Below are positions 1 to 64,000 of a stretch of DNA of 64,000 bases, one piece after another. Under the pieces are notes generated by a model. That model saw only the letters and a program-made list of their open reading frames with translations. It was not told where the DNA came from and did not search any database. This stretch comes from Zhongshania antarctica. GTDB lineage: Bacteria; Pseudomonadota; Gammaproteobacteria; Pseudomonadales; Spongiibacteraceae. Both the position numbers and the translations under genes were made by a program. The DNA is taken from assembly GCF_014202945.1 (NCBI RefSeq), contig NZ_JACHHW010000006.1, positions 310,001 through 374,000 on the forward strand, in the 5' to 3' direction. How positions within the stretch are numbered: position 1 is the first letter of the stretch; every line of letters starts with the position of its first letter.

Positions 1-85
1 TGGTGGCGAGCTGCGCTGGCGCCGTCGCGCCGGTGGCGGCAGCCGTGTGGAATTGTGTTTACCAATTGCCAAGGTATGCCCGTGA
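1..85 (+). CDS. sensor histidine kinase, C-terminal fragment
   Basis: The frame beginning at base 2 is open from the window edge to TGA at 83-85. It ends with a glycine-rich stretch (GGGS) followed by RVELCLPI, the usual last strand of a histidine kinase ATPase domain. The stop overlaps the GTG start of the response regulator (GTGA), so the two genes form a translationally coupled two-component pair. By analogy with RegB/PrrB partners of RegA-type regulators it is probably the cognate membrane kinase, but only about 27 residues are visible, so the family assignment rests mainly on the neighbour. Confidence 0.6.
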   Translation, partial: GGELRWRRRAGGGSRVELCLPIAKVCP

Positions 86-621
86 ACAATAATGAAAAAA
101 TCTTGCTGGTGGATGATGACCTGAGTTTCTGCGCCTCACTGTGTCGCTCCTTAGAGCGTCGCGGCTATATGGTGACTGTCGCCCACAGTGTCGACGATGC
201 GATGACTCTGTGCGAGCAGTTCACCCCCGAGATGGCCGTTGTCGATTTAAAACTAGAGAACCGCTCCGGCCTGAATTTAATACCCGTGCTACGCCAGCGC
301 TTTCCCAGCATAAAAATGCTAATGCTCACCGGCTATTCGAGCATTGCGACCACGGTAGAGGCGATTAAGCTCGGCGCCGATAACTATTTGCAGAAACCGG
401 CGAGCACCACCGAGATACTGGCGGCACTGGAAAATCACACCAGCCCACCCAGCGCGAGCAACGCCGAGCTCAGCCCACCCTCGTTAGATCGCATAGAGTG
501 GGAGCACATCCAGCGCGTGCTAGCCGAGAACGAGGGAAATATTTCAGAAACTGCACGCCAGCTCGGCATGCACCGCCGCACCTTACAACGTAAATTACAA
601 AAGCGACCCGCCAAAAAATAA
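82..621 (+). CDS. RegA/PrrA/ActR-type response regulator
   Basis: A two-domain response regulator of 179 residues. The receiver domain has the acidic patch LLVDDD (residues 8-13), the phospho-acceptor D55 in VVDL and the conserved lysine in LQKPAS. The C-terminal part is a Fis-type helix-turn-helix (SETARQLGMHRRTLQRKL). This short architecture with no central AAA+ domain is that of RegA/PrrA/ActR regulators, which control redox-responsive genes. GTG at 82 is chosen because AAGG at 71-74 lies seven bases upstream and the codon overlaps the kinase stop. In-frame GTG 55 and ATG 76 are less well placed. A strong terminator follows directly, so the regulator ends the operon. Target genes cannot be read from the sequence. 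Confidence 0.88.
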   Translation: MNNNEKILLVDDDLSFCASLCRSLERRGYMVTVAHSVDDAMTLCEQFTPEMAVVDLKLENRSGLNLIPVLRQRFPSIKMLMLTGYSSIATTVEAIKLGADNYLQKPASTTEILAALENHTSPPSASNAELSPPSLDRIEWEHIQRVLAENEGNISETARQLGMHRRTLQRKLQKRPAKK

Positions 622-667
622 GGCCATCACCCGCTGCGGATGATGGCCTTATCTGTACATTTTTTTC
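620..667 (+). terminator. rho-independent terminator after the response regulator
   Basis: A perfect 10-bp stem (AAGGCCATCA at 620-629 with TGATGGCCTT at 641-650) is followed shortly by a run of T to 667. It overlaps the stop codon of the regulator gene and can also face the convergent lipoprotein gene ending at 674. Confidence 0.8.
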
Positions 668-673
668 TAAAAC

Positions 674-3559
674 TTAGTTGGTGCTCGCACCCGAGTTCAA
701 CTCAAATATCCGCACGTTATCACTCTCGGCGTTCGCCACACCAAGATAGGCTTTACTATCGATAAAGAACGTCGTGATGCCGTCCGCGCCCTTATCACCA
801 GTTGCTGCGCCAAAGTCGCGATTGTTCACGTACTGCACAAACTGAACGCCCAGTGGTGAGGTAATATCGTAAATCGCAATACCACCGGCACGCTGCAAAC
901 TCACAAAAGCATAAATCCGGCTGAGGCTAGACACCAGGGCAATGCTCTTGGGCGCCGCACCATTGAAGGGGCTTGCAGTGTCGGCATCATTAAAGTTCGC
1001 ACCTAAGCTAGCCGCCGTTACCATAGCGAGGTCGCTACCTGAATCAAACAACAATTCGCCCTGTTCATTCCAGATCGCAAACGAGCGCGCACCAAAAGCA
1101 GTGATTTCATCAACATCGTTGTCGTTGTCAGTATCGCCGTCTTCACTACTCACCTTGAGATCACCCAGCATGGCAGGGTCTGCAGCAGCCGTTGCGCTTG
1201 GGTTGCCATTATCAACCGCGAGGTCACTGGCATTTACCTGATCGCTATAGGCGGAGTAGGTGCGTGGACGACCTTCGTTAGCAGTAATAAAATAGTTTTT
1301 ATTGGCGAAACGATAGGCACCAATACCGTCTGGCTGGTACAGGCCGTAAACCCCAGGCCAACCGCGAATATCGACTGCATTATCTGCTTTTACGTCTAAC
1401 TCATTGCCTTTAACGCCGAAGTCTTTACTGCCCAAAGCAACAATACGATCAATACTATTATCGGCCAAATTGATAATGGCCACCGCGTTGTTTTCTTGCA
1501 GGGTAACAAACAGTTTGGTGTTATCTAGTGCGACGGCTATATGTTCTGGCTCGAGATCTTGCGCAACAGTTGCACCAGAGTAGACTCTGACGCCGGCGGG
1601 CAATTCCTGCGCTCGAATACCATTGGCATTAAACTCGGCGAAGCTAATTTCTTCGACTTCTGCAACATCAACCCCATCCCTGAGATCGATAACTGAAATA
1701 CTGCCCTCGGGGTCATTGCTGAAGTCATCACTTGGCTGGCCTTCATTGGCAACTAGAATGCGACTGCCAAGCAAGTCAAAAATCGCCATTTTGGGCGACG
1801 CGCCAACCTCAAAGGTGGTCACTAGGCTAAGGTCAGATAATAAATAGAGCGCCACAATGCCCTTCGCTTGCGGATCGTCATTATCCAGCGCCACTGCAAC
1901 ATAAAGACCCGCGGTAGTTACCCATTTAGGTGCACCGATTGTAATACCCGCATCAGTCGCCGCTGCCGCTAGATCGAGGGTCGCCGGCGTCGCCGACACC
2001 GGTACAAGCGGATCAGTAACATCTAAAACATCTACGCTGTTGTTCTGACCGTTCACCGCAAATAAGCGCTTATTCGTGCTATCACCTGCCACTGTTACTG
2101 CATTATTCACAGCAAAAGAAGCTGATTTAGTGTAATCCAAACTTGCCTCGACTGGCGCGGAGGAAGTCACGACAAAGGCGCCAATCGGCAATACCTTTAC
2201 TATGCTGCTAAGCCCGGTAATACCGTAATTATTGTCGTTCAGCACCACCGCAAAATTGGCGTCCAACAGTGCAAAACCTTCAATATTCTCAGCCAGCGGA
2301 CTAATGCCTTTGGGTAGTGGCATAGTGAGCGAATCAAAGCCCAGCTGTTTGGTAATAAATTTGACGTCGGTCGGAAGGCCCGTCTGCTCCAAGCTTGGGC
2401 TTGTTGCCTCCTGATCCCAAGGGCCAGCTAAAATATTGGTCGCATTGGCAAGGTTGAGGCGGTAAAACTTACTCACGGTCTTGGCCTGCTCAACCACAAT
2501 CACGTGATCAGTATCGATGGCGATGGCTTCATTTATAGTCACGTCGCTTTGCGCTACAAAATTATCGCCGTCGAGATCACCCTTGTTCTCGCTTCGCGAC
2601 TTAATCGCAAATTGCGATGGCGCATCTAAACGATAAAGGTACTCGCCAGCCATTTCTTTCGCTGTGCCATCAGCATTTAATTCAACTTTAGCTACCCGCA
2701 CAACACGTGACTCAGCTGTGCCATTGGTGGGATTGTCCAAAGGTCCCTGCATAAAGAAATACAGGTATTTGTTGTCTGGGCTCAGCGCTAAGGCTTCAAT
2801 GCCGCGATCAATTGCACGTCGTTCAAAAATGGCGGGAATAATATCGCCGCTGACGGGGTAGTTTGCGCCAGCTAGCTGACCCACTAAGTCCGCAGGCACT
2901 TGTCGCTCTAAAATTTCGCCCGTACTGCTTACCAGCAATAAGCTGGGGCCGTATTCGTCGGCAACCCAAAAATTACCATTATCCAAACGCACCAATGCCT
3001 CGGGATCAATCCCGTCGACACTGCGTGTTAATTCATTGCCTTGTTTATCATAAGGCGTCTCTACATAGGCACTGGAAAAGGGGTTAGGCAGGCCATTGAT
3101 TGGGCTGCCACCGCTGCCGGTGAGGGTAATGACTTCTGACTGTTCTAACTTTAAAGCCGTACCAATACCACTGAGTTTCCATTTAATAATTTGCGGCGAA
3201 TAGTCACTGATAGCAAAGACAGTACCTGGATTGCCATCACAAAAATTAGCAATGCCCGTCACGGCTTCGCTGTCGGCACAATCAATCGTCGGGCCGCGAT
3301 CTGTGATGGTATAAAAGACGTCGTTAGGTGCGTTTAGTGGTCGAAAGGCGCCACTGCCAATAGCCAAGTTGAGGCTTTTGCTATTTCCAATTGTGGTTCC
3401 CTTTGAAAATTCGACACTACCAAGAGATTCGTTGATCGTAAATTGTCGAGAATTAGGCTCTGTGCCTCGGAAGCCCCGATTATCGTTTTTACCACTGCAA
3501 GCACTGGTGGCAATGATGCCGATGGCGAGCGACAGCGCCCAGAGTTTACGTCCGTACAT
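674..3559 (-). CDS. phytase-like esterase / choice-of-anchor I lipoprotein
   Basis: About 961 residues. The N-terminus is a lipoprotein signal (basic MYGRK, hydrophobic stretch, lipobox TSAC), so the mature protein should be lipid-anchored in the periplasm or on the cell surface. The first half (to about residue 460) looks like the esterase-like activity of phytase family (DGIDPEALVRLDNGNFWVADEYGPSLLLV, split here as blocks around DEYGPS). The second half resembles choice-of-anchor I proteins, with repeated beta-propeller blades (LFAVNGQNNSVDVLDV, HIAVALDNTKLFVTLQ, ANEGRPR). Both halves are often linked to extracellular phosphoester turnover, but the substrate is unknown. ATG 3559 is preferred because it opens the signal peptide. 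In-frame starts at 3577 and 3586 would add up to nine residues. Confidence 0.75.
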   Translation of the reverse strand: MYGRKLWALSLAIGIIATSACSGKNDNRGFRGTEPNSRQFTINESLGSVEFSKGTTIGNSKSLNLAIGSGAFRPLNAPNDVFYTITDRGPTIDCADSEAVTGIANFCDGNPGTVFAISDYSPQIIKWKLSGIGTALKLEQSEVITLTGSGGSPINGLPNPFSSAYVETPYDKQGNELTRSVDGIDPEALVRLDNGNFWVADEYGPSLLLVSSTGEILERQVPADLVGQLAGANYPVSGDIIPAIFERRAIDRGIEALALSPDNKYLYFFMQGPLDNPTNGTAESRVVRVAKVELNADGTAKEMAGEYLYRLDAPSQFAIKSRSENKGDLDGDNFVAQSDVTINEAIAIDTDHVIVVEQAKTVSKFYRLNLANATNILAGPWDQEATSPSLEQTGLPTDVKFITKQLGFDSLTMPLPKGISPLAENIEGFALLDANFAVVLNDNNYGITGLSSIVKVLPIGAFVVTSSAPVEASLDYTKSASFAVNNAVTVAGDSTNKRLFAVNGQNNSVDVLDVTDPLVPVSATPATLDLAAAATDAGITIGAPKWVTTAGLYVAVALDNDDPQAKGIVALYLLSDLSLVTTFEVGASPKMAIFDLLGSRILVANEGQPSDDFSNDPEGSISVIDLRDGVDVAEVEEISFAEFNANGIRAQELPAGVRVYSGATVAQDLEPEHIAVALDNTKLFVTLQENNAVAIINLADNSIDRIVALGSKDFGVKGNELDVKADNAVDIRGWPGVYGLYQPDGIGAYRFANKNYFITANEGRPRTYSAYSDQVNASDLAVDNGNPSATAAADPAMLGDLKVSSEDGDTDNDNDVDEITAFGARSFAIWNEQGELLFDSGSDLAMVTAASLGANFNDADTASPFNGAAPKSIALVSSLSRIYAFVSLQRAGGIAIYDITSPLGVQFVQYVNNRDFGAATGDKGADGITTFFIDSKAYLGVANAESDNVRIFELNSGASTN

Positions 3560-3714
3560 CTGCGATTCAAAAATCATCAATAGCATCCCAATTTACAATT
3601 CGGGCCAGCGCCAACAATACCGGCATTTTGACAGCGCGACTGAATGTGTAAATCAGGCACCATCACGATAGTAATCATTAAAGTAGAAGCTCTAAAATAA
3701 AAGCCTTTTAAATC

Positions 3715-3741
3715 AAAAAGGGGCTGTAATGGCCCCTTTTT
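3715..3741 (-). terminator. terminator after argG
   Basis: AAAAAGGGGC pairs with GCCCCTTTTT around a seven-base loop, with T runs on both strands, 13 bases after the argG stop. It can also act on transcripts coming from the other side. Confidence 0.8.
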
Positions 3742-3753
3742 CTAACGAATAAA

Positions 3754-4974
3754 TTACAGCTGAGAGCGGCCTTTATTCGCGGCAATGCGCAAGCGCAGGG
3801 CATTTAGCTTAATAAAGCCTTCTGCATCTTTTTGGTTGTACGCGCCGGCGTCGTCTTCGAAGGTGGCAATTTTCTCGTCAAAGAGCGAATTGTCAGACTT
3901 ACGACCCACTACGACCACATTTCCTTTATAGAGTTTCAAGCGTACCACGCCGTTAACAAAACCCTGTGACTCATCAATAGCGGACTGTAGCATACGGCGT
4001 TCTGGGCTGAACCAATAGCCGTTATAGATGAGTTTTGCATAACGGGGCATTAATTCATCTTTTAAGTGTGCCGCTTCGCGGTCGAGGGTAATCGACTCAA
4101 TGGCGCGGTGAGCGCGCAGCATAATAGTGCCGCCTGGGGTTTCGTAACAGCCCCGCGATTTCATGCCCACGTAGCGGTTTTCGACCAAGTCCAAACGGCC
4201 AATACCGTTGTCGCCACCAATTTTATTCAGTGTCGCCAGCATAGTAGCGGGGCTCAGCGCCTCGCCGTTTAAGGTCACTGGATCGCCGTTTTCGTAGCCG
4301 ATTTCGATATAGGTTGGGGTATCTGGCGCAGCTTCAGGGCTAACTGACCAACGCCACATGTCTTCTTCTGGCTCCCAGAACGGATCTTCCAAATTGCCGC
4401 CCTCGTAAGAGATGTGCAGCAGGTTAGCGTCCATGGAGTAAGGCGATTTTTTCTTCTTGCCAGCAAAATCAACGGGGATATTGCGCTCGGCGCAATAGGC
4501 CATCAAGGTTTCACGGGACGTCAAATCCCATTCGCGCCAGGGCGCAATGACTTTAATACCGGGCTTTAGCGAGTATGCACCCAGTTCAAAGCGAACTTGA
4601 TCGTTGCCTTTGCCGGTAGCGCCATGGGAAATCGCGTCGGCGCCGGTTTCATTGGCTATTTCAATTAAACGCTTGGCAATCAGCGGGCGGGCAATAGAGG
4701 TGCCGAGCAAATACTCGCCCTCGTAAATCGCATTAGCGCGGAACATGGGGTAAACGAAATCGCGCACATACTCTTCGCGCAGGTCGTCGATGTAAATTTC
4801 TTGCACACCCAGCGCCTTGGCTTTTGCGCGGGCGGGCTCCACTTCTTCACCCTGACCAATATCGGCGGTAAAGGTCACCACTTCACATTTGTAGGTATCT
4901 TGCAGCCACCTGACAATCACTGAGGTGTCTAGGCCACCTGAATAAGCCAAGACTACTTTATTGATATCCGACAT
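3754..4974 (-). CDS. argG: argininosuccinate synthase
   Basis: 406 residues, normal for the family. The enzyme ligates citrulline and aspartate with ATP to form argininosuccinate, the penultimate step of arginine synthesis, in the cytoplasm. The ATP-binding P-loop-like motif AYSGGLDTS is at the N-terminus (about residues 9-17). Further family blocks include [11 protein letters not shown] (near 120) and the citrulline/aspartate-binding segment around [11 protein letters not shown]. It is monocistronic with its own terminator, and argD-argF lie about 19 kb away in this window. A hairpin with a T tract on the argG strand lies 50 bases upstream of the start (5025-5049) and may bear on regulation. 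Confidence 0.97.
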
Positions 4975-5024
4975 TTATCACTCCGCTGAAGCCCTCGCAA
5001 AACGCTGTGCCTGCGAGATTAAAA

Positions 5025-5049
5025 AAAGACCGCCATTTTAGCGGTCTTT
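5025..5049 (-). terminator. hairpin plus T tract in the argG upstream region
   Basis: AAAGACCGC (5025-5033) pairs with GCGGTCTTT (5041-5049). Read on the minus strand the stem is followed by seven T residues, the form of an intrinsic terminator, about 50 bases before the argG start codon. The neighbouring gene upstream runs the other way, so this terminator has no obvious gene of its own. It could be a leader attenuator for argG or protection against antisense reading. Confidence 0.55.
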
Positions 5050-5202
5050 GCCCCGCTACGCCATGCCAGCTTGCGCCTTCTGCCCAGATCGGCCAAAAAG
5101 CGGTAAAACTATTGAAATGAATGCGCTCTGGGCTATTGACGGCAAGGCTATTGCTGGCAAAAAATAGCGCAAATTCAACATCCCGACGGAAGCCCCCTCG
5201 CC

Positions 5203-6285
5203 GTGCTAGAGATTAACGCTGTTTCCCGTAGCTTCGGCGATTTTGTCGCGCTCGATAATGTCAGTTTGCATATCCAAGCCGGGGAGTTTTTCACCCTGCT
5301 TGGCCCCTCTGGCTGCGGCAAAACCACCTTATTACGGCTAATCGCCGGTTTTGACCAAGCCGACAGCGGGCAAATTCTACTCGACGGCAAGTCCCTGTGC
5401 GCGTTACCGCCTGAGCTGCGCCCGGTTCACACGGTATTTCAAAGCTATGCGCTATTCCCCCACATGACCGTGGCCGAGAATATCGCGTTCCCCTTGCGCA
5501 TGGCCAAAATGAGCAAGTCCGAGATTGCCCATCGCGTGGCGGAGGTGCTCGACGATGTGCGCCTGCCCGACAAGGCCAATCATTGCCCCGATGCGCTGTC
5601 CGGCGGCCAAAAGCAGCGCATTGCCATCGCCCGCGCCCTGGTAAACCGGCCCCGCCTGTTGCTATTGGACGAACCGCTATCGGCACTGGACGCCAAACTG
5701 CGCGAGCAAATGCAAATTGAGCTAATCAACCTGCAAAAGGAAGTGGGCATCACCTTTGTATACGTGACTCACGATCAGGGCGAGGCGCTGGCCCTATCCC
5801 ACCGCATTGCGGTGATGAACAAGGGCGAGATCAGTCAAATTGACGAGCCTTCGGTACTCTATAGCTATCCCGACAATCGCTTTGTGGCTGATTTTATCGG
5901 CCAGTGCAATATTCTCGACGCCAAAGTAGTCAGCAGCGATGCACAAAAGGTGAGCATTGCCGTAGCGGGCCTTGGCGAATTGACCGCCACTGCCAACCCT
6001 GAAATCACCTTTAATAGTGGCGATAGCTGCGCACTTACCCTGCGCCCCGAAAAAATTCGCCTCGCCGCCACACTTGAGGCAGGCTCCGATGAAGTCCTGT
6101 TCAGCGGCAAGGTTCACGACATGCTGTATTTAGGTGATGTGACCGTCTACATCATTGAACTCGCCAACGGTGTGTTGATCGAGGCGATGCTGGCTAACGA
6201 TGCCCCCGGTCGCACCCGTTTATTTGACACTGGCGACGCCGTGCAAATTGCCTGGCGTATCGACGCCGGCCACTTGGTCCCGTAA
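5203..6285 (+). CDS. potA: spermidine/putrescine ABC transporter ATP-binding protein
   Basis: 360 residues. This is the cytoplasmic ATPase that drives polyamine uptake through the two permeases encoded next to it. The Walker A motif GPSGCGKTT (about residues 34-42), signature LSGGQKQR, Walker B LLLLDEP and the H-loop THDQ are all present. The last third is the TOBE-like regulatory domain of PotA-type ATPases (ALTLRPEKI). The start is GTG 5203, and no clearly better codon is seen. The gene is the first of four genes in one orientation (ATPase, permease, permease, binding protein) with short or overlapping junctions, so it is an operon. Polyamine specificity is inferred from the whole set rather than from single residues. 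Confidence 0.92.
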   Translation: MLEINAVSRSFGDFVALDNVSLHIQAGEFFTLLGPSGCGKTTLLRLIAGFDQADSGQILLDGKSLCALPPELRPVHTVFQSYALFPHMTVAENIAFPLRMAKMSKSEIAHRVAEVLDDVRLPDKANHCPDALSGGQKQRIAIARALVNRPRLLLLDEPLSALDAKLREQMQIELINLQKEVGITFVYVTHDQGEALALSHRIAVMNKGEISQIDEPSVLYSYPDNRFVADFIGQCNILDAKVVSSDAQKVSIAVAGLGELTATANPEITFNSGDSCALTLRPEKIRLAATLEAGSDEVLFSGKVHDMLYLGDVTVYIIELANGVLIEAMLANDAPGRTRLFDTGDAVQIAWRIDAGHLVP

Positions 6286-6301
6286 GCCAGTGCAGACCTT
6301 A

Positions 6302-7201
6302 ATGAATCGCGCCGAACGCCTCCGCAATCACTTAATGGCGCTGCCACCGGCGCTCTATCTATTGCTGTTCTTTGCCGTGCCCAGCGTAATGATGCTCTTT
6401 GCCTCATTCCGCTATCCCGGCGAATACGGCGGCCTAGCCCCGTGGTATTACATTGAAGATGGGCAGCTCAGTCTCGATTTCACCCTAGAGAATTGGCTGC
6501 GCCTGTTCGAGTCGGGGATTTACCTCGGCCTATTATTTAAATCCTTGGGCTATGCGCTGCTGACCACCCTTATTTGCACGATTATGGCCTACCCCTTGGC
6601 GCTGATGATTGCCCGCAGTCAAAAGCGGTTTCGGGATCTGCTGCTGCTTTTAGTTATTCTGCCGTTTTGGAGTAATTTTCTGGTACGCATCTACGCGTGG
6701 ATGATTATTTTCAGCCCCCAAGGCGCGCTAACCATCGGCCTCAACCATGTCACTGGCGCACTCGGCCTCGAGCCGATTAGCCTGATGTTTAGCAGTACCG
6801 CCGTCATTACCTGCCTAGTTTATGTGCATTTACCCTTTATGATTTTGCCGCTGTACGCCAATTTAGAGAAACACGATAACCGCCTGCTCGATGCCGCCCA
6901 AGACCTTGGCGCAAATCGCTTTCAGTGCTTTTGGTTAATTACCTGGCCGCAGTCACTGCCCGGAATCTATGCTGGCGCGATTTTAGTATTTATTCCCTCG
7001 CTGGGGATTTTCGCGATACCAGACCTGCTCGGTGGCACCAATGGCATTATGATAGGCAACGTCATTAAACAGCAGTTTGTCGAATCGCGGGACTGGCCGT
7101 TTGGCAGCGTGTTATCGCTCGTCCTCACTGGCATCACCCTCTTACTAGTCTTACTTGCCGCGAAACTCGGCAAGACCGGGGGTGCTAACAGTGGTACATA
7201 A
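6302..7201 (+). CDS. potB: spermidine/putrescine ABC transporter permease (PotB type)
   Basis: About 299 residues and six predicted membrane segments, starting with a hydrophobic helix after MNRAERLRNHLMALPPALYL. The binding-protein-dependent transport loop that contacts the ATPase is visible as DAAQDLGANRFQCFWLI. A proline-rich periplasmic segment with the conserved AWMII follows the second helix. It would form the membrane pore together with the next gene product. ATG 6302 is chosen over the longer frame from 6200 because the longer form would overlap the ATPase gene by more than 80 bases. GTG 6290 is a weaker alternative. Confidence 0.9.
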   Translation: MNRAERLRNHLMALPPALYLLLFFAVPSVMMLFASFRYPGEYGGLAPWYYIEDGQLSLDFTLENWLRLFESGIYLGLLFKSLGYALLTTLICTIMAYPLALMIARSQKRFRDLLLLLVILPFWSNFLVRIYAWMIIFSPQGALTIGLNHVTGALGLEPISLMFSSTAVITCLVYVHLPFMILPLYANLEKHDNRLLDAAQDLGANRFQCFWLITWPQSLPGIYAGAILVFIPSLGIFAIPDLLGGTNGIMIGNVIKQQFVESRDWPFGSVLSLVLTGITLLLVLLAAKLGKTGGANSGT

Positions 7202-7967
7202 TCGCCCCAGTAAAACCCTCGTCAGCGCTGGCGTTTTGGTTTATCTATTTCTCTACATCCCGCTCGCGGTAGTCGTGATTTTTTCTTTCAACGACTCCAA
7301 GCTCAATGCCGAGTGGGTGGGCTTTACGTGGAAGTGGTATGAAAAACTCATCCACAACGAAAATATTTTGCGGGCGGCAGGCAACTCACTGATTATTGCC
7401 ATCATCAGCGCCGCCATGGCCACTGTGCTCGGCACCCTAGCAGGCCTGGCCATCCATCGTGGCCGCCAGAAATGGCTGCCGGCACTGGTACTTGGCCCCA
7501 TTGCCATGCCTGATATTTTAATCGGCGTTAGCCTGCTGCTGATGTTTATTTTGCTTAATGTCAGCCTTGGCAGCGTATCGATTATTCTTGCTCACGTTAG
7601 TTTTTGCATTGGTTTTGTGGCACTGGCAGTGCAATCGCGCTTGGCGGGCATGGATCAAAGTTTAATTGAGGCGGCTCGCGACCTCGGCGCCAGTCCCTGG
7701 CAAAGTTTTAGGCTCATCAGTTTGCCCTTGCTGATGCCCGGCATTATTGCCGGGGCATTAATGGCCTTCACATTATCTATTGACGATTTTGTTATTACCT
7801 TCTTTACTGCCGGAGTAGGCAGCTCGACCTTACCACTGGAGATCTATTCAATGGTTAAAATTGCCGTCACCCCAGAAGTGAACGCCGTATCAACCCTGTT
7901 GATGTTAGTCACCCTGACCTTGATTACCGTGCTATCGAAAATTTCGCCAACTGTATTGCGACAATAA
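7191..7967 (+). CDS. potC: spermidine/putrescine ABC transporter permease (PotC type)
   Basis: About 258 residues, with six predicted membrane helices and the family EAA loop EAARDLGASPWQSFRLI. The segment SIDDFVITFFTAG near the end is typical of PotC proteins. GTG 7191 is chosen because a GGGGG stretch lies eight bases upstream. The start lies inside the last codons of the preceding permease gene, an 11-base overlap that suggests coupled translation. With the PotB-type protein it forms the heterodimeric channel. No substrate-selective residues can be assigned by eye. Confidence 0.9.
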   Translation: MVHNRPSKTLVSAGVLVYLFLYIPLAVVVIFSFNDSKLNAEWVGFTWKWYEKLIHNENILRAAGNSLIIAIISAAMATVLGTLAGLAIHRGRQKWLPALVLGPIAMPDILIGVSLLLMFILLNVSLGSVSIILAHVSFCIGFVALAVQSRLAGMDQSLIEAARDLGASPWQSFRLISLPLLMPGIIAGALMAFTLSIDDFVITFFTAGVGSSTLPLEIYSMVKIAVTPEVNAVSTLLMLVTLTLITVLSKISPTVLRQ

Positions 7968-7996
7968 CCCACTCAACCCCTTAAAAGGACGCTATC

Positions 7997-9055
7997 GTGA
8001 AAAAGTTACTGTGCTGTTTTGTGCTGTGCCTTTCGCAATTTGCTATGGCTGAAAAAGCCTTACATCTGTTCAATTGGAACGATTATATTGCCGAAGATAC
8101 CGTCACCCGTTTTGAGGCCCTGTGCGACTGTAAAGTAGTGCAAGATTATTTCTCAGCTACCGAAGAAATGATGGCCAAACTCCTCGCGGGTGGCGGTGAT
8201 TACGACGTGGTTATTCCCACCCAAAACGCCGTCGAAGCGCTGGTCAAACAGGGCTTTTTGATGCCATTAGACAAAAGCAAACTCAGTAATATTGGCAATA
8301 GTGCGGCGGGCTACATGAACAAGGCTTACGACCCCGGTAATGTTTACTCTCTACCCTACGCCTTTACCACAACGCTAATAGGCTATAACGAGAACAAAAT
8401 CGCCGAACTGGGCATCGACCCCGCCGACTGGTCGATTATTTTTGACCCCGCCGTACTCACCAAGATCAAAGGCAAGGTTACCGTAATGGACGACGTGGAA
8501 GAGCTGTTCGGCGCCGCCTTGAAGTACCTCGGTTACTCTATCAACGACACCGATGAGAAGCACCTCAAAGAAGCCCAAGCGGTTATTCTGAAGGCTAAAC
8601 CTTATTGGGCTGCATTTAACTCTTCTAGCTACATCAAAGAACTTACGGTTGGTAATATCTGGGTAGCTCACGGCTATTCTAGCGATATGTTTCAAGCCCG
8701 CGCCGATGCCGCCGAAGCTAAACGTGATTTCACCGTTAACTTTGTGCTACCGAAGCAAGGCGCCGTATTAGCGCTGGATAATATGGTTATCCCCAAAAAA
8801 GCCCGCAGCCCCGAGCTGGCCCATATGTTTATCAACTTTATGATGGACCCGCAAAATGCAGCGGAACTGACAACGATTGTCGGCACCGGCAACCCCAATG
8901 CCGCAGCCACCCCCTTCATTGACGAGGATATCCTTAAAATTACGGCGATCTTCCCAACCCCAGAACTACAGGCAAAGCTAGAAACCGTCGCCGCCCGCAA
9001 TGCCAAGGAGCGCCGTTTAGCCAACAAGCTGTGGACGGAGATCAAGGTTCGCTAA
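7997..9055 (+). CDS. periplasmic polyamine-binding protein (PotD/PotF family)
   Basis: 352 residues with a Sec signal peptide (MKKLLCCFVLCLSQFAMA, cleavage likely after AMA). The mature N-terminus LHLFNWNDYI is the usual opening of PotD/PotF proteins. Later blocks (YDVVIPT, SLPYAFTTT, NIWVAHGYSSDM, DNMVIPK) match solute-binding lobes of the same family. It captures putrescine or spermidine in the periplasm and hands it to the permease pair encoded upstream. A start-proximal AAAGGA precedes ATG 7997. Whether the ligand is putrescine or spermidine cannot be decided from this reading, so no symbol is given. Confidence 0.9.
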   Translation: MKKLLCCFVLCLSQFAMAEKALHLFNWNDYIAEDTVTRFEALCDCKVVQDYFSATEEMMAKLLAGGGDYDVVIPTQNAVEALVKQGFLMPLDKSKLSNIGNSAAGYMNKAYDPGNVYSLPYAFTTTLIGYNENKIAELGIDPADWSIIFDPAVLTKIKGKVTVMDDVEELFGAALKYLGYSINDTDEKHLKEAQAVILKAKPYWAAFNSSSYIKELTVGNIWVAHGYSSDMFQARADAAEAKRDFTVNFVLPKQGAVLALDNMVIPKKARSPELAHMFINFMMDPQNAAELTTIVGTGNPNAAATPFIDEDILKITAIFPTPELQAKLETVAARNAKERRLANKLWTEIKVR

Positions 9056-9097
9056 GGACGCATTAAAAACTTTGCAAACCAAGCCGGCTGTTCTACT

Positions 9098-9129
9098 ATT
9101 TTAAGCGGCGCAATTGCGCCGCTTAAAAT
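9098..9129. terminator. 32-bp perfect palindrome after the binding-protein gene
   Basis: The segment is a perfect palindrome centred on AATT, with arms ATTTTAAGCGGCGC. It sits about 45 bases after the transporter operon and could fold into a strong hairpin with A/T-rich flanks, so it is a probable terminator, although the T tract is short. Confidence 0.55.
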
Positions 9130-9168
9130 AAACCGTAGCTGTACTCATCAACCAAAGGGAATTTGCTG

Positions 9169-9453
9169 ATGAAAACCTATCTACGCCGCTGGTCGGCACA
9201 ACTCATATTTTTAAGCAGTCTGCTAATCATCTCTTTTTCTGGCCACGCCCTCGACGTGAATACCGCCAGTGCTGAAGAATTACAAACCCTCAAGGGCATT
9301 GGTGAAAAGCGGGCCGAGGCGATTATTGCCTACCGCAATAGCAATGGCCCGTTTAAATCCAACGAGGACCTCTTGGCCGTTCCAGGCATTGGCAGCAGTA
9401 TTATTACCGCCAATAGCAAGGAGCTGGAGTTTGGTCGCCAAGACCCAAATTGA
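9169..9453 (+). CDS. ComEA-like helix-hairpin-helix protein
   Basis: 94 residues. A signal peptide or anchor (hydrophobic stretch ending SGHA) is followed by one ComEA-type helix-hairpin-helix pair: [25 protein letters not shown] in blocks, then VPGIGSSI. In the family this module binds double-stranded DNA non-specifically and is used in DNA uptake. Short single-module versions like this are common in gammaproteobacteria, and their exact role is unclear. ATG 9169 has AAGGGA eight bases upstream and is preferred to the TTG six bases before it. No other competence gene is adjacent. Confidence 0.85.
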
Positions 9454-9633
9454 GCTGAAGGTTTACCCACATAAATTGGGGATAATTCCCCTTACCGGCC
9501 CCAAACACCTGCGGCGCGATGCCGTGGGTGTTTATACAAACCCCGAATTCCTGTAGCATTCTGCGCCAGAGCCATTGCTTACCGGCCCGATGCTAGCCAG
9601 TATCGCCGCCGCCGACACTGATTAAGGCCTTCC

Positions 9634-10668
9634 ATGCAAACCTTAAAGATTACCCGCCCCGACGACTGGCACATCCACCTGCGCGATGGTGAGGTATTAC
9701 GCCATACCGTAGCCGACGCTAGCCGCTATTTCGGCCGCGTTATTGTGATGCCTAATTTGACCCCGCCCGTGCGCAATCTGGCCGAAGCCAATGCCTATCG
9801 TCAGCGCATTGTGCAGGCATTGCCAGCAACAGGTCACCAACTCGCACCGCTGATGGTTTTGTACCTCACTGACAAAACCACGGTCGCCGACATTGCCGAC
9901 GCAGCGGCATCTGACACCGTATTTGCCGCCAAACTCTACCCCGCTGGCGCTACCACCAACTCCGACTCTGGCGTGACCAGTATCGAAAATCTCTATCCGG
10001 TTCTGGCCGCCATGGAAAAACACGGGCTACCACTGCTGGTTCACGGCGAAGTCACCGACGCCGATATCGATATTTTTGACCGTGAAGCTCGCTTTATAGA
10101 TCGCCACCTGACGCCTATCGCCGCGAATTTTCCGGCGCTAAAAATGGTGTTAGAACACATTACGACCGCTGACGCAGCCCAGTTCGTGAGCGCGGCCAGC
10201 GACAATATTGCCGCCACCATTACCGCTCACCATTTGCTGTACAACCGCAACCATATGCTCGCTGGTGGTATTCGGCCGCATTATTACTGTTTGCCGATAT
10301 TAAAACGCAACACCCATCAGCAAGCCTTAATTAGCGCCGCGACCTCGGGCAGCCCAAAATTTTTCCTCGGCACCGACTCTGCGCCCCACGCTAAAAATCG
10401 CAAAGAAACCAGCTGTGGCTGCGCAGGCTGTTACACTGCTTACGCGGCAATTGAAATGTACGCCGAGGCCTTTGACGCCGCTGGCGCCCTAGACAAACTC
10501 GAAGCCTTCGCCAGTTTTTACGGCGCCGACTTTTATGGACTGCCCCGCAATAGCGACAGCATTACCTTGATCAAACAATCGTGGACCGCCCCTGAGCAAC
10601 TCCCGCTGGGCAGCGATACTATTTACCCTCTGCGCGGTGGTGAGCAACTCCACTGGCAGATAGGCTGA
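9634..10668 (+). CDS. pyrC: dihydroorotase (class II)
   Basis: 344 residues, the usual length for the monofunctional E. coli-type enzyme, which closes carbamoyl-aspartate to dihydroorotate in pyrimidine synthesis. Zinc ligands are visible in DDWHIHLRD (HxH, about residues 14-16), in HGEV and in LEHITT. The lysine expected to be carbamylated lies in AKLYPAG. The terminal block [13 protein letters not shown] carries the catalytic aspartate. The gene is followed after seven bases by rnt, in the same orientation. Start ATG 9634 follows GGCC with no clear Shine-Dalgarno sequence, but the alignment of the first residues ([13 protein letters not shown]) supports it. Confidence 0.96.
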
Positions 10669-10675
10669 GACCGAC

Positions 10676-11308
10676 ATGGAATTTTGTGATGAAAAATCAA
10701 TGATCTCGCAGCGGTTTCGCGGCTTCCTACCAGTGGTTATCGATGTTGAAACGGGTGGTTTTAACTGCCAAACCGACGCCGTATTGGAAATAGCCGCAAC
10801 TTTTTTGCGCATGGACGACTCCGGCCAACTCGAACCCGATGACACCGTCAGTTACAACGTCGAACCATTTGAAGGCGCCAATCTCGAACCCGCCGCCCTT
10901 GAATTCACCGGCATCGACCCCCATAACCCTTTACGACAGGCACAAAAAGAAGTGACTGTCATGGGCGAGTTGATGAAGCGAATTCGCCAGCAGGTAAAAG
11001 CGAGTGGGTGCACCCGCGCGGTGCTAGTTGGGCACAATGCGCACTTTGATCTTGGCTTTGTATTGGCCGCGATTGAACGCAGCAGCATTAAACGCAATCC
11101 CTTCCACCCTTTTTCGGTGATGGATACCGCCAGCCTTTCGGGGCTAGCTTATGGCCACACCGTGCTCGCGAGAGCCTGCCAGCTAGCGGACATCGACTTC
11201 GACAACAACGAAGCCCACAGCGCCGCCTACGACGCACTGAAGACTGCCGAATTATTTTGCCAGATCGTCAATCGCTGGCAACAGCTTGGCGGCTGGCGTT
11301 GGTCTTGA
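10676..11308 (+). CDS. rnt: ribonuclease T
   Basis: 210 residues. A DEDD-family 3'-5' exoribonuclease that trims tRNA CCA ends and matures 5S and 23S rRNA. Exo I motif [10 protein letters not shown] with the catalytic Asp-x-Glu is near residue 20. Exo II is [10 protein letters not shown] and the ExoIII-like block [15 protein letters not shown] carries the histidine and last aspartate. The central block [13 protein letters not shown] is nearly the same as in the E. coli enzyme. It is likely co-transcribed with pyrC (seven-base gap). The start could be the later ATG at 10700 (MISQRFRG), because the Shine-Dalgarno region before 10676 is weak. Confidence 0.95.
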
Positions 11309-11312
11309 TCTT

Positions 11313-11332
11313 GCTTTTAAATATTTAAAAGC
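11313..11332. terminator. AT-rich palindrome after rnt
   Basis: A perfect 20-bp palindrome with arms GCTTTTAAAT lies four bases after the rnt stop. It may end the pyrC-rnt transcript, but the stem is mostly A/T and there is no separate T tract, so termination is uncertain. Confidence 0.35.
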
Positions 11333-11407
11333 AGATCGCGGCGGAGAATAACCGCCTTAATACGGTCACAATTTAACCACGCAAACCCACTCTCAGGAGA
11401 GAATCCA

Positions 11408-11992
11408 ATGGCTTTTGAATTACCTGCACTGCCCTATGCGAAAGACGCACTGCAACCGCATATCTCTGCAGAAACCCTCGATTTTCACCATGGCAAGCAC
11501 CACAACGCCTATGTTACTAAACTCAACGAACTGCTTCCCGGTAGCGAGTTTGAAGGCAAAACTCTGGAAGAGATCATCAAAGCTTCTAGCGGCGTGATGT
11601 TTAACCAGGCCGCCCAGGTTTGGAACCACACATTCTACTGGAACAGCCTTAGCCCCAACGGCGGCGGCGCACCAACAGGTGACCTCGCAGCAGCCATCGA
11701 CAAGGCCTTCGGCTCATTTGATGCATTCAAAACCGCATTCAACGCCAAAGCCATGGGTAACTTTGGCTCAGGCTGGACTTGGTTGGTTAAAAACAGCGAC
11801 GGCAGCCTTGAAATCGTTAACACCGATGACGCCGACACCCCAATCGCTCGCGAAGGTCAAACGCCGCTGATTACTGCCGATGTATGGGAACACGCTTACT
11901 ACATCGACTACCGCAATGCCCGCCCTAAGTATTTGGAAGAAGGTTTCTGGAACTTGGTTAACTGGGAATTTGCAGCTAAGAACTTCGCTTAA
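11408..11992 (+). CDS. sodB: iron superoxide dismutase
   Basis: 194 residues, cytoplasmic. It converts superoxide to hydrogen peroxide and oxygen. Metal ligands are seen in [10 protein letters not shown], in QVWNHTFYW, and in [20 protein letters not shown] (Asp and His). The [11 protein letters not shown] and [10 protein letters not shown] blocks are those of the iron-type enzyme rather than the manganese type. The Shine-Dalgarno CAGGAGA is well placed before ATG 11408. It is convergent with a peroxiredoxin gene, with a shared bidirectional terminator between them, so the superoxide product could be handled by the neighbour. Confidence 0.97.
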
Positions 11993-12003
11993 CAGCGAAG
12001 CTT

Positions 12004-12155
12004 AGTCGGGCGTCTGAGGTCGGACGTCTAACGCTAAAAGCATAAAAAAAGCCCGGTGCGTTTACACGCACCGGGCTTTTTTACGTCAGACGTCCGACTT
12101 CAGACATCCGACTTTCTTCTATCGTCCGACGCCAGACTTCCGACGTCAGACTTAT
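12004..12155. repeat. degenerate heptanucleotide repeats around the sodB terminator
   Basis: Both flanks of the terminator contain head-to-tail variants of a seven-base unit, CGTCnGA (for example CGTCCGA, CGCCAGA, CTTCCGA, CGTCAGA in series at 12123-12153). The same unit recurs in at least five other core intergenic gaps of this window. Confidence 0.75.
12044..12082. terminator. bidirectional terminator between sodB and the peroxiredoxin gene
   Basis: An 11-bp GC-rich stem (GCCCGGTGCGT at 12051-12061 with ACGCACCGGGC at 12066-12076) is flanked by seven A and six T, so it can stop both convergent genes. Confidence 0.9.
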
Positions 12156-12159
12156 CTCA

Positions 12160-12762
12160 TTACAGCTTGCCTGAGTTCTCTGCCAAGTAAGCAGCAACGC
12201 CGTCTGGCGAGGCATTCATACCTTTATCGCCTTTGTTCCAGCCAGCTGGGCAAACTTCGCCGTGCTCTTCGTGGAATTGCAGGGCTTCAACCAAACGCAC
12301 TAGCTCGTCAATGTTACGGCCCAGTGGCAGGTCATTGATCAGCTGTGAACGCACCTGGCCTTCTTTGTCGATCAGGAAAGCACCGCGGAAAGCAACGCCG
12401 CCTTCAGCTTCAACGTCGTAGGCACGGCAGATGTCGTGACGTACGTCAGCAGCCATAGTGTAAGTTACAGGGCCAATGCCGCCGTCTTTAATAGCGGTGT
12501 TGCGCCATGCGTTATGAGTGAACTGTGAATCGATAGAAACACTGATCACCTCTACACCCAACTCACGGAATTTGTCCATGCGGTGATCCAATGCGATCAA
12601 CTCAGAAGGACATACAAACGTGAAATCCAGTGGGTAAAAGAACAATAAAGCGTATTTGCCTTTGGCGGCTTCACTCAGCGTGAAACTGTCAACGATTTCG
12701 CCATTACCAAGTACTGCAGCACACGTAAAATCTGGCGCTGGCTTACCGACTAAAACACCCAT
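12160..12762 (-). CDS. 2-Cys peroxiredoxin (AhpC/Prx1 type)
   Basis: 200 residues. A cytoplasmic thiol peroxidase reducing hydrogen peroxide, organic peroxides and peroxynitrite. The peroxidatic cysteine is C51 in FVCPSEL and the resolving cysteine is in GEVCPAGW near the C-terminus, so it is a typical 2-Cys enzyme. The GGIGPVTYTMA region carries the GG(L/I)G motif associated with sensitivity to over-oxidation, and a C-terminal tail follows. The start is ATG 12762 with GGAGG-like CCGGAGG upstream on the minus strand. No reductase gene (ahpF) is adjacent, so thioredoxin is the likely electron donor. A symbol is not given because ahpC, prxB and tsaA are all in use. Confidence 0.93.
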   Translation of the reverse strand: MGVLVGKPAPDFTCAAVLGNGEIVDSFTLSEAAKGKYALLFFYPLDFTFVCPSELIALDHRMDKFRELGVEVISVSIDSQFTHNAWRNTAIKDGGIGPVTYTMAADVRHDICRAYDVEAEGGVAFRGAFLIDKEGQVRSQLINDLPLGRNIDELVRLVEALQFHEEHGEVCPAGWNKGDKGMNASPDGVAAYLAENSGKL

Positions 12763-12938
12763 GTTTATAAACCTCCGGTTTTATATTTGATTTAATTTTT
12801 ATACCTGAAAAAAAAGATATAAAAGCCTTATTCAGACCGGCAATCATACACCCGCCCCCCGCTCTATCCCATTGAATTTTCTAATCACGACCATAGGATT
12901 TGGCTATCGGCATCATATGCCCCACATACAATTGACAA

Positions 12939-12958
12939 GCATTCTCATTTGCATTATC
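12939..12958 (+). promoter_or_regulatory. Fur-box-like site upstream of bfd
   Basis: Read on the minus strand the site begins GATAATGCAAATGAGAAT, three NAT-type hexamers in the pattern of the Fur consensus (first hexamer perfect, third with one mismatch). It ends 40 bases before the bfd start, where a promoter is expected. Fur control of bfd is well known in enterobacteria. Here it is an inference from the match. Confidence 0.6.
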
Positions 12959-12998
12959 GTTGCCATTCAATAAAGTGCTGACCGAGATCGAGACCAGT

Positions 12999-13196
12999 AT
13001 GTACGTTTGCCTTTGCAAAGGAATTACAGATAAGCATATACGCGACAGCGTTGATGCCGGTGCTGGCAGCTTTCGCGAAGTGCGCCGTCAACTCGATTTA
13101 GCCAGCCAATGCGGTAAGTGTGGCATTGTCGCCAGAGAGATTTACGATAGTTATTTGAATAGCTACGACGAAAGCCTCTGTTACGCAGCGGCATAA
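12999..13196 (+). CDS. bfd: bacterioferritin-associated ferredoxin
   Basis: 65 residues with the [2Fe-2S] cysteine pattern of Bfd: VCLCKGITD at the N-terminus (Cys-x-Cys) and QCGKCG (Cys-x2-Cys) about 30 residues later. Bfd passes electrons to the haem of bacterioferritin so that stored iron is released. ATG 12999 is chosen because it opens the conserved MYVCLCKG and has GAGA upstream. A longer frame from 12960 would run through the Fur-like box. bfr follows 230 bases downstream in the same direction, which fits the functional partnership, although that gap contains no obvious gene. Confidence 0.93.
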   Translation: MYVCLCKGITDKHIRDSVDAGAGSFREVRRQLDLASQCGKCGIVAREIYDSYLNSYDESLCYAAA

Positions 13197-13428
13197 GCCT
13201 CTTTTCATAGAACATCCTCTGACATTCATAAACATTACCCGCACCGTCGAACTGCGTAACGTATCGTCGCGCCTGCGGTGGCAGGAGCCCATCCCCGCAA
13301 CGATGAAATGCGTTCGGAGCAACGACGCCAAGTCGCATTTGCATCGCCCATCACGCGTTTCAACTTGAATACTCAACAAGCCCAGTCCACACTTATAAAA
13401 ACCGCCAACCATGCAAAGGATCAAGCTC

Positions 13429-13905
13429 ATGAAAGGTGACAGCAAAGTCATTGCCTATCTTAATAAAGCCCTCGGCAACGAACTCGTCGCAATAAACCAG
13501 TACTTTCTGCACTCACGCATGTACAAAGACTGGGGCCTAAAACAGCTAGCCGACCACGAATACCACGAATCCATCGACGAAATGAAACACGCCGACAAAC
13601 TCATTGAGCGAATATTGTTTCTGGAAGGCCTACCCAATCTGCAAGACCTCGGCAAACTGATGATTGGCGAGAACACCAAGGAAATGCTGGAATGCGATTT
13701 AGCCTTGGAGCTAAAGGCCATTCCCGATCTAAAAGACGGCATCAAATATTGCGAGTCGGTTAACGACTATGTAAGCCGTGACTTGTTTGAAGAGATTTTG
13801 GAGTCGGAGGAAGAGCACGTTGACTGGCTGGAAACTCAGCTAGGCCTGATTGAGAAAGTGGGTATACAGAATTACCAGCAGTCGATGATGGGCAGCCTGA
13901 GCTAA
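13429..13905 (+). CDS. bfr: bacterioferritin
   Basis: 158 residues, the standard length. The protein assembles into a 24-mer that oxidises and stores iron. Ferroxidase residues E18, E51 and H54 are in place ([18 protein letters not shown]), the haem ligand M52 is present, and the second glutamate set is in [11 protein letters not shown]. It is thus a haem-binding, ferroxidase-active subunit. ATG 13429 has AAAGGA eight bases upstream. The in-frame ATG 13411 has no such site. The partner ferredoxin is encoded just upstream. Confidence 0.96.
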
Positions 13906-13912
13906 AAAAACT

Positions 13913-13952
13913 CATGGTCGGACGTCAGACGCCTGACGTCCGACGCCTGACT
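13913..13952. repeat. heptanucleotide repeat cluster after bfr
   Basis: Several joined units of the CGTCnGA type fill the gap between the bfr stop and the convergent thioesterase-like gene, the same family as at 12004-12155. Confidence 0.7.
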
Positions 13953-14409
13953 ACTTCATCGGCGACACATGAATTGCAATCTCGGCATCAAACACCACCT
14001 CGCCCGCTTCGTTCTTCACCTCTACAATCACCGGCACTGAGCCTTTTTCGCCGGGCACGATCTCACGCATGGTGGCGTAGCCTCGCAACACACCTTTGGC
14101 GCGGCCCAAATAACGCACGGTCATACCGGCCGGTATCCAGCGCATACCCTCAGGCAGGGAGGCCATGCTGACCACACCAGCACAGATTTCGGCAAGGTTA
14201 CACATGGCAATCGCATGCACGCTGCCAATGTGATTATGAATGGCGCGGTGTTCTTTTATGCGAACCACCGCATAGCCAACATCCAATTCTTCAAAGCAGG
14301 GTTTAATTGTCGCGAAGTACGGCGCTTTAAGGCAAACCGCCTTGGAAAATGTCCATTTACCGGCGGGATAGGGCGATAGCTTGCGCCACATATTCAGGGT
14401 TGAGTTCAT
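13951..14409 (-). CDS. DUF4442-type hotdog-fold thioesterase-like protein
   Basis: 152 residues. The pattern FEELDVGYAVVRIKEHRAIHNHIGSVHAIA, seen here in blocks, matches the DUF4442 hotdog family, which is related to PaaI-type acyl-CoA thioesterases. The HNHIGSVHA block corresponds to the substrate-site loop. The central helix AICNLAE-like segment (AMCNLAEICAG) is the hotdog helix. Natural substrates of this family are not established. ATG 14409 has GGAG eight bases upstream on the minus strand and is preferred to the GTG three codons earlier. It is separated by about 110 bases from the PepSY gene upstream and could share its transcript. Confidence 0.75.
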   Translation of the reverse strand: MNSTLNMWRKLSPYPAGKWTFSKAVCLKAPYFATIKPCFEELDVGYAVVRIKEHRAIHNHIGSVHAIAMCNLAEICAGVVSMASLPEGMRWIPAGMTVRYLGRAKGVLRGYATMREIVPGEKGSVPVIVEVKNEAGEVVFDAEIAIHVSPMK

Positions 14410-14520
14410 TACGGTCACTCCAAGGATAATAAGCTAGACCGTAGCACGAACGAGTGAAATCGCCATTGACCGCCAGCGTGCGCTGCCGCGCAGCGCCGGC
14501 CAATGGCGGCTTATTTGTAC

Positions 14521-15288
14521 TTACGAGGGGCGTTTCCAACGTCCAGGTTTACTCAGCCAGACCCATACACCACTCAGCGCGATCAGAAGAAGCGCAATTG
14601 CCGCTAAGTCCATAATGTAGACACCGACAGAACCAAACAAGCGGCCGCTGTGTAAATCCAACAGCAGGCGCTCCCAGCTCAAACCACTGCCGCGGTACTG
14701 ATCTAAAAGGCTGCGCTGAATAGTGGGTGGCGCCAGTGCTGGGGCAGCCCAAGTCACGCCCTCAACACTCATGGCTGAGAACATAAAGCTACGGGGGTCA
14801 AAGGCAATCACGCCAGCGGGAGTGCGCAGCAATACCGCCTCGCCATCCAGCGCCAAGGCCTCCGCGCCACGGGGTAAGCCTAGCGACTCGCTAATATCGT
14901 CGAGCTTCTCGCCCGCAGGAGTAAAAAGCTGTAGGCGTCCAGCGCATAAAACTGCAATCGTTTCAGGCAACACCACCACACCTAATAACGGGCTACCACA
15001 GCTGCCAATTTGGGTTTCCGCCAGATAGAGACCATCACCAAGCTGGCTTAACCAAGCACCGCTGTTAAGGGATTCATTTAAAGGGAAGCTGCGCAGAACC
15101 GGCGAGGGAATGCCATAGTGCTTTAATAGCCACGCTTGTTTTAGGGGCTTTTTATCTAGACCCCAGTCGTCACTGTGATTAATGGCAATGCCTGTCACAA
15201 CCAACACTACAACAAAGAGCGCCGCCACCACGCCAATTCGGCGATGCCAACGCAATAACAACATTCTGAAAATACGATAAGGGCTCAC
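14521..15288 (-). CDS. PepSY-associated membrane protein
   Basis: 255 residues. An N-terminal helix preceded by the conserved WHRRIGVVAALFVVVLVVTG-type start and a C-terminal helix (LAAIALLLIALSGVWVW) enclose a periplasmic region. The HRRIG and WVWLSKPGRW blocks are typical of PepSY-TM proteins, many of which are haem- or flavin-linked membrane reductases. It lies three bases after the FMN-binding gene in the same direction, so the pair is co-translated. I infer a role in moving electrons across the inner membrane to the flavoprotein neighbour. A clear haem-ligand set was not confirmed. Confidence 0.75.
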   Translation of the reverse strand: MSPYRIFRMLLLRWHRRIGVVAALFVVVLVVTGIAINHSDDWGLDKKPLKQAWLLKHYGIPSPVLRSFPLNESLNSGAWLSQLGDGLYLAETQIGSCGSPLLGVVVLPETIAVLCAGRLQLFTPAGEKLDDISESLGLPRGAEALALDGEAVLLRTPAGVIAFDPRSFMFSAMSVEGVTWAAPALAPPTIQRSLLDQYRGSGLSWERLLLDLHSGRLFGSVGVYIMDLAAIALLLIALSGVWVWLSKPGRWKRPS

Positions 15289-15291
15289 TGC

Positions 15292-15882
15292 TTATTCCGC
15301 TGCGCTAGTGTCAGCTGAAGCTTGTACCGCATCTGCAAGGAGTAATGCAATAAGTGCGACTTGTTTTACCGCTCTAACCGATAAAGTTGCGCCGGTAATA
15401 CCATCGATATGCTGGCTTAATACATCGCGCTCAGCGAGCGCTGCACCACGAAACTGCTCGGTGAAAAAACTGTGCCGAACCTCCCACCCCCGACTCTCGC
15501 GAAAAGCCAGAATTTCGACTTGTGTCACACTTGAGATCGCGCCACCCGAATCAACGACGACGCCGATGGTAATCGGCATTTCCTTGCCGATTTCTTCCAA
15601 TATCCACGCCGTCCTCAAATCCTGCTGCCAATAGCGCACCCGCAAAAGGGGGAAGTCTTTACCGCGAATCGCCTTTATTCTCGCCTTCAACGCCGGCGTT
15701 AACCAAAACACCTTAGACTCCGGCTTGGCATCATCACCAAAACCCAAGTCGAGAAATTCGTCCACTGTTAAATACTGTCCGGCACTGGCGGCCTGTACCA
15801 ACGGTGTTGTCATACACTGTAGAACTAAGAGCACGCCAAAAATAACAGCAGCGGGCATAAGCCCGCTGCGTCGTGTTGGCAT
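15292..15882 (-). CDS. FMN-binding domain protein, periplasmic
   Basis: 196 residues with an N-terminal signal sequence (hydrophobic run ending TTPLVQA). The C-terminal half carries the FMN-binding-domain signature HIDGITGATLSVRAV. In RnfG/NqrC-type proteins the threonine of such a TGATxS motif is covalently flavinylated by ApbE. The domain is therefore likely a covalent-FMN redox protein facing the periplasm. ATG 15882 is preferred because it opens the signal peptide. The longer frame starts with TTG 15918 inside the porin gene. Genes before (porin) and after (PepSY) run the same way with short gaps. No apbE is visible in the window. Confidence 0.8.
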   Translation of the reverse strand: MPTRRSGLMPAAVIFGVLLVLQCMTTPLVQAASAGQYLTVDEFLDLGFGDDAKPESKVFWLTPALKARIKAIRGKDFPLLRVRYWQQDLRTAWILEEIGKEMPITIGVVVDSGGAISSVTQVEILAFRESRGWEVRHSFFTEQFRGAALAERDVLSQHIDGITGATLSVRAVKQVALIALLLADAVQASADTSAAE

Positions 15883-15905
15883 TTTATAATGGCTGATGGC
15901 CAATA

Positions 15906-17093
15906 TCAGAAGCTCCAACCTAGACCTAGGTTGATTGAGTCGTCATCTTTAGCGCCGTCTTGCTCAGACACATCCGCTTTAATAACCACGTTTTTGGTCA
16001 GCCAGTAGTTAACACCCACATCGACTTGTTCAATCTCGGTGTCAGTACCGCTATTCGCGCGGTTATCCCACTCGCCCTGACGCACAAACACACCGAGCGA
16101 TGGCGTAAGCTTATAAGAAGCCTCAACATATTGACCTTCCTGCTTGTCACTACCATTGGCAACAAAGCTAGTACCGTCAATATCCCACTCAGCAGCAAGC
16201 GCAGTCAGTGTCAAATTCTGCCACTGGTAGCGAGCCTGCAGCTCGATTAAATCGGCTTCGCCATCGTCGCCAGCGCCCTGGGTAACATCTTGCTGGTGCT
16301 GATAGGTTGCCGCCAGCTCCAAACCACTAATACCGTTGAAGACCAAACGACCGGTGTAAGCCAGATCTTCTGCGGTTGCATTAGCCGACTTTTGACGACC
16401 GCCGCGCACCGCGCCATGCTTAGCTGGATCTGGGTTAAACTCGATTTTCAAACCGCTGTGCAGCGCGGCGTCATAGCGAAGGCCGGGCAGAATTTCGCCG
16501 CTGACCATAACACCGGTTTCCCACCACGTAGCAGGCAGAATTTCTTTTTCAACGTTATTACGCTCAACACCGTAAAAAGTGTCTGGCTCGTGAGTTTCGT
16601 TCATGATGCCCACTGGCACCAAGAATTGCCCCATCGTCAGCGTATGACCTTGGGTGAAGTCCCACGCGATGTAGGCCTGCTCTAGCTCCAACTCGCCAGG
16701 ACCGCTGCCATCAGCCGTGTCTTCAACAAAGCCGTGTTCAATTTCGACCTCGGAGAAAAACCGCACGGTATCGCTGAACTGATGACCAACAAACAGAACA
16801 AAGCGGTGAGCATCAACTTTGTCATCTTTGTCTTTAAAGTGGTTAAAGTGGTGTTCGCCATAACCGCCGATGGTCGTGCGATTAGCCCAATCGGCAACGG
16901 TTGCTGATTTTTCTACCGCATCAGCTGTTGCATTAATTTTGCTGTCGGCTTGCTTTTGCTCGGCGGTCAAACGTTCAATTTCGCGCTGTTGCTTTTTGAT
17001 CATCTGCCACATTTCGGCATTGCTCGGCGCGGTCTCTGCATACGCAGCAAAGGGTAAGGCAGCAATGGCCGCGGCTAATACGGTCTTTTTCAT
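15906..17093 (-). CDS. outer-membrane porin-like beta-barrel protein
   Basis: About 395 residues. Signal peptide MKKTVLAAAIAALPFAAYA, then a short coiled coil (MWQMIKKQQREIERLTAEQK region), then alternating beta-strand sequence ending in a terminal aromatic residue (GLGWSF), the signature of BAM-inserted barrels. It resembles the phosphate-selective porin (OprO/P-like) group in layout: coiled-coil head plus barrel. The substrate is unknown. ATG 17093 has GGAGAG upstream and is preferred to the longer frame. The following FMN-binding and PepSY genes suggest it supplies a substrate, perhaps a metal complex, for extracytoplasmic reduction; that is inference. Confidence 0.8.
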   Translation of the reverse strand: MKKTVLAAAIAALPFAAYAETAPSNAEMWQMIKKQQREIERLTAEQKQADSKINATADAVEKSATVADWANRTTIGGYGEHHFNHFKDKDDKVDAHRFVLFVGHQFSDTVRFFSEVEIEHGFVEDTADGSGPGELELEQAYIAWDFTQGHTLTMGQFLVPVGIMNETHEPDTFYGVERNNVEKEILPATWWETGVMVSGEILPGLRYDAALHSGLKIEFNPDPAKHGAVRGGRQKSANATAEDLAYTGRLVFNGISGLELAATYQHQQDVTQGAGDDGEADLIELQARYQWQNLTLTALAAEWDIDGTSFVANGSDKQEGQYVEASYKLTPSLGVFVRQGEWDNRANSGTDTEIEQVDVGVNYWLTKNVVIKADVSEQDGAKDDDSINLGLGWSF

Positions 17094-17249
17094 TGAAAAC
17101 TCTCCAGTCTCAGTAGCGCGGAATCTCACGGCCCGCTTATTTTTTAAATAAACGCCAAATACAGATGACATCATTGCAAAACGCGGCAAATCATAGCAAG
17201 CCTTAATCTAAATGCAAAGCATTCCCATTACTATTTGTAACTGGAGGCA

Positions 17250-17284
17250 TAAAAAAACCCGACAATAGAATCATCGGGTTTTAC
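17250..17284 (-). terminator. hairpin between the porin and grxD genes
   Basis: AAACCCGA pairs with TCGGGTTT around a 12-base loop, with an A run on one side. Its position upstream of the porin gene and downstream of nothing on the plus strand makes the direction unclear. On the minus strand it lies between the porin promoter region and the end of grxD. Confidence 0.4.
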
Positions 17285-17305
17285 GAAATTGCGCAGAAAC
17301 TAGTA

Positions 17306-17638
17306 TTATTCGGCGGCTGGGCTCGCCGCAGTCGTTTCTTGAACCAAGGTTTTCAGTTCGCCACTTTCGTGCATTTCACAAATAATGTCACAGCCGCCAA
17401 CCAACTCACCAGCAACCCACAGCTGCGGAAACGTCGGCCAATTGGCAAACTCAGGCATTTTTGCACGGATATCAGGGTTAGACAGAATATCCACAAAGGC
17501 AAAACGCTCGCCGCATTCCATAAGGGCCTGCGAGGCCCGCGCAGAGAATCCACACTGGGGCTGGTTAGGCGAACCTTTCATATAAAGAATAATAGGATTA
17601 GCTGTAATCTGCTGCTTGATTGCTTCAATTGTGTCCAT
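17306..17638 (-). CDS. grxD: monothiol glutaredoxin (Grx4 type)
   Basis: 110 residues. The CGFS active site with C29 is present in PQCGFSARA. WPTFPQLWV and GGCDI provide the glutathione-binding residues. Monothiol CGFS glutaredoxins bind a [2Fe-2S] cluster between two subunits and serve in iron-sulfur cluster transfer. ATG 17638 opens the conserved MDTIEAIKQQI. The long in-frame extension to 17713 has no family match. Its position near bfd/bfr and sodB fits an iron-handling neighbourhood, but it is a separate transcription unit. Confidence 0.93.
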   Translation of the reverse strand: MDTIEAIKQQITANPIILYMKGSPNQPQCGFSARASQALMECGERFAFVDILSNPDIRAKMPEFANWPTFPQLWVAGELVGGCDIICEMHESGELKTLVQETTAASPAAE

Positions 17639-17754
17639 GGACCACCTACTTGTTTGATAACAGTAATAAGACCTGATTGACGCGAGGCACTTATCGGGAA
17701 GAATTCGCGCCATTCTAGCAATTTCACGAACAAAAGTAATGGATCGGGCAAAAG

Positions 17755-17830
17755 TCTGATGTCAGAGGTCTGACGCCAGACGACAAATTCAACGGCGCCC
17801 CTTGCGTCCGACGCCCGACATCAGACCTCA
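17755..17830. repeat. heptanucleotide repeat cluster between grxD and the hyuB gene
   Basis: Two blocks of CGTCnGA-type units (for example GTCTGATGTCAGAGG and CGTCCGACGCCCGAC) flank about 25 bases of other sequence. The right block reaches the 3' end of the hydantoinase gene. Confidence 0.7.
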
Positions 17831-19372
17831 GGCGCCCTCACCCCATCCACCCCCGCCGGGAGTTTCTATTTTTAAGATATCACCAGCGGCCGCCATCATA
17901 CTCACCTTGGCGGGCAACTCTTGGCCATTAAAACTGTCTTTGCCGACGGCACCGTCGCCGCCACCGGCCAAACCCCAAGGGGCAAGTCGGCGGCGCTCGG
18001 TGAGCAAAGTGAACTGGGTGGGCGCCAAAAACTCAAATTCGCGAATTAGCCCCTCGCCGCCACGATAGCGACCGGCGCCCCCGGAGTCTCTGCGTACATC
18101 ATAACGTCGCACGCGCAGGGGGTAGTGCATCTCCAAGCTCTCTACCGGCGTATTCAAGGTGTTGGTCATATGACTTTGCACCGCACTCAAGCCGCGACCA
18201 CGTGCGTGAGCGCCCATGCCACCAGCGATGGTTTCGTAGTAATCCCAGTCTGCGCCCGCGCCGCGCCCCCCCATAGCCACATTATTCATGGTGCCCTGAC
18301 TGGCCGCCGGAATGAGATCGGGAGCAGCTTGCGCCAACGCCCCCAAGACTGCATCGCTTATGCGCATCGACGTTTCAACATTGCCCGCCGCCACTGCCGC
18401 TGGCCGCTGGGCATTAAGCAGACAGCCGAGCGGCGCGCTTATGCGAATAGGCCTAAACAAGCCCGCGCAAACCGGGACCTCATCGGGCATCAAGCAGCGA
18501 AACACGTAATACACTGCGGCGGCAGCCACCGACAGCGGGCAATTGATATTGCCTTCAACCTGCGGCGCAGTGCCGCTGAAGTCGACCACCACGCCGCCGA
18601 CACTTAAATCAATTTTTGCTGTTATAGGTAACTGCAAATGACCAAAGCCGTCGTCATCCATGTAATCGGTAAAGGCAAAACTGCCACGGGGCAATTCGGC
18701 CAAACGCCGCCGCGCAATACCTTCGGCATAGTCTTGCAACTGATTTACCGCCACCCCGAAGGGTACGACTAAGCCAGCAATCACTTCGTTTAAGCGCTGC
18801 AAACCCGTGCGATTGGCGCTAACTTGCGCAATAAAATCGCCGTGCTGCCCTGCACCAAACCATTCATCCAGCAAACTTTTAGCTAACATTCCGGCGCGAA
18901 CCAATACGGTAGGCGGGATCACCACACCCTCTTCCTCAAGGGTTTTAGACAAGGGCATGGAACCCGGCGCTGACGCACCGATATCGGCATGATGGGCACG
19001 ATTAGCAACAAAAGCCTGCAGGGCACCGCTGGCGTCAAAGCACGGCGCAATTACGGTGACATCGGGCAAATGCGTGCCACCGAGAAAGGGGTCATTCACC
19101 ACCACCATATCGCCGGGCCGCCACTGGCAAGCATCGACAATATCCGCCATGGCATAAGCCATGCTGCCAAGATGGACTGGAATATGCGCCGCTTGGGCGC
19201 ACAGGTGACCTTTGGCATCAAATATGGCGCAGGAAAAATCGAGACGGTCTTTTATGTTTGGCGAGAATGCAGCGCGCTGCAGGACCGCACCCATTTCCTC
19301 GCACACCGACTCCATGCGGCTAACAAACAAACCGAGTTTAACGGCGTCGAGCTCAGGAGGTGATGCGGCCAT
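17828..19372 (-). CDS. hydantoinase B / 5-oxoprolinase family subunit
   Basis: 514 residues. Conserved HyuB blocks are present: HIPVHLGSM near residue 80, NDPFLGGTHLPD, RAHHADIGASAPGSMP, and the C-terminal glycine-rich end GGGGWGE. HyuB normally works with HyuA as an ATP-dependent hydantoinase or oxoprolinase, or as the beta subunit of acetone-carboxylase-like enzymes. No hyuA gene is adjacent, so this subunit is an orphan in the window. AGGA lies eight bases before ATG 19372. Upstream lies a TonB receptor gene in the same direction but separated by a terminator, so co-transcription is unlikely. Confidence 0.85.
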   Translation of the reverse strand: MAASPPELDAVKLGLFVSRMESVCEEMGAVLQRAAFSPNIKDRLDFSCAIFDAKGHLCAQAAHIPVHLGSMAYAMADIVDACQWRPGDMVVVNDPFLGGTHLPDVTVIAPCFDASGALQAFVANRAHHADIGASAPGSMPLSKTLEEEGVVIPPTVLVRAGMLAKSLLDEWFGAGQHGDFIAQVSANRTGLQRLNEVIAGLVVPFGVAVNQLQDYAEGIARRRLAELPRGSFAFTDYMDDDGFGHLQLPITAKIDLSVGGVVVDFSGTAPQVEGNINCPLSVAAAAVYYVFRCLMPDEVPVCAGLFRPIRISAPLGCLLNAQRPAAVAAGNVETSMRISDAVLGALAQAAPDLIPAASQGTMNNVAMGGRGAGADWDYYETIAGGMGAHARGRGLSAVQSHMTNTLNTPVESLEMHYPLRVRRYDVRRDSGGAGRYRGGEGLIREFEFLAPTQFTLLTERRRLAPWGLAGGGDGAVGKDSFNGQELPAKVSMMAAAGDILKIETPGGGGWGEGA

Positions 19373-19440
19373 AGGGGAAGTCCTGCGCGGTAAAAAATCC
19401 CATTATCACGAATATTCCCAAACATACCAATCACCCACAA

Positions 19441-19470
19441 ACAAAAACGGCCCCGAAGGGCCGTCAACAA
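19441..19470 (-). terminator. terminator after the TonB receptor gene
   Basis: ACGGCCC (19447-19453) pairs with GGGCCGT (19458-19464) around CGAA, followed on the minus strand by a T run. It lies 24 bases beyond the receptor stop codon. Confidence 0.8.
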
Positions 19471-19488
19471 AAATAGCAAGCAGTGGCG

Positions 19489-21885
19489 TTAGAAACTGTA
19501 GCGCGCACTCAGGCCAATGGTACGCGGCTGATTAACATGATGACCAACCCGCGCATTACCACCGCGTTCGGTATCAATTGACAGCTCTGCCTTCTCATTG
19601 GTCGCATTGCGCACAAACAGCGCGGTATCCCAGTTTTCGTTACGAACACCCAAGCGCAGGTTCACGATTTCGTAGCTATCCATCTCGCGGTCATAACCGT
19701 AAGTCGCCTGAGTTAGCGGACCACCTACATTGGGGTACAAGGTCGCCACGCCCTGACCATTATTATTTTGGTCAGAGATCTTGGTATAGCGCTCACCCAC
19801 ATTTTGATAGGTCGCATTGGCAAAACCTTCCCAGGTATTAAAAACGGGGAAGTAATAGGTCACCGATGCCGCGAGTTCAAAGCCCGGTGCAGTCGGCAAA
19901 TCATCGCCATCTTGACCGCCGACAACTGCCAACACTGAACCCTCTGATTCCACATCAGAATCCAGCTCGGCTTCCACAAAGCTCGCCGACAAGCCAAACT
20001 CCAGATTGCTCAGCGGCCGCATGAACAGCTCCATCTCAACGCCACTGCTGTGGGCTTCATCTGCGTTGTAAATTAAGCGCGAAGAACACGAGCCGGCATC
20101 GACGGTAACTTGCAGATCTTTGATTTGGGCATGGAAGGCCGAAACATTAAACGTACCTGCGCCGCCCATGAAATTGGTTTTTGCACCGACTTCATAGTTA
20201 GTGACTGTTTCGTCATCAAAATCCCGGTTGTTGCCGTATATTTGCTCGTCATTATTGGTCGAGCTACACAGTGGCACGTTAAGTGGGTCGTTATTGCCAC
20301 CTAAGCGAAAGCCCTGGGACACCTGAGCATTTAACATGACATCGTCGTTCAAGGCATGGCGCACAATAACACGCGGCGAGACCCCGTTAGAACTCACCAC
20401 ACTGCGGTCGTCGATAATCGCCGCCGTGTAGATCCCGTCAAAGCTAAGCACGCGGGTTTCTTCATAATCAAAATAGCGCGCGCCCACCACCAACATGGTT
20501 TTATCAGTTAGGTCATAAGACACTTCACCAAAAATCGCATATTGATCCAATTGATAGGGAATATCAGAGTAGTAAAGCTCATCCGTGCTCGCCCGCTGGC
20601 CTGCTGTTGAGCCCGAGAGATCCGGGTGCTGGGGATTGCTGGCTTCAAAGCCGTCAACAAGTAAAGACTGGCTATAGTGCCGCTCCACTTCACTATAAAA
20701 CACCCCGGCAACCCACTGCATCGGGCCGTCGAAACCGCTCAAACGCAACTCTTGGGTAAGCACCTCTGCGGAGGTTCGATCGTATAAGGGCGCGTCCAGC
20801 AAATAAACTGAAGGGGCCTCGCCGTAGGAACCACCAGTAATACTGGAGTTCAGCGCGGTTGCGTCCCTAACCACCAACACATCGCGATCGGTGTAAGAAC
20901 TCACCGAGGTCAAGCTCAATTGGTCGTTAAAATCGTAATTCACAGTGAGGTCGAACAGCGCGAAATCGTCCTCAAAACTCTCCTCTAATTGAGTGTACTG
21001 TTCATAATCACCCAACGTTATTGCCGGACGAGTGGTCGTGTAAGGGTTAGCTAAAAGATGGTAGTCGTCCTCGCGGTTGAAGCCGTCCATATCAATTTTT
21101 TGGAATACCACCTTAGGGGTAATGCTCAAGGCATCACTTGGCTGAAACAATACCGCCAGCCGTCCGCCCTCGCGCACGCCCTCGTTCACATCTTCATTAA
21201 CGCTGCCGTCGGGCTGTAAGGCGTCAATAAATCCGCCGAATTCCTGATAATAACGTACCATCCGCAGGGCGACCTTGTCGCTCAAGGGCACGTTTAAATG
21301 GGCTTTCACACTGCCGCCATCGCTACCATGGCTAATGGTTTCTGCATCGCCCTGAATCGAACCGCTGACACCATCAAAATTCGGCTGCTGGGTGATATAG
21401 CGGATTGTCCCAGATAAGGAACCGGAGCCAAACAAGGTTCCCTGCGGTCCGCGCAACACTTCCACGCGATTCATATCGTAAAAATCCAAGTCCGGCGTAA
21501 ACAGTGACATAGAGATCACTGACTCATCCATGTAGACCCCAACCTGCTCTTTTACACCTGGCTGATCGCGAACAATTTGCCCGGCAGAGATGCCGCGAAT
21601 AGCAACCTGACTCTGGCCAGGGCCTAAATTTTGTATAGAAATACCCGCGACATTTTTTGCCATCGACTCCAGATCGGTTGCGCCACTCTGCTGCAACTTT
21701 CCCTCGGTCATCGCGGCTACCGAAAACGGCACATCTTGCAAGGTCTCCGACTGCTTTCGCGCCGTGACCAACACCTCTTCGATCGTGCGCGTCGACTCTG
21801 CGTGGCTTAACGGCGCGCCAGCAGCGAGCCCCATCACCACGGATGCCCCAATTAAGGCATGCCCAGAACGTCGTTTATTTATCAT
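19489..21885 (-). CDS. TonB-dependent outer-membrane receptor
   Basis: About 798 residues. Signal peptide at the start (hydrophobic GASVVMGLAAGAPLSHA), a plug domain opening with TIEEVLVTARKQSE and containing the VAIRGIS and EVLRGPQGTLFG blocks, and a C-terminal barrel ending SARYSF. TonB receptors use proton-motive force to import siderophores, vitamins or large organic molecules. The TIEEVLVTARK opening is typical of the large uncharacterised receptor group of marine oligotrophs, and no ligand can be named. GGGG lies upstream of ATG 21885, which is preferred to the longer frame. No Fur-like site was seen in the 228-bp divergent region shared with the alcohol dehydrogenase gene. Confidence 0.92.
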   Translation of the reverse strand: MINKRRSGHALIGASVVMGLAAGAPLSHAESTRTIEEVLVTARKQSETLQDVPFSVAAMTEGKLQQSGATDLESMAKNVAGISIQNLGPGQSQVAIRGISAGQIVRDQPGVKEQVGVYMDESVISMSLFTPDLDFYDMNRVEVLRGPQGTLFGSGSLSGTIRYITQQPNFDGVSGSIQGDAETISHGSDGGSVKAHLNVPLSDKVALRMVRYYQEFGGFIDALQPDGSVNEDVNEGVREGGRLAVLFQPSDALSITPKVVFQKIDMDGFNREDDYHLLANPYTTTRPAITLGDYEQYTQLEESFEDDFALFDLTVNYDFNDQLSLTSVSSYTDRDVLVVRDATALNSSITGGSYGEAPSVYLLDAPLYDRTSAEVLTQELRLSGFDGPMQWVAGVFYSEVERHYSQSLLVDGFEASNPQHPDLSGSTAGQRASTDELYYSDIPYQLDQYAIFGEVSYDLTDKTMLVVGARYFDYEETRVLSFDGIYTAAIIDDRSVVSSNGVSPRVIVRHALNDDVMLNAQVSQGFRLGGNNDPLNVPLCSSTNNDEQIYGNNRDFDDETVTNYEVGAKTNFMGGAGTFNVSAFHAQIKDLQVTVDAGSCSSRLIYNADEAHSSGVEMELFMRPLSNLEFGLSASFVEAELDSDVESEGSVLAVVGGQDGDDLPTAPGFELAASVTYYFPVFNTWEGFANATYQNVGERYTKISDQNNNGQGVATLYPNVGGPLTQATYGYDREMDSYEIVNLRLGVRNENWDTALFVRNATNEKAELSIDTERGGNARVGHHVNQPRTIGLSARYSF

Positions 21886-22113
21886 ATTGTTATCCCCGTA
21901 CTTAATGTGTTTCTTATTTGGGTTAATTGCCGTGCTAAACCACTGCACTATGAACCGGTATCAGCGATCAATACGAAATGGCTCCCTCTTTGTATAGCAG
22001 AGCAATTGTAAAACGCACTTATTTAGCGCGAAAAAGTATTCACCGTCAACACTGCGTTTGTGTTTCCCAGCGACTCGGGATTAAATGGCTCGCAGAATAA
22101 ATAGGAATCTTTT

Positions 22114-23274
22114 ATGACAGCCAATATCAACCTGCCCCGAATACTGCGCATTGGCGCAGGTGCCAGCCGCCAATTGCCCGAGGTACTCGATGAATTGAAT
22201 CTAAAGCGGCCGCTCCTAGTCACCGACGCCTTTATCGTTAGTCTTGGCTGGCTAGACACGCTGGAAGCCCAGCTCAGCGAAAAAGGTTTTAGTCACAACC
22301 GATTTACCGAAGTTGTTCCCGACCCAACCAGCGATGCGGTTACCGCAGGCCTTGCAGTATTACGCCAGGGTAAATACGACTGCGTAGTCGCATTAGGTGG
22401 CGGCAGCTCCATAGACACCGCCAAAGCCATTGCGGTTATGGCCCATCGCGACCAGCCCATGCGCCACTACAAAGTGCCTAATTCAATAGCTGATGGCCTG
22501 CCCGTCATTGCCATACCGACCACCGCAGGCACCGGCTCAGAAGCCACCCGCGCCGCCGTCATTACCGACACCGAAAGCCAGGAAAAAATGCTGTGTATGG
22601 GCCTCGGCCTAATGCCCATTGCCGCGCTGGTCGATTTTGAATTGACCTTAAGTATGCCCTGGCGCTTAACCGCCGACACCGGACTCGACAGTCTCTGCCA
22701 TGCACTAGAAGCCTATGTCAGTAAAAAAGCCAACGCGTTTACCGATACTATTGCGCTGGCGGCAATGACGGCCATCAACACCCATATCCGCACCGCCTGC
22801 CAACAGCCCGACAACCGCGAAGCGCGGGAAGCCATGATGCTCGCAGCGACACAGGGCGGCATCGCTTTTTCAAATTCATCGGTCACGCTGATTCACGGCA
22901 TGAGCCGTCCGATTGGCGCGCTCTACCATGTGCCCCACGGCCTAAGCAATGCAATGCTTTTGCCTGACGTAACCGCATGGTCGATCAGCGGCGCCCCCGC
23001 CCGCTACGCCGACTGCGCCCGCGCCATGGGCATGGCCGAGTCGAGCGACAGCGACGCCACCGCCAACCAGAAGCTCGTCGCGGGCCTGCGTTTGCTCTGC
23101 AGCGACCTAAAGGTTCCCCGTCCCGGCGAGTTTGGAATAGACGCTCAAGCATGGCAGCAGTCGCTAGAATTAATGACACAGCAGGCGCTGGATTCCGGCT
23201 CACCCAATAATAATCCGCGGATCCCCAATGCCGCAGAGATTAAAGGTCTCTACCAAAAGGTGTGGGGCAATTAA
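22114..23274 (+). CDS. iron-containing alcohol dehydrogenase
   Basis: 386 residues. A group III (iron-type) NAD-dependent alcohol dehydrogenase. The nucleotide-binding motif is GGGSSIDTAKA (about residues 93-103). Metal-binding histidines are in SLCHALEAYVS, IHGMSRPIGA and HVPHGLSNAMLLP. Substrates in this family range from simple alcohols to lactaldehyde and 4-hydroxybutyrate and cannot be assigned. An AGGA Shine-Dalgarno sequence precedes ATG 22114. It is divergent from the TonB receptor gene and ends at its own terminator, so it is monocistronic. Confidence 0.92.
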   Translation: MTANINLPRILRIGAGASRQLPEVLDELNLKRPLLVTDAFIVSLGWLDTLEAQLSEKGFSHNRFTEVVPDPTSDAVTAGLAVLRQGKYDCVVALGGGSSIDTAKAIAVMAHRDQPMRHYKVPNSIADGLPVIAIPTTAGTGSEATRAAVITDTESQEKMLCMGLGLMPIAALVDFELTLSMPWRLTADTGLDSLCHALEAYVSKKANAFTDTIALAAMTAINTHIRTACQQPDNREAREAMMLAATQGGIAFSNSSVTLIHGMSRPIGALYHVPHGLSNAMLLPDVTAWSISGAPARYADCARAMGMAESSDSDATANQKLVAGLRLLCSDLKVPRPGEFGIDAQAWQQSLELMTQQALDSGSPNNNPRIPNAAEIKGLYQKVWGN

Positions 23275-23344
23275 TTCATCGCGCCTTTACCCGCCATAGG
23301 CCTAGAAATCCCTGCGCATTCCTTATATTATTGAGGGTCTGACT

Positions 23345-23366
23345 AGGCAGCACTGGCTGCCTTTTT
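23345..23366 (+). terminator. terminator after the alcohol dehydrogenase gene
   Basis: AGGCAGC pairs with GCTGCCT around a four-base loop and is followed by five T. It lies 70 bases after the stop codon and 80 bases before argD. Confidence 0.8.
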
Positions 23367-23446
23367 GCGTTTTAAATCCATTGCACTGCTATATTTGTGC
23401 CTTATTTGCGGTTAAACCTGCTTATTTGGCACGCGGAGATCTGTTG

Positions 23447-24637
23447 ATGACACAGCCGGCTTTAATGAACACCTATGGACGTCTTCCGGTAACATTTACC
23501 CGGGGCGAAGGTGTGCGACTGTTTGATACGCAGGGCAAAGCCTACCTAGACTGCATCAGTGGCGTTGGCGTTAACTCTTTGGGGCACGCGCACCCCGCCT
23601 TAACAGAGGCTATTCAGTCACAGGCTGGCCAGCTGCTGCACACCTCCAATTTATACTCAGTGCAAAAGCAGGAAGAACTCGCTGCCGCCCTGTGCGCCAT
23701 TAGCGGCATGGAAAACGTGTTCTTTTGCAATTCCGGCGCCGAAGGCAATGAAGCCGCCATCAAGCTAGCGCGGATGCACGGCCACAAACGCAATATCGAA
23801 ATTCCCCACGTGATTGTTATGGAGCAGGCGTTTCACGGCCGGACCTTGGCCACGCTCACGGCGTCAGGCAATCGCAAAATTCAAGCGGGCTTTGAACCAT
23901 TGGTGCGGGGCTTTATCCGCGCGCCCTTTGGCGATCTAGCCGCACTCGAGAATATCGCCGAGCACAACGACAGTATTGCCGCCGTCCTCATAGAACCGAT
24001 TCAAGGCGAAGGTGGTATTCACACCCTGCCTGCCGGCTTCCTTACTCAACTGCGGGCGCTGTGCGACAAACACAACTGGCTGATGATGTTGGACGAAGTG
24101 CAGACCGGCAATGGCCGGACCGGCAAGTACTTTGCCTACCAGCACAGCGACGCAATGCCCGACGTGGTCGTGACCGCCAAAGGTTTAGGTGGCGGTGTAC
24201 CGATTGGCGCCTGCCTTGCCCGCGGCAAAGCGGCGGCACTATTTCAACCGGGTAATCACGGCTCCACCTTTGGCGGTAATCCGCTGGTGTGCGCGGCCGG
24301 ACTGGCAGTCGTAAACACGCTGAACACCAATGGCATGATCGACACCATTGCCGACAACGGCCGCTATATTCTCAGCGCCTTAAAAGATCAACTGGGCAAT
24401 GTTGCCCACGTAAAAGACATTCGCGGCCAAGGCCTGATGATCGGCATTGAGCTGAGCAGCCCTTGCGGCGGACTGGTTGCCCAAGCCTTAGAAAAAGGCC
24501 TGCTGATCAATGTCACTTCAGAGCGGGTGGTACGCTTACTGCCGCCGCTAATTATTAACCAGCAGGAAATAGACGAGCTGCTCGCCACACTGTGCCCACT
24601 GATTCGTCAGTGGCCAGCTCAGTCCAGCGCGGCATAA
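23447..24637 (+). CDS. argD: acetylornithine aminotransferase (class III, PLP-dependent)
   Basis: About 396 residues. It catalyses N-acetylglutamate semialdehyde to N-acetylornithine, and in many bacteria also acts in lysine synthesis. Family blocks: [48 protein letters not shown], and the PLP lysine in [18 protein letters not shown] 23447 has GGAG upstream. The longer frame from 23381 adds a hydrophobic leader not found in the family. argF follows after 28 bases in the same orientation, so argDF is an operon. An ArgR box was looked for and not recognised. Confidence 0.93.
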
Positions 24638-24665
24638 CGCCGGTTCAGCAGCAAAAGGTAGCCGT

Positions 24666-25580
24666 ATGGCATTAAGACATTTTTTAACCCTCATGGATTT
24701 GAGCCCCGCTGAATTAGAAACCCTAATGCAGCGTGCCATACAACTCAAAGCCGAACACAAAGCCCGCAAAACCAGCGTGCAATTTCCCAATCATGTATTG
24801 GGCATGGTGTTTGAAAAAGCCTCTACCCGAACTCGTATCTCGTTTGAAGCGGGTATGGCGCACTTAGGTGGTCATGCCATCTTCCTGTCGCCACGCGACA
24901 CCCAACTGGGTCGCGGTGAGCCGGTAGAAGACAGCGGCAGAGTCATCTCGTCAATGTGCGACATCATCATGGTGCGCACCTTTGAGCACAGCATTATTGA
25001 ACGCTTTGCCGCGTACTCTAGCGTGCCGGTGATCAACGCACTAACCGACGACCACCACCCCTGCCAGCTGCTCGCCGACATCCAAACCTTTATCGAGCAT
25101 CGCGGCAGCATCAAGGGCAAGCAAGTGGCATGGATCGGCGATGGCAATAATATGTGCCAGTCTTATATTCACGCCGCCATGCAGTTCGACTTCACCCTTA
25201 AAGTCGCCTGCCCCGAAGGCTTTGAACCCCGCGCCGACATTGTTGCCAAGGCCGGTGGTCGTGTTGAAATATTCCGCGAACCCGCCGATGCCGCCCGCGG
25301 CTCGGATCTTCTCGTGACAGACGTCTGGGCCTCGATGGGCCAGGAAGAAGAAAAAACCGAGCGCCGCCGCGAGCTTGCCGGCTACCAGATCAATAGCGCA
25401 CTCATGGCCCACGCCAACCCAGACGCGCTCTACATGCACTGCCTACCCGCCAAGCGCGGCGAAGAAATTAGCGCCGAGCTAATGGACAACCCCAAAACCG
25501 TGATTTGGGACGAGGCAGAAAATCGCCTACATGCGCAGAAGGCCTTGATGGAGTTTTTGTTGTTAGAGGCGCGGGCGTAA
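24666..25580 (+). CDS. argF: ornithine carbamoyltransferase
   Basis: 304 residues. It forms citrulline from ornithine and carbamoyl phosphate. The carbamoyl-phosphate site STRTRISFE (near residue 50), the HPCQLLAD block and the ornithine-binding [10 protein letters not shown] are intact. The protein starts at ATG 24666 ([14 protein letters not shown]), typical of the family. It is the second gene of the argD-argF operon and supplies the citrulline used by ArgG, encoded elsewhere in the window. A run of tandem heptamers begins immediately after the stop codon. Confidence 0.96.
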
Positions 25581-25581
25581 C

Positions 25582-25637
25582 GGATGTCGGATGTCGGATG
25601 TCGGATGTCGGATGTCGGATGTCGGATGTCGGATGTC
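25582..25637 (+). repeat. tandem array of eight perfect GGATGTC heptamers
   Basis: Eight head-to-tail identical copies of GGATGTC begin one base after the argF stop codon. The unit is a variant of the CGTCnGA family seen in other core intergenic gaps (GTCGGAT is the same word in another phase). Perfect tandem identity implies recent slippage or amplification. Confidence 0.95.
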
Positions 25638-25693
25638 GGCAATGACAACTCACTGAAGTAGCTGCGTCTAGCACTGACTTTGATTTTCATTCG

Positions 25694-25836
25694 TCAGACT
25701 TCCGACACACGACCAATTTTTAATTTTATCGCCAGACACCGGACGTCCGGCAATGGTTTTCAGCTTTTTCGTCCGACGCCAGACCTCTGACACCCGACAG
25801 GCTTTTCGTCAGACTTCCGACGCCCGACATCAGACC
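25694..25836. repeat. degenerate heptanucleotide repeats in the leader of the ABC ATPase gene
   Basis: Three blocks of CGTCnGA-type units separated by unrelated AT-rich stretches. They stay open in the frame of the following gene for about 30 codons and give a spurious, repetitive N-terminal extension (RQTSD repeats) if the frame is read from its first ATG. Confidence 0.75.
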
Positions 25837-25848
25837 AAGGCCCTAACC

Positions 25849-26925
25849 GTGCTGCAAGTAAAAAACATCCAATGCCAATACGAAGGCATCTCCGTTGTCG
25901 ACGATGTCAGCTTCCATGTTAACGACGGCGACATTTGCAGCTTGCTTGGCCCCAGTGGCTGCGGCAAAACGACCATTTTGCGCGCTATTGCGGGCTTTCA
26001 ACCGCTCACCCAAGGTTCGGTTACGCTGCGCGGCAACTGCCTGAGCGAACCCGGCAGCATGATTACCCCCGAGCTGCGCAGCATCGGCATGGTATTTCAA
26101 GATTACGCCCTCTTCCCGCATTTAAGCGTATACGACAATATTCGCTTTGGTCTCAGTAAACAGAGTCGCCAAGCACAGCGTCAAAAAGTCATGCAATTAC
26201 TGGCGCTAGTGCGCCTCGAAGGCGTCGAGAATCGCTTTCCTCACGAACTCTCCGGCGGCCAACAGCAGCGAGTTGCACTGGCTCGCGCCTTAGCACCCAG
26301 CCCAGACTTACTGCTAATGGACGAGCCCTTTTCCAACCTCGACGCCGAGCTTCGTAAACGCCTCAGCCTCGAGGTGCGCGACATTATTAAAGAGTTAGGC
26401 ATTAGCGCCATACTCGTGACCCACGATCAACTCGAAGCCTTTGCCTTCAGCGACAATATTGGCCTGCTCTACAACGGCAAGCTACAACAGTGGGACACCC
26501 CGTTTAACCTCTATCACGAACCCAGCAATCGCCTCGTCGCCGACTTTATCGGCGAGGGTAGCTTCTTGCCCGGCGTCATCGGCACCGAGCTGAATACCGT
26601 TACCACCGAACTTGGCACCCTAATGGGCAACCGCGCCTACGCTTGGCCACCCGGCACCCCGGTAGAAATTTTACTGCGCCCCGACGATATTGTGCTCAGC
26701 GACTTTGGCGGCATCAGCGCCACCATTGAAAAAAAGGTGTTTTCAGGTAGTGCCACGCTCTACACCCTGCGCCTGCCTACCGGCAGCCAAGTTGAAGCAC
26801 TACTACCCAGTCACCGCGATTTCGCCATTAACGAAAAAGTAAACATCAACACCGAGGCCGATCACCTTATTGCCTTTGGCCGCGAGGAATTACACCACGG
26901 CGAACATAAGCCAAGAAGTAGTTAA
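25849..26925 (+). CDS. ABC transporter ATP-binding protein, Fe3+ (FbpC/AfuC) type
   Basis: About 358 residues. Walker A GPSGCGKTT, signature LSGGQQQR, Walker B LLLMDEP and switch THDQ are intact, and a TOBE-like tail (LLRPDDIVL) follows, as in FbpC-type ATPases. GTG 25849 is chosen because AAGG lies eight bases upstream and the protein then begins VLQVKNIQC-like as in relatives. The codons before it are made of repeat sequence. No permease or binding-protein gene is adjacent, so its partners are encoded elsewhere or it is used by several systems. Iron specificity is inferred from sequence type only. Confidence 0.85.
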   Translation: MLQVKNIQCQYEGISVVDDVSFHVNDGDICSLLGPSGCGKTTILRAIAGFQPLTQGSVTLRGNCLSEPGSMITPELRSIGMVFQDYALFPHLSVYDNIRFGLSKQSRQAQRQKVMQLLALVRLEGVENRFPHELSGGQQQRVALARALAPSPDLLLMDEPFSNLDAELRKRLSLEVRDIIKELGISAILVTHDQLEAFAFSDNIGLLYNGKLQQWDTPFNLYHEPSNRLVADFIGEGSFLPGVIGTELNTVTTELGTLMGNRAYAWPPGTPVEILLRPDDIVLSDFGGISATIEKKVFSGSATLYTLRLPTGSQVEALLPSHRDFAINEKVNINTEADHLIAFGREELHHGEHKPRSS

Positions 26926-27055
26926 AAAACTTTTCCTTATGCGTAATCCGTCTACCTCGCCTGCGAATGTACTCACCACCCCAGCACGGCGCTGAAAAGC
27001 CCGCATTACGGGCAGTTAATAAAACAGCGGTTTTTACCCACCACTTACTCACACT

Positions 27056-27064
27056 TTATCCACA
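27056..27064 (+). promoter_or_regulatory. DnaA box upstream of nrdA
   Basis: TTATCCACA, a perfect match to the DnaA consensus, 31 bases before the proposed -35 element of the nrdA promoter. DnaA control of nrdAB is established in E. coli. Here the role is inferred from sequence and position. Confidence 0.65.
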
Positions 27065-27086
27065 GAAGACCCACAGCATCTTGTGC

Positions 27087-27115
27087 TTGCGAAATCATGC
27101 AAACCGCATTATCTT
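27087..27115 (+). promoter_or_regulatory. probable nrdA promoter
   Basis: TTGCGA at 27087-27092 and TATCTT at 27110-27115 with a 17-bp spacer. The -10 element lies inside the upstream NrdR-like box, a usual arrangement for repression of ribonucleotide reductase genes. Confidence 0.5.
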
Positions 27116-27150
27116 GTATCCCAGATTCACCAAAACCCTATATATAGGGT
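27104..27150. promoter_or_regulatory. pair of NrdR boxes upstream of nrdA
   Basis: The downstream box (27135-27150) contains CTATATATAG and sits in a 22-bp perfect palindrome (27132-27153). The upstream box (27104-27119) contains CATTATCTTG. Their starts are 31 bp apart, three helical turns, as expected for cooperative NrdR binding. The core fits the known consensus CwATATaTwG. Confidence 0.7.
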
Positions 27151-27317
27151 TTTCCACCCAAGCCTTATAACAACTATTTACATTTTCGGGATAACTTCCG
27201 CACTTGTGTTATTTGGGTATTTCAGCAAGCCCTCGCCTCCCGCACCGGGAATTCACGAGGAAATTATAAGACTGACGCAGAGCAGTTTTAAGACATCAAG
27301 CAAGGGCCAGAGACATC

Positions 27318-30215
<2,898 letters not shown>

Positions 30216-30237
30216 GTGCATAGGGGCCGCTGGCCCC

Positions 30238-30276
30238 TTCGTCTGACGTCCGACGTCAGGCGTCTGACGAAAGACA
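30238..30276. repeat. heptanucleotide repeat cluster between nrdA and nrdB
   Basis: Units of the CGTCnGA type (TCTGACGTCCGACGTCAGG segment) occupy the intercistronic gap of the operon, so the element is transcribed here. Confidence 0.7.
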
Positions 30277-30301
30277 CATATAAAAGAATCGAGGTTATAA
30301 A

Positions 30302-31540
30302 ATGTTAAGTTGGGATGAGTTCGATAAAGAAGAAGCACCGGCCAAAGCGCCTGCCGCCAAAACCCAAGCCCCAAAACCAGCTGAGCCGGTGGTTTCTGCT
30401 GCACTGAATACCATGAACAGCGAAGACAGCGCAGCGGTTGTCGACCAGGCTATTCTCGACAAAGCCAACGCCGCACTCGAAAGCCTCGACGTTGCCGCCG
30501 GTTTAGAAGAACTGGAAATGGGCGCGGCCCGCTTGCGGGTAGAAGACAAACGCATCATCAACTGCCATCTCGATCTTAACCAGCTCGTACCCTTTAAGTA
30601 CGACTGGGCATGGCAGAAATACCTCGACGGCTGCGCCAATCACTGGATGCCCCAAGAAGTAAACATGACTGCTGACATCGCCATGTGGAAAAACCCAGAA
30701 GGCCTGACTGACGACGAACGTCGCATCATCATGCGCTCACTGGGTTACTTCTCAACGGCCGATTCATTGGTTGCCAACAACTTGGTGCTGGCCGTATACC
30801 GTCACATCACCAACCCAGAGTGCCGCCAGTACTTGCTGCGCCAAGCCTTTGAAGAAGCGATTCACACCCACGCCTACCAGTACTGTGTAGAGTCGCTGGG
30901 CATGGACGAAGCCGAAGTGTTCAACATGTATCGCGAACTGCCCTCCATCGCTAAAAAAGCGGCGTGGAGCCTGCAGCACACCCAAGCACTGGGCGATCCT
31001 AACTTCCACACCGGCACCCCAGAAACCGACCAGGAACTGCTCCGCAACCTGATTGGCTTCTACGCAGTGACTGAAGGCATCTTCTTCTACTGTGGCTTCA
31101 CCCAGATACTGTCTATGGGCCGCCGCAACAAAATGACCGGCATCGCCGAACAGTTCCAGTACATACTCCGCGACGAGTCTATGCACCTGAACTTTGGCAT
31201 CGACATGATCAACCAGATCAAACTGGAAAACCCACACCTCTGGAGCGAAAAATTCCAAGGCGAAGTAACCCAAATGATCGTCGAAGGCATGCAGCTCGAA
31301 ATTGAATACGCCAAAGACTCAATGCCCCGCGGCGTACTCGGCATGAACTCCGGCATGATGGAAGAATACCTCCAGTTCATCGCCAACCGTCGCCTAAGCC
31401 AGCTCGGCTTAAAAGAACAATTCCCCGGCGCGCAAAACCCATTCCCATGGATGAGCGAAATCATGGATTTGCGTAAAGAGAAGAACTTCTTTGAGACTCG
31501 AGTTATTGAGTATCAGACTGGTGGGGCGCTGACTTGGTGA
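30302..31540 (+). CDS. nrdB: class Ia ribonucleotide reductase, beta subunit
   Basis: 412 residues. The radical-generating di-iron subunit. Iron ligands and the radical tyrosine region are in [17 protein letters not shown] (Glu and His), [11 protein letters not shown]-like [11 protein letters not shown], and [14 protein letters not shown]. The C-terminal tail ([12 protein letters not shown]) carries the residues that dock to NrdA. An acidic, alanine-rich N-terminal extension of about 80 residues precedes the conserved core, as in other gammaproteobacterial homologues. GAGG lies eight bases before ATG 30302. A strong bidirectional terminator follows, and this is the last core gene before the island. 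Confidence 0.96.
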
Positions 31541-31616
31541 TGTAAATCATCACGGCAATTCTCACTAGAGAGCGACATTTTGTCACTAGTGATGATCCCC
31601 AAAGTGAAATTCTCGC

Positions 31617-31647
31617 ACTAAAAAAGGCCGCTGATAGCGGCCTTTTT
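31617..31647. terminator. bidirectional terminator between nrdB and the restriction operon
   Basis: AAAAAGGCCGC pairs with GCGGCCTTTTT around five bases. Long A and T tracts make it active on both strands. It marks the left border of the accessory island. Confidence 0.9.
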
Positions 31648-31684
31648 CCAATAAAATCAAAACATTACCCGAATACAACACTAC

Positions 31685-34342
31685 CTAATTCAAGAAGCCT
31701 CGATCAAAAGTGCCATCTTTGGCTTGCATACCCGGAATCATAATATAGCTCATCTCAATGTCGCTAGCCTTAGCAATCATCTCAGCATATTCTTGCTTAG
31801 CCTTCACCGTAGGATGGTCAATCATGTTCTCACCCTTTATCTCAACCATCACCAATGAGCCAGACCTATTGCGAATCAAGAAGTCTGGATAATAACTTCT
31901 TACTCTATGGGTATCAGGATCTACATATTGAATATAAAACTCTGACTGGCCATGAGTTAGCATCCCGGTAAACCAAATTTTATCGACCTTACCTGAATGC
32001 AAAATGTGCCAAAAGAAATCTCGTTCCGGCACTGAATCAAAGCAATAGTTATCTAAATGGAAAGTGTTATCTATGTACTTCTCTACCGAAGGCTCAGTAA
32101 CACCGACAACCATTTCTTTAGCAGCTCTCATTTCATAATAGCCAGGTGACAATGGTGGCTCTTTAACTAGAGCCACCTCATATTCCTGCTCTTCCTGCTC
32201 TGATTCGATATCATAAAGAAGTGCAAATAGACGAGGAATAATATGGTCGTATAAGACCTCGTTAAATTGATTAACTAACTTAAGAATACCCTCAAACCCC
32301 TCGTCAGTAGATTTGATTATTTTGTTGATTTGTAAACAAGGCATATTCAAATAACGGGAAATCTCAGCTGTTAGATTGTATTCAGAGAACTCCATGGGCT
32401 CCTTAATATAAGATATTTCACTAACAACCTTTGGCCGATTAGTGAATTCATCATGATTAAGGCCCTCCATACGTTGATGCATCACTCTGTAGCTAGACAG
32501 ATCTAAGCCCTCAAGACCAAGCCTCTCTCCCGCCACAAACGTCTTCTCTTTCACTTTAAAGCTACGCTTGATTCGCTTCAGCTTTATTTTTTCAATCGGT
32601 GTTATAGGCCTTACCTGTACAGCAACTTTATCCTTACCAACGGACTGCATTTCATCGGTACTTATTCGAAAATTCGCTTGAAGTTCCTTTTCTAGCAACG
32701 CCATATTATCGTTGGTTAAGTACACGTGCCCTGTCTCTTGGGTATCCCCAATAGACCGAAGACATCTCATCGTAGCTTGCAATACAAAAACTTTAGATTT
32801 GGGACTACGATATAAAGCCACCGAAAATAGTGAACGACAGTTCCAGCCCTCACGACCTTTGTTTACCAGCAGAATAAATTGTTTTTCGGATTTCACAGAA
32901 TCAAGCCCGTTAAACGCCCTAATATCGTCATTACTAGTAATACTAGTATCTCCGACATTCACTAATATTTTGTCTGCGGAAATTCCATGCTTGGCCAAGA
33001 CGGCCTCAACGGCAGGGCGTATTTCCTCCTGAACCTCTTCAATAGTAGTACCAAAAATTGCCATTTTGGGCAGCATCCCCTCAGGGCGCTTCCCAGCCGT
33101 TTGCTTTAGAAAGTCTGTAATGGATATGTCCAGGAACTCAAGTTCTTTGGTATTACTATAACCGTTAAGAACCACCTTCTTAAGATAGTTTCTGTCTATG
33201 GCCTCTTTAAGACCATAGGCATAAACCACTTCAGGCAAAACATCTCGACCGACATAAGGTGTACCAGTATAGTTATGACATGCAACTAACTGCGAACCCC
33301 GTTTCTTTAAACTTAATGCCAGCTCATCTATTGTCTTACGCAAACTATTTTGTGCATTATCCGCCTGAATACCCATGTCTTTGGCTAACTTAGTACCGAA
33401 GGCATGATGAGCCTCATCAACAAATATCCCGAGATTTTCTAAGCGGCGTAGCTTTTCAAAGCGTTGATTTGTAACTAATTCGCTTTCTTCCTGCGGCTCA
33501 TCCTCGTCACCCAATCCACCGAGATTTAACAGCGCAGCCATATCGGCACCGAGACCGTCTTTCTTGTAAATCTCCTTACTCGAAGAAAAAAGCTTATCGA
33601 TTGCAGCTTGATCGGAATTCTTACGCTTTAAAATAATTTTTTGAGAGTTCGAAACAACGATATTAAATCTTGAGCCATCCAAAGTATTAAGGGAAACACC
33701 CGCATCTTCAAGATAATGAAATTTAATTGTAATTGCGTTCAAATACTCAGCGGGAACAACTTTACTATGATCAAACGATTCCAGCTCACGCAACGATTGA
33801 AGCACTGTTTTATCCGGTGCAAAAACCAAAGCATTGTGTATGTAGCGCTCGTCCTTAGGGTATTTATTAGCTAACAAAAACTCATAAAAAATACACGTCG
33901 CCATCAGAATAGTTTTACCAGTACCCATCGTCAGCGCAAAGATATAATTTGGGTATATACGACCGTTATTGGCCGCTTTCATTTTTTTGAAGATCCCCTT
34001 GTACTGATTCTCAGGCAATTCCCAAAACATATCGGCTTGAACATCCCTATCCGGGATAGCCTTTTCACCGAATTTTCCAGATGAGTTATACCAATCATCG
34101 AATAGTTGATAAACAGGTTTATTATCGAGAAATTCTTTCAGAAACACATACATCTCGAGCGCTTCGTATTGAGGAACCCTCAAGAAACTGCCAGGCCGCT
34201 CTGAATCGTTATAGTCGAGAAATACCTTACTTAGCTTCCTATAATTCTTTTTAATAGCCGCTTTATTGTATTTATAAAAATAATACAAATGCAGGTAAAA
34301 GGCATTATTGAGATCAAAGTTTTCCTGGGGTGTATCAGCCAT
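31685..34342 (-). CDS. type III-like restriction subunit (Res): SF2 helicase plus PD-(D/E)XK nuclease
   Basis: About 885 residues. Helicase motor: Walker A MGTGKT (residues 139-144), DEAH box FVDEAHHAFGT, and helicase motif VI region LQATMRCLRSIG. C-terminal nuclease: YYPDFLIRNR followed by VMVEIKGE, the PD-(D/E)XK catalytic pattern. This layout is that of Res subunits, which translocate or slide along DNA and cut after meeting a second complex. ATG 34342 overlaps the end of the Mod gene (ATGGCTGA), showing coupled translation. The longer frame to 34360 is less likely. It is the last gene of a minus-strand operon with a UvrD-type helicase-nuclease and an HsdS-like protein, which is unusual for type III systems. 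Confidence 0.88.
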   Translation of the reverse strand: MADTPQENFDLNNAFYLHLYYFYKYNKAAIKKNYRKLSKVFLDYNDSERPGSFLRVPQYEALEMYVFLKEFLDNKPVYQLFDDWYNSSGKFGEKAIPDRDVQADMFWELPENQYKGIFKKMKAANNGRIYPNYIFALTMGTGKTILMATCIFYEFLLANKYPKDERYIHNALVFAPDKTVLQSLRELESFDHSKVVPAEYLNAITIKFHYLEDAGVSLNTLDGSRFNIVVSNSQKIILKRKNSDQAAIDKLFSSSKEIYKKDGLGADMAALLNLGGLGDEDEPQEESELVTNQRFEKLRRLENLGIFVDEAHHAFGTKLAKDMGIQADNAQNSLRKTIDELALSLKKRGSQLVACHNYTGTPYVGRDVLPEVVYAYGLKEAIDRNYLKKVVLNGYSNTKELEFLDISITDFLKQTAGKRPEGMLPKMAIFGTTIEEVQEEIRPAVEAVLAKHGISADKILVNVGDTSITSNDDIRAFNGLDSVKSEKQFILLVNKGREGWNCRSLFSVALYRSPKSKVFVLQATMRCLRSIGDTQETGHVYLTNDNMALLEKELQANFRISTDEMQSVGKDKVAVQVRPITPIEKIKLKRIKRSFKVKEKTFVAGERLGLEGLDLSSYRVMHQRMEGLNHDEFTNRPKVVSEISYIKEPMEFSEYNLTAEISRYLNMPCLQINKIIKSTDEGFEGILKLVNQFNEVLYDHIIPRLFALLYDIESEQEEQEYEVALVKEPPLSPGYYEMRAAKEMVVGVTEPSVEKYIDNTFHLDNYCFDSVPERDFFWHILHSGKVDKIWFTGMLTHGQSEFYIQYVDPDTHRVRSYYPDFLIRNRSGSLVMVEIKGENMIDHPTVKAKQEYAEMIAKASDIEMSYIMIPGMQAKDGTFDRGFLN

Positions 34343-36095
34343 GCTTGATAACCTCCTCATAAGACTCTGACAAAAGGTCAGTAATTTTTACTTTTATAGT
34401 TCCTGCGTCCTGAGGAACTAAATAAACCCCTGAGACAAAATCTTTTTTACCAGGAATATCAATAACAGCTGGCTCCATGGCCGCCCCATCATAGTTCCAA
34501 TCTATAACGATAGAGTCAACCAGTTCTCGCCACTCACTAACGGACTGTTTCTGGAGGCTCAGCTTTTGCATCAGATTCATTGGATAAAAGCTAACAACTT
34601 CAAGCTTCCCATCAACAAGTGACAGCTCAGCTTCGGAACTTCGCTTGAATTCAATATTCGACTTATCTCGCAGTATATCTACAACTTTAACATTGATCTT
34701 ATATCCACATTCCTGCTCAAGATGCGCCTTAATATCTGCCTCATGCCCCATACACACTAGCATCACAGATTCGACCGGCTTATTGGGATTATCTTCCCTC
34801 CTCTTCTCAAACACCTTATAGGGAAAGTTAGCTATCAAGTCATTAAGATCCTGCCTAGTAGCAATCCTATTAACCGGCATAACTTTTACCATAAACCCAT
34901 CTTTTTCCCCATCGTAAACGGTGCCAGAGACCGGCTCGATCTCCAATGCTTCGACCAAAAGGTTCTTAGCTTCTAATGGGTTTCTAAACAACTCATAATT
35001 ATTGACGTTATACACTTCAAAAGAATCATATATCGCACTTTCCGACAGGCACGTTTGCTTCCGCTCTTCAATCAATCTCTTTGTGGTAGTTTGAATAGCA
35101 CCTAAATTAATATCAGACCCAATAAACCTTCGACCATTTTTCATCGCTACCGCTTGAGTCGTACCAGACCCCATAAAGCAATCGAAAATCAGATCTCCAG
35201 GATTTGAACAATGCTTAATAATTCGTTCCAGCAACTTCTCCGGCTTCTGCGTAGGGTACGCAGTCCGCTCCCGAGCTGCCGGATTTATAATTGACATTTC
35301 CCACACATCCGCGAGCGGAGCCCCCTCGGAATCGTCTTCTACCGATGCTGCAGTTCTATTACCTGCTTCATCAAATAAAGCTACTTGCTTCTTCCCTTTC
35401 CACCTCTTGAGCGTTCCCTCCGAGGCCTCCTGTGTTTCAATCATATTAAATGTTCTTGAAGAATCTTTTTCCGAGCAATACCATAAAATAGTGTCGTGAT
35501 TCCGCTGAAAATTATTTGATTTAACAGCCCACTTTCGATAATGCCAAACTATTTCATTAACAAAGGACTCACTTCCAAATATTTCGTCCATCAAGCATTT
35601 TAGATGGTGAGACTTATGCCAATCACAATGAAGGAATACACTTCCGTTTTTACAAAGTAACTCTTTAATTAGGACTAAGCGCTCATACATGAATTGAAGA
35701 TATTCGTCATTTGACCAAATGTCGGAATATTGCTTCTCCTCAAATCCACTTACATCTGAATTTACGTTATGCCCCTTCGACTTAATATTCAGCTTATACT
35801 CCGCCTTGGAGTCAAAAGGAGGATCAATATATATAAGATCAATCTTCCCCCTGAAATCTTTAAGAAGATGACTCATTACCTGAAGGTTATCACCCCAGAA
35901 TATCTTATTTATCCAACCATTCACGTCCTCCCCGTAGACCTCTTTCTTTTGCGCGGGGTAATATTGGGTGGAAGTAAATGGCCTCTTTCCATGCCAATGC
36001 AACATTGGATAGCCTTTAATAGGTTCGAACTTATACTTTTCGACACTAGCTAAACCACCGATTTCTTCTAGATTTAACGGATTCTGCTCTGACAT
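34335..36095 (-). CDS. type III-like DNA methyltransferase (Mod), beta-class N6-adenine/N4-cytosine
   Basis: 586 residues. Catalytic motif IV LIYIDPPFDS is at residues 87-96 and the SAM-binding motif FMGSGTT at 307-313, the beta-class order. Only about 216 residues separate them, close to a bare methyltransferase core, whereas classical type III Mods carry a long target-recognition insert there. A C-terminal domain of about 250 residues follows. It should methylate host DNA to protect it from the Res product. Its ATG overlaps the stop codon of the helicase-nuclease gene (TAATG), and its end overlaps the res start, so the three genes are tightly coupled. Confidence 0.88.
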   Translation of the reverse strand: MSEQNPLNLEEIGGLASVEKYKFEPIKGYPMLHWHGKRPFTSTQYYPAQKKEVYGEDVNGWINKIFWGDNLQVMSHLLKDFRGKIDLIYIDPPFDSKAEYKLNIKSKGHNVNSDVSGFEEKQYSDIWSNDEYLQFMYERLVLIKELLCKNGSVFLHCDWHKSHHLKCLMDEIFGSESFVNEIVWHYRKWAVKSNNFQRNHDTILWYCSEKDSSRTFNMIETQEASEGTLKRWKGKKQVALFDEAGNRTAASVEDDSEGAPLADVWEMSIINPAARERTAYPTQKPEKLLERIIKHCSNPGDLIFDCFMGSGTTQAVAMKNGRRFIGSDINLGAIQTTTKRLIEERKQTCLSESAIYDSFEVYNVNNYELFRNPLEAKNLLVEALEIEPVSGTVYDGEKDGFMVKVMPVNRIATRQDLNDLIANFPYKVFEKRREDNPNKPVESVMLVCMGHEADIKAHLEQECGYKINVKVVDILRDKSNIEFKRSSEAELSLVDGKLEVVSFYPMNLMQKLSLQKQSVSEWRELVDSIVIDWNYDGAAMEPAVIDIPGKKDFVSGVYLVPQDAGTIKVKITDLLSESYEEVIKHG

Positions 36096-38965
36096 TATAC
36101 GGCTTCCTTAAATTTCCAATTCTTTCTGTCACAATAGGATTTCATATCACAGTCAACACACGTTTTCACTGGGCGCTCTGTAATACTAAAGTCTTTCATC
36201 TCAATTCTGTCTACGATATTGTCAAATACCTTAATAGTACTTCCTATGGCCGAGCCATCCTTGTCGAAAGTGATGGTCGGCACCCCGCTCTCCACCCCCG
36301 TGAAGTACAAATGCATTTTACTAACCTTGTGGCCAGTGCGCTCTTCGACTAAATGCGCGTAAACTTCTAACTGGCGCTTGTGATGTTTGATTCGCTCAGC
36401 ATCTTTTTCCATGTCTGGTTTTTTCTCAGACTTAAAATCGACAATTTCAACGGTATTGTTCTCGCCTACGATAAGATCAACACTACCCTTGAGTATGTAA
36501 TTACCCTTCACTAATGAGATATCGACTTCGCAATCTTTAATGCCTGACCAGTCATCCTGCTTGCGATTCACATAACGCATAACATGCTTTAACGCTGCCA
36601 CAAGGGTTGAGTCGGCGAGATACACCCGCTCTCTATTTGCTAGGTTCCGGTAATTATCCTGAAACCATCCCTCTATATTCTCTCTGGTTATTAGATGTTC
36701 TTCGCTACGTAATGCAGCTTTATGGATATCCTCTAAAGTTTCATGCACTAATGTACCAAACAGCATGGGACTGGCTTTTATTGGCTGAAATTCTAAATCC
36801 TTAAAGAACCGGTATTGCTCAGCACAGGTTTCAAATAAGGTGATGTGAGATGTAAACGCATACTCCTTCTTAATATTTACGTCTTTGACCGTATCGAAGT
36901 TCAATTCATTGATAGCGTCTTTACGGTCACGCCATGACGGTAAGTCATCGACATACTTCACGAAATGCTTGGATGGTGTTCGTCCACTGCCTAGGCGCTC
37001 CTGATCTGTAAGTACCAATAGGTTTTGCGCTCTAGAAAAGGCAGTGTAGTACAGTCGCCAGAAATCAAAGTACTTGGTTGATTCCAATGGCTCAAATGAC
37101 TCTCGGTTAAGGTAGCCCTGCTCAAGTACTTCATCTAAATCTTTATACTGCTTTCGTGGCGATGCCCCTAACGACCCCACCATTACTACAGGGAATTCTA
37201 ACCCCTTAGACTGATGAATAGTAAGAAACGATACATGGCCAGAAGGGGCATATTCTGAGGCGTCTTCATACTCGTCTATACCGCCATCCTTAAGGAACTT
37301 GAGAAACTGGTTAAACAGGCCCCTTAGGTTGCTTTCAAGATATTTGGGGTTAAGCACACTGATATGGTGAAGATATTCAAATTTAGCCAGTAGCTGCGAC
37401 ATAGTCGCTAAGTTGCGCTGCGCTCTACCGCTTCCCGTTTCGGCATCAAGGTAGTCGGCAAATAGCGGGAATTGTAAAAGCTGGTAAAATAGACCACTGA
37501 AGGCATAGTCAGCGTTCTTAGTAAGCCCTAGGTGGCGCCTAGCATAAGCTTGGCACCAATCAAGAAGATCTTTATGCCCCGGTTTCGCAACCTCAGCCAT
37601 AAAGGGCTTGAGGCAATGCTGGTCATAGTAACCCCATATTGCCAGCTCGACTCCTTCTTTTGGCGCTCGTATAGATCGAAACTGTGGGAACACCAGCATT
37701 ATCGCGCCAATCATCAACCTAATTTCTTCGCGCTCAAAGAAAAGGTTGGCCCTAGGCGAGTAAACTGCAATCCCTCGCTCTTCTAACCCCTGAGCCAAGG
37801 CCTTCACCTTATCGCTCTTTACTGACTTAAAGAGGAAAGCTACCTGATTCCAATCAGTCAGCTTTCCGTCAGTCCTTAAGCTCACGAGCAAGGCATAGAC
37901 CTCTTCAACCCACTCATCACCCACTTCCGATATTGCTTTAATTACAGTAGGGCCAGACTCAAACTCCTCTTCCCTAGGCTTGATATGCTTGGTGTACCTA
38001 TATCGCTGGTCATTTACTTCCCATACCTGATCACTCATCCACCTGTTATAAAAGTGAATAATATCAGGGTGAGAGCGGTAATTAGTTACCAACCCTATTT
38101 GCTTACACTCATTGTCGTCAAAGTTGTCGGGGAATTGCAAAATATTACGGATAGTAGCGCCACGAAACCGGTACAAGGCCTGATCATCATCACCTACTAC
38201 GCAGAGATTATGATCGTCACCCATCAATAGCTTGAGGATCATCTCCTGGATTGTATTGGTATCTTGATACTCATCGACCATCAGATACTTAATTCTGCTT
38301 TTCAGCGACGCTAAGACTACCGGATGATTGCGCAGTAGATTTAGCGCTTCGAGCTGGATAGTAGAAAAATCGAGGGCATTGCGCTCCTCGAGCTTGAGCA
38401 GATAGAGCGCGTAGCATTCACCTAAAGCTATCAGAGCCGTGTCGTCAGATTCGATAAGCCTTTGGTGATCTATAGCTTCCTCAGTGACTTTGTTTATCCA
38501 TTGCAGCAAGCTCTCAGATTTAGACCATACTGGCGTCTTATCACTGCCTAAAATTTGATCAACATTACTAATGGCGCGAAAGTCATTGAGGTTTTGATAT
38601 AGAAAGTACTGCTGATCGAACTGATCCATAAGGACAAAGCTACGCTTTAGCCGCGTGTACTCACGATAGTCTTCGATAATTCTCAAGCAAATAGAGTGGA
38701 AGGTGCCTAGGAACATCTCGTTGAGATTGAATTCAACACGCAACTCCAACAAACGATTGGATATTCTCGTCGTTAACTCCTGAGCAGCCTTTTCTGTAAA
38801 GGTAACAACAAATAAGGCCTCGGGCTCAACACCGTGATTTTGAATCAAATTGATAATTCGCTCGACCAGGGTATATGTCTTACCTGAACCTGGGCCTGCG
38901 ATTATCAAAAGAGGGCCCTTAACGTGATCAATTGCTTCTTGTTGATGCTTATTAGCTACAGACAT
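36095..38965 (-). CDS. UvrD/Rep-type helicase fused to RecB/Cas4-like Fe-S nuclease
   Basis: 956 residues. SF1A motor: Walker A GPGSGKT (residues 24-30), DEYQDTN, VVGDDDQALYRFRG, VTNYRS and TIHQSKGLEF. C-terminal nuclease: FGTLVHETLEDIH, DLIVGENNTVEIVDFKSEK (split by a few residues), and QLEVYAHL give the RecB-type PD-(D/E)XK signature. An early cysteine (FETCAEQY) plus CVDCDMKSYC complete a Cas4/AddB-like [4Fe-4S] pattern. Such proteins unwind and degrade DNA ends. AAGGAAG precedes ATG 38965. It overlaps the mod start by one base and therefore belongs to the restriction operon. It could instead be a repair helicase carried along, but the coupling argues for a joint function. Confidence 0.88.
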   Translation of the reverse strand: MSVANKHQQEAIDHVKGPLLIIAGPGSGKTYTLVERIINLIQNHGVEPEALFVVTFTEKAAQELTTRISNRLLELRVEFNLNEMFLGTFHSICLRIIEDYREYTRLKRSFVLMDQFDQQYFLYQNLNDFRAISNVDQILGSDKTPVWSKSESLLQWINKVTEEAIDHQRLIESDDTALIALGECYALYLLKLEERNALDFSTIQLEALNLLRNHPVVLASLKSRIKYLMVDEYQDTNTIQEMILKLLMGDDHNLCVVGDDDQALYRFRGATIRNILQFPDNFDDNECKQIGLVTNYRSHPDIIHFYNRWMSDQVWEVNDQRYRYTKHIKPREEEFESGPTVIKAISEVGDEWVEEVYALLVSLRTDGKLTDWNQVAFLFKSVKSDKVKALAQGLEERGIAVYSPRANLFFEREEIRLMIGAIMLVFPQFRSIRAPKEGVELAIWGYYDQHCLKPFMAEVAKPGHKDLLDWCQAYARRHLGLTKNADYAFSGLFYQLLQFPLFADYLDAETGSGRAQRNLATMSQLLAKFEYLHHISVLNPKYLESNLRGLFNQFLKFLKDGGIDEYEDASEYAPSGHVSFLTIHQSKGLEFPVVMVGSLGASPRKQYKDLDEVLEQGYLNRESFEPLESTKYFDFWRLYYTAFSRAQNLLVLTDQERLGSGRTPSKHFVKYVDDLPSWRDRKDAINELNFDTVKDVNIKKEYAFTSHITLFETCAEQYRFFKDLEFQPIKASPMLFGTLVHETLEDIHKAALRSEEHLITRENIEGWFQDNYRNLANRERVYLADSTLVAALKHVMRYVNRKQDDWSGIKDCEVDISLVKGNYILKGSVDLIVGENNTVEIVDFKSEKKPDMEKDAERIKHHKRQLEVYAHLVEERTGHKVSKMHLYFTGVESGVPTITFDKDGSAIGSTIKVFDNIVDRIEMKDFSITERPVKTCVDCDMKSYCDRKNWKFKEAV

Positions 38966-39209
38966 ACACTTCCTTGTTTTATAGGTTCTGCGAAATAATT
39001 ATGTAAGGCCTCAAGCTATTCCGACATACCGCTACCCCCCTATTACCCGACGAAAGAATTCCCTAGCGGGCTCACAACCGAAATCAACCCAGTACGAAGC
39101 CATTTGATATGGATAAATCGGTTAAATCCACGCGAAATATCTAAGCCGACTATATCCAATTCCGCAAGTAGAGACGAGAACTCCCGCCATTTAATACTGA
39201 CTTTAAACC
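38966..39209. other. gap inside the restriction operon, no confident gene
   Basis: About 244 bases between the HsdS-like gene and the helicase gene. On the minus strand a roughly 50-codon frame is open through 39190-39045 (in another phase than the upstream gene) but has no ATG and no family match, and a 23-codon ATG frame (from about 39108) has no ribosome site. It could be a decayed tail of the HsdS-like gene. No terminator is seen, so transcription probably continues. Confidence 0.4.
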
Positions 39210-39821
39210 CTAGCCACCACGCAGCAACCCCCCAACAGATTCGCGATACATCTCAGCTATTTTAGCTTGCTCCTCCTCTAAATTTATCCGCGCAGCAACA
39301 TACTCAAACCATAATTCAAGGCAACTTTTCTGCAACTCTGCCGACGGAACAACGACAGAAAGCTCCGAAAGCATCCGCTTATTAACCACAGGCCCAGTCC
39401 CCACACCGAGCTTGGACTCAGCTAGCACCTCTTGCGTCTCAGGCAGATTGATAAACCACGCCAAATACGCTGGATTTACATCAGTATCATGCACTTTTAG
39501 TTGAAAAAACTGATGATGGCATGCGACTCGCGCATTATCTGGCAAATCGATTTTATCGATGACCGTGGCATGATTCGTTCTGCCATTCATCCGAAAAATT
39601 ACATCTCCGACCTCAAGCCACCGCGATTTCCCACGCCATTCGAGCCTAGTTTCGATCACTGACGACCAATCAACCTGACAAAATTCGTCAATATTGCGCG
39701 GCTGAACCATATAAATACCCGAGCCCGAGTCATCAGGAATCGTCCCCCTAAGGGGATGACCCACCCAAATTGACGCAATATCACCCAATTTTTTGGTAAT
39801 TTTCACACTTTCCTCAGCCAC
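39210..39821 (-). CDS. HsdS-like protein with a single target-recognition domain
   Basis: About 203 residues, half the size of a type I specificity subunit. Conserved HsdS features: KKLGDIASIWVG at the start, MVQPRNID, the W/LEVGDVIFR block, HHQFFQLKV, and the C-terminal helical segment with PSAELQKSCLELW leading into a spacer-like helix (ARINLEEEQAKIAEMY). HsdS domains read the target sequence for a methyltransferase and a nuclease. No hsdM or hsdR is adjacent; instead the downstream genes encode a helicase-nuclease, Mod and Res. GTG 39821 is chosen because a GGGGG tract lies five bases upstream. GTG 39833 is possible. It is the first gene of the minus-strand operon. Confidence 0.75.
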   Translation of the reverse strand: MAEESVKITKKLGDIASIWVGHPLRGTIPDDSGSGIYMVQPRNIDEFCQVDWSSVIETRLEWRGKSRWLEVGDVIFRMNGRTNHATVIDKIDLPDNARVACHHQFFQLKVHDTDVNPAYLAWFINLPETQEVLAESKLGVGTGPVVNKRMLSELSVVVPSAELQKSCLELWFEYVAARINLEEEQAKIAEMYRESVGGLLRGG

Positions 39822-39900
39822 AGATACCCCCACCAGACGCCTTTGTAAAATTAATTACTGGTATATTAAATCTGATTAGAAGCAAAAGGCGACATAATGA

Positions 39901-39928
39901 TTGACTTTTCTTTCACTTTGTTTATACT
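39901..39928 (+). promoter_or_regulatory. sigma-70-like promoter before leader module 1
   Basis: TTGACT at 39901-39906 and TATACT at 39923-39928 with a 16-bp spacer. Transcription would start near 39935, about 50 bases before the five-codon mini-ORF at 39984. Confidence 0.55.
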
Positions 39929-39983
39929 GATCCAATCCCAGCACTTTGCTGCAACAATTATTTATTTTTATAAGGTATATGTC

Positions 39984-40001
39984 ATGCGAATACGAAGCTG
40001 A
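39984..40001 (+). CDS. five-codon leader peptide MRIRS
   Basis: ATG CGA ATA CGA AGC TGA, with AAGG eight bases upstream of the ATG, an ideal ribosome site for an ORF that is otherwise far too short to be a working protein. Its last codons form one arm of a 10-bp perfect inverted repeat (TACGAAGCTG at 39991-40000 with CAGCTTCGTA at 40080-40089). Its codons CGA, ATA and CGA are rare in E. coli-like usage. Met-Arg-x-Arg resembles the minimal arrest peptide of erm leaders. It is interpreted as a regulatory leader, not a functional product. Confidence 0.5.
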   Translation: MRIRS

Positions 40002-40089
40002 TTACCCGCCCCTTAATTGCGCTGGCGGTTTTACTCTACGGGTCTTTTAAAACCAAGGAATCGCCAATGTTAAGTTGCACAGCTTCGTA
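39991..40089 (+). promoter_or_regulatory. leader RNA fold after the MRIRS mini-ORF
   Basis: The outer stem is the perfect 10-bp repeat at 39991-40000 and 40080-40089. Inside, CCGCC (40006-40010) can pair with GGCGG (40024-40028), while GGTTTT (40027-40032) can pair with AAAACC (40049-40054). The last two choices share bases 40027-40028 and exclude each other. AAAACC borders an AAGGA ribosome site (40055-40059) in front of ATG 40067. A ribosome on the mini-ORF would block the outer stem. Confidence 0.4.
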
Positions 40090-40474
40090 CACACATAAAT
40101 ACCGCAATGCATTGCTCAGCTTATTGAGCAAAAATTTTACAGCACAGCCATCTTTCCCCTTTTACGCTACATATACAGCACCAACCCACACCCAGCACCG
40201 AATTACCTATCGGCCTTCAGCACAAAATAACTTACGTGTTGAACTTAACCATTTCGTGACGCTAGTATTTTGCGTTAGTGAAAAAATTACCGATAAATTG
40301 CGCACGCTGTGCGCCCACGCTACACCATTCCATCTAATGAATTCCCCCCACCAGTTACTCGCCAAATTGGCGACGTTCTGCACTAAAATTTCTGCGTTTC
40401 CACACCCCCATTCATACCCTACCAAAACATTCATATCCGGTTTAATAAGCCGAATATCAACGCTCGATATTTAG
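40067..40474 (+). CDS. doubtful 135-codon ORF behind leader module 1
   Basis: The only reasons to consider it real are AAGGA seven bases before its ATG and the promoter plus leader structure ahead of it. The product is rich in threonine, serine, histidine and proline, has no recognisable domain, membrane segment or signal, and its base composition does not look like the neighbouring tns genes. It lies where the transposon end and its TnsB-binding sites are expected. It may be a relic of a gene once served by this leader, or non-coding DNA open by chance. Confidence 0.2.
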   Translation: MLSCTASYTHKYRNALLSLLSKNFTAQPSFPFYATYTAPTHTQHRITYRPSAQNNLRVELNHFVTLVFCVSEKITDKLRTLCAHATPFHLMNSPHQLLAKLATFCTKISAFPHPHSYPTKTFISGLISRISTLDI

Positions 40475-40551
40475 CCCCATTTAGCGCTAACGATCGACGC
40501 CCAAACTATTAATTTATAGTTTAATATCAATAAGTTACGAATTTTCTGCGT

Positions 40552-40580
40552 TTGACAGCGGATACGCTTGCGCCTATTTT
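40552..40580 (+). promoter_or_regulatory. promoter of the tnsABC-tniQ operon
   Basis: A perfect -35 element TTGACA (40552-40557), a 17-bp spacer and TATTTT (40575-40580). Transcription would begin near 40587, 26 bases before the MKLRI mini-ORF and about 130 bases before tnsA. The strong -35 suggests that control is exerted after transcription starts, or by TnsB binding over the promoter. Confidence 0.65.
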
Positions 40581-40612
40581 TCCTACTCAATTTATTAAAA
40601 AGGAATTGCGAC

Positions 40613-40630
40613 ATGAAACTACGAATATGA
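40613..40630 (+). CDS. five-codon leader peptide MKLRI
   Basis: ATG AAA CTA CGA ATA TGA behind AAAAAGGA, with eight bases from AGGA to the ATG. CTA, CGA and ATA are rare codons in E. coli-like usage, and Met-Lys-Leu-Arg fits the charged-x-charged arrest pattern of macrolide-type leaders. It lies in the untranslated leader of tnsA, followed 30 bases later by a switch-like hairpin. Together with the MRIRS mini-ORF it shows that the design is repeated, which argues against chance. Confidence 0.5.
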   Translation: MKLRI

Positions 40631-40660
40631 CACAAGCGGAAAAATTACTAACAAGCTAGC

Positions 40661-40715
40661 GGACGCTTAAGCAAATAGCGTCCTGACCCAGCTTCTCACT
40701 AAATTAAAGGACGCT
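40661..40715 (+). promoter_or_regulatory. mutually exclusive hairpins over the tnsA ribosome site
   Basis: GGACGCT occurs twice, at 40661-40667 and at 40709-40715. The single complement AGCGTCC at 40677-40683 can pair with either copy. Pairing with the first leaves the tnsA ribosome site free. Pairing with the second buries AAAGGA (40706-40711) and the bases up to the start codon. This is the layout of a translational attenuator. Confidence 0.5.
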
Positions 40716-40718
40716 ATG

Positions 40719-41531
40719 ATGCCTAAAAAGCCATCTACGGGGCCCACTCGGCCTAAAAAAGCTACACCCGGAACGCGTAAGCGAAACACCAAGAAAGTAC
40801 CCCGCAAATGTGTACCGCTTGCGATGCTCACACTTGCCCTTAGGGACGTACACCGCACTCCGCCAGCACGCATCCCCTCAACGCATTATGGCGGGCCGCG
40901 CCGCTGCCATTTCCCATCAATCAAAACCAAGCTTCTGGATAGCAAGCAACGCCAAGATACCTTCGATCATGCTTACCGCGTTGAAGGACGACTGGAAAGG
41001 GCATTTTGCTACCACGCCGATTTTGATCCTGCGATCGAATGCTATTTCCCCCAACCAATCGAAATTGATTTTATGGGTGTTGATGGTCTTTCGACTTACA
41101 CATCGGATTTCTCGGTTTTTCCACATGATGGCCCGCCATACCTCGTCGAGATCAAGCATAGCGACTTCCTTCTTTGCGAAGATGCGCAGGAGCTGTATCG
41201 ACAACGTGCCGCCACCATTGAGGAATACACCGGCATTGAGCTGAAATTCCCCACCGAAGAATCGCTTGTAAGGCAGCCGGAGCTTGAAAACCTTGAGTTC
41301 ATGCACGGCTTCCTCTTCATGCCCATTCACATCCTCAAAGAAAGCTGGAAGGCAGTAAAAAGCCGCCTCAGCAGTTCCGAGCCTACTGCTTTGGGCGAGT
41401 TGTACGAAGATTCCGACTTAACACCCGAAACGGTCGCAATGGGCGCCAGCTACGGGCTTTTCATCGGCGAAGCCACCACTTTCCACAACGCGCCTTTCGG
41501 GCGTGATCTCACACTTTTCCTGGAGCACTAA
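40719..41531 (+). CDS. tnsA: TnsA-like transposon endonuclease
   Basis: About 270 residues. TnsA makes the 5' strand cuts at the transposon ends and lets a Tn7-like element move by cut-and-paste. After a very basic N-terminus (PKK, RKRNTKK) the nuclease core has E93 (RLERAF), D130 (YTSDF) and E144-x-K146 (LVEIKHS), the expected catalytic set. The helical C-terminal part (from about 170) would bind TnsC. ATG 40719 is preferred to ATG 40716 because AAAGGA then sits seven bases upstream. The gene is two bases ahead of tnsB. Confidence 0.9.
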   Translation: MPKKPSTGPTRPKKATPGTRKRNTKKVPRKCVPLAMLTLALRDVHRTPPARIPSTHYGGPRRCHFPSIKTKLLDSKQRQDTFDHAYRVEGRLERAFCYHADFDPAIECYFPQPIEIDFMGVDGLSTYTSDFSVFPHDGPPYLVEIKHSDFLLCEDAQELYRQRAATIEEYTGIELKFPTEESLVRQPELENLEFMHGFLFMPIHILKESWKAVKSRLSSSEPTALGELYEDSDLTPETVAMGASYGLFIGEATTFHNAPFGRDLTLFLEH

Positions 41532-41533
41532 TT

Positions 41534-43510
41534 ATGACTATGCAACTTACAAAAATGGACGACATCCTTGATGACGGCGAATTCCGCGTCGGAAACCGGT
41601 ATTACATCAAGGATCAAGGCATGTTTGAAATTGTCAGCATGCCCTCTGCGATCAACGCCGCAGTGCGGCTATGCAAGGTCAATGGTAAGCAACAAATGAA
41701 CACTGGCCTGCCAATGCTAAGACACATGCTCAATCTAAAACAACTGCTGCCGTCCTCCAGAGGCATCACGCTTAAAGAACTCAACAAAGATGTCGTTGGG
41801 CTCAGTCCGCAGGGGTTTTTCGACTTCGAATACAGAGTGAAGATCGTTAAAGCCTTGCTTTCCTTACCCACAGGCAGCCCCAAATCTGTCTCCAAAGACG
41901 AAATCAGGCTAATCACTGAAACACATAATCAAGGAGCGGCGGCAAAAGGACTTACCCCACGCAAAGCACCGTCTTACCCGACTGCGCGCAGGTGGGTTCG
42001 AACCTACGAGCAACGCGATCTTTTTCAAGATCTTGCAAAAGAAGACCACCGCGCACTTCCACGGAAAAAGCGCCTGAACTCCGAGGCCAATGAAATTTTA
42101 CACGCCACCATTAAGGACTTTTATGCCCATTGGCTGCAGCCCTCAGCAGAACCTGTGTACTGCGAATATGTACGTCGCTGCGTCGAGGCCCACCCAGAAC
42201 TTACCGACATTGAACGCAGAAAATTCATTGGCAGTAAAAGCACGTTCTATCGCCGTCTGGCGGCGTGCGATCAGATCACCATCCGCGAAAAGCGCGTAGG
42301 ACGCTCAAACGCTAGAAAACAAATGAAGTGGGGCGGCCCGACTCAGATTCCGAATTACATTGGTGGTCTGGTCGAAATTGACTCTACGCAAGTAGATGTT
42401 TTCGTAAAGCATGAAGATTTCCGGTTTGCCTATCGTCCACACCTGACCGTATTCCTCGACGTCGCAACACGTTGCGTTCTCGCCTGGGATTTTTCACTGT
42501 CTCCGCCGTCAGGGTTCAAGTCTGCACGGACTCTGCAAAAGTGTGTGACACGCGACGACTATCTATACCGCGCAATCCCCACGCGCTTTGTGGGTGACCA
42601 CGGCCCCGAATTCGTCAGCGAGACATTTATTCGGCAATGCATTGTATTGGGTGCCGACCCAGAGTTTGCGAATCCAGATCACCCAGACGGTAAACCCCAT
42701 GTCGAATCCAAGTTCGCCAGCGCCAATGCCTCTTTTTTCCACCAAGTAGCTGGAAGCACAAAAGGGCTAGACGCGAAAAAGCGGATGAACAAGCCAGAGA
42801 AGGAGGCCGTATACACGCTCGAAACCTTAGAGCAGCGATTCATCGCCTATTTGGACATGTATCACCATTCTGTTCACTCAGGGCTGGAGGGCATGACACC
42901 CCACCAAATGTGGGTTCAACTTATGCAGGATCCAATCCGCGCTCCACGCACCCTTGCCCCCGAAGACTCTGTGCTCATCGGCTACGAAATTGAACGCCGC
43001 GCCGTCCGGAAAGGCCGAGTCAGTATTCACGGCCTCGAATGGTATACCCCCGGCGCCGCAAAACTGGAAGCAGACCTAAAGAAGAGTGGCAGACAGGCCG
43101 AAGTCCGCGTCAATCCGTTTGACCTTGGCCGCGTGTTCATTTGCGATCCGAAAGATCCGAGGAACACCCAGCACATCGGGTACGCCGTCAAAGAGAAATA
43201 CCAAAATGGCCTGACCCTAGAAGACCACAGCGCTATCCGCAAAAACAAGGCTGAGTGGAAAAAAATCTACAACGACGACATCGCACTTGCGATCCGCAAA
43301 GCTGATTTTTACCGGATTTTGCGCAATGACGCTGAAGACGGCGTTCTCGATGATCTGCGTGCCAAACAGACCAGTACGGCAATTAGTACACAACGGGCTG
43401 CTAAGGCCCTGGCAGCAGCCAAGTCCGTTAACGCACCGCGCAAGTCCAAACAGGCTCCAGAGCCCGAGCTGCCCAGCGACGTTGGCGATCTGAGCGACTA
43501 CCTCGGATAA
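41534..43510 (+). CDS. tnsB: TnsB-like DDE transposase
   Basis: 658 residues. It binds the transposon ends and performs the 3' cleavage and strand transfer. The retroviral-integrase-type core has the three acidic residues in GGLVEIDSTQVDV, FVGDHGPEFVSE and KPHVESKFA. N-terminal helix-turn-helix regions and a C-terminal beta-barrel (Mu-transposase-C-like, IHGLEWYTPGA) flank it. The C-terminal tail rich in proline, lysine and alanine (residues about 610-658) resembles the TnsC-interacting tail of other TnsB proteins. It is the second gene of the tnsABC-tniQ operon. Confidence 0.93.
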   Translation: MTMQLTKMDDILDDGEFRVGNRYYIKDQGMFEIVSMPSAINAAVRLCKVNGKQQMNTGLPMLRHMLNLKQLLPSSRGITLKELNKDVVGLSPQGFFDFEYRVKIVKALLSLPTGSPKSVSKDEIRLITETHNQGAAAKGLTPRKAPSYPTARRWVRTYEQRDLFQDLAKEDHRALPRKKRLNSEANEILHATIKDFYAHWLQPSAEPVYCEYVRRCVEAHPELTDIERRKFIGSKSTFYRRLAACDQITIREKRVGRSNARKQMKWGGPTQIPNYIGGLVEIDSTQVDVFVKHEDFRFAYRPHLTVFLDVATRCVLAWDFSLSPPSGFKSARTLQKCVTRDDYLYRAIPTRFVGDHGPEFVSETFIRQCIVLGADPEFANPDHPDGKPHVESKFASANASFFHQVAGSTKGLDAKKRMNKPEKEAVYTLETLEQRFIAYLDMYHHSVHSGLEGMTPHQMWVQLMQDPIRAPRTLAPEDSVLIGYEIERRAVRKGRVSIHGLEWYTPGAAKLEADLKKSGRQAEVRVNPFDLGRVFICDPKDPRNTQHIGYAVKEKYQNGLTLEDHSAIRKNKAEWKKIYNDDIALAIRKADFYRILRNDAEDGVLDDLRAKQTSTAISTQRAAKALAAAKSVNAPRKSKQAPEPELPSDVGDLSDYLG

Positions 43511-43575
43511 ACCTTTCCCTAACCCCGCGGAGGGTAACCCTCCGCCTTTTTCATCACTTTTTAAGGAGCAATAAC

Positions 43576-44535
43576 ATGGCTATGATTCGCGATGAAATGC
43601 GAAAAGCATTCCACCACAAGCGCTGTACGCCACCAGACTACAAACGCTTATATTCAGCTATCCAGCGTATGCACCGCCGCTTTGGCAATCGCAAAGACCC
43701 CGGTGCGCTGGCCATCTTCGGCGAATCAGGGTGCGGTAAAACCACGCTATCCGAAGACTACTTCTATAAGTACTGCCCGTACAACAACGTAAGCGAAGCA
43801 GGTAAGCAGAAAATCCATACAGTCGTGTGGATTGAAGTACCAGAGTACTGCACCATTCGCCGGTTCGTGACCCAAATTTGCAAGCGGTACGGCATTCCTG
43901 CACCCGCGACAGACAATGCTGACCAGCTCAAGGACGCGGTGCTAGCGGCCATGAAGAGCGCCGGCACACAGCTTCTTATTATCGATGAAGCACAACAGTT
44001 TCTCTCCAGTAATAGCGTCTCCGGCGCTAAACAGGTCGGTCATTTTGTACGCCATCTAATGGATGCCTCGCGCGTTCCATTTGTCTTTATCGGGACACCC
44101 GGCTACCAAGCGTTTATCGACGCCGATGAACCCATTCGGCGTCGTATTAAACGTCGTGAAACTATGCGCGGCTTTACCGCACCGCTGGAAGAAAAAAGTA
44201 TTTTCCACTTCACCGTCCTCGCGATGTTAAAGCACTTAGACGACACCTGTAGTCGTCGTCTCTGCAGCAAGCTTTCCTCGCTAGAGCTTTCGCAGCGTCT
44301 TTACCTGATGTCGGGAGGTCGAATCGGGCCAGTCGTTGATTTCTTCGACCAGTACATCGAGGACGAAATCGAAGAATCTAGCACCAAGTTAACCTTTGGC
44401 ATCCCAGAGTGTTTACGCGCAATGGAATGCTTTGATCCACCGTTTGAATTTCACACATCGAAACCCGCTTTCGAACTGAACCGCTCATCGCTACCGAAAT
44501 TACTCACCAAATATCCGTCACCGGAGGCTCAATAA
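43576..44535 (+). CDS. tnsC: TnsC-like AAA+ transposition regulator
   Basis: 319 residues. An ATPase that links target-site proteins with the transposase and imposes target immunity. Walker A GESGCGKT (residues 49-56), Walker B LLIIDEAQQF and the sensor FVFIGTPGY are in place. Size and sequence are closer to TniB-like compact TnsC proteins than to the 555-residue TnsC of Tn7. TAAGGAGC lies upstream of ATG 43576. The last bases overlap the start of tniQ (AATAATG), so the two are coupled. Confidence 0.92.
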   Translation: MAMIRDEMRKAFHHKRCTPPDYKRLYSAIQRMHRRFGNRKDPGALAIFGESGCGKTTLSEDYFYKYCPYNNVSEAGKQKIHTVVWIEVPEYCTIRRFVTQICKRYGIPAPATDNADQLKDAVLAAMKSAGTQLLIIDEAQQFLSSNSVSGAKQVGHFVRHLMDASRVPFVFIGTPGYQAFIDADEPIRRRIKRRETMRGFTAPLEEKSIFHFTVLAMLKHLDDTCSRRLCSKLSSLELSQRLYLMSGGRIGPVVDFFDQYIEDEIEESSTKLTFGIPECLRAMECFDPPFEFHTSKPAFELNRSSLPKLLTKYPSPEAQ

Positions 44536-46628
44536 TGCAACTAATTCAAACGCCATTTTTTAGACCCACTTTGTACCGCTCAGAAAGTTTTGGGAGTGGT
44601 CTTCTACGACTCAGTGGCTCCCACTGTGAGCGTCCCTCGGTGTACTTAGGCACAGCGCTTCAAAAGACATATGACACCGCAAAGGCAGTACGAGCTTTCA
44701 GCCATCGCTGCCCCAACAGCATCAAACCATTGATCGATACGGAGGGCTGGAACCCGCCTGATTTATACAAAGAACTCGTCAGCGGGAAGTCTCACAAAAA
44801 GTGGTTCAACTTTAATCACGCAAAAGTCTGCCCGGCGTGCGCCGAAGAAGGCCATCTACCGCTTTACCACGACCTTGAGTCTGTCTCTGCTTGCGCCAAA
44901 CATGGACTGAGCCTCGTTTCAGCGTGCCCTACATGCGAACAGCCAGTTAGTTGGAATAGGCGTGGGCTGGCTAAATGCAGCTGCTATGCATCTCTTGATG
45001 TACGTGTCGCGGCTGAATATGGCGCAGTAAAAGAAGCGCGCCTTATTAAAAAGTGGCTGCACACAGATGATCGCGAATCTTTAGAAACCTACATCAATCT
45101 TAAGCGTCGTCTCAGCAAAAGATACGGGATGTGGCCCTCTGCTCGCGAAGCATTAATGTCTTTCATGGGTGGAAACATTGCCCCGCTCAGCAACTGCCTC
45201 AGCACGGCGCTTCCAAATAGCAGTATTTTGTCTATCCGAGCTTTAGTCGCGCCCCTGTCCGCAAAGGCGGTGGGGGAATATAACGAGTTGTGTAAATTGT
45301 TGGAGAAGCATATGGCGGAATCAAATTCGCCAACCGGTGAGATGCCTGCTAACTTTTTCCTCACCAGGAGCGAATTGATCTACAGTCTCCGCACAACCTG
45401 GAAAGTCGTTGACGGCATCACTAAAGAAAGCCCTGAGGTCTTTAAAATTCTCGGGAAAGAGCGTTACGGCGTCAATAAAGATGGATTGGACACACTTCTG
45501 CGCGCACTAGGCGCTGAACCAGCCCAAATGCCTGGCCAAAGTATTCGCGAGCTGGTCACCCTAACGAAGGTTCCCGCAGCCGTTTGGGTACAAAGCCTGA
45601 TCAATGGCGAGTACGTTGTTACGGCTAGCGGTGAGAGCCTGCTTGATATCAGTCTATCAACATCGGTTTCCGCTAACGACACCATCCCTGAAGGCTACGT
45701 TACGATGCCACAGGCAACGCAGTATCTAGAACTCTATCCCGAAGCTGTGAGAAAAATGATCAAGTCAGGGCTACTAGAAGCAGAGCTACAGTTGAATCAC
45801 AACCGCCGCTATATCTTCCCGCTGACAGGACTTGAAACATTTACAAATACCTATGTGACCGGGCCACAGCTCGCCGTAGATTACAATCATGAACCCCGCC
45901 GCTTTGCTGAGCGGTTGATTGCTGCAGGAGCAAACCCTGTTGCGGGGCCAAGTATTGATGGTTGCAATATCTATGTCTTTCGCAGGGAGGAACTCGAAGA
46001 TGGAAGCCTCATTCGATACGCGTTAAGTTTGAAGACCTATTCACAATCAGGAAGACGGGCAGCCGGTACCCCATCACTGGATACAACCATCTGGGCAACG
46101 GCAACAGAAGCAGCTGATTACCTTAACGTCTCGCTGCAAAAACTCAGCTATCTCGAGGGTTTAACCCCGCTAACCAAAGCGACCCCGCTATTCGTACCCA
46201 TTAAGAACACTCGTTACTATCGATGGGACTGTGTTCGCGCTACTAAGGATGTCATCGACACACTGGTGCCAGCTAAAAAGCTCGCATCAAGCATTGGGGT
46301 AACAGAACAAAAACTCCTCCGCCGCGCTGGACGGATTTTTAAGTCGCCATCCTTTTATCTCGACGGCGCAACATACCTCTCTGCTGCGAATGCCAATAAG
46401 CTCAAGTACCATTTCAAACGGTACTGGTGCGCGGACATTGCCGCTAAGTTCCTAGGCTCCAAGCGTTTTGATATTAATAACTGGCGAAGACTCGGGCATC
46501 TCGATGCCCTAGACAACGATCATCCAGGGTTCATTGAGGGTATCCACTTGTACGACAATAAAGTGATTCGTCACTTCATCAAACCGTCGCTCCGACACTC
46601 ACTGGCACCAACGGACGACGCCCCCTGA
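44535..46628 (+). CDS. tniQ: TniQ/TnsD-family target-selection protein
   Basis: 697 residues. The N-terminal TniQ domain has the zinc-binding pattern VCPACAEE ... ACAKHGLSL ... CPTCEQPVSW (about residues 95-140). A long C-terminal region with repeated helix-turn-helix-like segments (TMPQATQYLELYPEAVRKMI; ATATEAADYLNVSLQKLSYLE) probably reads a specific chromosomal site, as TnsD does. Compared with Tn7 TnsD it is longer. No second target protein (tnsE) or Cas gene follows, so the element likely uses one attachment-site pathway. The attachment gene could not be identified inside this window. Confidence 0.88.
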   Translation: MQLIQTPFFRPTLYRSESFGSGLLRLSGSHCERPSVYLGTALQKTYDTAKAVRAFSHRCPNSIKPLIDTEGWNPPDLYKELVSGKSHKKWFNFNHAKVCPACAEEGHLPLYHDLESVSACAKHGLSLVSACPTCEQPVSWNRRGLAKCSCYASLDVRVAAEYGAVKEARLIKKWLHTDDRESLETYINLKRRLSKRYGMWPSAREALMSFMGGNIAPLSNCLSTALPNSSILSIRALVAPLSAKAVGEYNELCKLLEKHMAESNSPTGEMPANFFLTRSELIYSLRTTWKVVDGITKESPEVFKILGKERYGVNKDGLDTLLRALGAEPAQMPGQSIRELVTLTKVPAAVWVQSLINGEYVVTASGESLLDISLSTSVSANDTIPEGYVTMPQATQYLELYPEAVRKMIKSGLLEAELQLNHNRRYIFPLTGLETFTNTYVTGPQLAVDYNHEPRRFAERLIAAGANPVAGPSIDGCNIYVFRREELEDGSLIRYALSLKTYSQSGRRAAGTPSLDTTIWATATEAADYLNVSLQKLSYLEGLTPLTKATPLFVPIKNTRYYRWDCVRATKDVIDTLVPAKKLASSIGVTEQKLLRRAGRIFKSPSFYLDGATYLSAANANKLKYHFKRYWCADIAAKFLGSKRFDINNWRRLGHLDALDNDHPGFIEGIHLYDNKVIRHFIKPSLRHSLAPTDDAP

Positions 46629-46642
46629 CGCCTGCACTTTTA

Positions 46643-46696
46643 ATGCTGGACTGGAATTAAACAAGTGCCTCATCCCTGGGGCTTTCAGTCCAGCAT
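46643..46696. repeat. stem-loop after tniQ
   Basis: A perfect 11-bp inverted repeat, ATGCTGGACTG at 46643-46653 and CAGTCCAGCAT at 46686-46696, around a 32-base loop. There is no T tract, so it may be a structured RNA end or a protein-binding site rather than a simple terminator. It lies 14 bases after the tniQ stop. Confidence 0.55.
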
Positions 46697-46754
46697 GCAG
46701 AACCCGTATACCAGCCGATAACTACAGCGCAAATTTGAATATGAGGACTCCTAT

Positions 46755-47081
46755 ATGTATACAACACCTGAATCAGATAATGATTACGATGAGTTCGTCG
46801 ATGTACTCTACAAAGAATTCCCAACGATGCTGACATGGCGACACAGCATTACAGGTGAAGAGCTCAGAACTGGCTTCTGCGTTCGGCCGCAATGGCTGCC
46901 AGAAATTCGTCGTTTGCTCGAAAATCTAGAATTGCTCGCAACGATCAATCTGACTGAAAAACCGCTGTTTCGAGATTTAAAAGACAAGCGAGGCAATCTC
47001 TCCATCCACTACGACGGAGGAGACGATTTCGCCGACCAACTCATTGAATCGCTTGAACAATACGCCTTTAACCAACACTAA
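46755..47081 (+). CDS. hypothetical protein, acidic, 108 residues
   Basis: No family recognised. The sequence is acidic (N-terminal SDNDYDEFVDV, C-terminal YDGGDDFADQLIESLEQ) and has no membrane segment or signal. A clear ribosome site (GAGGACT) precedes ATG 46755. It is the first cargo gene after the transposition operon and shares its direction. About 180 very AT-rich bases with no gene follow it (47082-47262), including a weak inverted repeat of AACAACA and TGTTGTT. Confidence 0.65.
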   Translation: MYTTPESDNDYDEFVDVLYKEFPTMLTWRHSITGEELRTGFCVRPQWLPEIRRLLENLELLATINLTEKPLFRDLKDKRGNLSIHYDGGDDFADQLIESLEQYAFNQH

Positions 47082-47262
47082 ATATCGCATATTTTAAAAT
47101 TAATTTTTAATTATTATAGCATTAATTAGTATTTAAACTGATCGACAACAACAGGAATTATTATACCTTAAAATATGCTAACTTGTTGTTTTAAAAGGTA
47201 ATTTTGCATTAAAAAATAAACTGTGATATAAACACTAAATATATATAAATTTGAATTAAATT

Positions 47263-47688
47263 ATGTCGAAATCAAAAATAACACGCAGTCAAAAAACCCG
47301 GTTCGAAGATTCTCTTCAATACGACAACTCTGCCCCACAAAAAGTCGCGGGCATCGTAATAGAGTGGCGAATAATAGATTTCGACAACACCATCGGCTTT
47401 GACCGTATTGCAAAGCTGGTCGAGCCAGCAATTCCACAAGTGCTTATGGGCGTACTGGTAAGCGACTCAAAAGGTCGTTTTGAGAACTACCGACCTATCT
47501 GCACATCAAGCTTAATCGGTCTCGATTTGCAAAATATGGAAGTCACAACACTAAATTCGGCATACAAGCTTAAAGGGCCGGGGCAAAAGATCGACCTTAA
47601 TGACCGCAACATCCATCGGTTGATGCAAAAAAGTAAAGCTGAAGTATCCGCATTAGCAAAAAGTTACCGTGAACGCGCACTTCATTAA
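47263..47688 (+). CDS. small unknown protein, paralogue of the next gene
   Basis: 141 residues, basic N-terminus (SKSKITRSQKTR). The segment SSLIGLDLQNMEVTTLNSAYKL-GPGQK, seen in parts, aligns with SSLIINFDEKTLLVETKNTIYQL-GPGR of the gene that follows, so the two are diverged members of one family (possibly DUF6957, by the NTxYxLxGPG pattern). The function is unknown. The start has no strong Shine-Dalgarno sequence in an AT-rich region, but ATG 47263 is the only reasonable choice. Confidence 0.6.
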   Translation: MSKSKITRSQKTRFEDSLQYDNSAPQKVAGIVIEWRIIDFDNTIGFDRIAKLVEPAIPQVLMGVLVSDSKGRFENYRPICTSSLIGLDLQNMEVTTLNSAYKLKGPGQKIDLNDRNIHRLMQKSKAEVSALAKSYRERALH

Positions 47689-47725
47689 AGTTACCTAACC
47701 GTTATTCAACCGCACTGGAGTTACC

Positions 47726-48136
47726 ATGACAGTTTTCGACAATACCAAACCGTTCGGCGGCACCATTGAGTTTTGGTGCCGGCACATCCTAACCCAGCAC
47801 CTACCGAAAGATCTCCTAGAACTAAAGCTTGCCGAAGATCCTGAGTTTTCAGCGGAAATTTTCACTGGGCAGGTAGCGGAAGACAAACTCGGTCGCTGGC
47901 GGCCGGGAGATGCAATGCAATCATCCCTCATTATCAACTTTGACGAGAAGACACTTCTCGTTGAGACAAAAAATACGATTTATCAGCTCATTGGCCCAGG
48001 CCGCATATCAACAGCAAAGCCCGAAAGGTATGACTACGCCGTAGGCAAAACAATCCTGCTACTTTCAGAAGCCAAAGGCCTACAAATTGATGATGCAGAA
48101 AGTGTCCTCGTTTATCCAACAACCACGAGTTCTTAA
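47726..48136 (+). CDS. DUF6957-like small protein
   Basis: 136 residues. WRPGDAMQSSLIINF and TKNTIYQLIGPGR resemble proteins annotated as DUF6957, frequent in mobile regions of Pseudomonas-like genomes. The identification is from memory of that pattern and is tentative. No catalytic motif is visible. CTGGAG lies upstream of ATG 47726. It follows its paralogue by 37 bases and precedes a phosphoesterase gene by 39 bases, all in one direction, so the three may form an operon. Confidence 0.65.
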   Translation: MTVFDNTKPFGGTIEFWCRHILTQHLPKDLLELKLAEDPEFSAEIFTGQVAEDKLGRWRPGDAMQSSLIINFDEKTLLVETKNTIYQLIGPGRISTAKPERYDYAVGKTILLLSEAKGLQIDDAESVLVYPTTTSS

Positions 48137-48175
48137 TAACCACTGCATGCTTAACTAAATCTAGGGGTTACCACG

Positions 48176-48991
48176 ATGAACAGAAATGGTAATAAATCGA
48201 TATCCGTGTGGGTACATAGCGATCAGCACCTAGACGTAAGGGCGCAAAACTTACGCAGTGACATTGACGCTATCGACTTCACTCCACCAGAGGGCACGGA
48301 TTTAATCATCCTCGCAGGTGACACCGTTGAAGGTGTTGACGGTATTACTTGGGCCGACAGCTTCGGAAAACCGACGGTTTACGTCGCAGGTAACCATGAA
48401 TATTACCGCCGAAATATCGAGGAAACAGAGCTCGAGCTACGCCGCCAGGCCGAGGAAAGTCAGTATGTTACCTTCCTGAATAACGACCGCTATGACTACA
48501 AAGATGTGCGAATTCTCGGCACGACGCTGTGGACGGACTATCGGCTCGAACATAAAGAACAGCAGGCTATGTCTGACGCCGATGCCATGCTGATGGATCA
48601 CCGCCTCATTACAACAATCGCAGGCGGGCCACGCCGTAGACTCTTCCAGCCCGCGGATGCGCAAAGAGTACATTTTCGAAGCAGGGATTGGTTGGAAAGA
48701 GAGCTATCAAAGCCGCATGACGGCCCTACAATTGTAGTAACACATCACGCGCCACACATAAATTCTATCCATCCAATGTACATCGGAACAAGTCCCGTCA
48801 ACGCTTGCTTTGCATCTGATCTATCTGACATATTAGAAATGTACGATATCGACCTGTGGATACACGGCCATACGCACTGGACTTTTGACTACACCGTTTT
48901 CGGCACTCGCGTAGTATGCAATCCCTACGGCTACTACCCGAGCCGCGAGATCAACGACTTTAACAAAGATCTCCTCATAGAGGTTGGCTAG
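48176..48991 (+). CDS. calcineurin-like metallophosphoesterase
   Basis: 271 residues. All metal-binding motifs of the family are present: SDQHLD (DxH), LAGDTVEG (GDxxD-like), GNHEYY (GNHE), VTHHAPH and GHTHW (GHxH). Family members cleave phosphomonoesters, phosphodiesters or nucleic acids. In this context the substrate is unknown, but a nuclease or nucleotide hydrolase role would suit an island of this type. A GGGG-containing ribosome site precedes ATG 48176. A small hairpin (ATCCGC with GCGGAT near 49009-49027) follows the gene. Confidence 0.88.
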   Translation: MNRNGNKSISVWVHSDQHLDVRAQNLRSDIDAIDFTPPEGTDLIILAGDTVEGVDGITWADSFGKPTVYVAGNHEYYRRNIEETELELRRQAEESQYVTFLNNDRYDYKDVRILGTTLWTDYRLEHKEQQAMSDADAMLMDHRLITTIAGGPRRRLFQPADAQRVHFRSRDWLERELSKPHDGPTIVVTHHAPHINSIHPMYIGTSPVNACFASDLSDILEMYDIDLWIHGHTHWTFDYTVFGTRVVCNPYGYYPSREINDFNKDLLIEVG

Positions 48992-49081
48992 GCATTACCT
49001 AGATTGGCAATCCGCATTTAACGCGGATCTTCCTAACTGCAAAGACTCAATTGTGCAAAGTTTAAGATGAGGTTTAATTTT

Positions 49082-49209
49082 TGCCTACCATGCACCGAAA
49101 GTACAGATTTCAGCAGTCCCGTTAAAAAAATTATTGAGAATGTGGTAATTGTGAATAGGCAAAAGCTAATTCGTAGTGCTACATGAGCCCTAGGAATGAT
49201 GTGGTGAAG
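49082..49209. repeat. 128-bp direct repeat, copy A
   Basis: Aligns without gaps to 59389-59516; I count 16 mismatches in 128 positions. It lies just beyond the 3' end of a minus-strand accessory gene, as does copy B. A 39-codon ORF reads through it, but most differences between the copies change amino acids, so coding is not supported. Confidence 0.85.
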
Positions 49210-49240
49210 AACGATCTAATTCTCAAGAGCATATAGATTA

Positions 49241-50029
49241 TTATCTGGCATTAGCCCGACGATACTCATCAACCGCCTCCGCACACGCATCGTTAATCTT
49301 TCTGCGCACTGCGCCAAAACAGCCTATTTTCTGATAATTCGTTGAAGACATGTACAGCCCTCGATTGACCTCCACCATAATAGCCATCACACGAGGGTCT
49401 TTCCTGTAAAACTTATTCGGCACCATTGCCCCTGAAAATGGGGTGTTAACCCCCACACGCCAACCCATTCGCGTAAATGCTTTAACAAACTCGTTCATTA
49501 ATTTAACTGGCGTATGGAAATCATCAGTACCTATGCATATATCTGGCCTATCGCCTAGCGCGTCATCATAAAGTTCGTAAGGTAATGGCTCATTCGGAAA
49601 ACTATGACAATCGACAATCAAACAGTGTCCGTAGCAAGTAAGAGATTGAGCAGCAGCTAAATCTAATGCTACATGATGCGGTCGATAGTACTTTTCAATT
49701 AATTCACATTTTTCAGCATCCGTTAATCTACGCCGCAGCGGATTGAGAGATGATGTAACCGTATACACGACACCCATTCCTCGCTTAGCCATTGCCTCTA
49801 GGGTATCGTCCTCAAACCGCTCAACATCAACGACCAAGCGACTCACCGGTGAACGAACAACAACCTGCTGCTGACTGTGCACAAAAAGGTCATGAGTAAA
49901 GTGATCGGTCATCAAGTTCATTTCTGCAGTTAAACTCTCATCATTCAGTAAAAACTGACCTCTCGCACCTTGAGGGACTAAAGTTGAATCATGCGGAACA
50001 TGAAAAACGACAGCATCTGGATATTTCAA
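49241..50029 (-). CDS. N-formylglutamate amidohydrolase family protein
   Basis: 262 residues. HVPHDS (near residue 10), SRLVVDVERF, and VDCHSFP are the metal and substrate blocks of this zinc-dependent family, and GTDDFHTP is the third. Classical members (HutG) hydrolyse N-formylglutamate in histidine degradation. No hut gene is near, and the gene sits in a mobile region, so the substrate may differ. There are similarities to family members that act on peptidoglycan-like or other N-acyl amino acids. The start ATG 50029 is the first in frame, with a weak ribosome site. Confidence 0.82.
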   Translation of the reverse strand: MKYPDAVVFHVPHDSTLVPQGARGQFLLNDESLTAEMNLMTDHFTHDLFVHSQQQVVVRSPVSRLVVDVERFEDDTLEAMAKRGMGVVYTVTSSLNPLRRRLTDAEKCELIEKYYRPHHVALDLAAAQSLTCYGHCLIVDCHSFPNEPLPYELYDDALGDRPDICIGTDDFHTPVKLMNEFVKAFTRMGWRVGVNTPFSGAMVPNKFYRKDPRVMAIMVEVNRGLYMSSTNYQKIGCFGAVRRKINDACAEAVDEYRRANAR

Positions 50030-50070
50030 ATTAGCACCAGTATTTTATGAGCAGGTTCATTACCAATTCA

Positions 50071-50541
50071 TCACGAAAGCACCCACTCCACCTCACAATC
50101 ATCGCCATCATAAACATCTCTTGCCGAATCGGTACTGACGCTAATCACACTAAAGTTAGGACTGTTAAATTCCCAAATATCCATTTCGCTCTCCGACTCA
50201 GCCATAAATCCTTGACCATAAACTGTAAAACACTCACCTGCAGAAGCTTTTAAAAAAGCCGTAAAGGGCATGACCATTGAGTGGATATCATACCCATAAT
50301 CAATTGTAATCTTGACCAAGGCATTAGCGTCATTTTCGACAGCGCTAATTGCAGATCGCTTTACCAACCCTATATTTCTCCCGACCCTGCTTCTCCAAAA
50401 ACTGATGACCTCTTCAAACTCGTCTTCATTTTCGTAATCGGATGAAAGCGGGGCCGGCGGATAACTCTTACTCGCTCGACTAACCGCTGCTACTACGGAC
50501 GGGTGGCTGTTCAAAAGCTCATTGACTTGATCAGATAGCAT
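50071..50541 (-). CDS. hypothetical protein, 156 residues
   Basis: No family recognised. Acidic, soluble, with no signal peptide or membrane helix. GGAGA lies seven bases before ATG 50541, a good ribosome site, which is the main support besides length. It lies between the N-formylglutamate amidohydrolase-like gene and a DUF3293 gene, all on the minus strand with gaps of about 40 and 106 bases. The features (SHPSVVAAVSRASKSYPPAP, ISVSTDSARDVYDGDD) give no functional hint. Confidence 0.6.
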   Translation of the reverse strand: MLSDQVNELLNSHPSVVAAVSRASKSYPPAPLSSDYENEDEFEEVISFWRSRVGRNIGLVKRSAISAVENDANALVKITIDYGYDIHSMVMPFTAFLKASAGECFTVYGQGFMAESESEMDIWEFNSPNFSVISVSTDSARDVYDGDDCEVEWVLS

Positions 50542-50647
50542 TAAAAGTTCTCCGGGGCCGGCCGAATCTGCACATTACAGACATGATTAATATAACTAAA
50601 CACATTCTTAAAGGCACCCAACAGTATTTACATCACACCCACTAAGA

Positions 50648-51139
50648 TTACTGCAGAAGAATCAATACCGGGATCGCTTCCGAACCAACAAGGACGATAG
50701 CATTTTGTTGATACTTCTTGCCAAAATATATCGCATCCGCTTCAGAGACATCCAGAATGAACACGCTCTCTTCACCCGGCCAATCTCCCAGCTTTCCTAC
50801 GCCGACGCCGTCTACATACTTATATCCCGACGAGTCCAGATCACGCTTAAAATCAGACATCCTTGCGTCATTTTCAGCTGCAGATAACGCCTTTCCAAGC
50901 GGGTTAAATGGAGTAATGAACGCGCATTGTTTGCAGGAAGCCTGTTCCATAAAACGCCTAATTTCATCGCTATAGAGATCTACTTCCAGCGAGACAACCG
51001 TTTCACCACATTTTACGTTGTAAGACGTGTTCAAATAGGCTTCCACTAATTTTTCAGGTAGCTTCGTTTTTAGTCTTCTCATCCAAGCATTAAGCGCCAG
51101 GCGAAACTGATCTGATAATTCCGGATCGTCATGTGTCAT
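50648..51139 (-). CDS. DUF3293 domain protein
   Basis: 163 residues. AFITPFNPLGKALSAAEND followed by GYKYVDGVG and WPGEESVFILDV matches the pattern of DUF3293, a small family of unknown function found in many proteobacteria. The N-terminal 75 residues are less conserved. Its ATG overlaps the stop codon of a decayed HAD-like fragment upstream (ATGA), so the two may once have been translationally coupled. No catalytic residues can be named. Confidence 0.75.
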   Translation of the reverse strand: MTHDDPELSDQFRLALNAWMRRLKTKLPEKLVEAYLNTSYNVKCGETVVSLEVDLYSDEIRRFMEQASCKQCAFITPFNPLGKALSAAENDARMSDFKRDLDSSGYKYVDGVGVGKLGDWPGEESVFILDVSEADAIYFGKKYQQNAIVLVGSEAIPVLILLQ

Positions 51140-51273
51140 TGCTTTATTCCGCCCACTAATGACAGGACATCAGTAATGTCTATTTGCGGCCTGTGTGTTC
51201 GGAATAACGATATCACTTTTGGTTCATCATCATGAAATGATGTTAAATTTTCAGTGAATAATTTTTGTCGCAT
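51136..51273 (-). pseudogene. C-terminal remnant of a HAD-like gene
   Basis: A 45-codon frame (ATG 51273 to TGA 51136) encodes ENLTSFHDDEPKVISLF, identical over this stretch to the HAD-like protein at 59921-60349. The tail then diverges. The N-terminal two thirds, including the catalytic DxD motif, are missing, so it is a truncated copy. It may still be translated because its stop overlaps the DUF3293 start. Confidence 0.75.
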
Positions 51274-51468
51274 GATAGCCATTATCCATATGCCTAGGTG
51301 CGGGGATTGACAAAATATTGAGAATTACAAGCCACGATTAATTTTATGTAATCATAGCCATATACAATTAATTCTACACGCTACCAGCGATAGCCAATCA
51401 AAACATCATGCCCCAAAAATTGACGGCGTGATTTCTGCACAGTTCAAGTTAAGTAAATTGTTAGGTTG

Positions 51469-52101
51469 TTATAGTTCATAGTCCAGAATGGACTGTATCT
51501 TTCCGCAGATCCTAGTGCACACTTTGTGCAGATCTGCATACTTAGCTGAAAGCCCAGCCGATAATCTTTGATGATTCAAATCCGAAAGATTTGAATCATA
51601 TGTGCGATCTAAGATGGATTTTGCCCCTAGCACTTCTTGATTGTATATATTAAGAGCATTCTTAAATTCGTATATTTTACTTTGAAGATCAATTGGTAGC
51701 TGAGATATTTGTATCGCATTTGAATCAATCAAAATTGTGGAATGGTTTTTTAGACTCAAGCCTACACCATCTTCAGATTTTAGATTAGCAGCTATTGCAA
51801 TGAACTCTTCTTCGCTTGCTACGAGCATTGAATCAATGAATTGTATTATACTGCCTGGCTTATCCCCGCCATTATATTGATCCAGTATAAATTTAGATTC
51901 TGTTAGGTAATCACGGCTTATGACACCAAATCTTTGAGCTAGGAGCATTCCTGTTATACATAGCTGGAATTGTAGATCTGATAATTCAGATTTCGCCGCA
52001 GTGAAAAATTTCTTTCTATCATAGTGCTGCTTAATCGAACTCATAATCGTCGGGCTCAATAAGCCAAGTAGCCAGCCGAATAAGATGTATAAAATTTCCA
52101 T
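51469..52101 (-). CDS. hypothetical protein with N-terminal membrane helix
   Basis: About 210 residues. One membrane segment at the very start (MEILYILFGWLLGLLSP) followed by a soluble, largely helical region (KKFFTAAKSELSDLQFQL; KIYEFKNALNIYN). No family recognised. ATG 52101 has AAGGAG six bases upstream. The longer frame to 52134 would overlap the previous gene. The region after its stop contains CCTAACAA on the minus strand, a possible half of an integron attC site. It may be one cassette of a small integron-like array with the next two genes. Confidence 0.6.
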   Translation of the reverse strand: MEILYILFGWLLGLLSPTIMSSIKQHYDRKKFFTAAKSELSDLQFQLCITGMLLAQRFGVISRDYLTESKFILDQYNGGDKPGSIIQFIDSMLVASEEEFIAIAANLKSEDGVGLSLKNHSTILIDSNAIQISQLPIDLQSKIYEFKNALNIYNQEVLGAKSILDRTYDSNLSDLNHQRLSAGLSAKYADLHKVCTRICGKIQSILDYEL

Positions 52102-52114
52102 GAAGATCTCCTTG

Positions 52115-52173
52115 ACGCCTAGCACGTCAATCAATGGGCGCCGAAGGTGTTGGCTGCATTAATTTATTATGTG
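52115..52173 (-). repeat. attC-like site after the 52127-52681 gene
   Basis: On the minus strand a TTAATGCAGCC ... GGCGCCCATTGA imperfect stem is followed by GACGTGCTAGGC, resembling the L'' and R' parts of Xanthomonas/Pseudomonas-type attC sites (ACGTTAGGC). It creates the peptide tail LMQPTPSAPID at the end of the upstream gene. The match is partial and no integrase was found. Confidence 0.35.
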
Positions 52174-52681
52174 TGTTTAAGATTTCAACTTGTGAATTCA
52201 ACTCAGAAACCACTTTTTTTATTTCTCGAATTTCAGTTGCAATAGTCTTTCCCTTTATCTCTATTTTCGTCATAACTTTACGAACTTGTGTTTCGTCAAT
52301 TTGCGTTGGATTTTCTAACTGCATTCTAGAAAAATATATCGACGCCCCTGTTGAAACTATTGAAATAACTATTGCTATCGCCGCGAACCAAGTTGCATGA
52401 GTGGCCGAGCGTCGTGCTTCGACCAGCTCTTCGTATTCAAGTAAATTAAAGTAGCCCTCGTGCTCCAAAAAAAACTCACCCTCTTCTCTTAACTCCCCAG
52501 GATTGTTACCCCTTGGAAGACCTCTATCTACAAATAATTTAGAAAAAAACTGTTCCGCAGAGAATTTGTCGAAGTCATAACCCTTGTTTTCTAGATGACT
52601 TTTGATCTCTTGAAAAGTAATTGGCTTGCCAATTTTACTGCGCCCATACCTGAGGATTTCTATGTACACATCATGCTTCAT
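52127..52681 (-). CDS. hypothetical membrane protein, possible integron cassette gene
   Basis: 184 residues. An N-terminal winged-helix-like region (PITFQEIKSHLENKGYDFDKF) is followed by a membrane helix (WFAAIAIVISIVSTGASIYF) and a coiled coil (IREIKKVVSELNSQVEIL). The end LMQPTPSAPID appears to be encoded by an attC-like element. The same tail is seen in many unrelated proteins of cassette origin, from general knowledge. A second attC-like fold lies 20 bases before the start codon. The function is unknown. A membrane-anchored sensor or effector is possible but not supported beyond topology. Confidence 0.6.
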   Translation of the reverse strand: MKHDVYIEILRYGRSKIGKPITFQEIKSHLENKGYDFDKFSAEQFFSKLFVDRGLPRGNNPGELREEGEFFLEHEGYFNLLEYEELVEARRSATHATWFAAIAIVISIVSTGASIYFSRMQLENPTQIDETQVRKVMTKIEIKGKTIATEIREIKKVVSELNSQVEILNTHNKLMQPTPSAPID

Positions 52682-52701
52682 AAGTCAGAACCGTAGGTTT
52701 C

Positions 52702-52749
52702 CACATAACGATTGGAGCAGGCGCGTCGCTTTGCCTGCGATAGTTAGCC
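52702..52749 (-). repeat. attC-like site between two cassette-like genes
   Basis: Read on the minus strand it begins GGCTAAC, contains GCAGGC paired with GCCTGC ten bases apart, and ends CGTTATG. GGCTAAC/GTTAGCC-type ends with an inner stem and a final GTTA core fit an integron recombination site of about 48 bp. It is placed between the stop of the 52760 gene and the start of the 52127 gene, where an attC should be. Confidence 0.45.
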
Positions 52750-52759
52750 TTAAAGCCTT

Positions 52760-53125
52760 CTACAAAGCACAAAACCATACACCCGAGATGAACCCAACGA
52801 TGATGCCAATTGTAAGAGCACCAATTAACTGTGCACTTATTTGCTGAACCAAGCCTCGCCACCACTGAAGCCGAGCCTCTTCTTTTGCTTTCTCTTCTTT
52901 CCGCTTGCTGGCTCTAGCTTCATAGACCTGAGCCATCACTGCTCTAGCATTTGCCTCATGCCTTCCCTCGGGAGATGAAAGAAAAAGCTCCAACTCATCA
53001 AGGGGAGCTGCAGCAGCTTCTTGCCGGAAATGTTCATGCTCATCCTGAATGCTATTTCCTTCGTACACACAGGCCAACATAAGGTGCTCATACCACTGGA
53101 CTTCGCAGTTCTTCGCGTCGCTCAT
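52760..53125 (-). CDS. hypothetical protein with C-terminal membrane anchor
   Basis: 121 residues. A soluble, charged, helical region (RASKRKEEKAKEEARLQWW) is followed by one C-terminal membrane helix (ISAQLIGALTIGIIVGFISGVWF). No family recognised. ATG 53125 follows a GAGG-like ribosome site inside the end of the preceding short frame, and the two nearly overlap (TGAGATG). An attC-like site directly follows its stop, so it may be an integron cassette gene. Confidence 0.55.
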   Translation of the reverse strand: MSDAKNCEVQWYEHLMLACVYEGNSIQDEHEHFRQEAAAAPLDELELFLSSPEGRHEANARAVMAQVYEARASKRKEEKAKEEARLQWWRGLVQQISAQLIGALTIGIIVGFISGVWFCAL

Positions 53126-53126
53126 C

Positions 53127-53280
53127 TCATTTCCTCAAAAAGCTTAACACATCGGTTTTGGCCGCGGGAACGCCAGTGAAGGCGTCCTCAATAGCACGCT
53201 CTTTGCGCGGCAACAACGCAGCCTTGTTCAGTTTCATCGGCACGGTACGCTCACAATAATGACCTGGCGCCGAGAAAGCC
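53127..53280 (-). pseudogene. 3' remnant of a gene cut by an IS-derived element
   Basis: A minus-strand frame is open from the MITE-like element at 53281 to a TGA at 53127 and encodes 51 or so residues with the internal ATG at 53237 (MKLNKAALLPRKERAIE...). The product is not recognised. Because the frame runs without a start right up to the IS-derived end, the 5' part was probably lost by that insertion. Alternatively it is an intact 36-residue protein starting at ATG 53237, but no ribosome site is seen there. Confidence 0.4.
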
Positions 53281-53354
53281 TGGACTTCCCAGGGTTCACT
53301 TGACAGTTACTGCTTCTAACGTTTTTTGGTGTCTAGCAAACTCAGGGAAGTCAA
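53281..53354. mobile_element. 74-bp MITE-like element, internally deleted relative of the IS3 copy
   Basis: Starts TGGACTTCCCAGGGTTCAC and ends with the inverted counterpart GTGTCTAGCAAACTCAGGG, i.e. the left and right terminal repeats of the neighbouring IS3-family element joined with no transposase between them. Target-site duplications were not found. It lies about 100 bases from the full-size copy. Confidence 0.7.
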
Positions 53355-53469
53355 CACTATCAAGGAAGTGAAACCATCGGAAAAGACATGTTTTTTACCT
53401 TACATATTCGATGCTAAATCATCATGGAGCTATTTACTTTAGCACTCAATCTGGACTTCCCAGGGTTCG

Positions 53470-54342
53470 CTAGACAGTTGCTGTCTCTAAAAAGTACGCC
53501 TCTTCGAACTTAGCAGGCGATACGCCACCTGTGTGCGAATGGCGCTTTACAGGATTGTAGAACATCTCTATAAAATTAAATATCTCCCCTTTGGCTTCCT
53601 CCCTAGTCGATTATATCTTTCGTTTGGTGACCCGCTTTTTAAATGTCGCGAAAAAACTTTCAGCGACGGCATTATCATGGCAATTACCCCGTCGACTCAT
53701 CGACGGTATTAGCCTGTGCTCGTTCATGAATGCTAAATAATCTGAGCTGGCATACTGACTACCCTGATCGCTGTGCACTAGCACTTCGTTTTTGGGGTTC
53801 CGCTGCCATACGGCCATTAATAACGCATTGATAACTAAGTGGCGATCCATCGTTTTGTCCATTGACCAGCCAACAACTCTTCGAGAAAACAAATCGATTA
53901 CTGTCGCAACATACAAAAAGCCTTCGTGGGTTCTGATGTAAGTAATGTCACTCACCCACGCGTGATTAGGAGCTTTAGGGTTGAATTGGCGATCTAATAT
54001 ATTGTCAGCGATCTTGCCGGGCTTGCCCCCTTTTATGTACCGGCGTTTATAACCGATCTGAGCTTTTAGCTTATTCTCTCGCATGATTTTAGCCACACGA
54101 TGAACACTGCAAGATTCGCCCTCATCACGCAGATCGCGGTGTATCCAGGGGCTGCCATAGGTACCACCGCTAGCAACGTAAAACGCTTTTATCCGCTTCA
54201 ATAACCGCTGATCCTCAACGGCTCGGTCAGACAATGGTTTGCTCAGCCAAGCATAATACCCACTGCGATTAATCTTAAAGACACGACACATCGCCTGGAC
54301 AGAGAACTCATGTTGATTATCGCGGATAAAGCCGTACTTCAC
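53470..54342 (-). pseudogene. IS3 OrfB transposase with an internal stop codon
   Basis: The DDE integrase core is intact: WVSDITYIRT, VHSDQGSQYAS and NAVAESFFATFKKRV. After VTKRKI the frame meets TAA at 53611-53613, where relatives have a tyrosine codon, and then continues in the same frame for about 45 codons (STREEAKGEIFNFIEMFYN ...) to TAG at 53470, inside the left terminal repeat. The visible shorter product (53611-54342) lacks this C-terminal part. The element is therefore probably unable to move by itself. It would normally be expressed with OrfA by a -1 frameshift in their four-base overlap. Confidence 0.85.
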
Positions 54343-54617
54343 TCTGGGTTGCTGGCAAAGTACTTTGCGGCCTTTTTTAGGATGTCGCGTTCCTCCGTCA
54401 TGCGCCGCAGCTCTGACTTAAGCCGAGCATTCTCAGCCGAGAGGTCAATTTTATCTGAGGCCTGGGGATTAGGTTCGCCAAACTTCTTAAGCCACGCGTA
54501 TAAGCTGTGCGTAGTTGTATCAAGGCGTTGGGCGACATCTGCGACAGAATAGCCGCGTTCAGTGACCTGCTTGACGGCTTCTCTCTTGAATTCATCTGTG
54601 TAACGTTTGGACTTCAT
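54339..54617 (-). CDS. IS3 OrfA (helix-turn-helix subunit)
   Basis: 92 residues. Opens MKSKRYTDEFKREAVKQV, the standard start of IS3-family OrfA, with an HTH (YSVADVAQRLDTTTHSLYAWLKK, in parts) and a C-terminal leucine-zipper-like coiled coil (LSAENARLKSELRRMTEERDILKKA). It binds the terminal repeats and supplies the N-terminal part of the OrfAB transposase by frameshifting. ATG 54617 is preferred to the GTG two codons earlier. It overlaps OrfB by four bases. Confidence 0.9.
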   Translation of the reverse strand: MKSKRYTDEFKREAVKQVTERGYSVADVAQRLDTTTHSLYAWLKKFGEPNPQASDKIDLSAENARLKSELRRMTEERDILKKAAKYFASNPE

Positions 54618-54710
54618 AAACACCTCTCGTAGAACTAGATTCTAACGTCATTTGGTGTCTAGCAAACCCTGGGAAGTCCAATCATCGTCCGAAAAATATA
54701 AAAACATCGA

Positions 54711-56594
54711 TTATTCGTACGGCCAGACTAGGCAGGCCGTCTCAAAGAGATGACGGCCGCGCTGCTCAATCGCCGACTCGTCCCAAAGAGCAACTAGGTC
54801 GTCAGCTCCCGAGACAGGATAGAAATATCGATTAAGGTTTAACTTGCTGAATTTAACCAGTTCTGGTCTTTTTTTCTCCCAGCCACTATTAGAGAGCGAA
54901 GGATTCAGGCTGCCAGTAATTAGCGTGAGGTTACCAAGGGTATGCTTGATCACATTCCGCTTGGCAATAAATTCCACCTTGGCATCGGGGTCAATGGCTA
55001 AGTCTGTCGGCAAAGGCCAATTTTCCTGCCAGCTATTCGGTAGCACATGCTCAATTGTAAGGTTATCCGGCATTTCTAGATATTCGCTCTTTCTATCCTG
55101 TAACGCGCGATCAACCCCTGCCAGTACAGCTCGCACCTTGTACTGTGCTAACCACTTATATAGTGGTGACCGAAGAATAGCATTTCGGAATTCAGCGTCA
55201 TCTGGGAAACGCATACTCTCGCCACTGTAGCTCTGCAATACATTTCGCAACGCTTCCGCTGACACCCGTCCCTCTTTGTCCAGCCCTTTAATCACATCAA
55301 CGAACAATCGATTGTAATTTTTACTTGTTAGTGAGCAGACCATTCGCCGCACCAAAAAAGATTCAAGCACCTGCAATAATCGATCGAATTCAGCTGGGTC
55401 GCCCGGCAGAAGCTGATCGCAGGCCAGCAATAACAGAGGATAGACCGTCGCTGTATCAATTGCCTCCAGTCGCTGTAAGAATAATGCCAATCTCGAATTG
55501 ACGGGCGGCTCCGAAAAGGTACGGAATGCTCTCGAATACCGCGCTAGGGCTTTAAGGTGCTCATCAATCGTCGTAGGCTGGGCGCTTAATGAAGAAGCGA
55601 CCAGGCCGCTATCCTCTGAGTTAATCACATAATCTTTAAACGCTTCGAATATATGAGCGGTACGCACGTCATCACGTATCATCAATGTCAGGTAGTGCTG
55701 TAAAAACAAGTCGATACGCGGGCGTTTGACACGTCCCTGTTTAACCTCAGTACGCCAAAATTTGGCATCAAAGCTTTTCCAGTAATCGTCATAGAGCCGC
55801 TCAATATCCTCTTTTTGGGATTGAGCCCGACGAAAGAGGTAGTTTTTGATCAGATCTGCCGGTAATAGCTGTGTACCTCTGGCATTCAGAGTCTCGAATA
55901 TCACCTGAGACTCATCGTCATCATCAAGATTGATCACTACTACCTGAAGAGCATTGCCTATCACTTGCCAAAGAGCGTCCAGGCGCTCATCGAGCTCGAC
56001 GGTCTTTTCATCGTCTTCATCAAGAGCGCCACTTATCCAGTCTCTCAATAAGCAATAAAAATACCGATAGCCACCAATGACTTGTTGGTTTTCAGTGGCT
56101 AGTGATGGCTCATCAATCAAACGTTCGTTAAGTTCATCGAGCCCGCCACTGGCATGAACCAGCTTAAACGCAGCGCGATCGCTGTTGGTAGGCCAAACCT
56201 TATAACACTCATGCTCGTAATCTACCTTGCTAGCCTTATTGGTGACGAGATCATTAAAGCGCTCAAAGTATTTTTCGCTGTTCAACTTGCTGCAAAGGTC
56301 TCTCGCTGCAATCATAAAAATCTGCAAGGTTGTAAAACGCTGCTGGCCGTCAATAACCTGATGGGTTGATATGGAACCCGCTACATTTTTCATTTGTTCC
56401 AGCACCACAGCACCCAAAAAATGACCACGACTTCTTTTTTTCCGCAGATGCTGATCTAGTAACACCTGAATATCTTCCCACAGAGGTTCCCAGTTTTTCT
56501 CTTCTTCCCAAACGTAAGGACGTTGGAATAAGGGAATCTGGAAAGAAATAGTTCCGTCGAAGATCTGGTTCAAGTCTCTGGCCTTTGCATCCAT
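54711..56594 (-). CDS. GmrSD-type type IV restriction protein (DUF262-DUF1524 fusion)
   Basis: 627 residues. The N-terminal DUF262 (GmrS-like NTPase, ParB/Srx fold) has the signature VIDGQQRFTTL at residues 80-90 and FQRPYVW near 24. The C-terminal DUF1524 HNH-type nuclease has LTIEHVLPNSW and HTLGNLTLITGSLNPSLSN followed by W-x2-KR. In GmrSD and BrxU this pair recognises modified cytosine in phage DNA and cuts it with NTP hydrolysis. AAGGAAA precedes ATG 56594. It lies between the IS3 element and the STAND ATPase gene, both minus strand, and may share transcription with the latter. Which modification it targets is unknown. Confidence 0.88.
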   Translation of the reverse strand: MDAKARDLNQIFDGTISFQIPLFQRPYVWEEEKNWEPLWEDIQVLLDQHLRKKRSRGHFLGAVVLEQMKNVAGSISTHQVIDGQQRFTTLQIFMIAARDLCSKLNSEKYFERFNDLVTNKASKVDYEHECYKVWPTNSDRAAFKLVHASGGLDELNERLIDEPSLATENQQVIGGYRYFYCLLRDWISGALDEDDEKTVELDERLDALWQVIGNALQVVVINLDDDDESQVIFETLNARGTQLLPADLIKNYLFRRAQSQKEDIERLYDDYWKSFDAKFWRTEVKQGRVKRPRIDLFLQHYLTLMIRDDVRTAHIFEAFKDYVINSEDSGLVASSLSAQPTTIDEHLKALARYSRAFRTFSEPPVNSRLALFLQRLEAIDTATVYPLLLLACDQLLPGDPAEFDRLLQVLESFLVRRMVCSLTSKNYNRLFVDVIKGLDKEGRVSAEALRNVLQSYSGESMRFPDDAEFRNAILRSPLYKWLAQYKVRAVLAGVDRALQDRKSEYLEMPDNLTIEHVLPNSWQENWPLPTDLAIDPDAKVEFIAKRNVIKHTLGNLTLITGSLNPSLSNSGWEKKRPELVKFSKLNLNRYFYPVSGADDLVALWDESAIEQRGRHLFETACLVWPYE

Positions 56595-56724
56595 TAGGTA
56601 ATTTCCTTATTTCCGTTTAATCGTAGTACTCAGAAAGTGCCCCCGCAGGCCCTGTGATAGCTAATACCCAAATTGGATAAAAGTCAGTATTTTTTCACGG
56701 CCTCAACGTCAAATTCGGATGCCG

Positions 56725-59265
56725 CTAAACTGTCACTTGAATTTTTTTGTTACGTGTTGACTCTTTCATGATTCGATATGCTTGATCCAGTTTTAGAGCT
56801 AGAAACTCTCTGTTACCAGCGCCGCCACGAATAAGCTTAGGCGCCCATTCTAGATTATCTCTAAGCTCTCGAAATGCGTCTTCAGAAACCGACTTTTCAT
56901 CTATAAAAAAAATGGAAACTTCAATCATCCTATTGAAATTTACACTTCGGATGTCCCCGCCATTAATAGCATTTATGATTGCGCGACCAGCAATCTCATA
57001 CTTGCCATTATTTAGAGACTCATCCCATATAGTGTCGACAACTTTAATGTTTTGGTCTTTAAACTTCGTCCACTTTTCTTTTTTAGACGTTTTTATTAGC
57101 CTCGACGAATGCTCATAAGATCCAACAAGATAACGAATTTTATTGTCAAAGTTATCTGTTCTCAGCGCTAGGTTATAACTAGAAATTGCGCATCTTTCTC
57201 CCCATTGTGTATCAAATTTACCAATACTCCGCAGGGCATTTTCGCAGACATCTAATATTGCACTACTACTCCCGCTATTACTTTCCGTTTGATACCACAT
57301 TTCAAAAAATACTGGCTTTCGCTGACCTTTGATGAATGCTTCTGAGAAAGACTTTCTAACAACATCATCACTAATATCAGGATCCTCATAGTCCGTCTTA
57401 GCGAGAATAAAATATAGATCACTGTTTTCCTTATATCTTGGTTCTTTTATAAGCGAAAAAACTGTATTTCTTGAGTCTTCAAATCTTTTTTCTTTCAAGA
57501 GAGAATTACATTGTCTCACTGCCGCACCAACTTCAGGTATATTCACTTGAGCACTTGCTTCTAAACCCTCGCATATTTCTCTCAACCTGATGATATATTC
57601 CTCGGAATTTGGAAGAATATCGCTTGCTATGGAAAGCACAAGCTTGCTGATTGAGGAAGTACTTTCAAATCGAGGTTCCTCCTCAATAAATTCAATGCTG
57701 CTAATGAGGAATAGGTTTCCAAGCTGCTCAATTGCTTCGCTAATTTCAATATTTTCGAAATCTGTGTATTGGTGCAACTCGCTTCGTGATAAGGATCCTA
57801 TATAGCTAATCGTCAATAGTATTTTTGTTGCTTCAGGTGAAAGCTCCAGAACCTCTTTTCTTAATGCCGCTTCTCGAACTGCATCTCCACTCTTTCCAGA
57901 CCAATCCTCTATAGCACGCTCTACTGAAAGACCTAGCTTACAAAGTCTTAGTATTGATTCAGTGAATAATGGTGATCCTTCAGAAGCTGTATTGAGCCCC
58001 CTTACATTTTTTTCATTGAATTTTTGCAGGCCTATAGAGTCGCACATGGAGTCAATAAGCTCCCTATATTCTTCACCTCCCAGGCCAGGAACCAAGATTG
58101 AGGAATCGTTTGAATAAATGTTATTGGCTCGTGTAGTCATTAACACCCTAGATGACGTATTTGATATAGAGCGGGCTACCTCCATAATTCGTTTTTGCTC
58201 TTCGGGAGAGTTTGAGTCAATATCATCAATAACAACAAACGATCGAATCAAATTCAATCCATCTCTGGCAGCCCGTTGCAACTGTTGCAATGTAAAATCT
58301 TCTACTTCTTCGGGCAAATAACCCGTTCTCAAACACACCTCTTTGAGAAGTGAGTCAAGATCTTTATAGTGGGTTTCAGGTATTCCAACATATTGATTAC
58401 AGGAAGCTTTGAACTGTTGTTTTTTTGCAGTTAGCCACATAACTTGTTCAAATAGCTCAGTACCTGACTTTATTATCAGCTGAGAAAACTCATAAGCAAT
58501 TGATGTTTTTCCCTTACCACCATCTGCGGCTAAAACCTTGGTGTACTGGAAATCATCGGAGAGCCAAGACCACAACTCCTGAATAATTTCAAATCTCCCA
58601 ATAAAATCTGGACATATAAAGTTTTTATCCGGAAGATTATGTTCAATTACATTCTTCCTTATCTTTTGACCGTCACCTTCGTCAACATTAAAATCCCTTC
58701 CAGACACAAGAAATTCGAAATCTGACTGGGAAACAATTTTTTTGCACTCATCAATTTTTCTAATATAAACAGCATCCTTCTCTAAAATTACTTTCCCTTT
58801 AGAGTTGGCCCCATCTCCTATCGCCGCTATAGAATGCGTCCGCCTATCTCTCTTGGGGATATGTAGCAAACCAATAAGGATGTCACCGCCTTTGGAAGAA
58901 ATGAGGATTTCTTCATAGGTGAGATCAAGCCTTTGGTTGAAATGTCGATCAAACCTCCCCCTGAGCTTCTGCTGATCAATAAGGTTTTTCTCTACTCCGC
59001 TAAGAATAAAAGAAGTATCTTTTTCAACTTCCTCTACGCCAAAAACAATGTATCCACCAAAAGTATTATGGAAACTAATTATCGACTTTAGTGTTTTTAG
59101 GTATCCATCTTGAGAGTCATCAAATGTCTTTTTATAATCCCAAAGCTCACATTCTTTCGAAAGACATGTTCCATCACCTCTTACAAGCCTATCAATGACT
59201 GATCTAGAAATATCACCACTTAGTATTGACTCGTAAGTATCCTGCTTAATTTTAATAATATCCAT
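56725..59265 (-). CDS. Schlafen/AlbA-2 domain fused to a STAND (NB-ARC-like) ATPase
   Basis: 846 residues. The N-terminal segment (ECELWDYKKTF near 38-48, ISFHNTFGGYIVFGVEE near 63-79) is the AlbA_2/divergent-AAA Schlafen-type nucleic-acid domain. After a linker comes FIGR (221-224), Walker A DGGKGKTS (248-255) and Walker B SFVVIDDID (342-350), then a STAND sensor block VLMTTRAN. The C-terminal third is helical, without obvious repeats, and may act as the sensor. STAND proteins with nuclease-like N-domains are antiviral in several known systems, so an abortive-infection role is a fair inference. It is 130 bases upstream of the GmrSD-like gene. The start ATG 59265 is the first in frame. Confidence 0.8.
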   Translation of the reverse strand: MDIIKIKQDTYESILSGDISRSVIDRLVRGDGTCLSKECELWDYKKTFDDSQDGYLKTLKSIISFHNTFGGYIVFGVEEVEKDTSFILSGVEKNLIDQQKLRGRFDRHFNQRLDLTYEEILISSKGGDILIGLLHIPKRDRRTHSIAAIGDGANSKGKVILEKDAVYIRKIDECKKIVSQSDFEFLVSGRDFNVDEGDGQKIRKNVIEHNLPDKNFICPDFIGRFEIIQELWSWLSDDFQYTKVLAADGGKGKTSIAYEFSQLIIKSGTELFEQVMWLTAKKQQFKASCNQYVGIPETHYKDLDSLLKEVCLRTGYLPEEVEDFTLQQLQRAARDGLNLIRSFVVIDDIDSNSPEEQKRIMEVARSISNTSSRVLMTTRANNIYSNDSSILVPGLGGEEYRELIDSMCDSIGLQKFNEKNVRGLNTASEGSPLFTESILRLCKLGLSVERAIEDWSGKSGDAVREAALRKEVLELSPEATKILLTISYIGSLSRSELHQYTDFENIEISEAIEQLGNLFLISSIEFIEEEPRFESTSSISKLVLSIASDILPNSEEYIIRLREICEGLEASAQVNIPEVGAAVRQCNSLLKEKRFEDSRNTVFSLIKEPRYKENSDLYFILAKTDYEDPDISDDVVRKSFSEAFIKGQRKPVFFEMWYQTESNSGSSSAILDVCENALRSIGKFDTQWGERCAISSYNLALRTDNFDNKIRYLVGSYEHSSRLIKTSKKEKWTKFKDQNIKVVDTIWDESLNNGKYEIAGRAIINAINGGDIRSVNFNRMIEVSIFFIDEKSVSEDAFRELRDNLEWAPKLIRGGAGNREFLALKLDQAYRIMKESTRNKKIQVTV

Positions 59266-59326
59266 ATCGGTCTCTAGGTGAATTTCAAACTATAATTAAC
59301 ACGTAACTTTTGAGACTCACTCTATC

Positions 59327-59364
59327 TGGACTTCCCAGAGTTTACTAGACAGTTGCTGCCTCTC
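59327..59364. mobile_element. solo terminal repeat of the IS3-family element
   Basis: Begins TGGACTTCCCAGAG and continues with TTTACTAGACAGTTGCTGCCTCT, matching the left end of the IS at 53452 with a few changes. No matching right end or transposase follows. It sits between the STAND gene start and repeat copy B and is a relic of an old insertion or deletion. Confidence 0.75.
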
Positions 59365-59388
59365 ACTGTAATTCGCTCATTTGCTTTG

Positions 59389-59516
59389 TGCCTACCATGC
59401 GCCGAAAGTACAGATTTCAGCAGTCACGTTGAAAAAATTACTGACCATGTGATAAGTGTGAATAGGAAAGAGCTTATTCGTAGCGCTACATGAGTTCAAG
59501 GAGTGATGTGGTGAAG
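59389..59516. repeat. 128-bp direct repeat, copy B
   Basis: The partner of 49082-49209, same length, same orientation, about 87 percent identical by my count. Both copies stand 30-50 bases beyond the 3' end of a minus-strand accessory gene. Confidence 0.85.
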
Positions 59517-59563
59517 CTTCTGAAGTCTCATCCATTTTGCGAGCTCCAGAACCTCGCTAATGA

Positions 59564-59869
59564 TTAATCCTGCTGGCTATATAGCCGAAACGTTTTGGCG
59601 GACTCAAGTAGAATCATTCGCGCGTGATCATCGATATTATCGTATTCGTACGCCAATGATCCTCCGGACATAATACGCACAGCTTTTTGGGAAAGCTGGT
59701 CAAATTCCATCTCGACTTCTTCGGCAGTTGGCCTTAAAGGATAGGCACCACTCAATGCATCCGACCAAGGGAGTAAATGCCAGTTCTGCTGCTCTACAAT
59801 GAACTCCGCAAAGCGCCTTAATTCTTCTTTTTGGGCTTGTGTAAGCATCCTAAGATATCCATATAGCAT
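59564..59869 (-). CDS. hypothetical protein, about 101 residues
   Basis: No family recognised. Soluble and acidic (TAEEVEMEFDQLSQKAVRIMS). The true start may be the later ATG at 59848 (MLTQAQKEELRRF). It precedes the 128-bp repeat copy B and follows the HAD-like gene by about 50 bases on the minus strand. Support is from length and position only. Confidence 0.55.
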   Translation of the reverse strand: MLYGYLRMLTQAQKEELRRFAEFIVEQQNWHLLPWSDALSGAYPLRPTAEEVEMEFDQLSQKAVRIMSGGSLAYEYDNIDDHARMILLESAKTFRLYSQQD

Positions 59870-59920
59870 TTATTGAGCCAAATACTGCAATTCCACAGTG
59901 TTACAAATCGGTGTGTCTGC

Positions 59921-60349
59921 TTATTGTTCATCCAGCTCGCCACAGCCCCCAGCTTGAATAATCCTTATCTCCGGCCTATACATCTGAAATAGCGAAATCA
60001 CTTTCGGCTCGTCATCATGAAACGATGTGAGATTCTCACTACTCGCATAGTCTATCTTTTGCCAGAGGTATCGCTCGTACCAATCCGTCACACCGGCTGG
60101 AGCAAGGTGCTCGACTTCGTCGTACGGGAGAAAAAGATACAAACTGTCGTACGCAATTGACCACTCATCAAGCTGAGCTTTAGTTACACCGCGGGAATCC
60201 TCGCGACGAGAGGATATAACAACGACCCTGCCACCATTAGATTTCACAGTGCGACTTAGGGACGAATAGTATTCAGGGTAAGCCGAGATGGTACCGTCGA
60301 TATCTAGGCCTACTCGTTCACCGCCTATAGTTGTGATGTCATCTCGCAA
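59921..60349 (-). CDS. HAD-like hydrolase domain protein
   Basis: 142 residues. GLDIDGTIS near the N-terminus is the DxD nucleophile motif of the haloacid dehalogenase superfamily, VVISSR is motif II-like, and FHDDEPKVISLF is the motif III/IV acidic pair. Small HAD proteins of this type include nucleotide and polynucleotide phosphatases. The start appears to be TTG 60349 behind a GGGG tract, since no ATG is available. A truncated copy of its C-terminal part lies at 51136-51273, so this gene was duplicated within the island. The substrate is unknown. Confidence 0.7.
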   Translation of the reverse strand: MRDDITTIGGERVGLDIDGTISAYPEYYSSLSRTVKSNGGRVVVISSRREDSRGVTKAQLDEWSIAYDSLYLFLPYDEVEHLAPAGVTDWYERYLWQKIDYASSENLTSFHDDEPKVISLFQMYRPEIRIIQAGGCGELDEQ

Positions 60350-60448
60350 TGTTTTCGCCCCCTAATTAACATTAGATAAAATATAAGGTTAAGTTAGCTC
60401 TAGATTTTCCCAGGCCAACCCATCGCATGTTGTACGTCGACTTCCTGA

Positions 60449-60467
60449 TGCGGCGCACAACGCCGCA
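60449..60467 (-). terminator. GC-rich hairpin after the small membrane protein gene
   Basis: TGCGGCG pairs with CGCCGCA around five bases. It is 24 bases downstream of the 60491-60835 gene (minus strand). There is no clear T tract, so its use as a terminator is uncertain. Confidence 0.4.
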
Positions 60468-60490
60468 GGGCTCTGCCCACACGAAATACA

Positions 60491-60835
60491 TTACAAATCA
60501 TGTAGATATTGGCGGCCACTCTCCAAAGTGACATACACAATACCGCCACCGATTATTCCAAAAACACAGGCGGCCGGTATGCCCCCGATCGCCGCTCCAA
60601 TGGCACCGAGAATCACCGCCCAGGGAATCATGTACACCCAAAGCATTAATCTCCCACCGATTGAGGTCGTTTCCAGAGCCGAAACAATGAACAGCGCAAC
60701 TAAAAACACCCACCACGACGTGAATAACACCCCAATCAATACACATAGCATTACAAAATGGACGCTATACCAATCTGAATGGGACTTATTCCAACCTGCC
60801 CGTGTTACTCCACGGCGTACATCACGACTACTCAT
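60491..60835 (-). CDS. small membrane protein divergent from the WYL regulator
   Basis: 114 residues with three or four predicted membrane helices (VMLCVLIGVLFTSWWVFLVALFIVSAL; MLWVYMIPWAVILGAIGAAIGGI; ACVFGIIGGGIVYV, each seen in parts). No family recognised. It is transcribed away from the WYL regulator, and the palindromic operator at 60875-60907 lies between the two start codons, so it is probably under the same control. Small membrane proteins next to such regulators are often effectors of defence systems, but nothing in the sequence shows an activity. Confidence 0.6.
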   Translation of the reverse strand: MSSRDVRRGVTRAGWNKSHSDWYSVHFVMLCVLIGVLFTSWWVFLVALFIVSALETTSIGGRLMLWVYMIPWAVILGAIGAAIGGIPAACVFGIIGGGIVYVTLESGRQYLHDL

Positions 60836-60874
60836 AGGGTCACCTCCGCAGACTCACCATAGTGCAATTCGCGA

Positions 60875-60907
60875 CGACATGTATATATTGTATACATATA
60901 CATGTCG
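60875..60907. promoter_or_regulatory. palindromic operator between the WYL gene and the membrane gene
   Basis: A perfect 11-bp inverted repeat, CGACATGTATA at 60875-60885 and TATACATGTCG at 60897-60907, around 11 AT-rich bases. It ends 20 bases before the WYL start codon and overlaps the region where its -10 element must lie. This is the layout of the autoregulatory operators of BrxR/CapW-type proteins. Confidence 0.65.
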
Positions 60908-60926
60908 CATTTTCAGGTAGGACATC

Positions 60927-61799
60927 ATGGTACAAGCGGGGAATTTAGGGGACGTAAAGTGGGATTTGCTGCTTCGCTACCGACATATTGAAATCATTGC
61001 CTATTGGGAGCGGCGACTCACAACAAACCATCTTATGAATGCTTTCGGTATAGGACGACAGCAGGCATCTAGGGATATCAATGCCTACTTAAAAGATTTC
61101 GCTGGCGACAATCTCATCTACGACGCGCGATTAAAGGGGTACAAACCAACAGCTAATTTTGTGCCGCTATTCACGCTTGGCGTCGCAGACGAGTATTTAC
61201 AGCTACTGTCTATTCGCGATCACTTAAACAGTCCACCTATATTGCTAGGCGGTGCGCCGCCAGCTATAAGTGAGCGCATAAGTCCGCCACTGCGCGACTT
61301 ACGGCCCGAAGTACTGGCACCAGTGATACAGGCAGCCCGTGAGGGAAACCGCCTTGAAATTTGCTATAGCTCATTGACTAATCCCGCGCCGGAATATCGG
61401 GTTATTCAGCCACATACGGTTGTATTTAATGGTCTTCGCTGGCACGTTAGGGCCTGGTGCGAAAAGAAAGCCGCTTTTAGCGATTTTGTATTGAGTCGAA
61501 TTTCTGATTTACCAGATCAAGTATTGCCTGGCGAGAATGGGCCAGAAAAAGATGAGGCGTGGAATACAATAATTAACTTGGAAATCGGCCCCGATCAACG
61601 CTTAAACGCTGACCAGAAACGGTTAATCGAAACAGACTTTGGGATGGAAAACGGAACGCTCAAAGTTGCTACTCGCGGAGCACTAGCCAATTATGTTCTA
61701 CAGTTACTCCGGATCGAGCACGAACGAGCAGATACTCCGCCGACTATTCAGCAAATCACGCTGCTAAATCGATCGGAAGTATCGAAATGGCTGTTTTAA
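60927..61799 (+). CDS. WYL-domain transcription regulator (BrxR/CapW-like)
   Basis: 290 residues. An N-terminal winged helix (NHLMNAFGIGRQQASRDINAYL, in parts) is followed by a WYL domain (LEICYSS...RVIQPHTVVFNGLRWHVRAWC, the ligand-sensing core) and a C-terminal extension. This three-part form matches BrxR and CapW repressors, which bind palindromes upstream of their own genes and control BREX, CBASS and related systems. AGGTAGGA lies upstream of ATG 60927. The gene stands behind a perfect palindromic operator and ahead of a DUF429 fusion gene (31-base gap), so it may control that gene and the divergent membrane gene. Confidence 0.85.
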   Translation: MVQAGNLGDVKWDLLLRYRHIEIIAYWERRLTTNHLMNAFGIGRQQASRDINAYLKDFAGDNLIYDARLKGYKPTANFVPLFTLGVADEYLQLLSIRDHLNSPPILLGGAPPAISERISPPLRDLRPEVLAPVIQAAREGNRLEICYSSLTNPAPEYRVIQPHTVVFNGLRWHVRAWCEKKAAFSDFVLSRISDLPDQVLPGENGPEKDEAWNTIINLEIGPDQRLNADQKRLIETDFGMENGTLKVATRGALANYVLQLLRIEHERADTPPTIQQITLLNRSEVSKWLF

Positions 61800-61829
61800 A
61801 GCCAACTTGCAACCAAGGGAATGAGCTAA

Positions 61830-62900
61830 TTGATGAACAACGTGTATACGGAAATACTACTTGCGGGTATCGATTTGGCGTGGCAAACAACAAAAAACCC
61901 ATCAGCAGTGGCCCTTGGTAAATTAGCTGGTGACACCCTGGCTGTAACACGCCTAGAGCCCGCTCTATACGGAATTGAAAACATCAGGAGCGTGCTGGCA
62001 GAGCGAAGCCTTCATGGCATTGCAGTGGATGCCCCGCTTATCATCAACAATTTAACCGGCCAGCGCCCCTGCGAAAAATTATTATCGGCAAACTACCATT
62101 CTCGATTTGCGGGTTGCCACCCGTCCAATCAAACACTGTACCCTAATGCGCTAAGCGTCCAACTAGCCAATCAATTATCCGAAATGGGATTCCAGCATTT
62201 GGGGAGCACTGATACACCATGGCAAATTGAATGCTACCCCCACCCCAGTATTGTTGAAATGTTTGGCCTACCTGAACGCCACAAGTACAAAAAAGGCACT
62301 GTTGCTGAACGACGCTTTGGTCAAATCCAACTAGCGATGATGATCAAAAGCTTGGCCACGAGCTCAGTATTAAAATTGTCCTTACCGGATGACTTCCTTA
62401 AGCTCTTGGATGAGAACTACATTGCCGACCTATCAGGAAAATCGCTGAAATCTAACGAAGATGGTTTAGATGCGCTGATTTGCCTATATATTGCTGGGCT
62501 ATACCAACGACAGGCAGGTGCTGCCGTATACGGCGACACAATCGATGGCTATATCTGGGTTTCAACAGTGCAGGTGGCAAGTGTCAGCCCCGTCCCTGCA
62601 CATCCATTAAAGCCAAGACCTAAGCCGATCAAACAAAAGCAGACCGCCAGACCGAAGACAGGAATTACGGAAGACTTCCGGAACGGCACTACCCAAACCA
62701 CAACCATTGGCTACATTAACAAAAACCAACAGCGGGTGTTGGGCACTAGAGGTAAACCAGGCACTGATCACTGCGCCAAAGCCTACAAATTAGAATGCCT
62801 TTCCTCGAATTGCTGTCAGCGATATGGGACAAATGGCACAGAAATTTACATCCGGAAATGCCCTGAGTGCCAAGGCGGGCGACCTGGAATCCCATACTGA
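61830..62900 (+). CDS. DUF429 nuclease-like domain fused to a C-terminal zinc ribbon-like module
   Basis: 356 residues. The N-terminal two thirds are DUF429, a predicted RNase H-like fold: AGIDLAWQTT near residue 12, GIAVDAPLII, and the late DGLDALICLY with its acidic residue. After a proline/lysine linker (HPLKPRPKPIKQK) comes a different module with YINKNQQRVLGTRGKPGTDH and cysteines in LECLSSNCCQRYGTNGTE and RKCPECQGG, a possible zinc-binding, nucleic-acid-recognising tail. I recall similar tails on other accessory-region proteins. The gene follows the WYL regulator by 31 bases and is likely its target. The activity is inferred, not shown. Confidence 0.72.
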   Translation: MMNNVYTEILLAGIDLAWQTTKNPSAVALGKLAGDTLAVTRLEPALYGIENIRSVLAERSLHGIAVDAPLIINNLTGQRPCEKLLSANYHSRFAGCHPSNQTLYPNALSVQLANQLSEMGFQHLGSTDTPWQIECYPHPSIVEMFGLPERHKYKKGTVAERRFGQIQLAMMIKSLATSSVLKLSLPDDFLKLLDENYIADLSGKSLKSNEDGLDALICLYIAGLYQRQAGAAVYGDTIDGYIWVSTVQVASVSPVPAHPLKPRPKPIKQKQTARPKTGITEDFRNGTTQTTTIGYINKNQQRVLGTRGKPGTDHCAKAYKLECLSSNCCQRYGTNGTEIYIRKCPECQGGRPGIPY

Positions 62901-62968
62901 TCTACCAATGGGCTAATGATACTCTCGTCAAATCATGGCGCTTAGTTAGGTTAGTGTGTAAATCCACC

Positions 62969-63187
62969 ATGGATAAATGGGTTTGTCAGCTTCTAGGAAA
63001 TATGGCTAAGTATGAGCGCGATTTTCCGTCACTGCGCGACAGAATAATGGCTAGTGATACAACGCTGGAGAGTTTGGCTGGTCATACAACGGAGTCCCAG
63101 ATTGATATCCACAATGGTTTAGCGTCACAATACGAAGGCAACATGAATCGTATGAAACGACTGGTGAAAAGTATAATAAGTTCATAG
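62969..63187 (+). CDS. short unknown ORF, about 72 codons
   Basis: MDKWVCQLLGNMAKYERDF ... opens at ATG 62969. No family recognised and no ribosome site seen. It may be a relic of a longer gene, since the frame is open upstream to 62867 across the end of the DUF429 gene. About 120 bases after it contain nothing recognised before the GIY-YIG gene. Confidence 0.3.
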   Translation: MDKWVCQLLGNMAKYERDFPSLRDRIMASDTTLESLAGHTTESQIDIHNGLASQYEGNMNRMKRLVKSIISS

Positions 63188-63330
63188 AATTATATAATCT
63201 GGACTGTGAAAATCAATTAGTTCCGCGCTAGCCCGCAATTAGTGCCCTGGGCCTAAGAGAGGAGCATTCCTTCACGCACAATACCTGTCAGCACATAATG
63301 CATTAAATGCCGCAAAGGAAACTACAACAA

Positions 63331-63948
63331 ATGGACGAATATCTAAGCACAGGCATTGTTTACGTATTAACAAATCCAGCTATGCCTGGAATAGTTAAAA
63401 TAGGAAAAACTGCGCGTGGATCGGTTGAAGTCAGGCTAGGTGAATTATATACCACCGGAGTGCCTGTTCCTTTTGAATGTGCCTTTGCGGGGCGTGTGGC
63501 TGACGAAAGCAAAGTTGAAAAAGCGTTCCATCTTGCATTCGGCCCCTACCGGCTCAACCCGAAGCGTGAGTTCTTTGAAATAGAAGCCGAGCAAGCAATT
63601 GCCTTGCTTGAACTAATGATTACAGAAGACGTCACGCCAAGTATTCAAGAAGAGGCCAATAGTGTTGACGTTGATGCAAAAGCTGGTGCTAACAAGCTCA
63701 AAGCAAGAAGACCAGTACAAAACTTTATTGAGATGGGCATACCAATTGGCGCAGTACTGCAATTTACACAGGGTGGCGATAGCTGCACAGTACAAAATGG
63801 TCGACGGGTAAGTTATAAGGATGAAAATATATCACTCACGGCATTAACCCAACAGCTACTAGGGACTGGCCGGCCGTTACAGCCTTCTCCATATTGGCTA
63901 TACCAAGGGAAAAAACTGTCTCAGATATATGACGAAACCTATGAGTAA
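63331..63948 (+). CDS. GIY-YIG nuclease domain protein (T5orf172/MUG113 type)
   Basis: About 205 residues. The GIY-YIG core is GIVYVLTNP then IVKIGKTARGSVEVRL (Tyr, Gly, Arg set), with FECAFAGRV and a glutamate in KREFFEIEAEQA completing the active site in the T5orf172 style. A C-terminal region (VLQFTQGGDSCTVQNGRRVSY) resembles a DNA-reading domain found with such nucleases. AAAGGA lies 12 bases before ATG 63331. ATG 63307 is also possible. It is in the same direction as the WYL and DUF429 genes and is 50 bases from the window edge, so its partners may lie beyond. Confidence 0.78.
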   Translation: MDEYLSTGIVYVLTNPAMPGIVKIGKTARGSVEVRLGELYTTGVPVPFECAFAGRVADESKVEKAFHLAFGPYRLNPKREFFEIEAEQAIALLELMITEDVTPSIQEEANSVDVDAKAGANKLKARRPVQNFIEMGIPIGAVLQFTQGGDSCTVQNGRRVSYKDENISLTALTQQLLGTGRPLQPSPYWLYQGKKLSQIYDETYE

Positions 63949-64000
63949 ATCTAGCAGAGATCGCCACCCAAGGCGGCCTGCACCCTATTTTAAAGCTATA

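Follow-up and report, generated by a model that had tools for sequence, protein, structure and literature searches.

The UvrD-Cas4 fusion has already been placed beside restriction genes, and section 8 of PMC5704561 (2017) finds it most often next to Mod and Res; a defence or ancillary role is proposed there for the fusion when it stands with Mod and Res, and a RecB-like recombination role is also mentioned. In the open-access literature this was the only description of the association that we found, and the same search returned no experiment on the helicase-nuclease (subscription journals, REBASE and DefenseFinder lay outside its scope). The window, by which we mean the whole 64,000-nucleotide stretch of DNA that was analysed, carries such a set. 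A preliminary description had read its minus-strand genes at 31685-39821 as a four-gene restriction operon mixing type I, type III and AddAB-like parts, and knew of no named system with just these parts. The ORF listing confirms all four minus-strand ORFs, and Pfam confirms the UvrD and nuclease, Mod and Res domains; the operon itself is a unit of three genes, Hel, Mod and Res (minus strand, 38965-31685), and the HsdS-like gene does not seem to be its fourth member. Section 8 of PMC5704561 gives no system name, in keeping with the preliminary description, but the three-gene association is already known from it; what is newly measured here relative to that section is the joint descent of the three genes and the swapping of the target-recognition segment.

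Hel (36095-38965, minus strand) is a 956-residue protein with a UvrD-type SF1 helicase part (residues 5-653; Pfam UvrD-helicase, PF00580, 251.5 bits) and a RecB/Cas4-type PD-(D/E)XK nuclease part (residues 706-946; PDDEXK_1, PF12705, 74.2 bits). Four cysteines (C714, C936, C939 and C945) form a pattern that, by AddB and Cas4 precedent, we take to hold an Fe-S cluster; these cysteines and the nuclease residues are kept in 27 of 27 aligned loci, and the Walker A motif in all 26 aligned rows that reach it. For the AlphaFold model of Hel (pLDDT 84.8), the best Foldseek matches were AddA, UvrD, Rep, RecB and AdnAB chains, with TM-scores, normalised by query length, of only 0.35-0.52 among the matches listed. 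Hel shares its UvrD-type motor and RecB-family nuclease with AddAB, AdnAB and RecBCD, but it is a single subunit tied to a restriction-modification operon, and that operon holds no gene for a partner helicase or nuclease subunit. The resemblance to the association in section 8 of PMC5704561 lies in the UvrD part fused to a pfam12705 nuclease and in the adjoining type III Mod and Res, and is one of domains and gene context. GajB profiles of Gabija also match Hel, through its UvrD part, but no GajA-type gene occurs among Hel, Mod and Res. PD-Lambda-5 carries a methyltransferase too; it was rejected as the same system, since PMC9519451 describes it as an RM+Abi system in compacted prophage form.

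Mod (34335-36095, minus strand; 586 aa) is a beta-class N6/N4 DNA methyltransferase (Pfam N6_N4_Mtase, 179.6 bits) in which IDPPF (residues 90-94) precedes FDCFMGSGT (residues 304-312), the type III order of DPP(Y/F) before FxGxG with the target-recognition domain (TRD) in between; the target-recognition segment lies within about residues 100-300, with its core at 201-275. Res (31685-34342, minus strand) joins an SF2 helicase-type motor (MGTGKT, DEAH, TGTP, GREGW and QATMR) to a C-terminal nuclease (P825-D826...E840-x-K842, in longest-ORF numbering), and 22 of its motif residues are the same in all 27 aligned loci. Its longest ORF spans 31685-34360; the overlap with Mod sets the start at ATG 34342, giving 885 aa, and the resulting offset of -7 is the same in several relatives. 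Pfam ResIII scored 27.5 bits (cut-off 22.5), and Tn7_TnsA-like_N fell slightly under its cut-off. No chain matched in a Res profile search against PDB sequences, and the 50 fold matches listed for the Res model, itself weak (pLDDT 68.6), do not include EcoP15I Res.

The proposed translational coupling of the three genes is borne out: TAATG (36093-36097, minus strand) overlaps the Hel stop with the Mod start, and ATGGCTGA (34335-34342, minus strand) is an 8-nt overlap of Mod and Res. Across 29 three-gene loci, a Hel/Mod stop/start overlap of 1 or 4 nt is possible in 14, and Mod and Res overlap with an in-frame ATG by 8 or 11 nt in 18 and by 1 nt in 2 more. The locus is like the type III system EcoP15I (Mod2Res1) in its beta-class Mod, which matches EcoP15I Mod by profile (4zcf_A, E 1.5e-28), in an SF2 Res with a C-terminal PD-ExK nuclease and in neighbouring, overlapping mod and res genes, and unlike it in the third gene, Hel, which is part of all 29 three-gene loci.

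The order Hel-Mod-Res was read in these 29 loci, window included, from several phyla, and the recurrence in distant genomes that the preliminary description had named as support for a single system thus holds for Hel, Mod and Res. The loci come from plasmids of Vibrio, Nitrosomonas, Rhodobacterales, Bacteroidota and Enterococcus, from genomes of Halanaerobium, other Bacillota and Poribacteria, from one phage genome and from IMG/VR contigs; 15 of the 25 plasmid records with a Res match were examined, and L141 was left uncounted, its match coordinates and identities being the same as those of L140. The searches were aimed deliberately at plasmid and viral collections, so that this make-up (11 named plasmids, 1 phage genome and 11 IMG/VR contigs) does not measure habitat. 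It would suit a scenario in which Hel is a hitchhiking element-maintenance gene, linked to the pair by chance because plasmids and phages carry the operon; a passenger, however, should tend to drop out or change place, and linkage, order and coupling persist across unrelated plasmids, chromosomes and phyla, so that we regard this scenario as very unlikely.

Across 27 aligned loci, the tested catalytic residues of all three proteins are invariant. This alignment leaves out L173 (Hel in two pieces), L165 and L037 (flagged for alignments that overrun stop codons, though its frames, 959, 592 and 869 aa long, are open), and in L140 Hel starts at residue 80, at the locus edge. Pairwise distances of Hel and Res correlate at 0.987 (a second distance correlation with Res over the 27 loci being 0.883), and those of Mod outside residues 101-300 correlate at 0.954 with Hel and 0.957 with Res, values that show joint descent, not physical interaction. 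For Mod residues 201-275 the correlation is only 0.13 with Hel and 0.12 with Res. Hel is >85% identical in 33 locus pairs (Res 85-99%), and Mod identity in these is 68-80% in 31 and 95% in 2; in the seven swapped pairs that were profiled, residues 201-275 drop to 4-35% identity. In these alignments, the target-recognition segment of Mod swaps between near-identical operons, and the exchange of specificity is confined to Mod. Hel and Res are thus specificity-neutral partners of Mod, given that the segment swaps and that their distances are nearly uncorrelated with it. Such near-identical operons, differing mainly in the recognition segment, are natural pairs for tests of specificity and of the need for Hel.

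A classical type III system has two genes, whereas Hel is present in 29 of the 34 loci with a Res match. The preliminary description would have been contradicted by close relatives with mod and res and without the helicase gene, and the five loci lacking Hel are not of this kind: one lies at a contig edge and cannot tell, one has Res truncated after residue 167, two are IS1216-flanked Res pieces, and one is a distant outgroup (38-40% identity). In L146, Mod stands with a truncated Res and no Hel occurs within 8 kb before Mod; L165, a distant Mod-Res relative, has an EVE-like gene instead of Hel; and an Ideonella plasmid has a Res-Mod pair of even lower identity (31%), accompanied by AAA, DUF4276 and Mrr genes and no Hel. 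Among the loci seen, no intact Mod-Res pair of the same family was shown without Hel, which, together with the translational coupling and with Hel and Res distances that track each other and not the TRD, is what one would expect if Hel were an obligate third subunit, cleavage needing it for processive unwinding or a second cut, in a distinct three-subunit type III class. We nevertheless consider this unlikely: every motor and PD-ExK residue tested is retained in Res, which so looks able to cut alone like a classical Res; one or two genes separate Hel from Mod in 4 of the 29 loci; and Hel-family proteins occur in other contexts, either without Mod-Res (L028, L031-L033 and L039; 32-42% identity) or, in Priestia, with a methyltransferase and a ResIII protein that both fall outside these Mod and Res families. 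The claim of a separate three-subunit ATP-dependent class, with Hel required for or physically coupled to cleavage, cut-and-degrade immunity and specificity swapped via Mod alone, is likewise tentative and, in our estimate, somewhat doubtful.

The explanation that we favour, with confidence about evenly balanced for and against, is a three-gene restriction-modification unit in which a type III-like Mod-Res pair is served by a dedicated UvrD-Cas4-type Hel that degrades cut DNA. Mod would read and methylate a site, its exchangeable target-recognition segment setting the specificity; unmethylated DNA would be cut by Res, which couples an ATP-dependent SF2 motor to a PD-ExK nuclease; and Hel, whose SF1 motor is of the 3'-5' UvrD family and whose nuclease is of the RecB family, would load on the resulting ends or exposed strands and would unwind and degrade the cut molecule. 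A single cut would thereby become irreversible and independent of RecBCD, which phages can inhibit. Against this reading stand the Hel-family proteins in other contexts, the Mod-Res relatives and L146 that have no Hel, the weak Res model and the low TM-scores of the Hel fold matches. If Hel does degrade Res-cut DNA, this would be a restriction system with a built-in RecBCD substitute, robust to phage inhibitors of RecBCD, which could help explain its presence on plasmids and phages of distant hosts. One may instead suppose that Hel protects the host, repairing or clearing self-inflicted breaks, for example after Mod changes specificity or when the element enters a new cell, as TRD exchange would make self-cutting a recurrent hazard and the AddA/RecB-like fold of Hel fits recombinational repair, in line with the RecB-like role mentioned in the cited section of PMC5704561. 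The host genome, however, has a 1140-aa frame (G000:C5) with AddA/RecB-like matches to Hel, and the host is thus probably already equipped with such an enzyme. To our knowledge, moreover, ordinary type III systems manage without such a helicase-nuclease, and we hold the protective role to be quite unlikely.

No full-length Hel was found in 37 related genomes, and the GC content of the operon is 40-44% against 52.7% on its left; the Hel-Mod-Res unit therefore looks horizontally acquired. TnsA/B/C/TniQ-like genes begin at 40716, but no terminal repeats placing the operon inside a Tn7-like element were found, which makes it no more than a candidate for Tn7-like cargo. A similarity near 69.6-69.9 kb in the extended sequence was not used as a right border of the island, since it looked like a repeated intergenic element.

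The remaining gene, HsdS-like, small and with a single TRD (39210-39833, minus strand; 207 aa), matches PADLOC Specificity_I (E 6e-13) and falls under the Pfam Methylase_S cut-off (E 0.069); it starts at GTG 39833, the previously given 39821 being an alternative in-frame GTG. A Methylase_S family search of 13 genomes or records missed the window's own gene, and we used our own S profile with controls instead, which also found 10 of 10 type I control loci, these being its seeds. With it, the window was the only one of 38 scanned loci to show the gene, the 37 others giving no S homologue (L134, L140 and L145 have <50 bp before Hel, too short to show such a gene). The gene lies 244 bp upstream of Hel without overlap. 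In this gap (38966-39209), tblastn with nine HsdM, two HsdS and two HsdR proteins revealed no recognisable HsdM or HsdR remnant, and an HsdM remnant was accordingly rejected; the best match there, 12 residues of HsdR, ran on the other strand (E 0.02 in the gap search and about 7 over the window), and the best match of the same 13 proteins in the window was 31 residues long (E 0.016), far off at 24.2 kb. It could still be argued that the four genes work together as a single system, with the small S protein giving Mod or Res a second specificity, as the gene is adjacent, on the same strand and an intact frame, and as a consensus scan of the gap found no sigma-70-like site (sites numbering the same as in shuffles), so that S and Hel could share a transcript. 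Mod has its own exchangeable TRD, however, and relatives of the S-like gene head type I operons, HsdM accompanying them in all four annotated plasmids examined and in 6 genome loci; with its absence beside the other Hel-Mod-Res sets, this makes a four-gene system extremely improbable, and the four-gene operon was rejected. By family the gene belongs with type I systems that have a small extra S (small-S/HsdM/HsdS/HsdR), although the window is without HsdM, a second HsdS and HsdR; it most likely remains from a former type I operon, and probably stands outside the Hel-Mod-Res system. In a sister species, an S-like relative occupies the same nrdB site beside Tn7-like genes (15 of the 17 same-genus nrdB sites were read, those of G002 and G017 ending at contig edges).

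The operon in the window is a three-gene, type III-like restriction-modification (RM) unit with a dedicated helicase-nuclease. Its genes, read as open reading frames (ORFs) on the minus strand, are Hel (36095–38965), a UvrD helicase fused to a RecB/Cas4-type nuclease with UvrD and PDDEXK_1 domains in Pfam, the methyltransferase Mod (34335–36095; N6_N4_Mtase), and Res (31685–34342; ResIII), the C-terminal part of which also has a TnsA_N-like match slightly below the Pfam cut-off. They are preceded by a small S-like ORF at 39210–39833 (minus strand), and all four lie just downstream of a plus-strand ORF at lower coordinates (30302–31540), which we take to be nrdB and toward which they are transcribed. 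The motif TAATG holds both the Hel stop and the Mod start, and ATGGCTGA is common to the Mod end and the Res start; because of this overlap, Res most likely starts at 34342 and not at the longest-ORF start, 34360. Among the best 25 PADLOC families, Mod matched type III and type II methyltransferases, Hel matched DRT-helicase and GajB, and the S-like protein matched Specificity_I, while Res gave a weak REase_III match (E 2.7e-4); an NCBIfam scan gave no match at the cut-off.

Relatives of Hel and Res were gathered by protein searches of plasmids, genomes, viral contigs and one named phage genome, and the 38 resulting loci were all checked for Hel, Mod, Res and S. Hel, Mod and Res occur in that order in 29 of the 38, window included, so of the four-gene order that the preliminary description had proposed to search for, these three genes recur in several lineages. 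Eleven of these loci are on plasmids (Vibrio, Nitrosomonas europaea, Nitrosomonas eutropha, Phaeobacter, Yoonia, Blastomonas, Tunicatimonas, Spirosoma and three from Enterococcus, one with Hel split in two pieces) and four in named genomes or metagenome-assembled genomes (Halanaerobium, an Eubacteriales, Acetatifactor and Poribacteria); the set is completed by G255, a genome from the window's class, an Acutalibacteraceae phage, 11 IMG/VR contigs and the window itself. As starts were picked by offset, the following counts describe possibilities and not mapped starts: an in-frame ATG would give an 8- or 11-nt overlap of Mod and Res in 18/29 loci and a 1-nt overlap in 2/29, with Res starting at +1 to +9 in eight and at +20 in one (L037); an overlap of 1 or 4 nt is possible between Hel and Mod in 14/29 (L134 needs an unusually long Mod for it), and the two are spaced by +3 to +24 in ten and by +49 in one (L037). 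The remaining four carry one or two genes between Hel and Mod (L036:12871–13638, L169:6348–7088, L139:7244–8107 and L024:10921–12502), and a Pfam scan of three of the intervening proteins (L036, L139 and the first of L024) gave nothing above the cut-off. The unit is rare: at E 1e-60 the Res family was found in 2/398 genomes sampled from the window's phylum, one being the window's own, and in 2/299 from another phylum, one being the centre genome of that sample and the other of the distant kind seen at L165.

The three proteins also appear intact. Across 27 aligned loci, the DEYQD motif of Hel, its four cysteines (which we take to be Fe-S ligands from AddB and Cas4 patterns) and the nuclease residues H741, E745, E813, D830, D843, K845, Q865 and Y869 are invariant, and Walker A is kept in all 26 rows that cover it. 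Mod residues D91, P92, P93, F307, G309 and G311 are likewise invariant, with F94, F304, C306, M308, S310 and T312 varying in 1 to 5 rows. In Res, 22 residues of the motor and the PD...ExK nuclease are invariant in all 27 loci, and T147 and R503 vary. The predicted Hel model folds well (pLDDT 84.8), its best matches among the 50 listed being AddA, UvrD, Rep, PcrA, RecB and AdnAB chains (TM-scores 0.35–0.52 by query length). The Res model (mean pLDDT 68.6) is poorly folded in its first half and matches generic SF2 motors, including type I HsdR and type ISP enzymes. Mod, used as a profile, hits the Mod chain of the type III enzyme EcoP15I (4zcf_A, E 1.5e-28); the Res profile matched no PDB chain at E 0.01.

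We then compared pairwise distances over the 27 aligned loci with 2000 permutations. The correlation is 0.987 between Hel and Res, 0.877 between Hel and Mod and 0.883 between Mod and Res, and for Mod outside residues 101–300 it is 0.954 with Hel and 0.957 with Res; no permutation reached any of these values. Mod residues 201–275, the core of the target-recognition segment, gave 0.13 with Hel and 0.12 with Res, values reached by 59 and 124 permutations, and this segment serves as an inner control because the rest of the unit descends together and it does not. In 33 pairs with Hel more than 85% identical, Mod identity was 68–80% in 31 and 95% in two (L021/L170 and L138/L145). Nine such pairs were profiled, and in seven Mod 201–275 had been swapped, falling to 4–35% identity with Hel at 90–99% and Res at 92–99%; variation among the profiled pairs was also seen in the N-terminal 25 residues of Mod. 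Specificity therefore moves by exchange inside Mod, with Hel and Res serving whichever specificity Mod carries, and there is no obvious call for an S subunit. Joint descent is not proof of physical interaction, however. The likeliest mechanism, to which we give an even chance, is one in which Res would cut DNA and Hel would then degrade it, and we consider it unlikely that Hel is an obligate subunit of the restriction complex; the correlations leave these estimates unchanged, because they bear on descent and not on mechanism.

The S-like gene does not share this pattern. The preliminary description had proposed a four-gene operon, of which the Hel-Mod-Res part holds at 29 loci, while the S-like gene was found at 1/38 and has its kin in type I operons; a four-gene system is thus not supported. 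That it belongs to the system would fit its intact reading frame and a promoter scan between S and Hel, which found no promoter-like site there, although the scan as a whole gave no more sites than it did in shuffles. Against this, a profile built from small-S proteins, with the window sequence among the seeds, matched only the window gene when run on all 38 loci (5336 ORF segments), and it found small S in 10/10 type I control loci, which were also seeds. At three of the 29 three-gene loci the sequence begins <50 bp ahead of Hel, too close for an S gene to show. Family members precede HsdM: among 44 matching plasmid records, HsdM is next in all four neighbourhoods opened, and a complete HsdS and an HsdR lie beyond it (other genes interspersed in one), and among 14 other genomes with a match an HsdM homologue is next in all five loci read. 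Fifteen same-genus nrdB flanks (15–18 kb each) gave no Hel, Mod or Res match; one of them (L152, in sister genome G008) carries small S, HsdM, HsdS and HsdR on one strand, adjoining TnsA/TnsB-like genes. The simplest reading is that the window S gene is a remnant of such a type I operon, whose place Hel-Mod-Res would have taken or where it would have been inserted; no trace of HsdM was found, so the replacement is inferred.

Loci with an incomplete set were also informative. An intact same-family Mod-Res pair shown to be without Hel, which the preliminary description had held would speak against a single system, did not occur among the 34 loci with a Res match. Five of the 34 lack Hel: the L133 sequence starts within Mod, leaving the Hel region outside it; L146 has Mod, with no Hel within 8 kb before it, and a Res match covering residues 15–167 only; L166:8001–9926 and L167:8001–9746, from enterococcal plasmids, retain fragments of Res next to IS1216, without Hel or Mod; and L165 is a distant relative (38–40% identity) with the Mod frame broken near its start. 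The IS1216-flanked pieces are decayed copies of the operon, as is a further enterococcal plasmid piece of Res at L176:4500–7263, likewise flanked by IS1216 and without Hel or Mod. Distant Mod-Res kin without Hel do exist. At L165:5004–10520 an EVE-domain-like gene (just below the cut-off) lies between Mod and Res, possibly a sister arrangement, and an Ideonella plasmid (L175:6866–14267), annotated without Hel, has the two genes in reverse order, with Res (31% identity across 61% of the query) before Mod; a toxin-antitoxin pair lies ahead of them, and genes for an AAA ATPase, DUF4276 and Mrr come after. Conversely, in Annamia Hel is accompanied by no more of Mod than its first 52 residues, and a Priestia plasmid (L026:7944–17079) has a Hel homologue (46%) with a 989-aa N6_N4 methyltransferase and a 1105-aa ResIII protein barely matched by the Res profile, so Hel may work with more than one kind of RM pair. 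Hel homologues at 32–42% identity (L028, L031–L033 and L039) had neither Mod nor Res within the stretch examined; their neighbours, where scanned, were RNase_T, metallophosphatase/AAA or unrelated genes.

The preliminary description knew of no named system with its exact set. The passages on UvrD-Cas4 fusions in a 2017 study (Phylogenomics of Cas4 family nucleases, PMC5704561) already describe the three-gene association, stating that such fusions most often adjoin the type III genes Mod and Res and proposing that they assist in defence by unwinding and cleaving; the window operon has the same three genes. We recognised no experiment on this kind of unit in the open-access literature searched.

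Full-length Hel was absent from 37 related genomes (best match 145 bits versus 2202 for the window's own), and the GC content of the three genes is 40–44% versus 52.7% for the 31.5 kb on the left. Both results suggest that the operon was acquired, its site downstream of nrdB being a variable one. GC to the right of a Tn7-like gene set is also 44%. This set is a row of plus-strand ORFs at 40716–46628 that we presume, from gene order, to be TnsA-, TnsB- and TnsC-like, followed by a TniQ-like ORF above the Pfam cut-off; Pfam gave nothing above the cut-off for the TnsA-like ORF, and a search for the element's ends found none. The TnsA-like and TnsB-like proteins show 30% and 27% similarity to their L152 counterparts. 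At three sites a small-S gene has Tn7-like transposition genes next to it or close by (window 39210–40716, L152:13870–17509 and, on a Proteus plasmid, L123:1–9296). A short repeated intergenic sequence (CTCACTAGAG...), which has a terminator-like hairpin and is common to several same-genus genomes, occurs next to nrdB (31550–31604) and about 5.8 kb into L164, the stretch just past the window. Further along the window, a minus-strand GmrSD type IV restriction gene lies at 54711–56594, with both Pfam domains above the cut-off. An 846-aa minus-strand ORF product (56725–59265) presumably has a Schlafen/AlbA-like start and then an NTPase-like part, and a 788-aa one (L164:1688–4054, minus strand) is, we assume, primase/SF2-helicase-like, resembling TOTE-type conflict genes.
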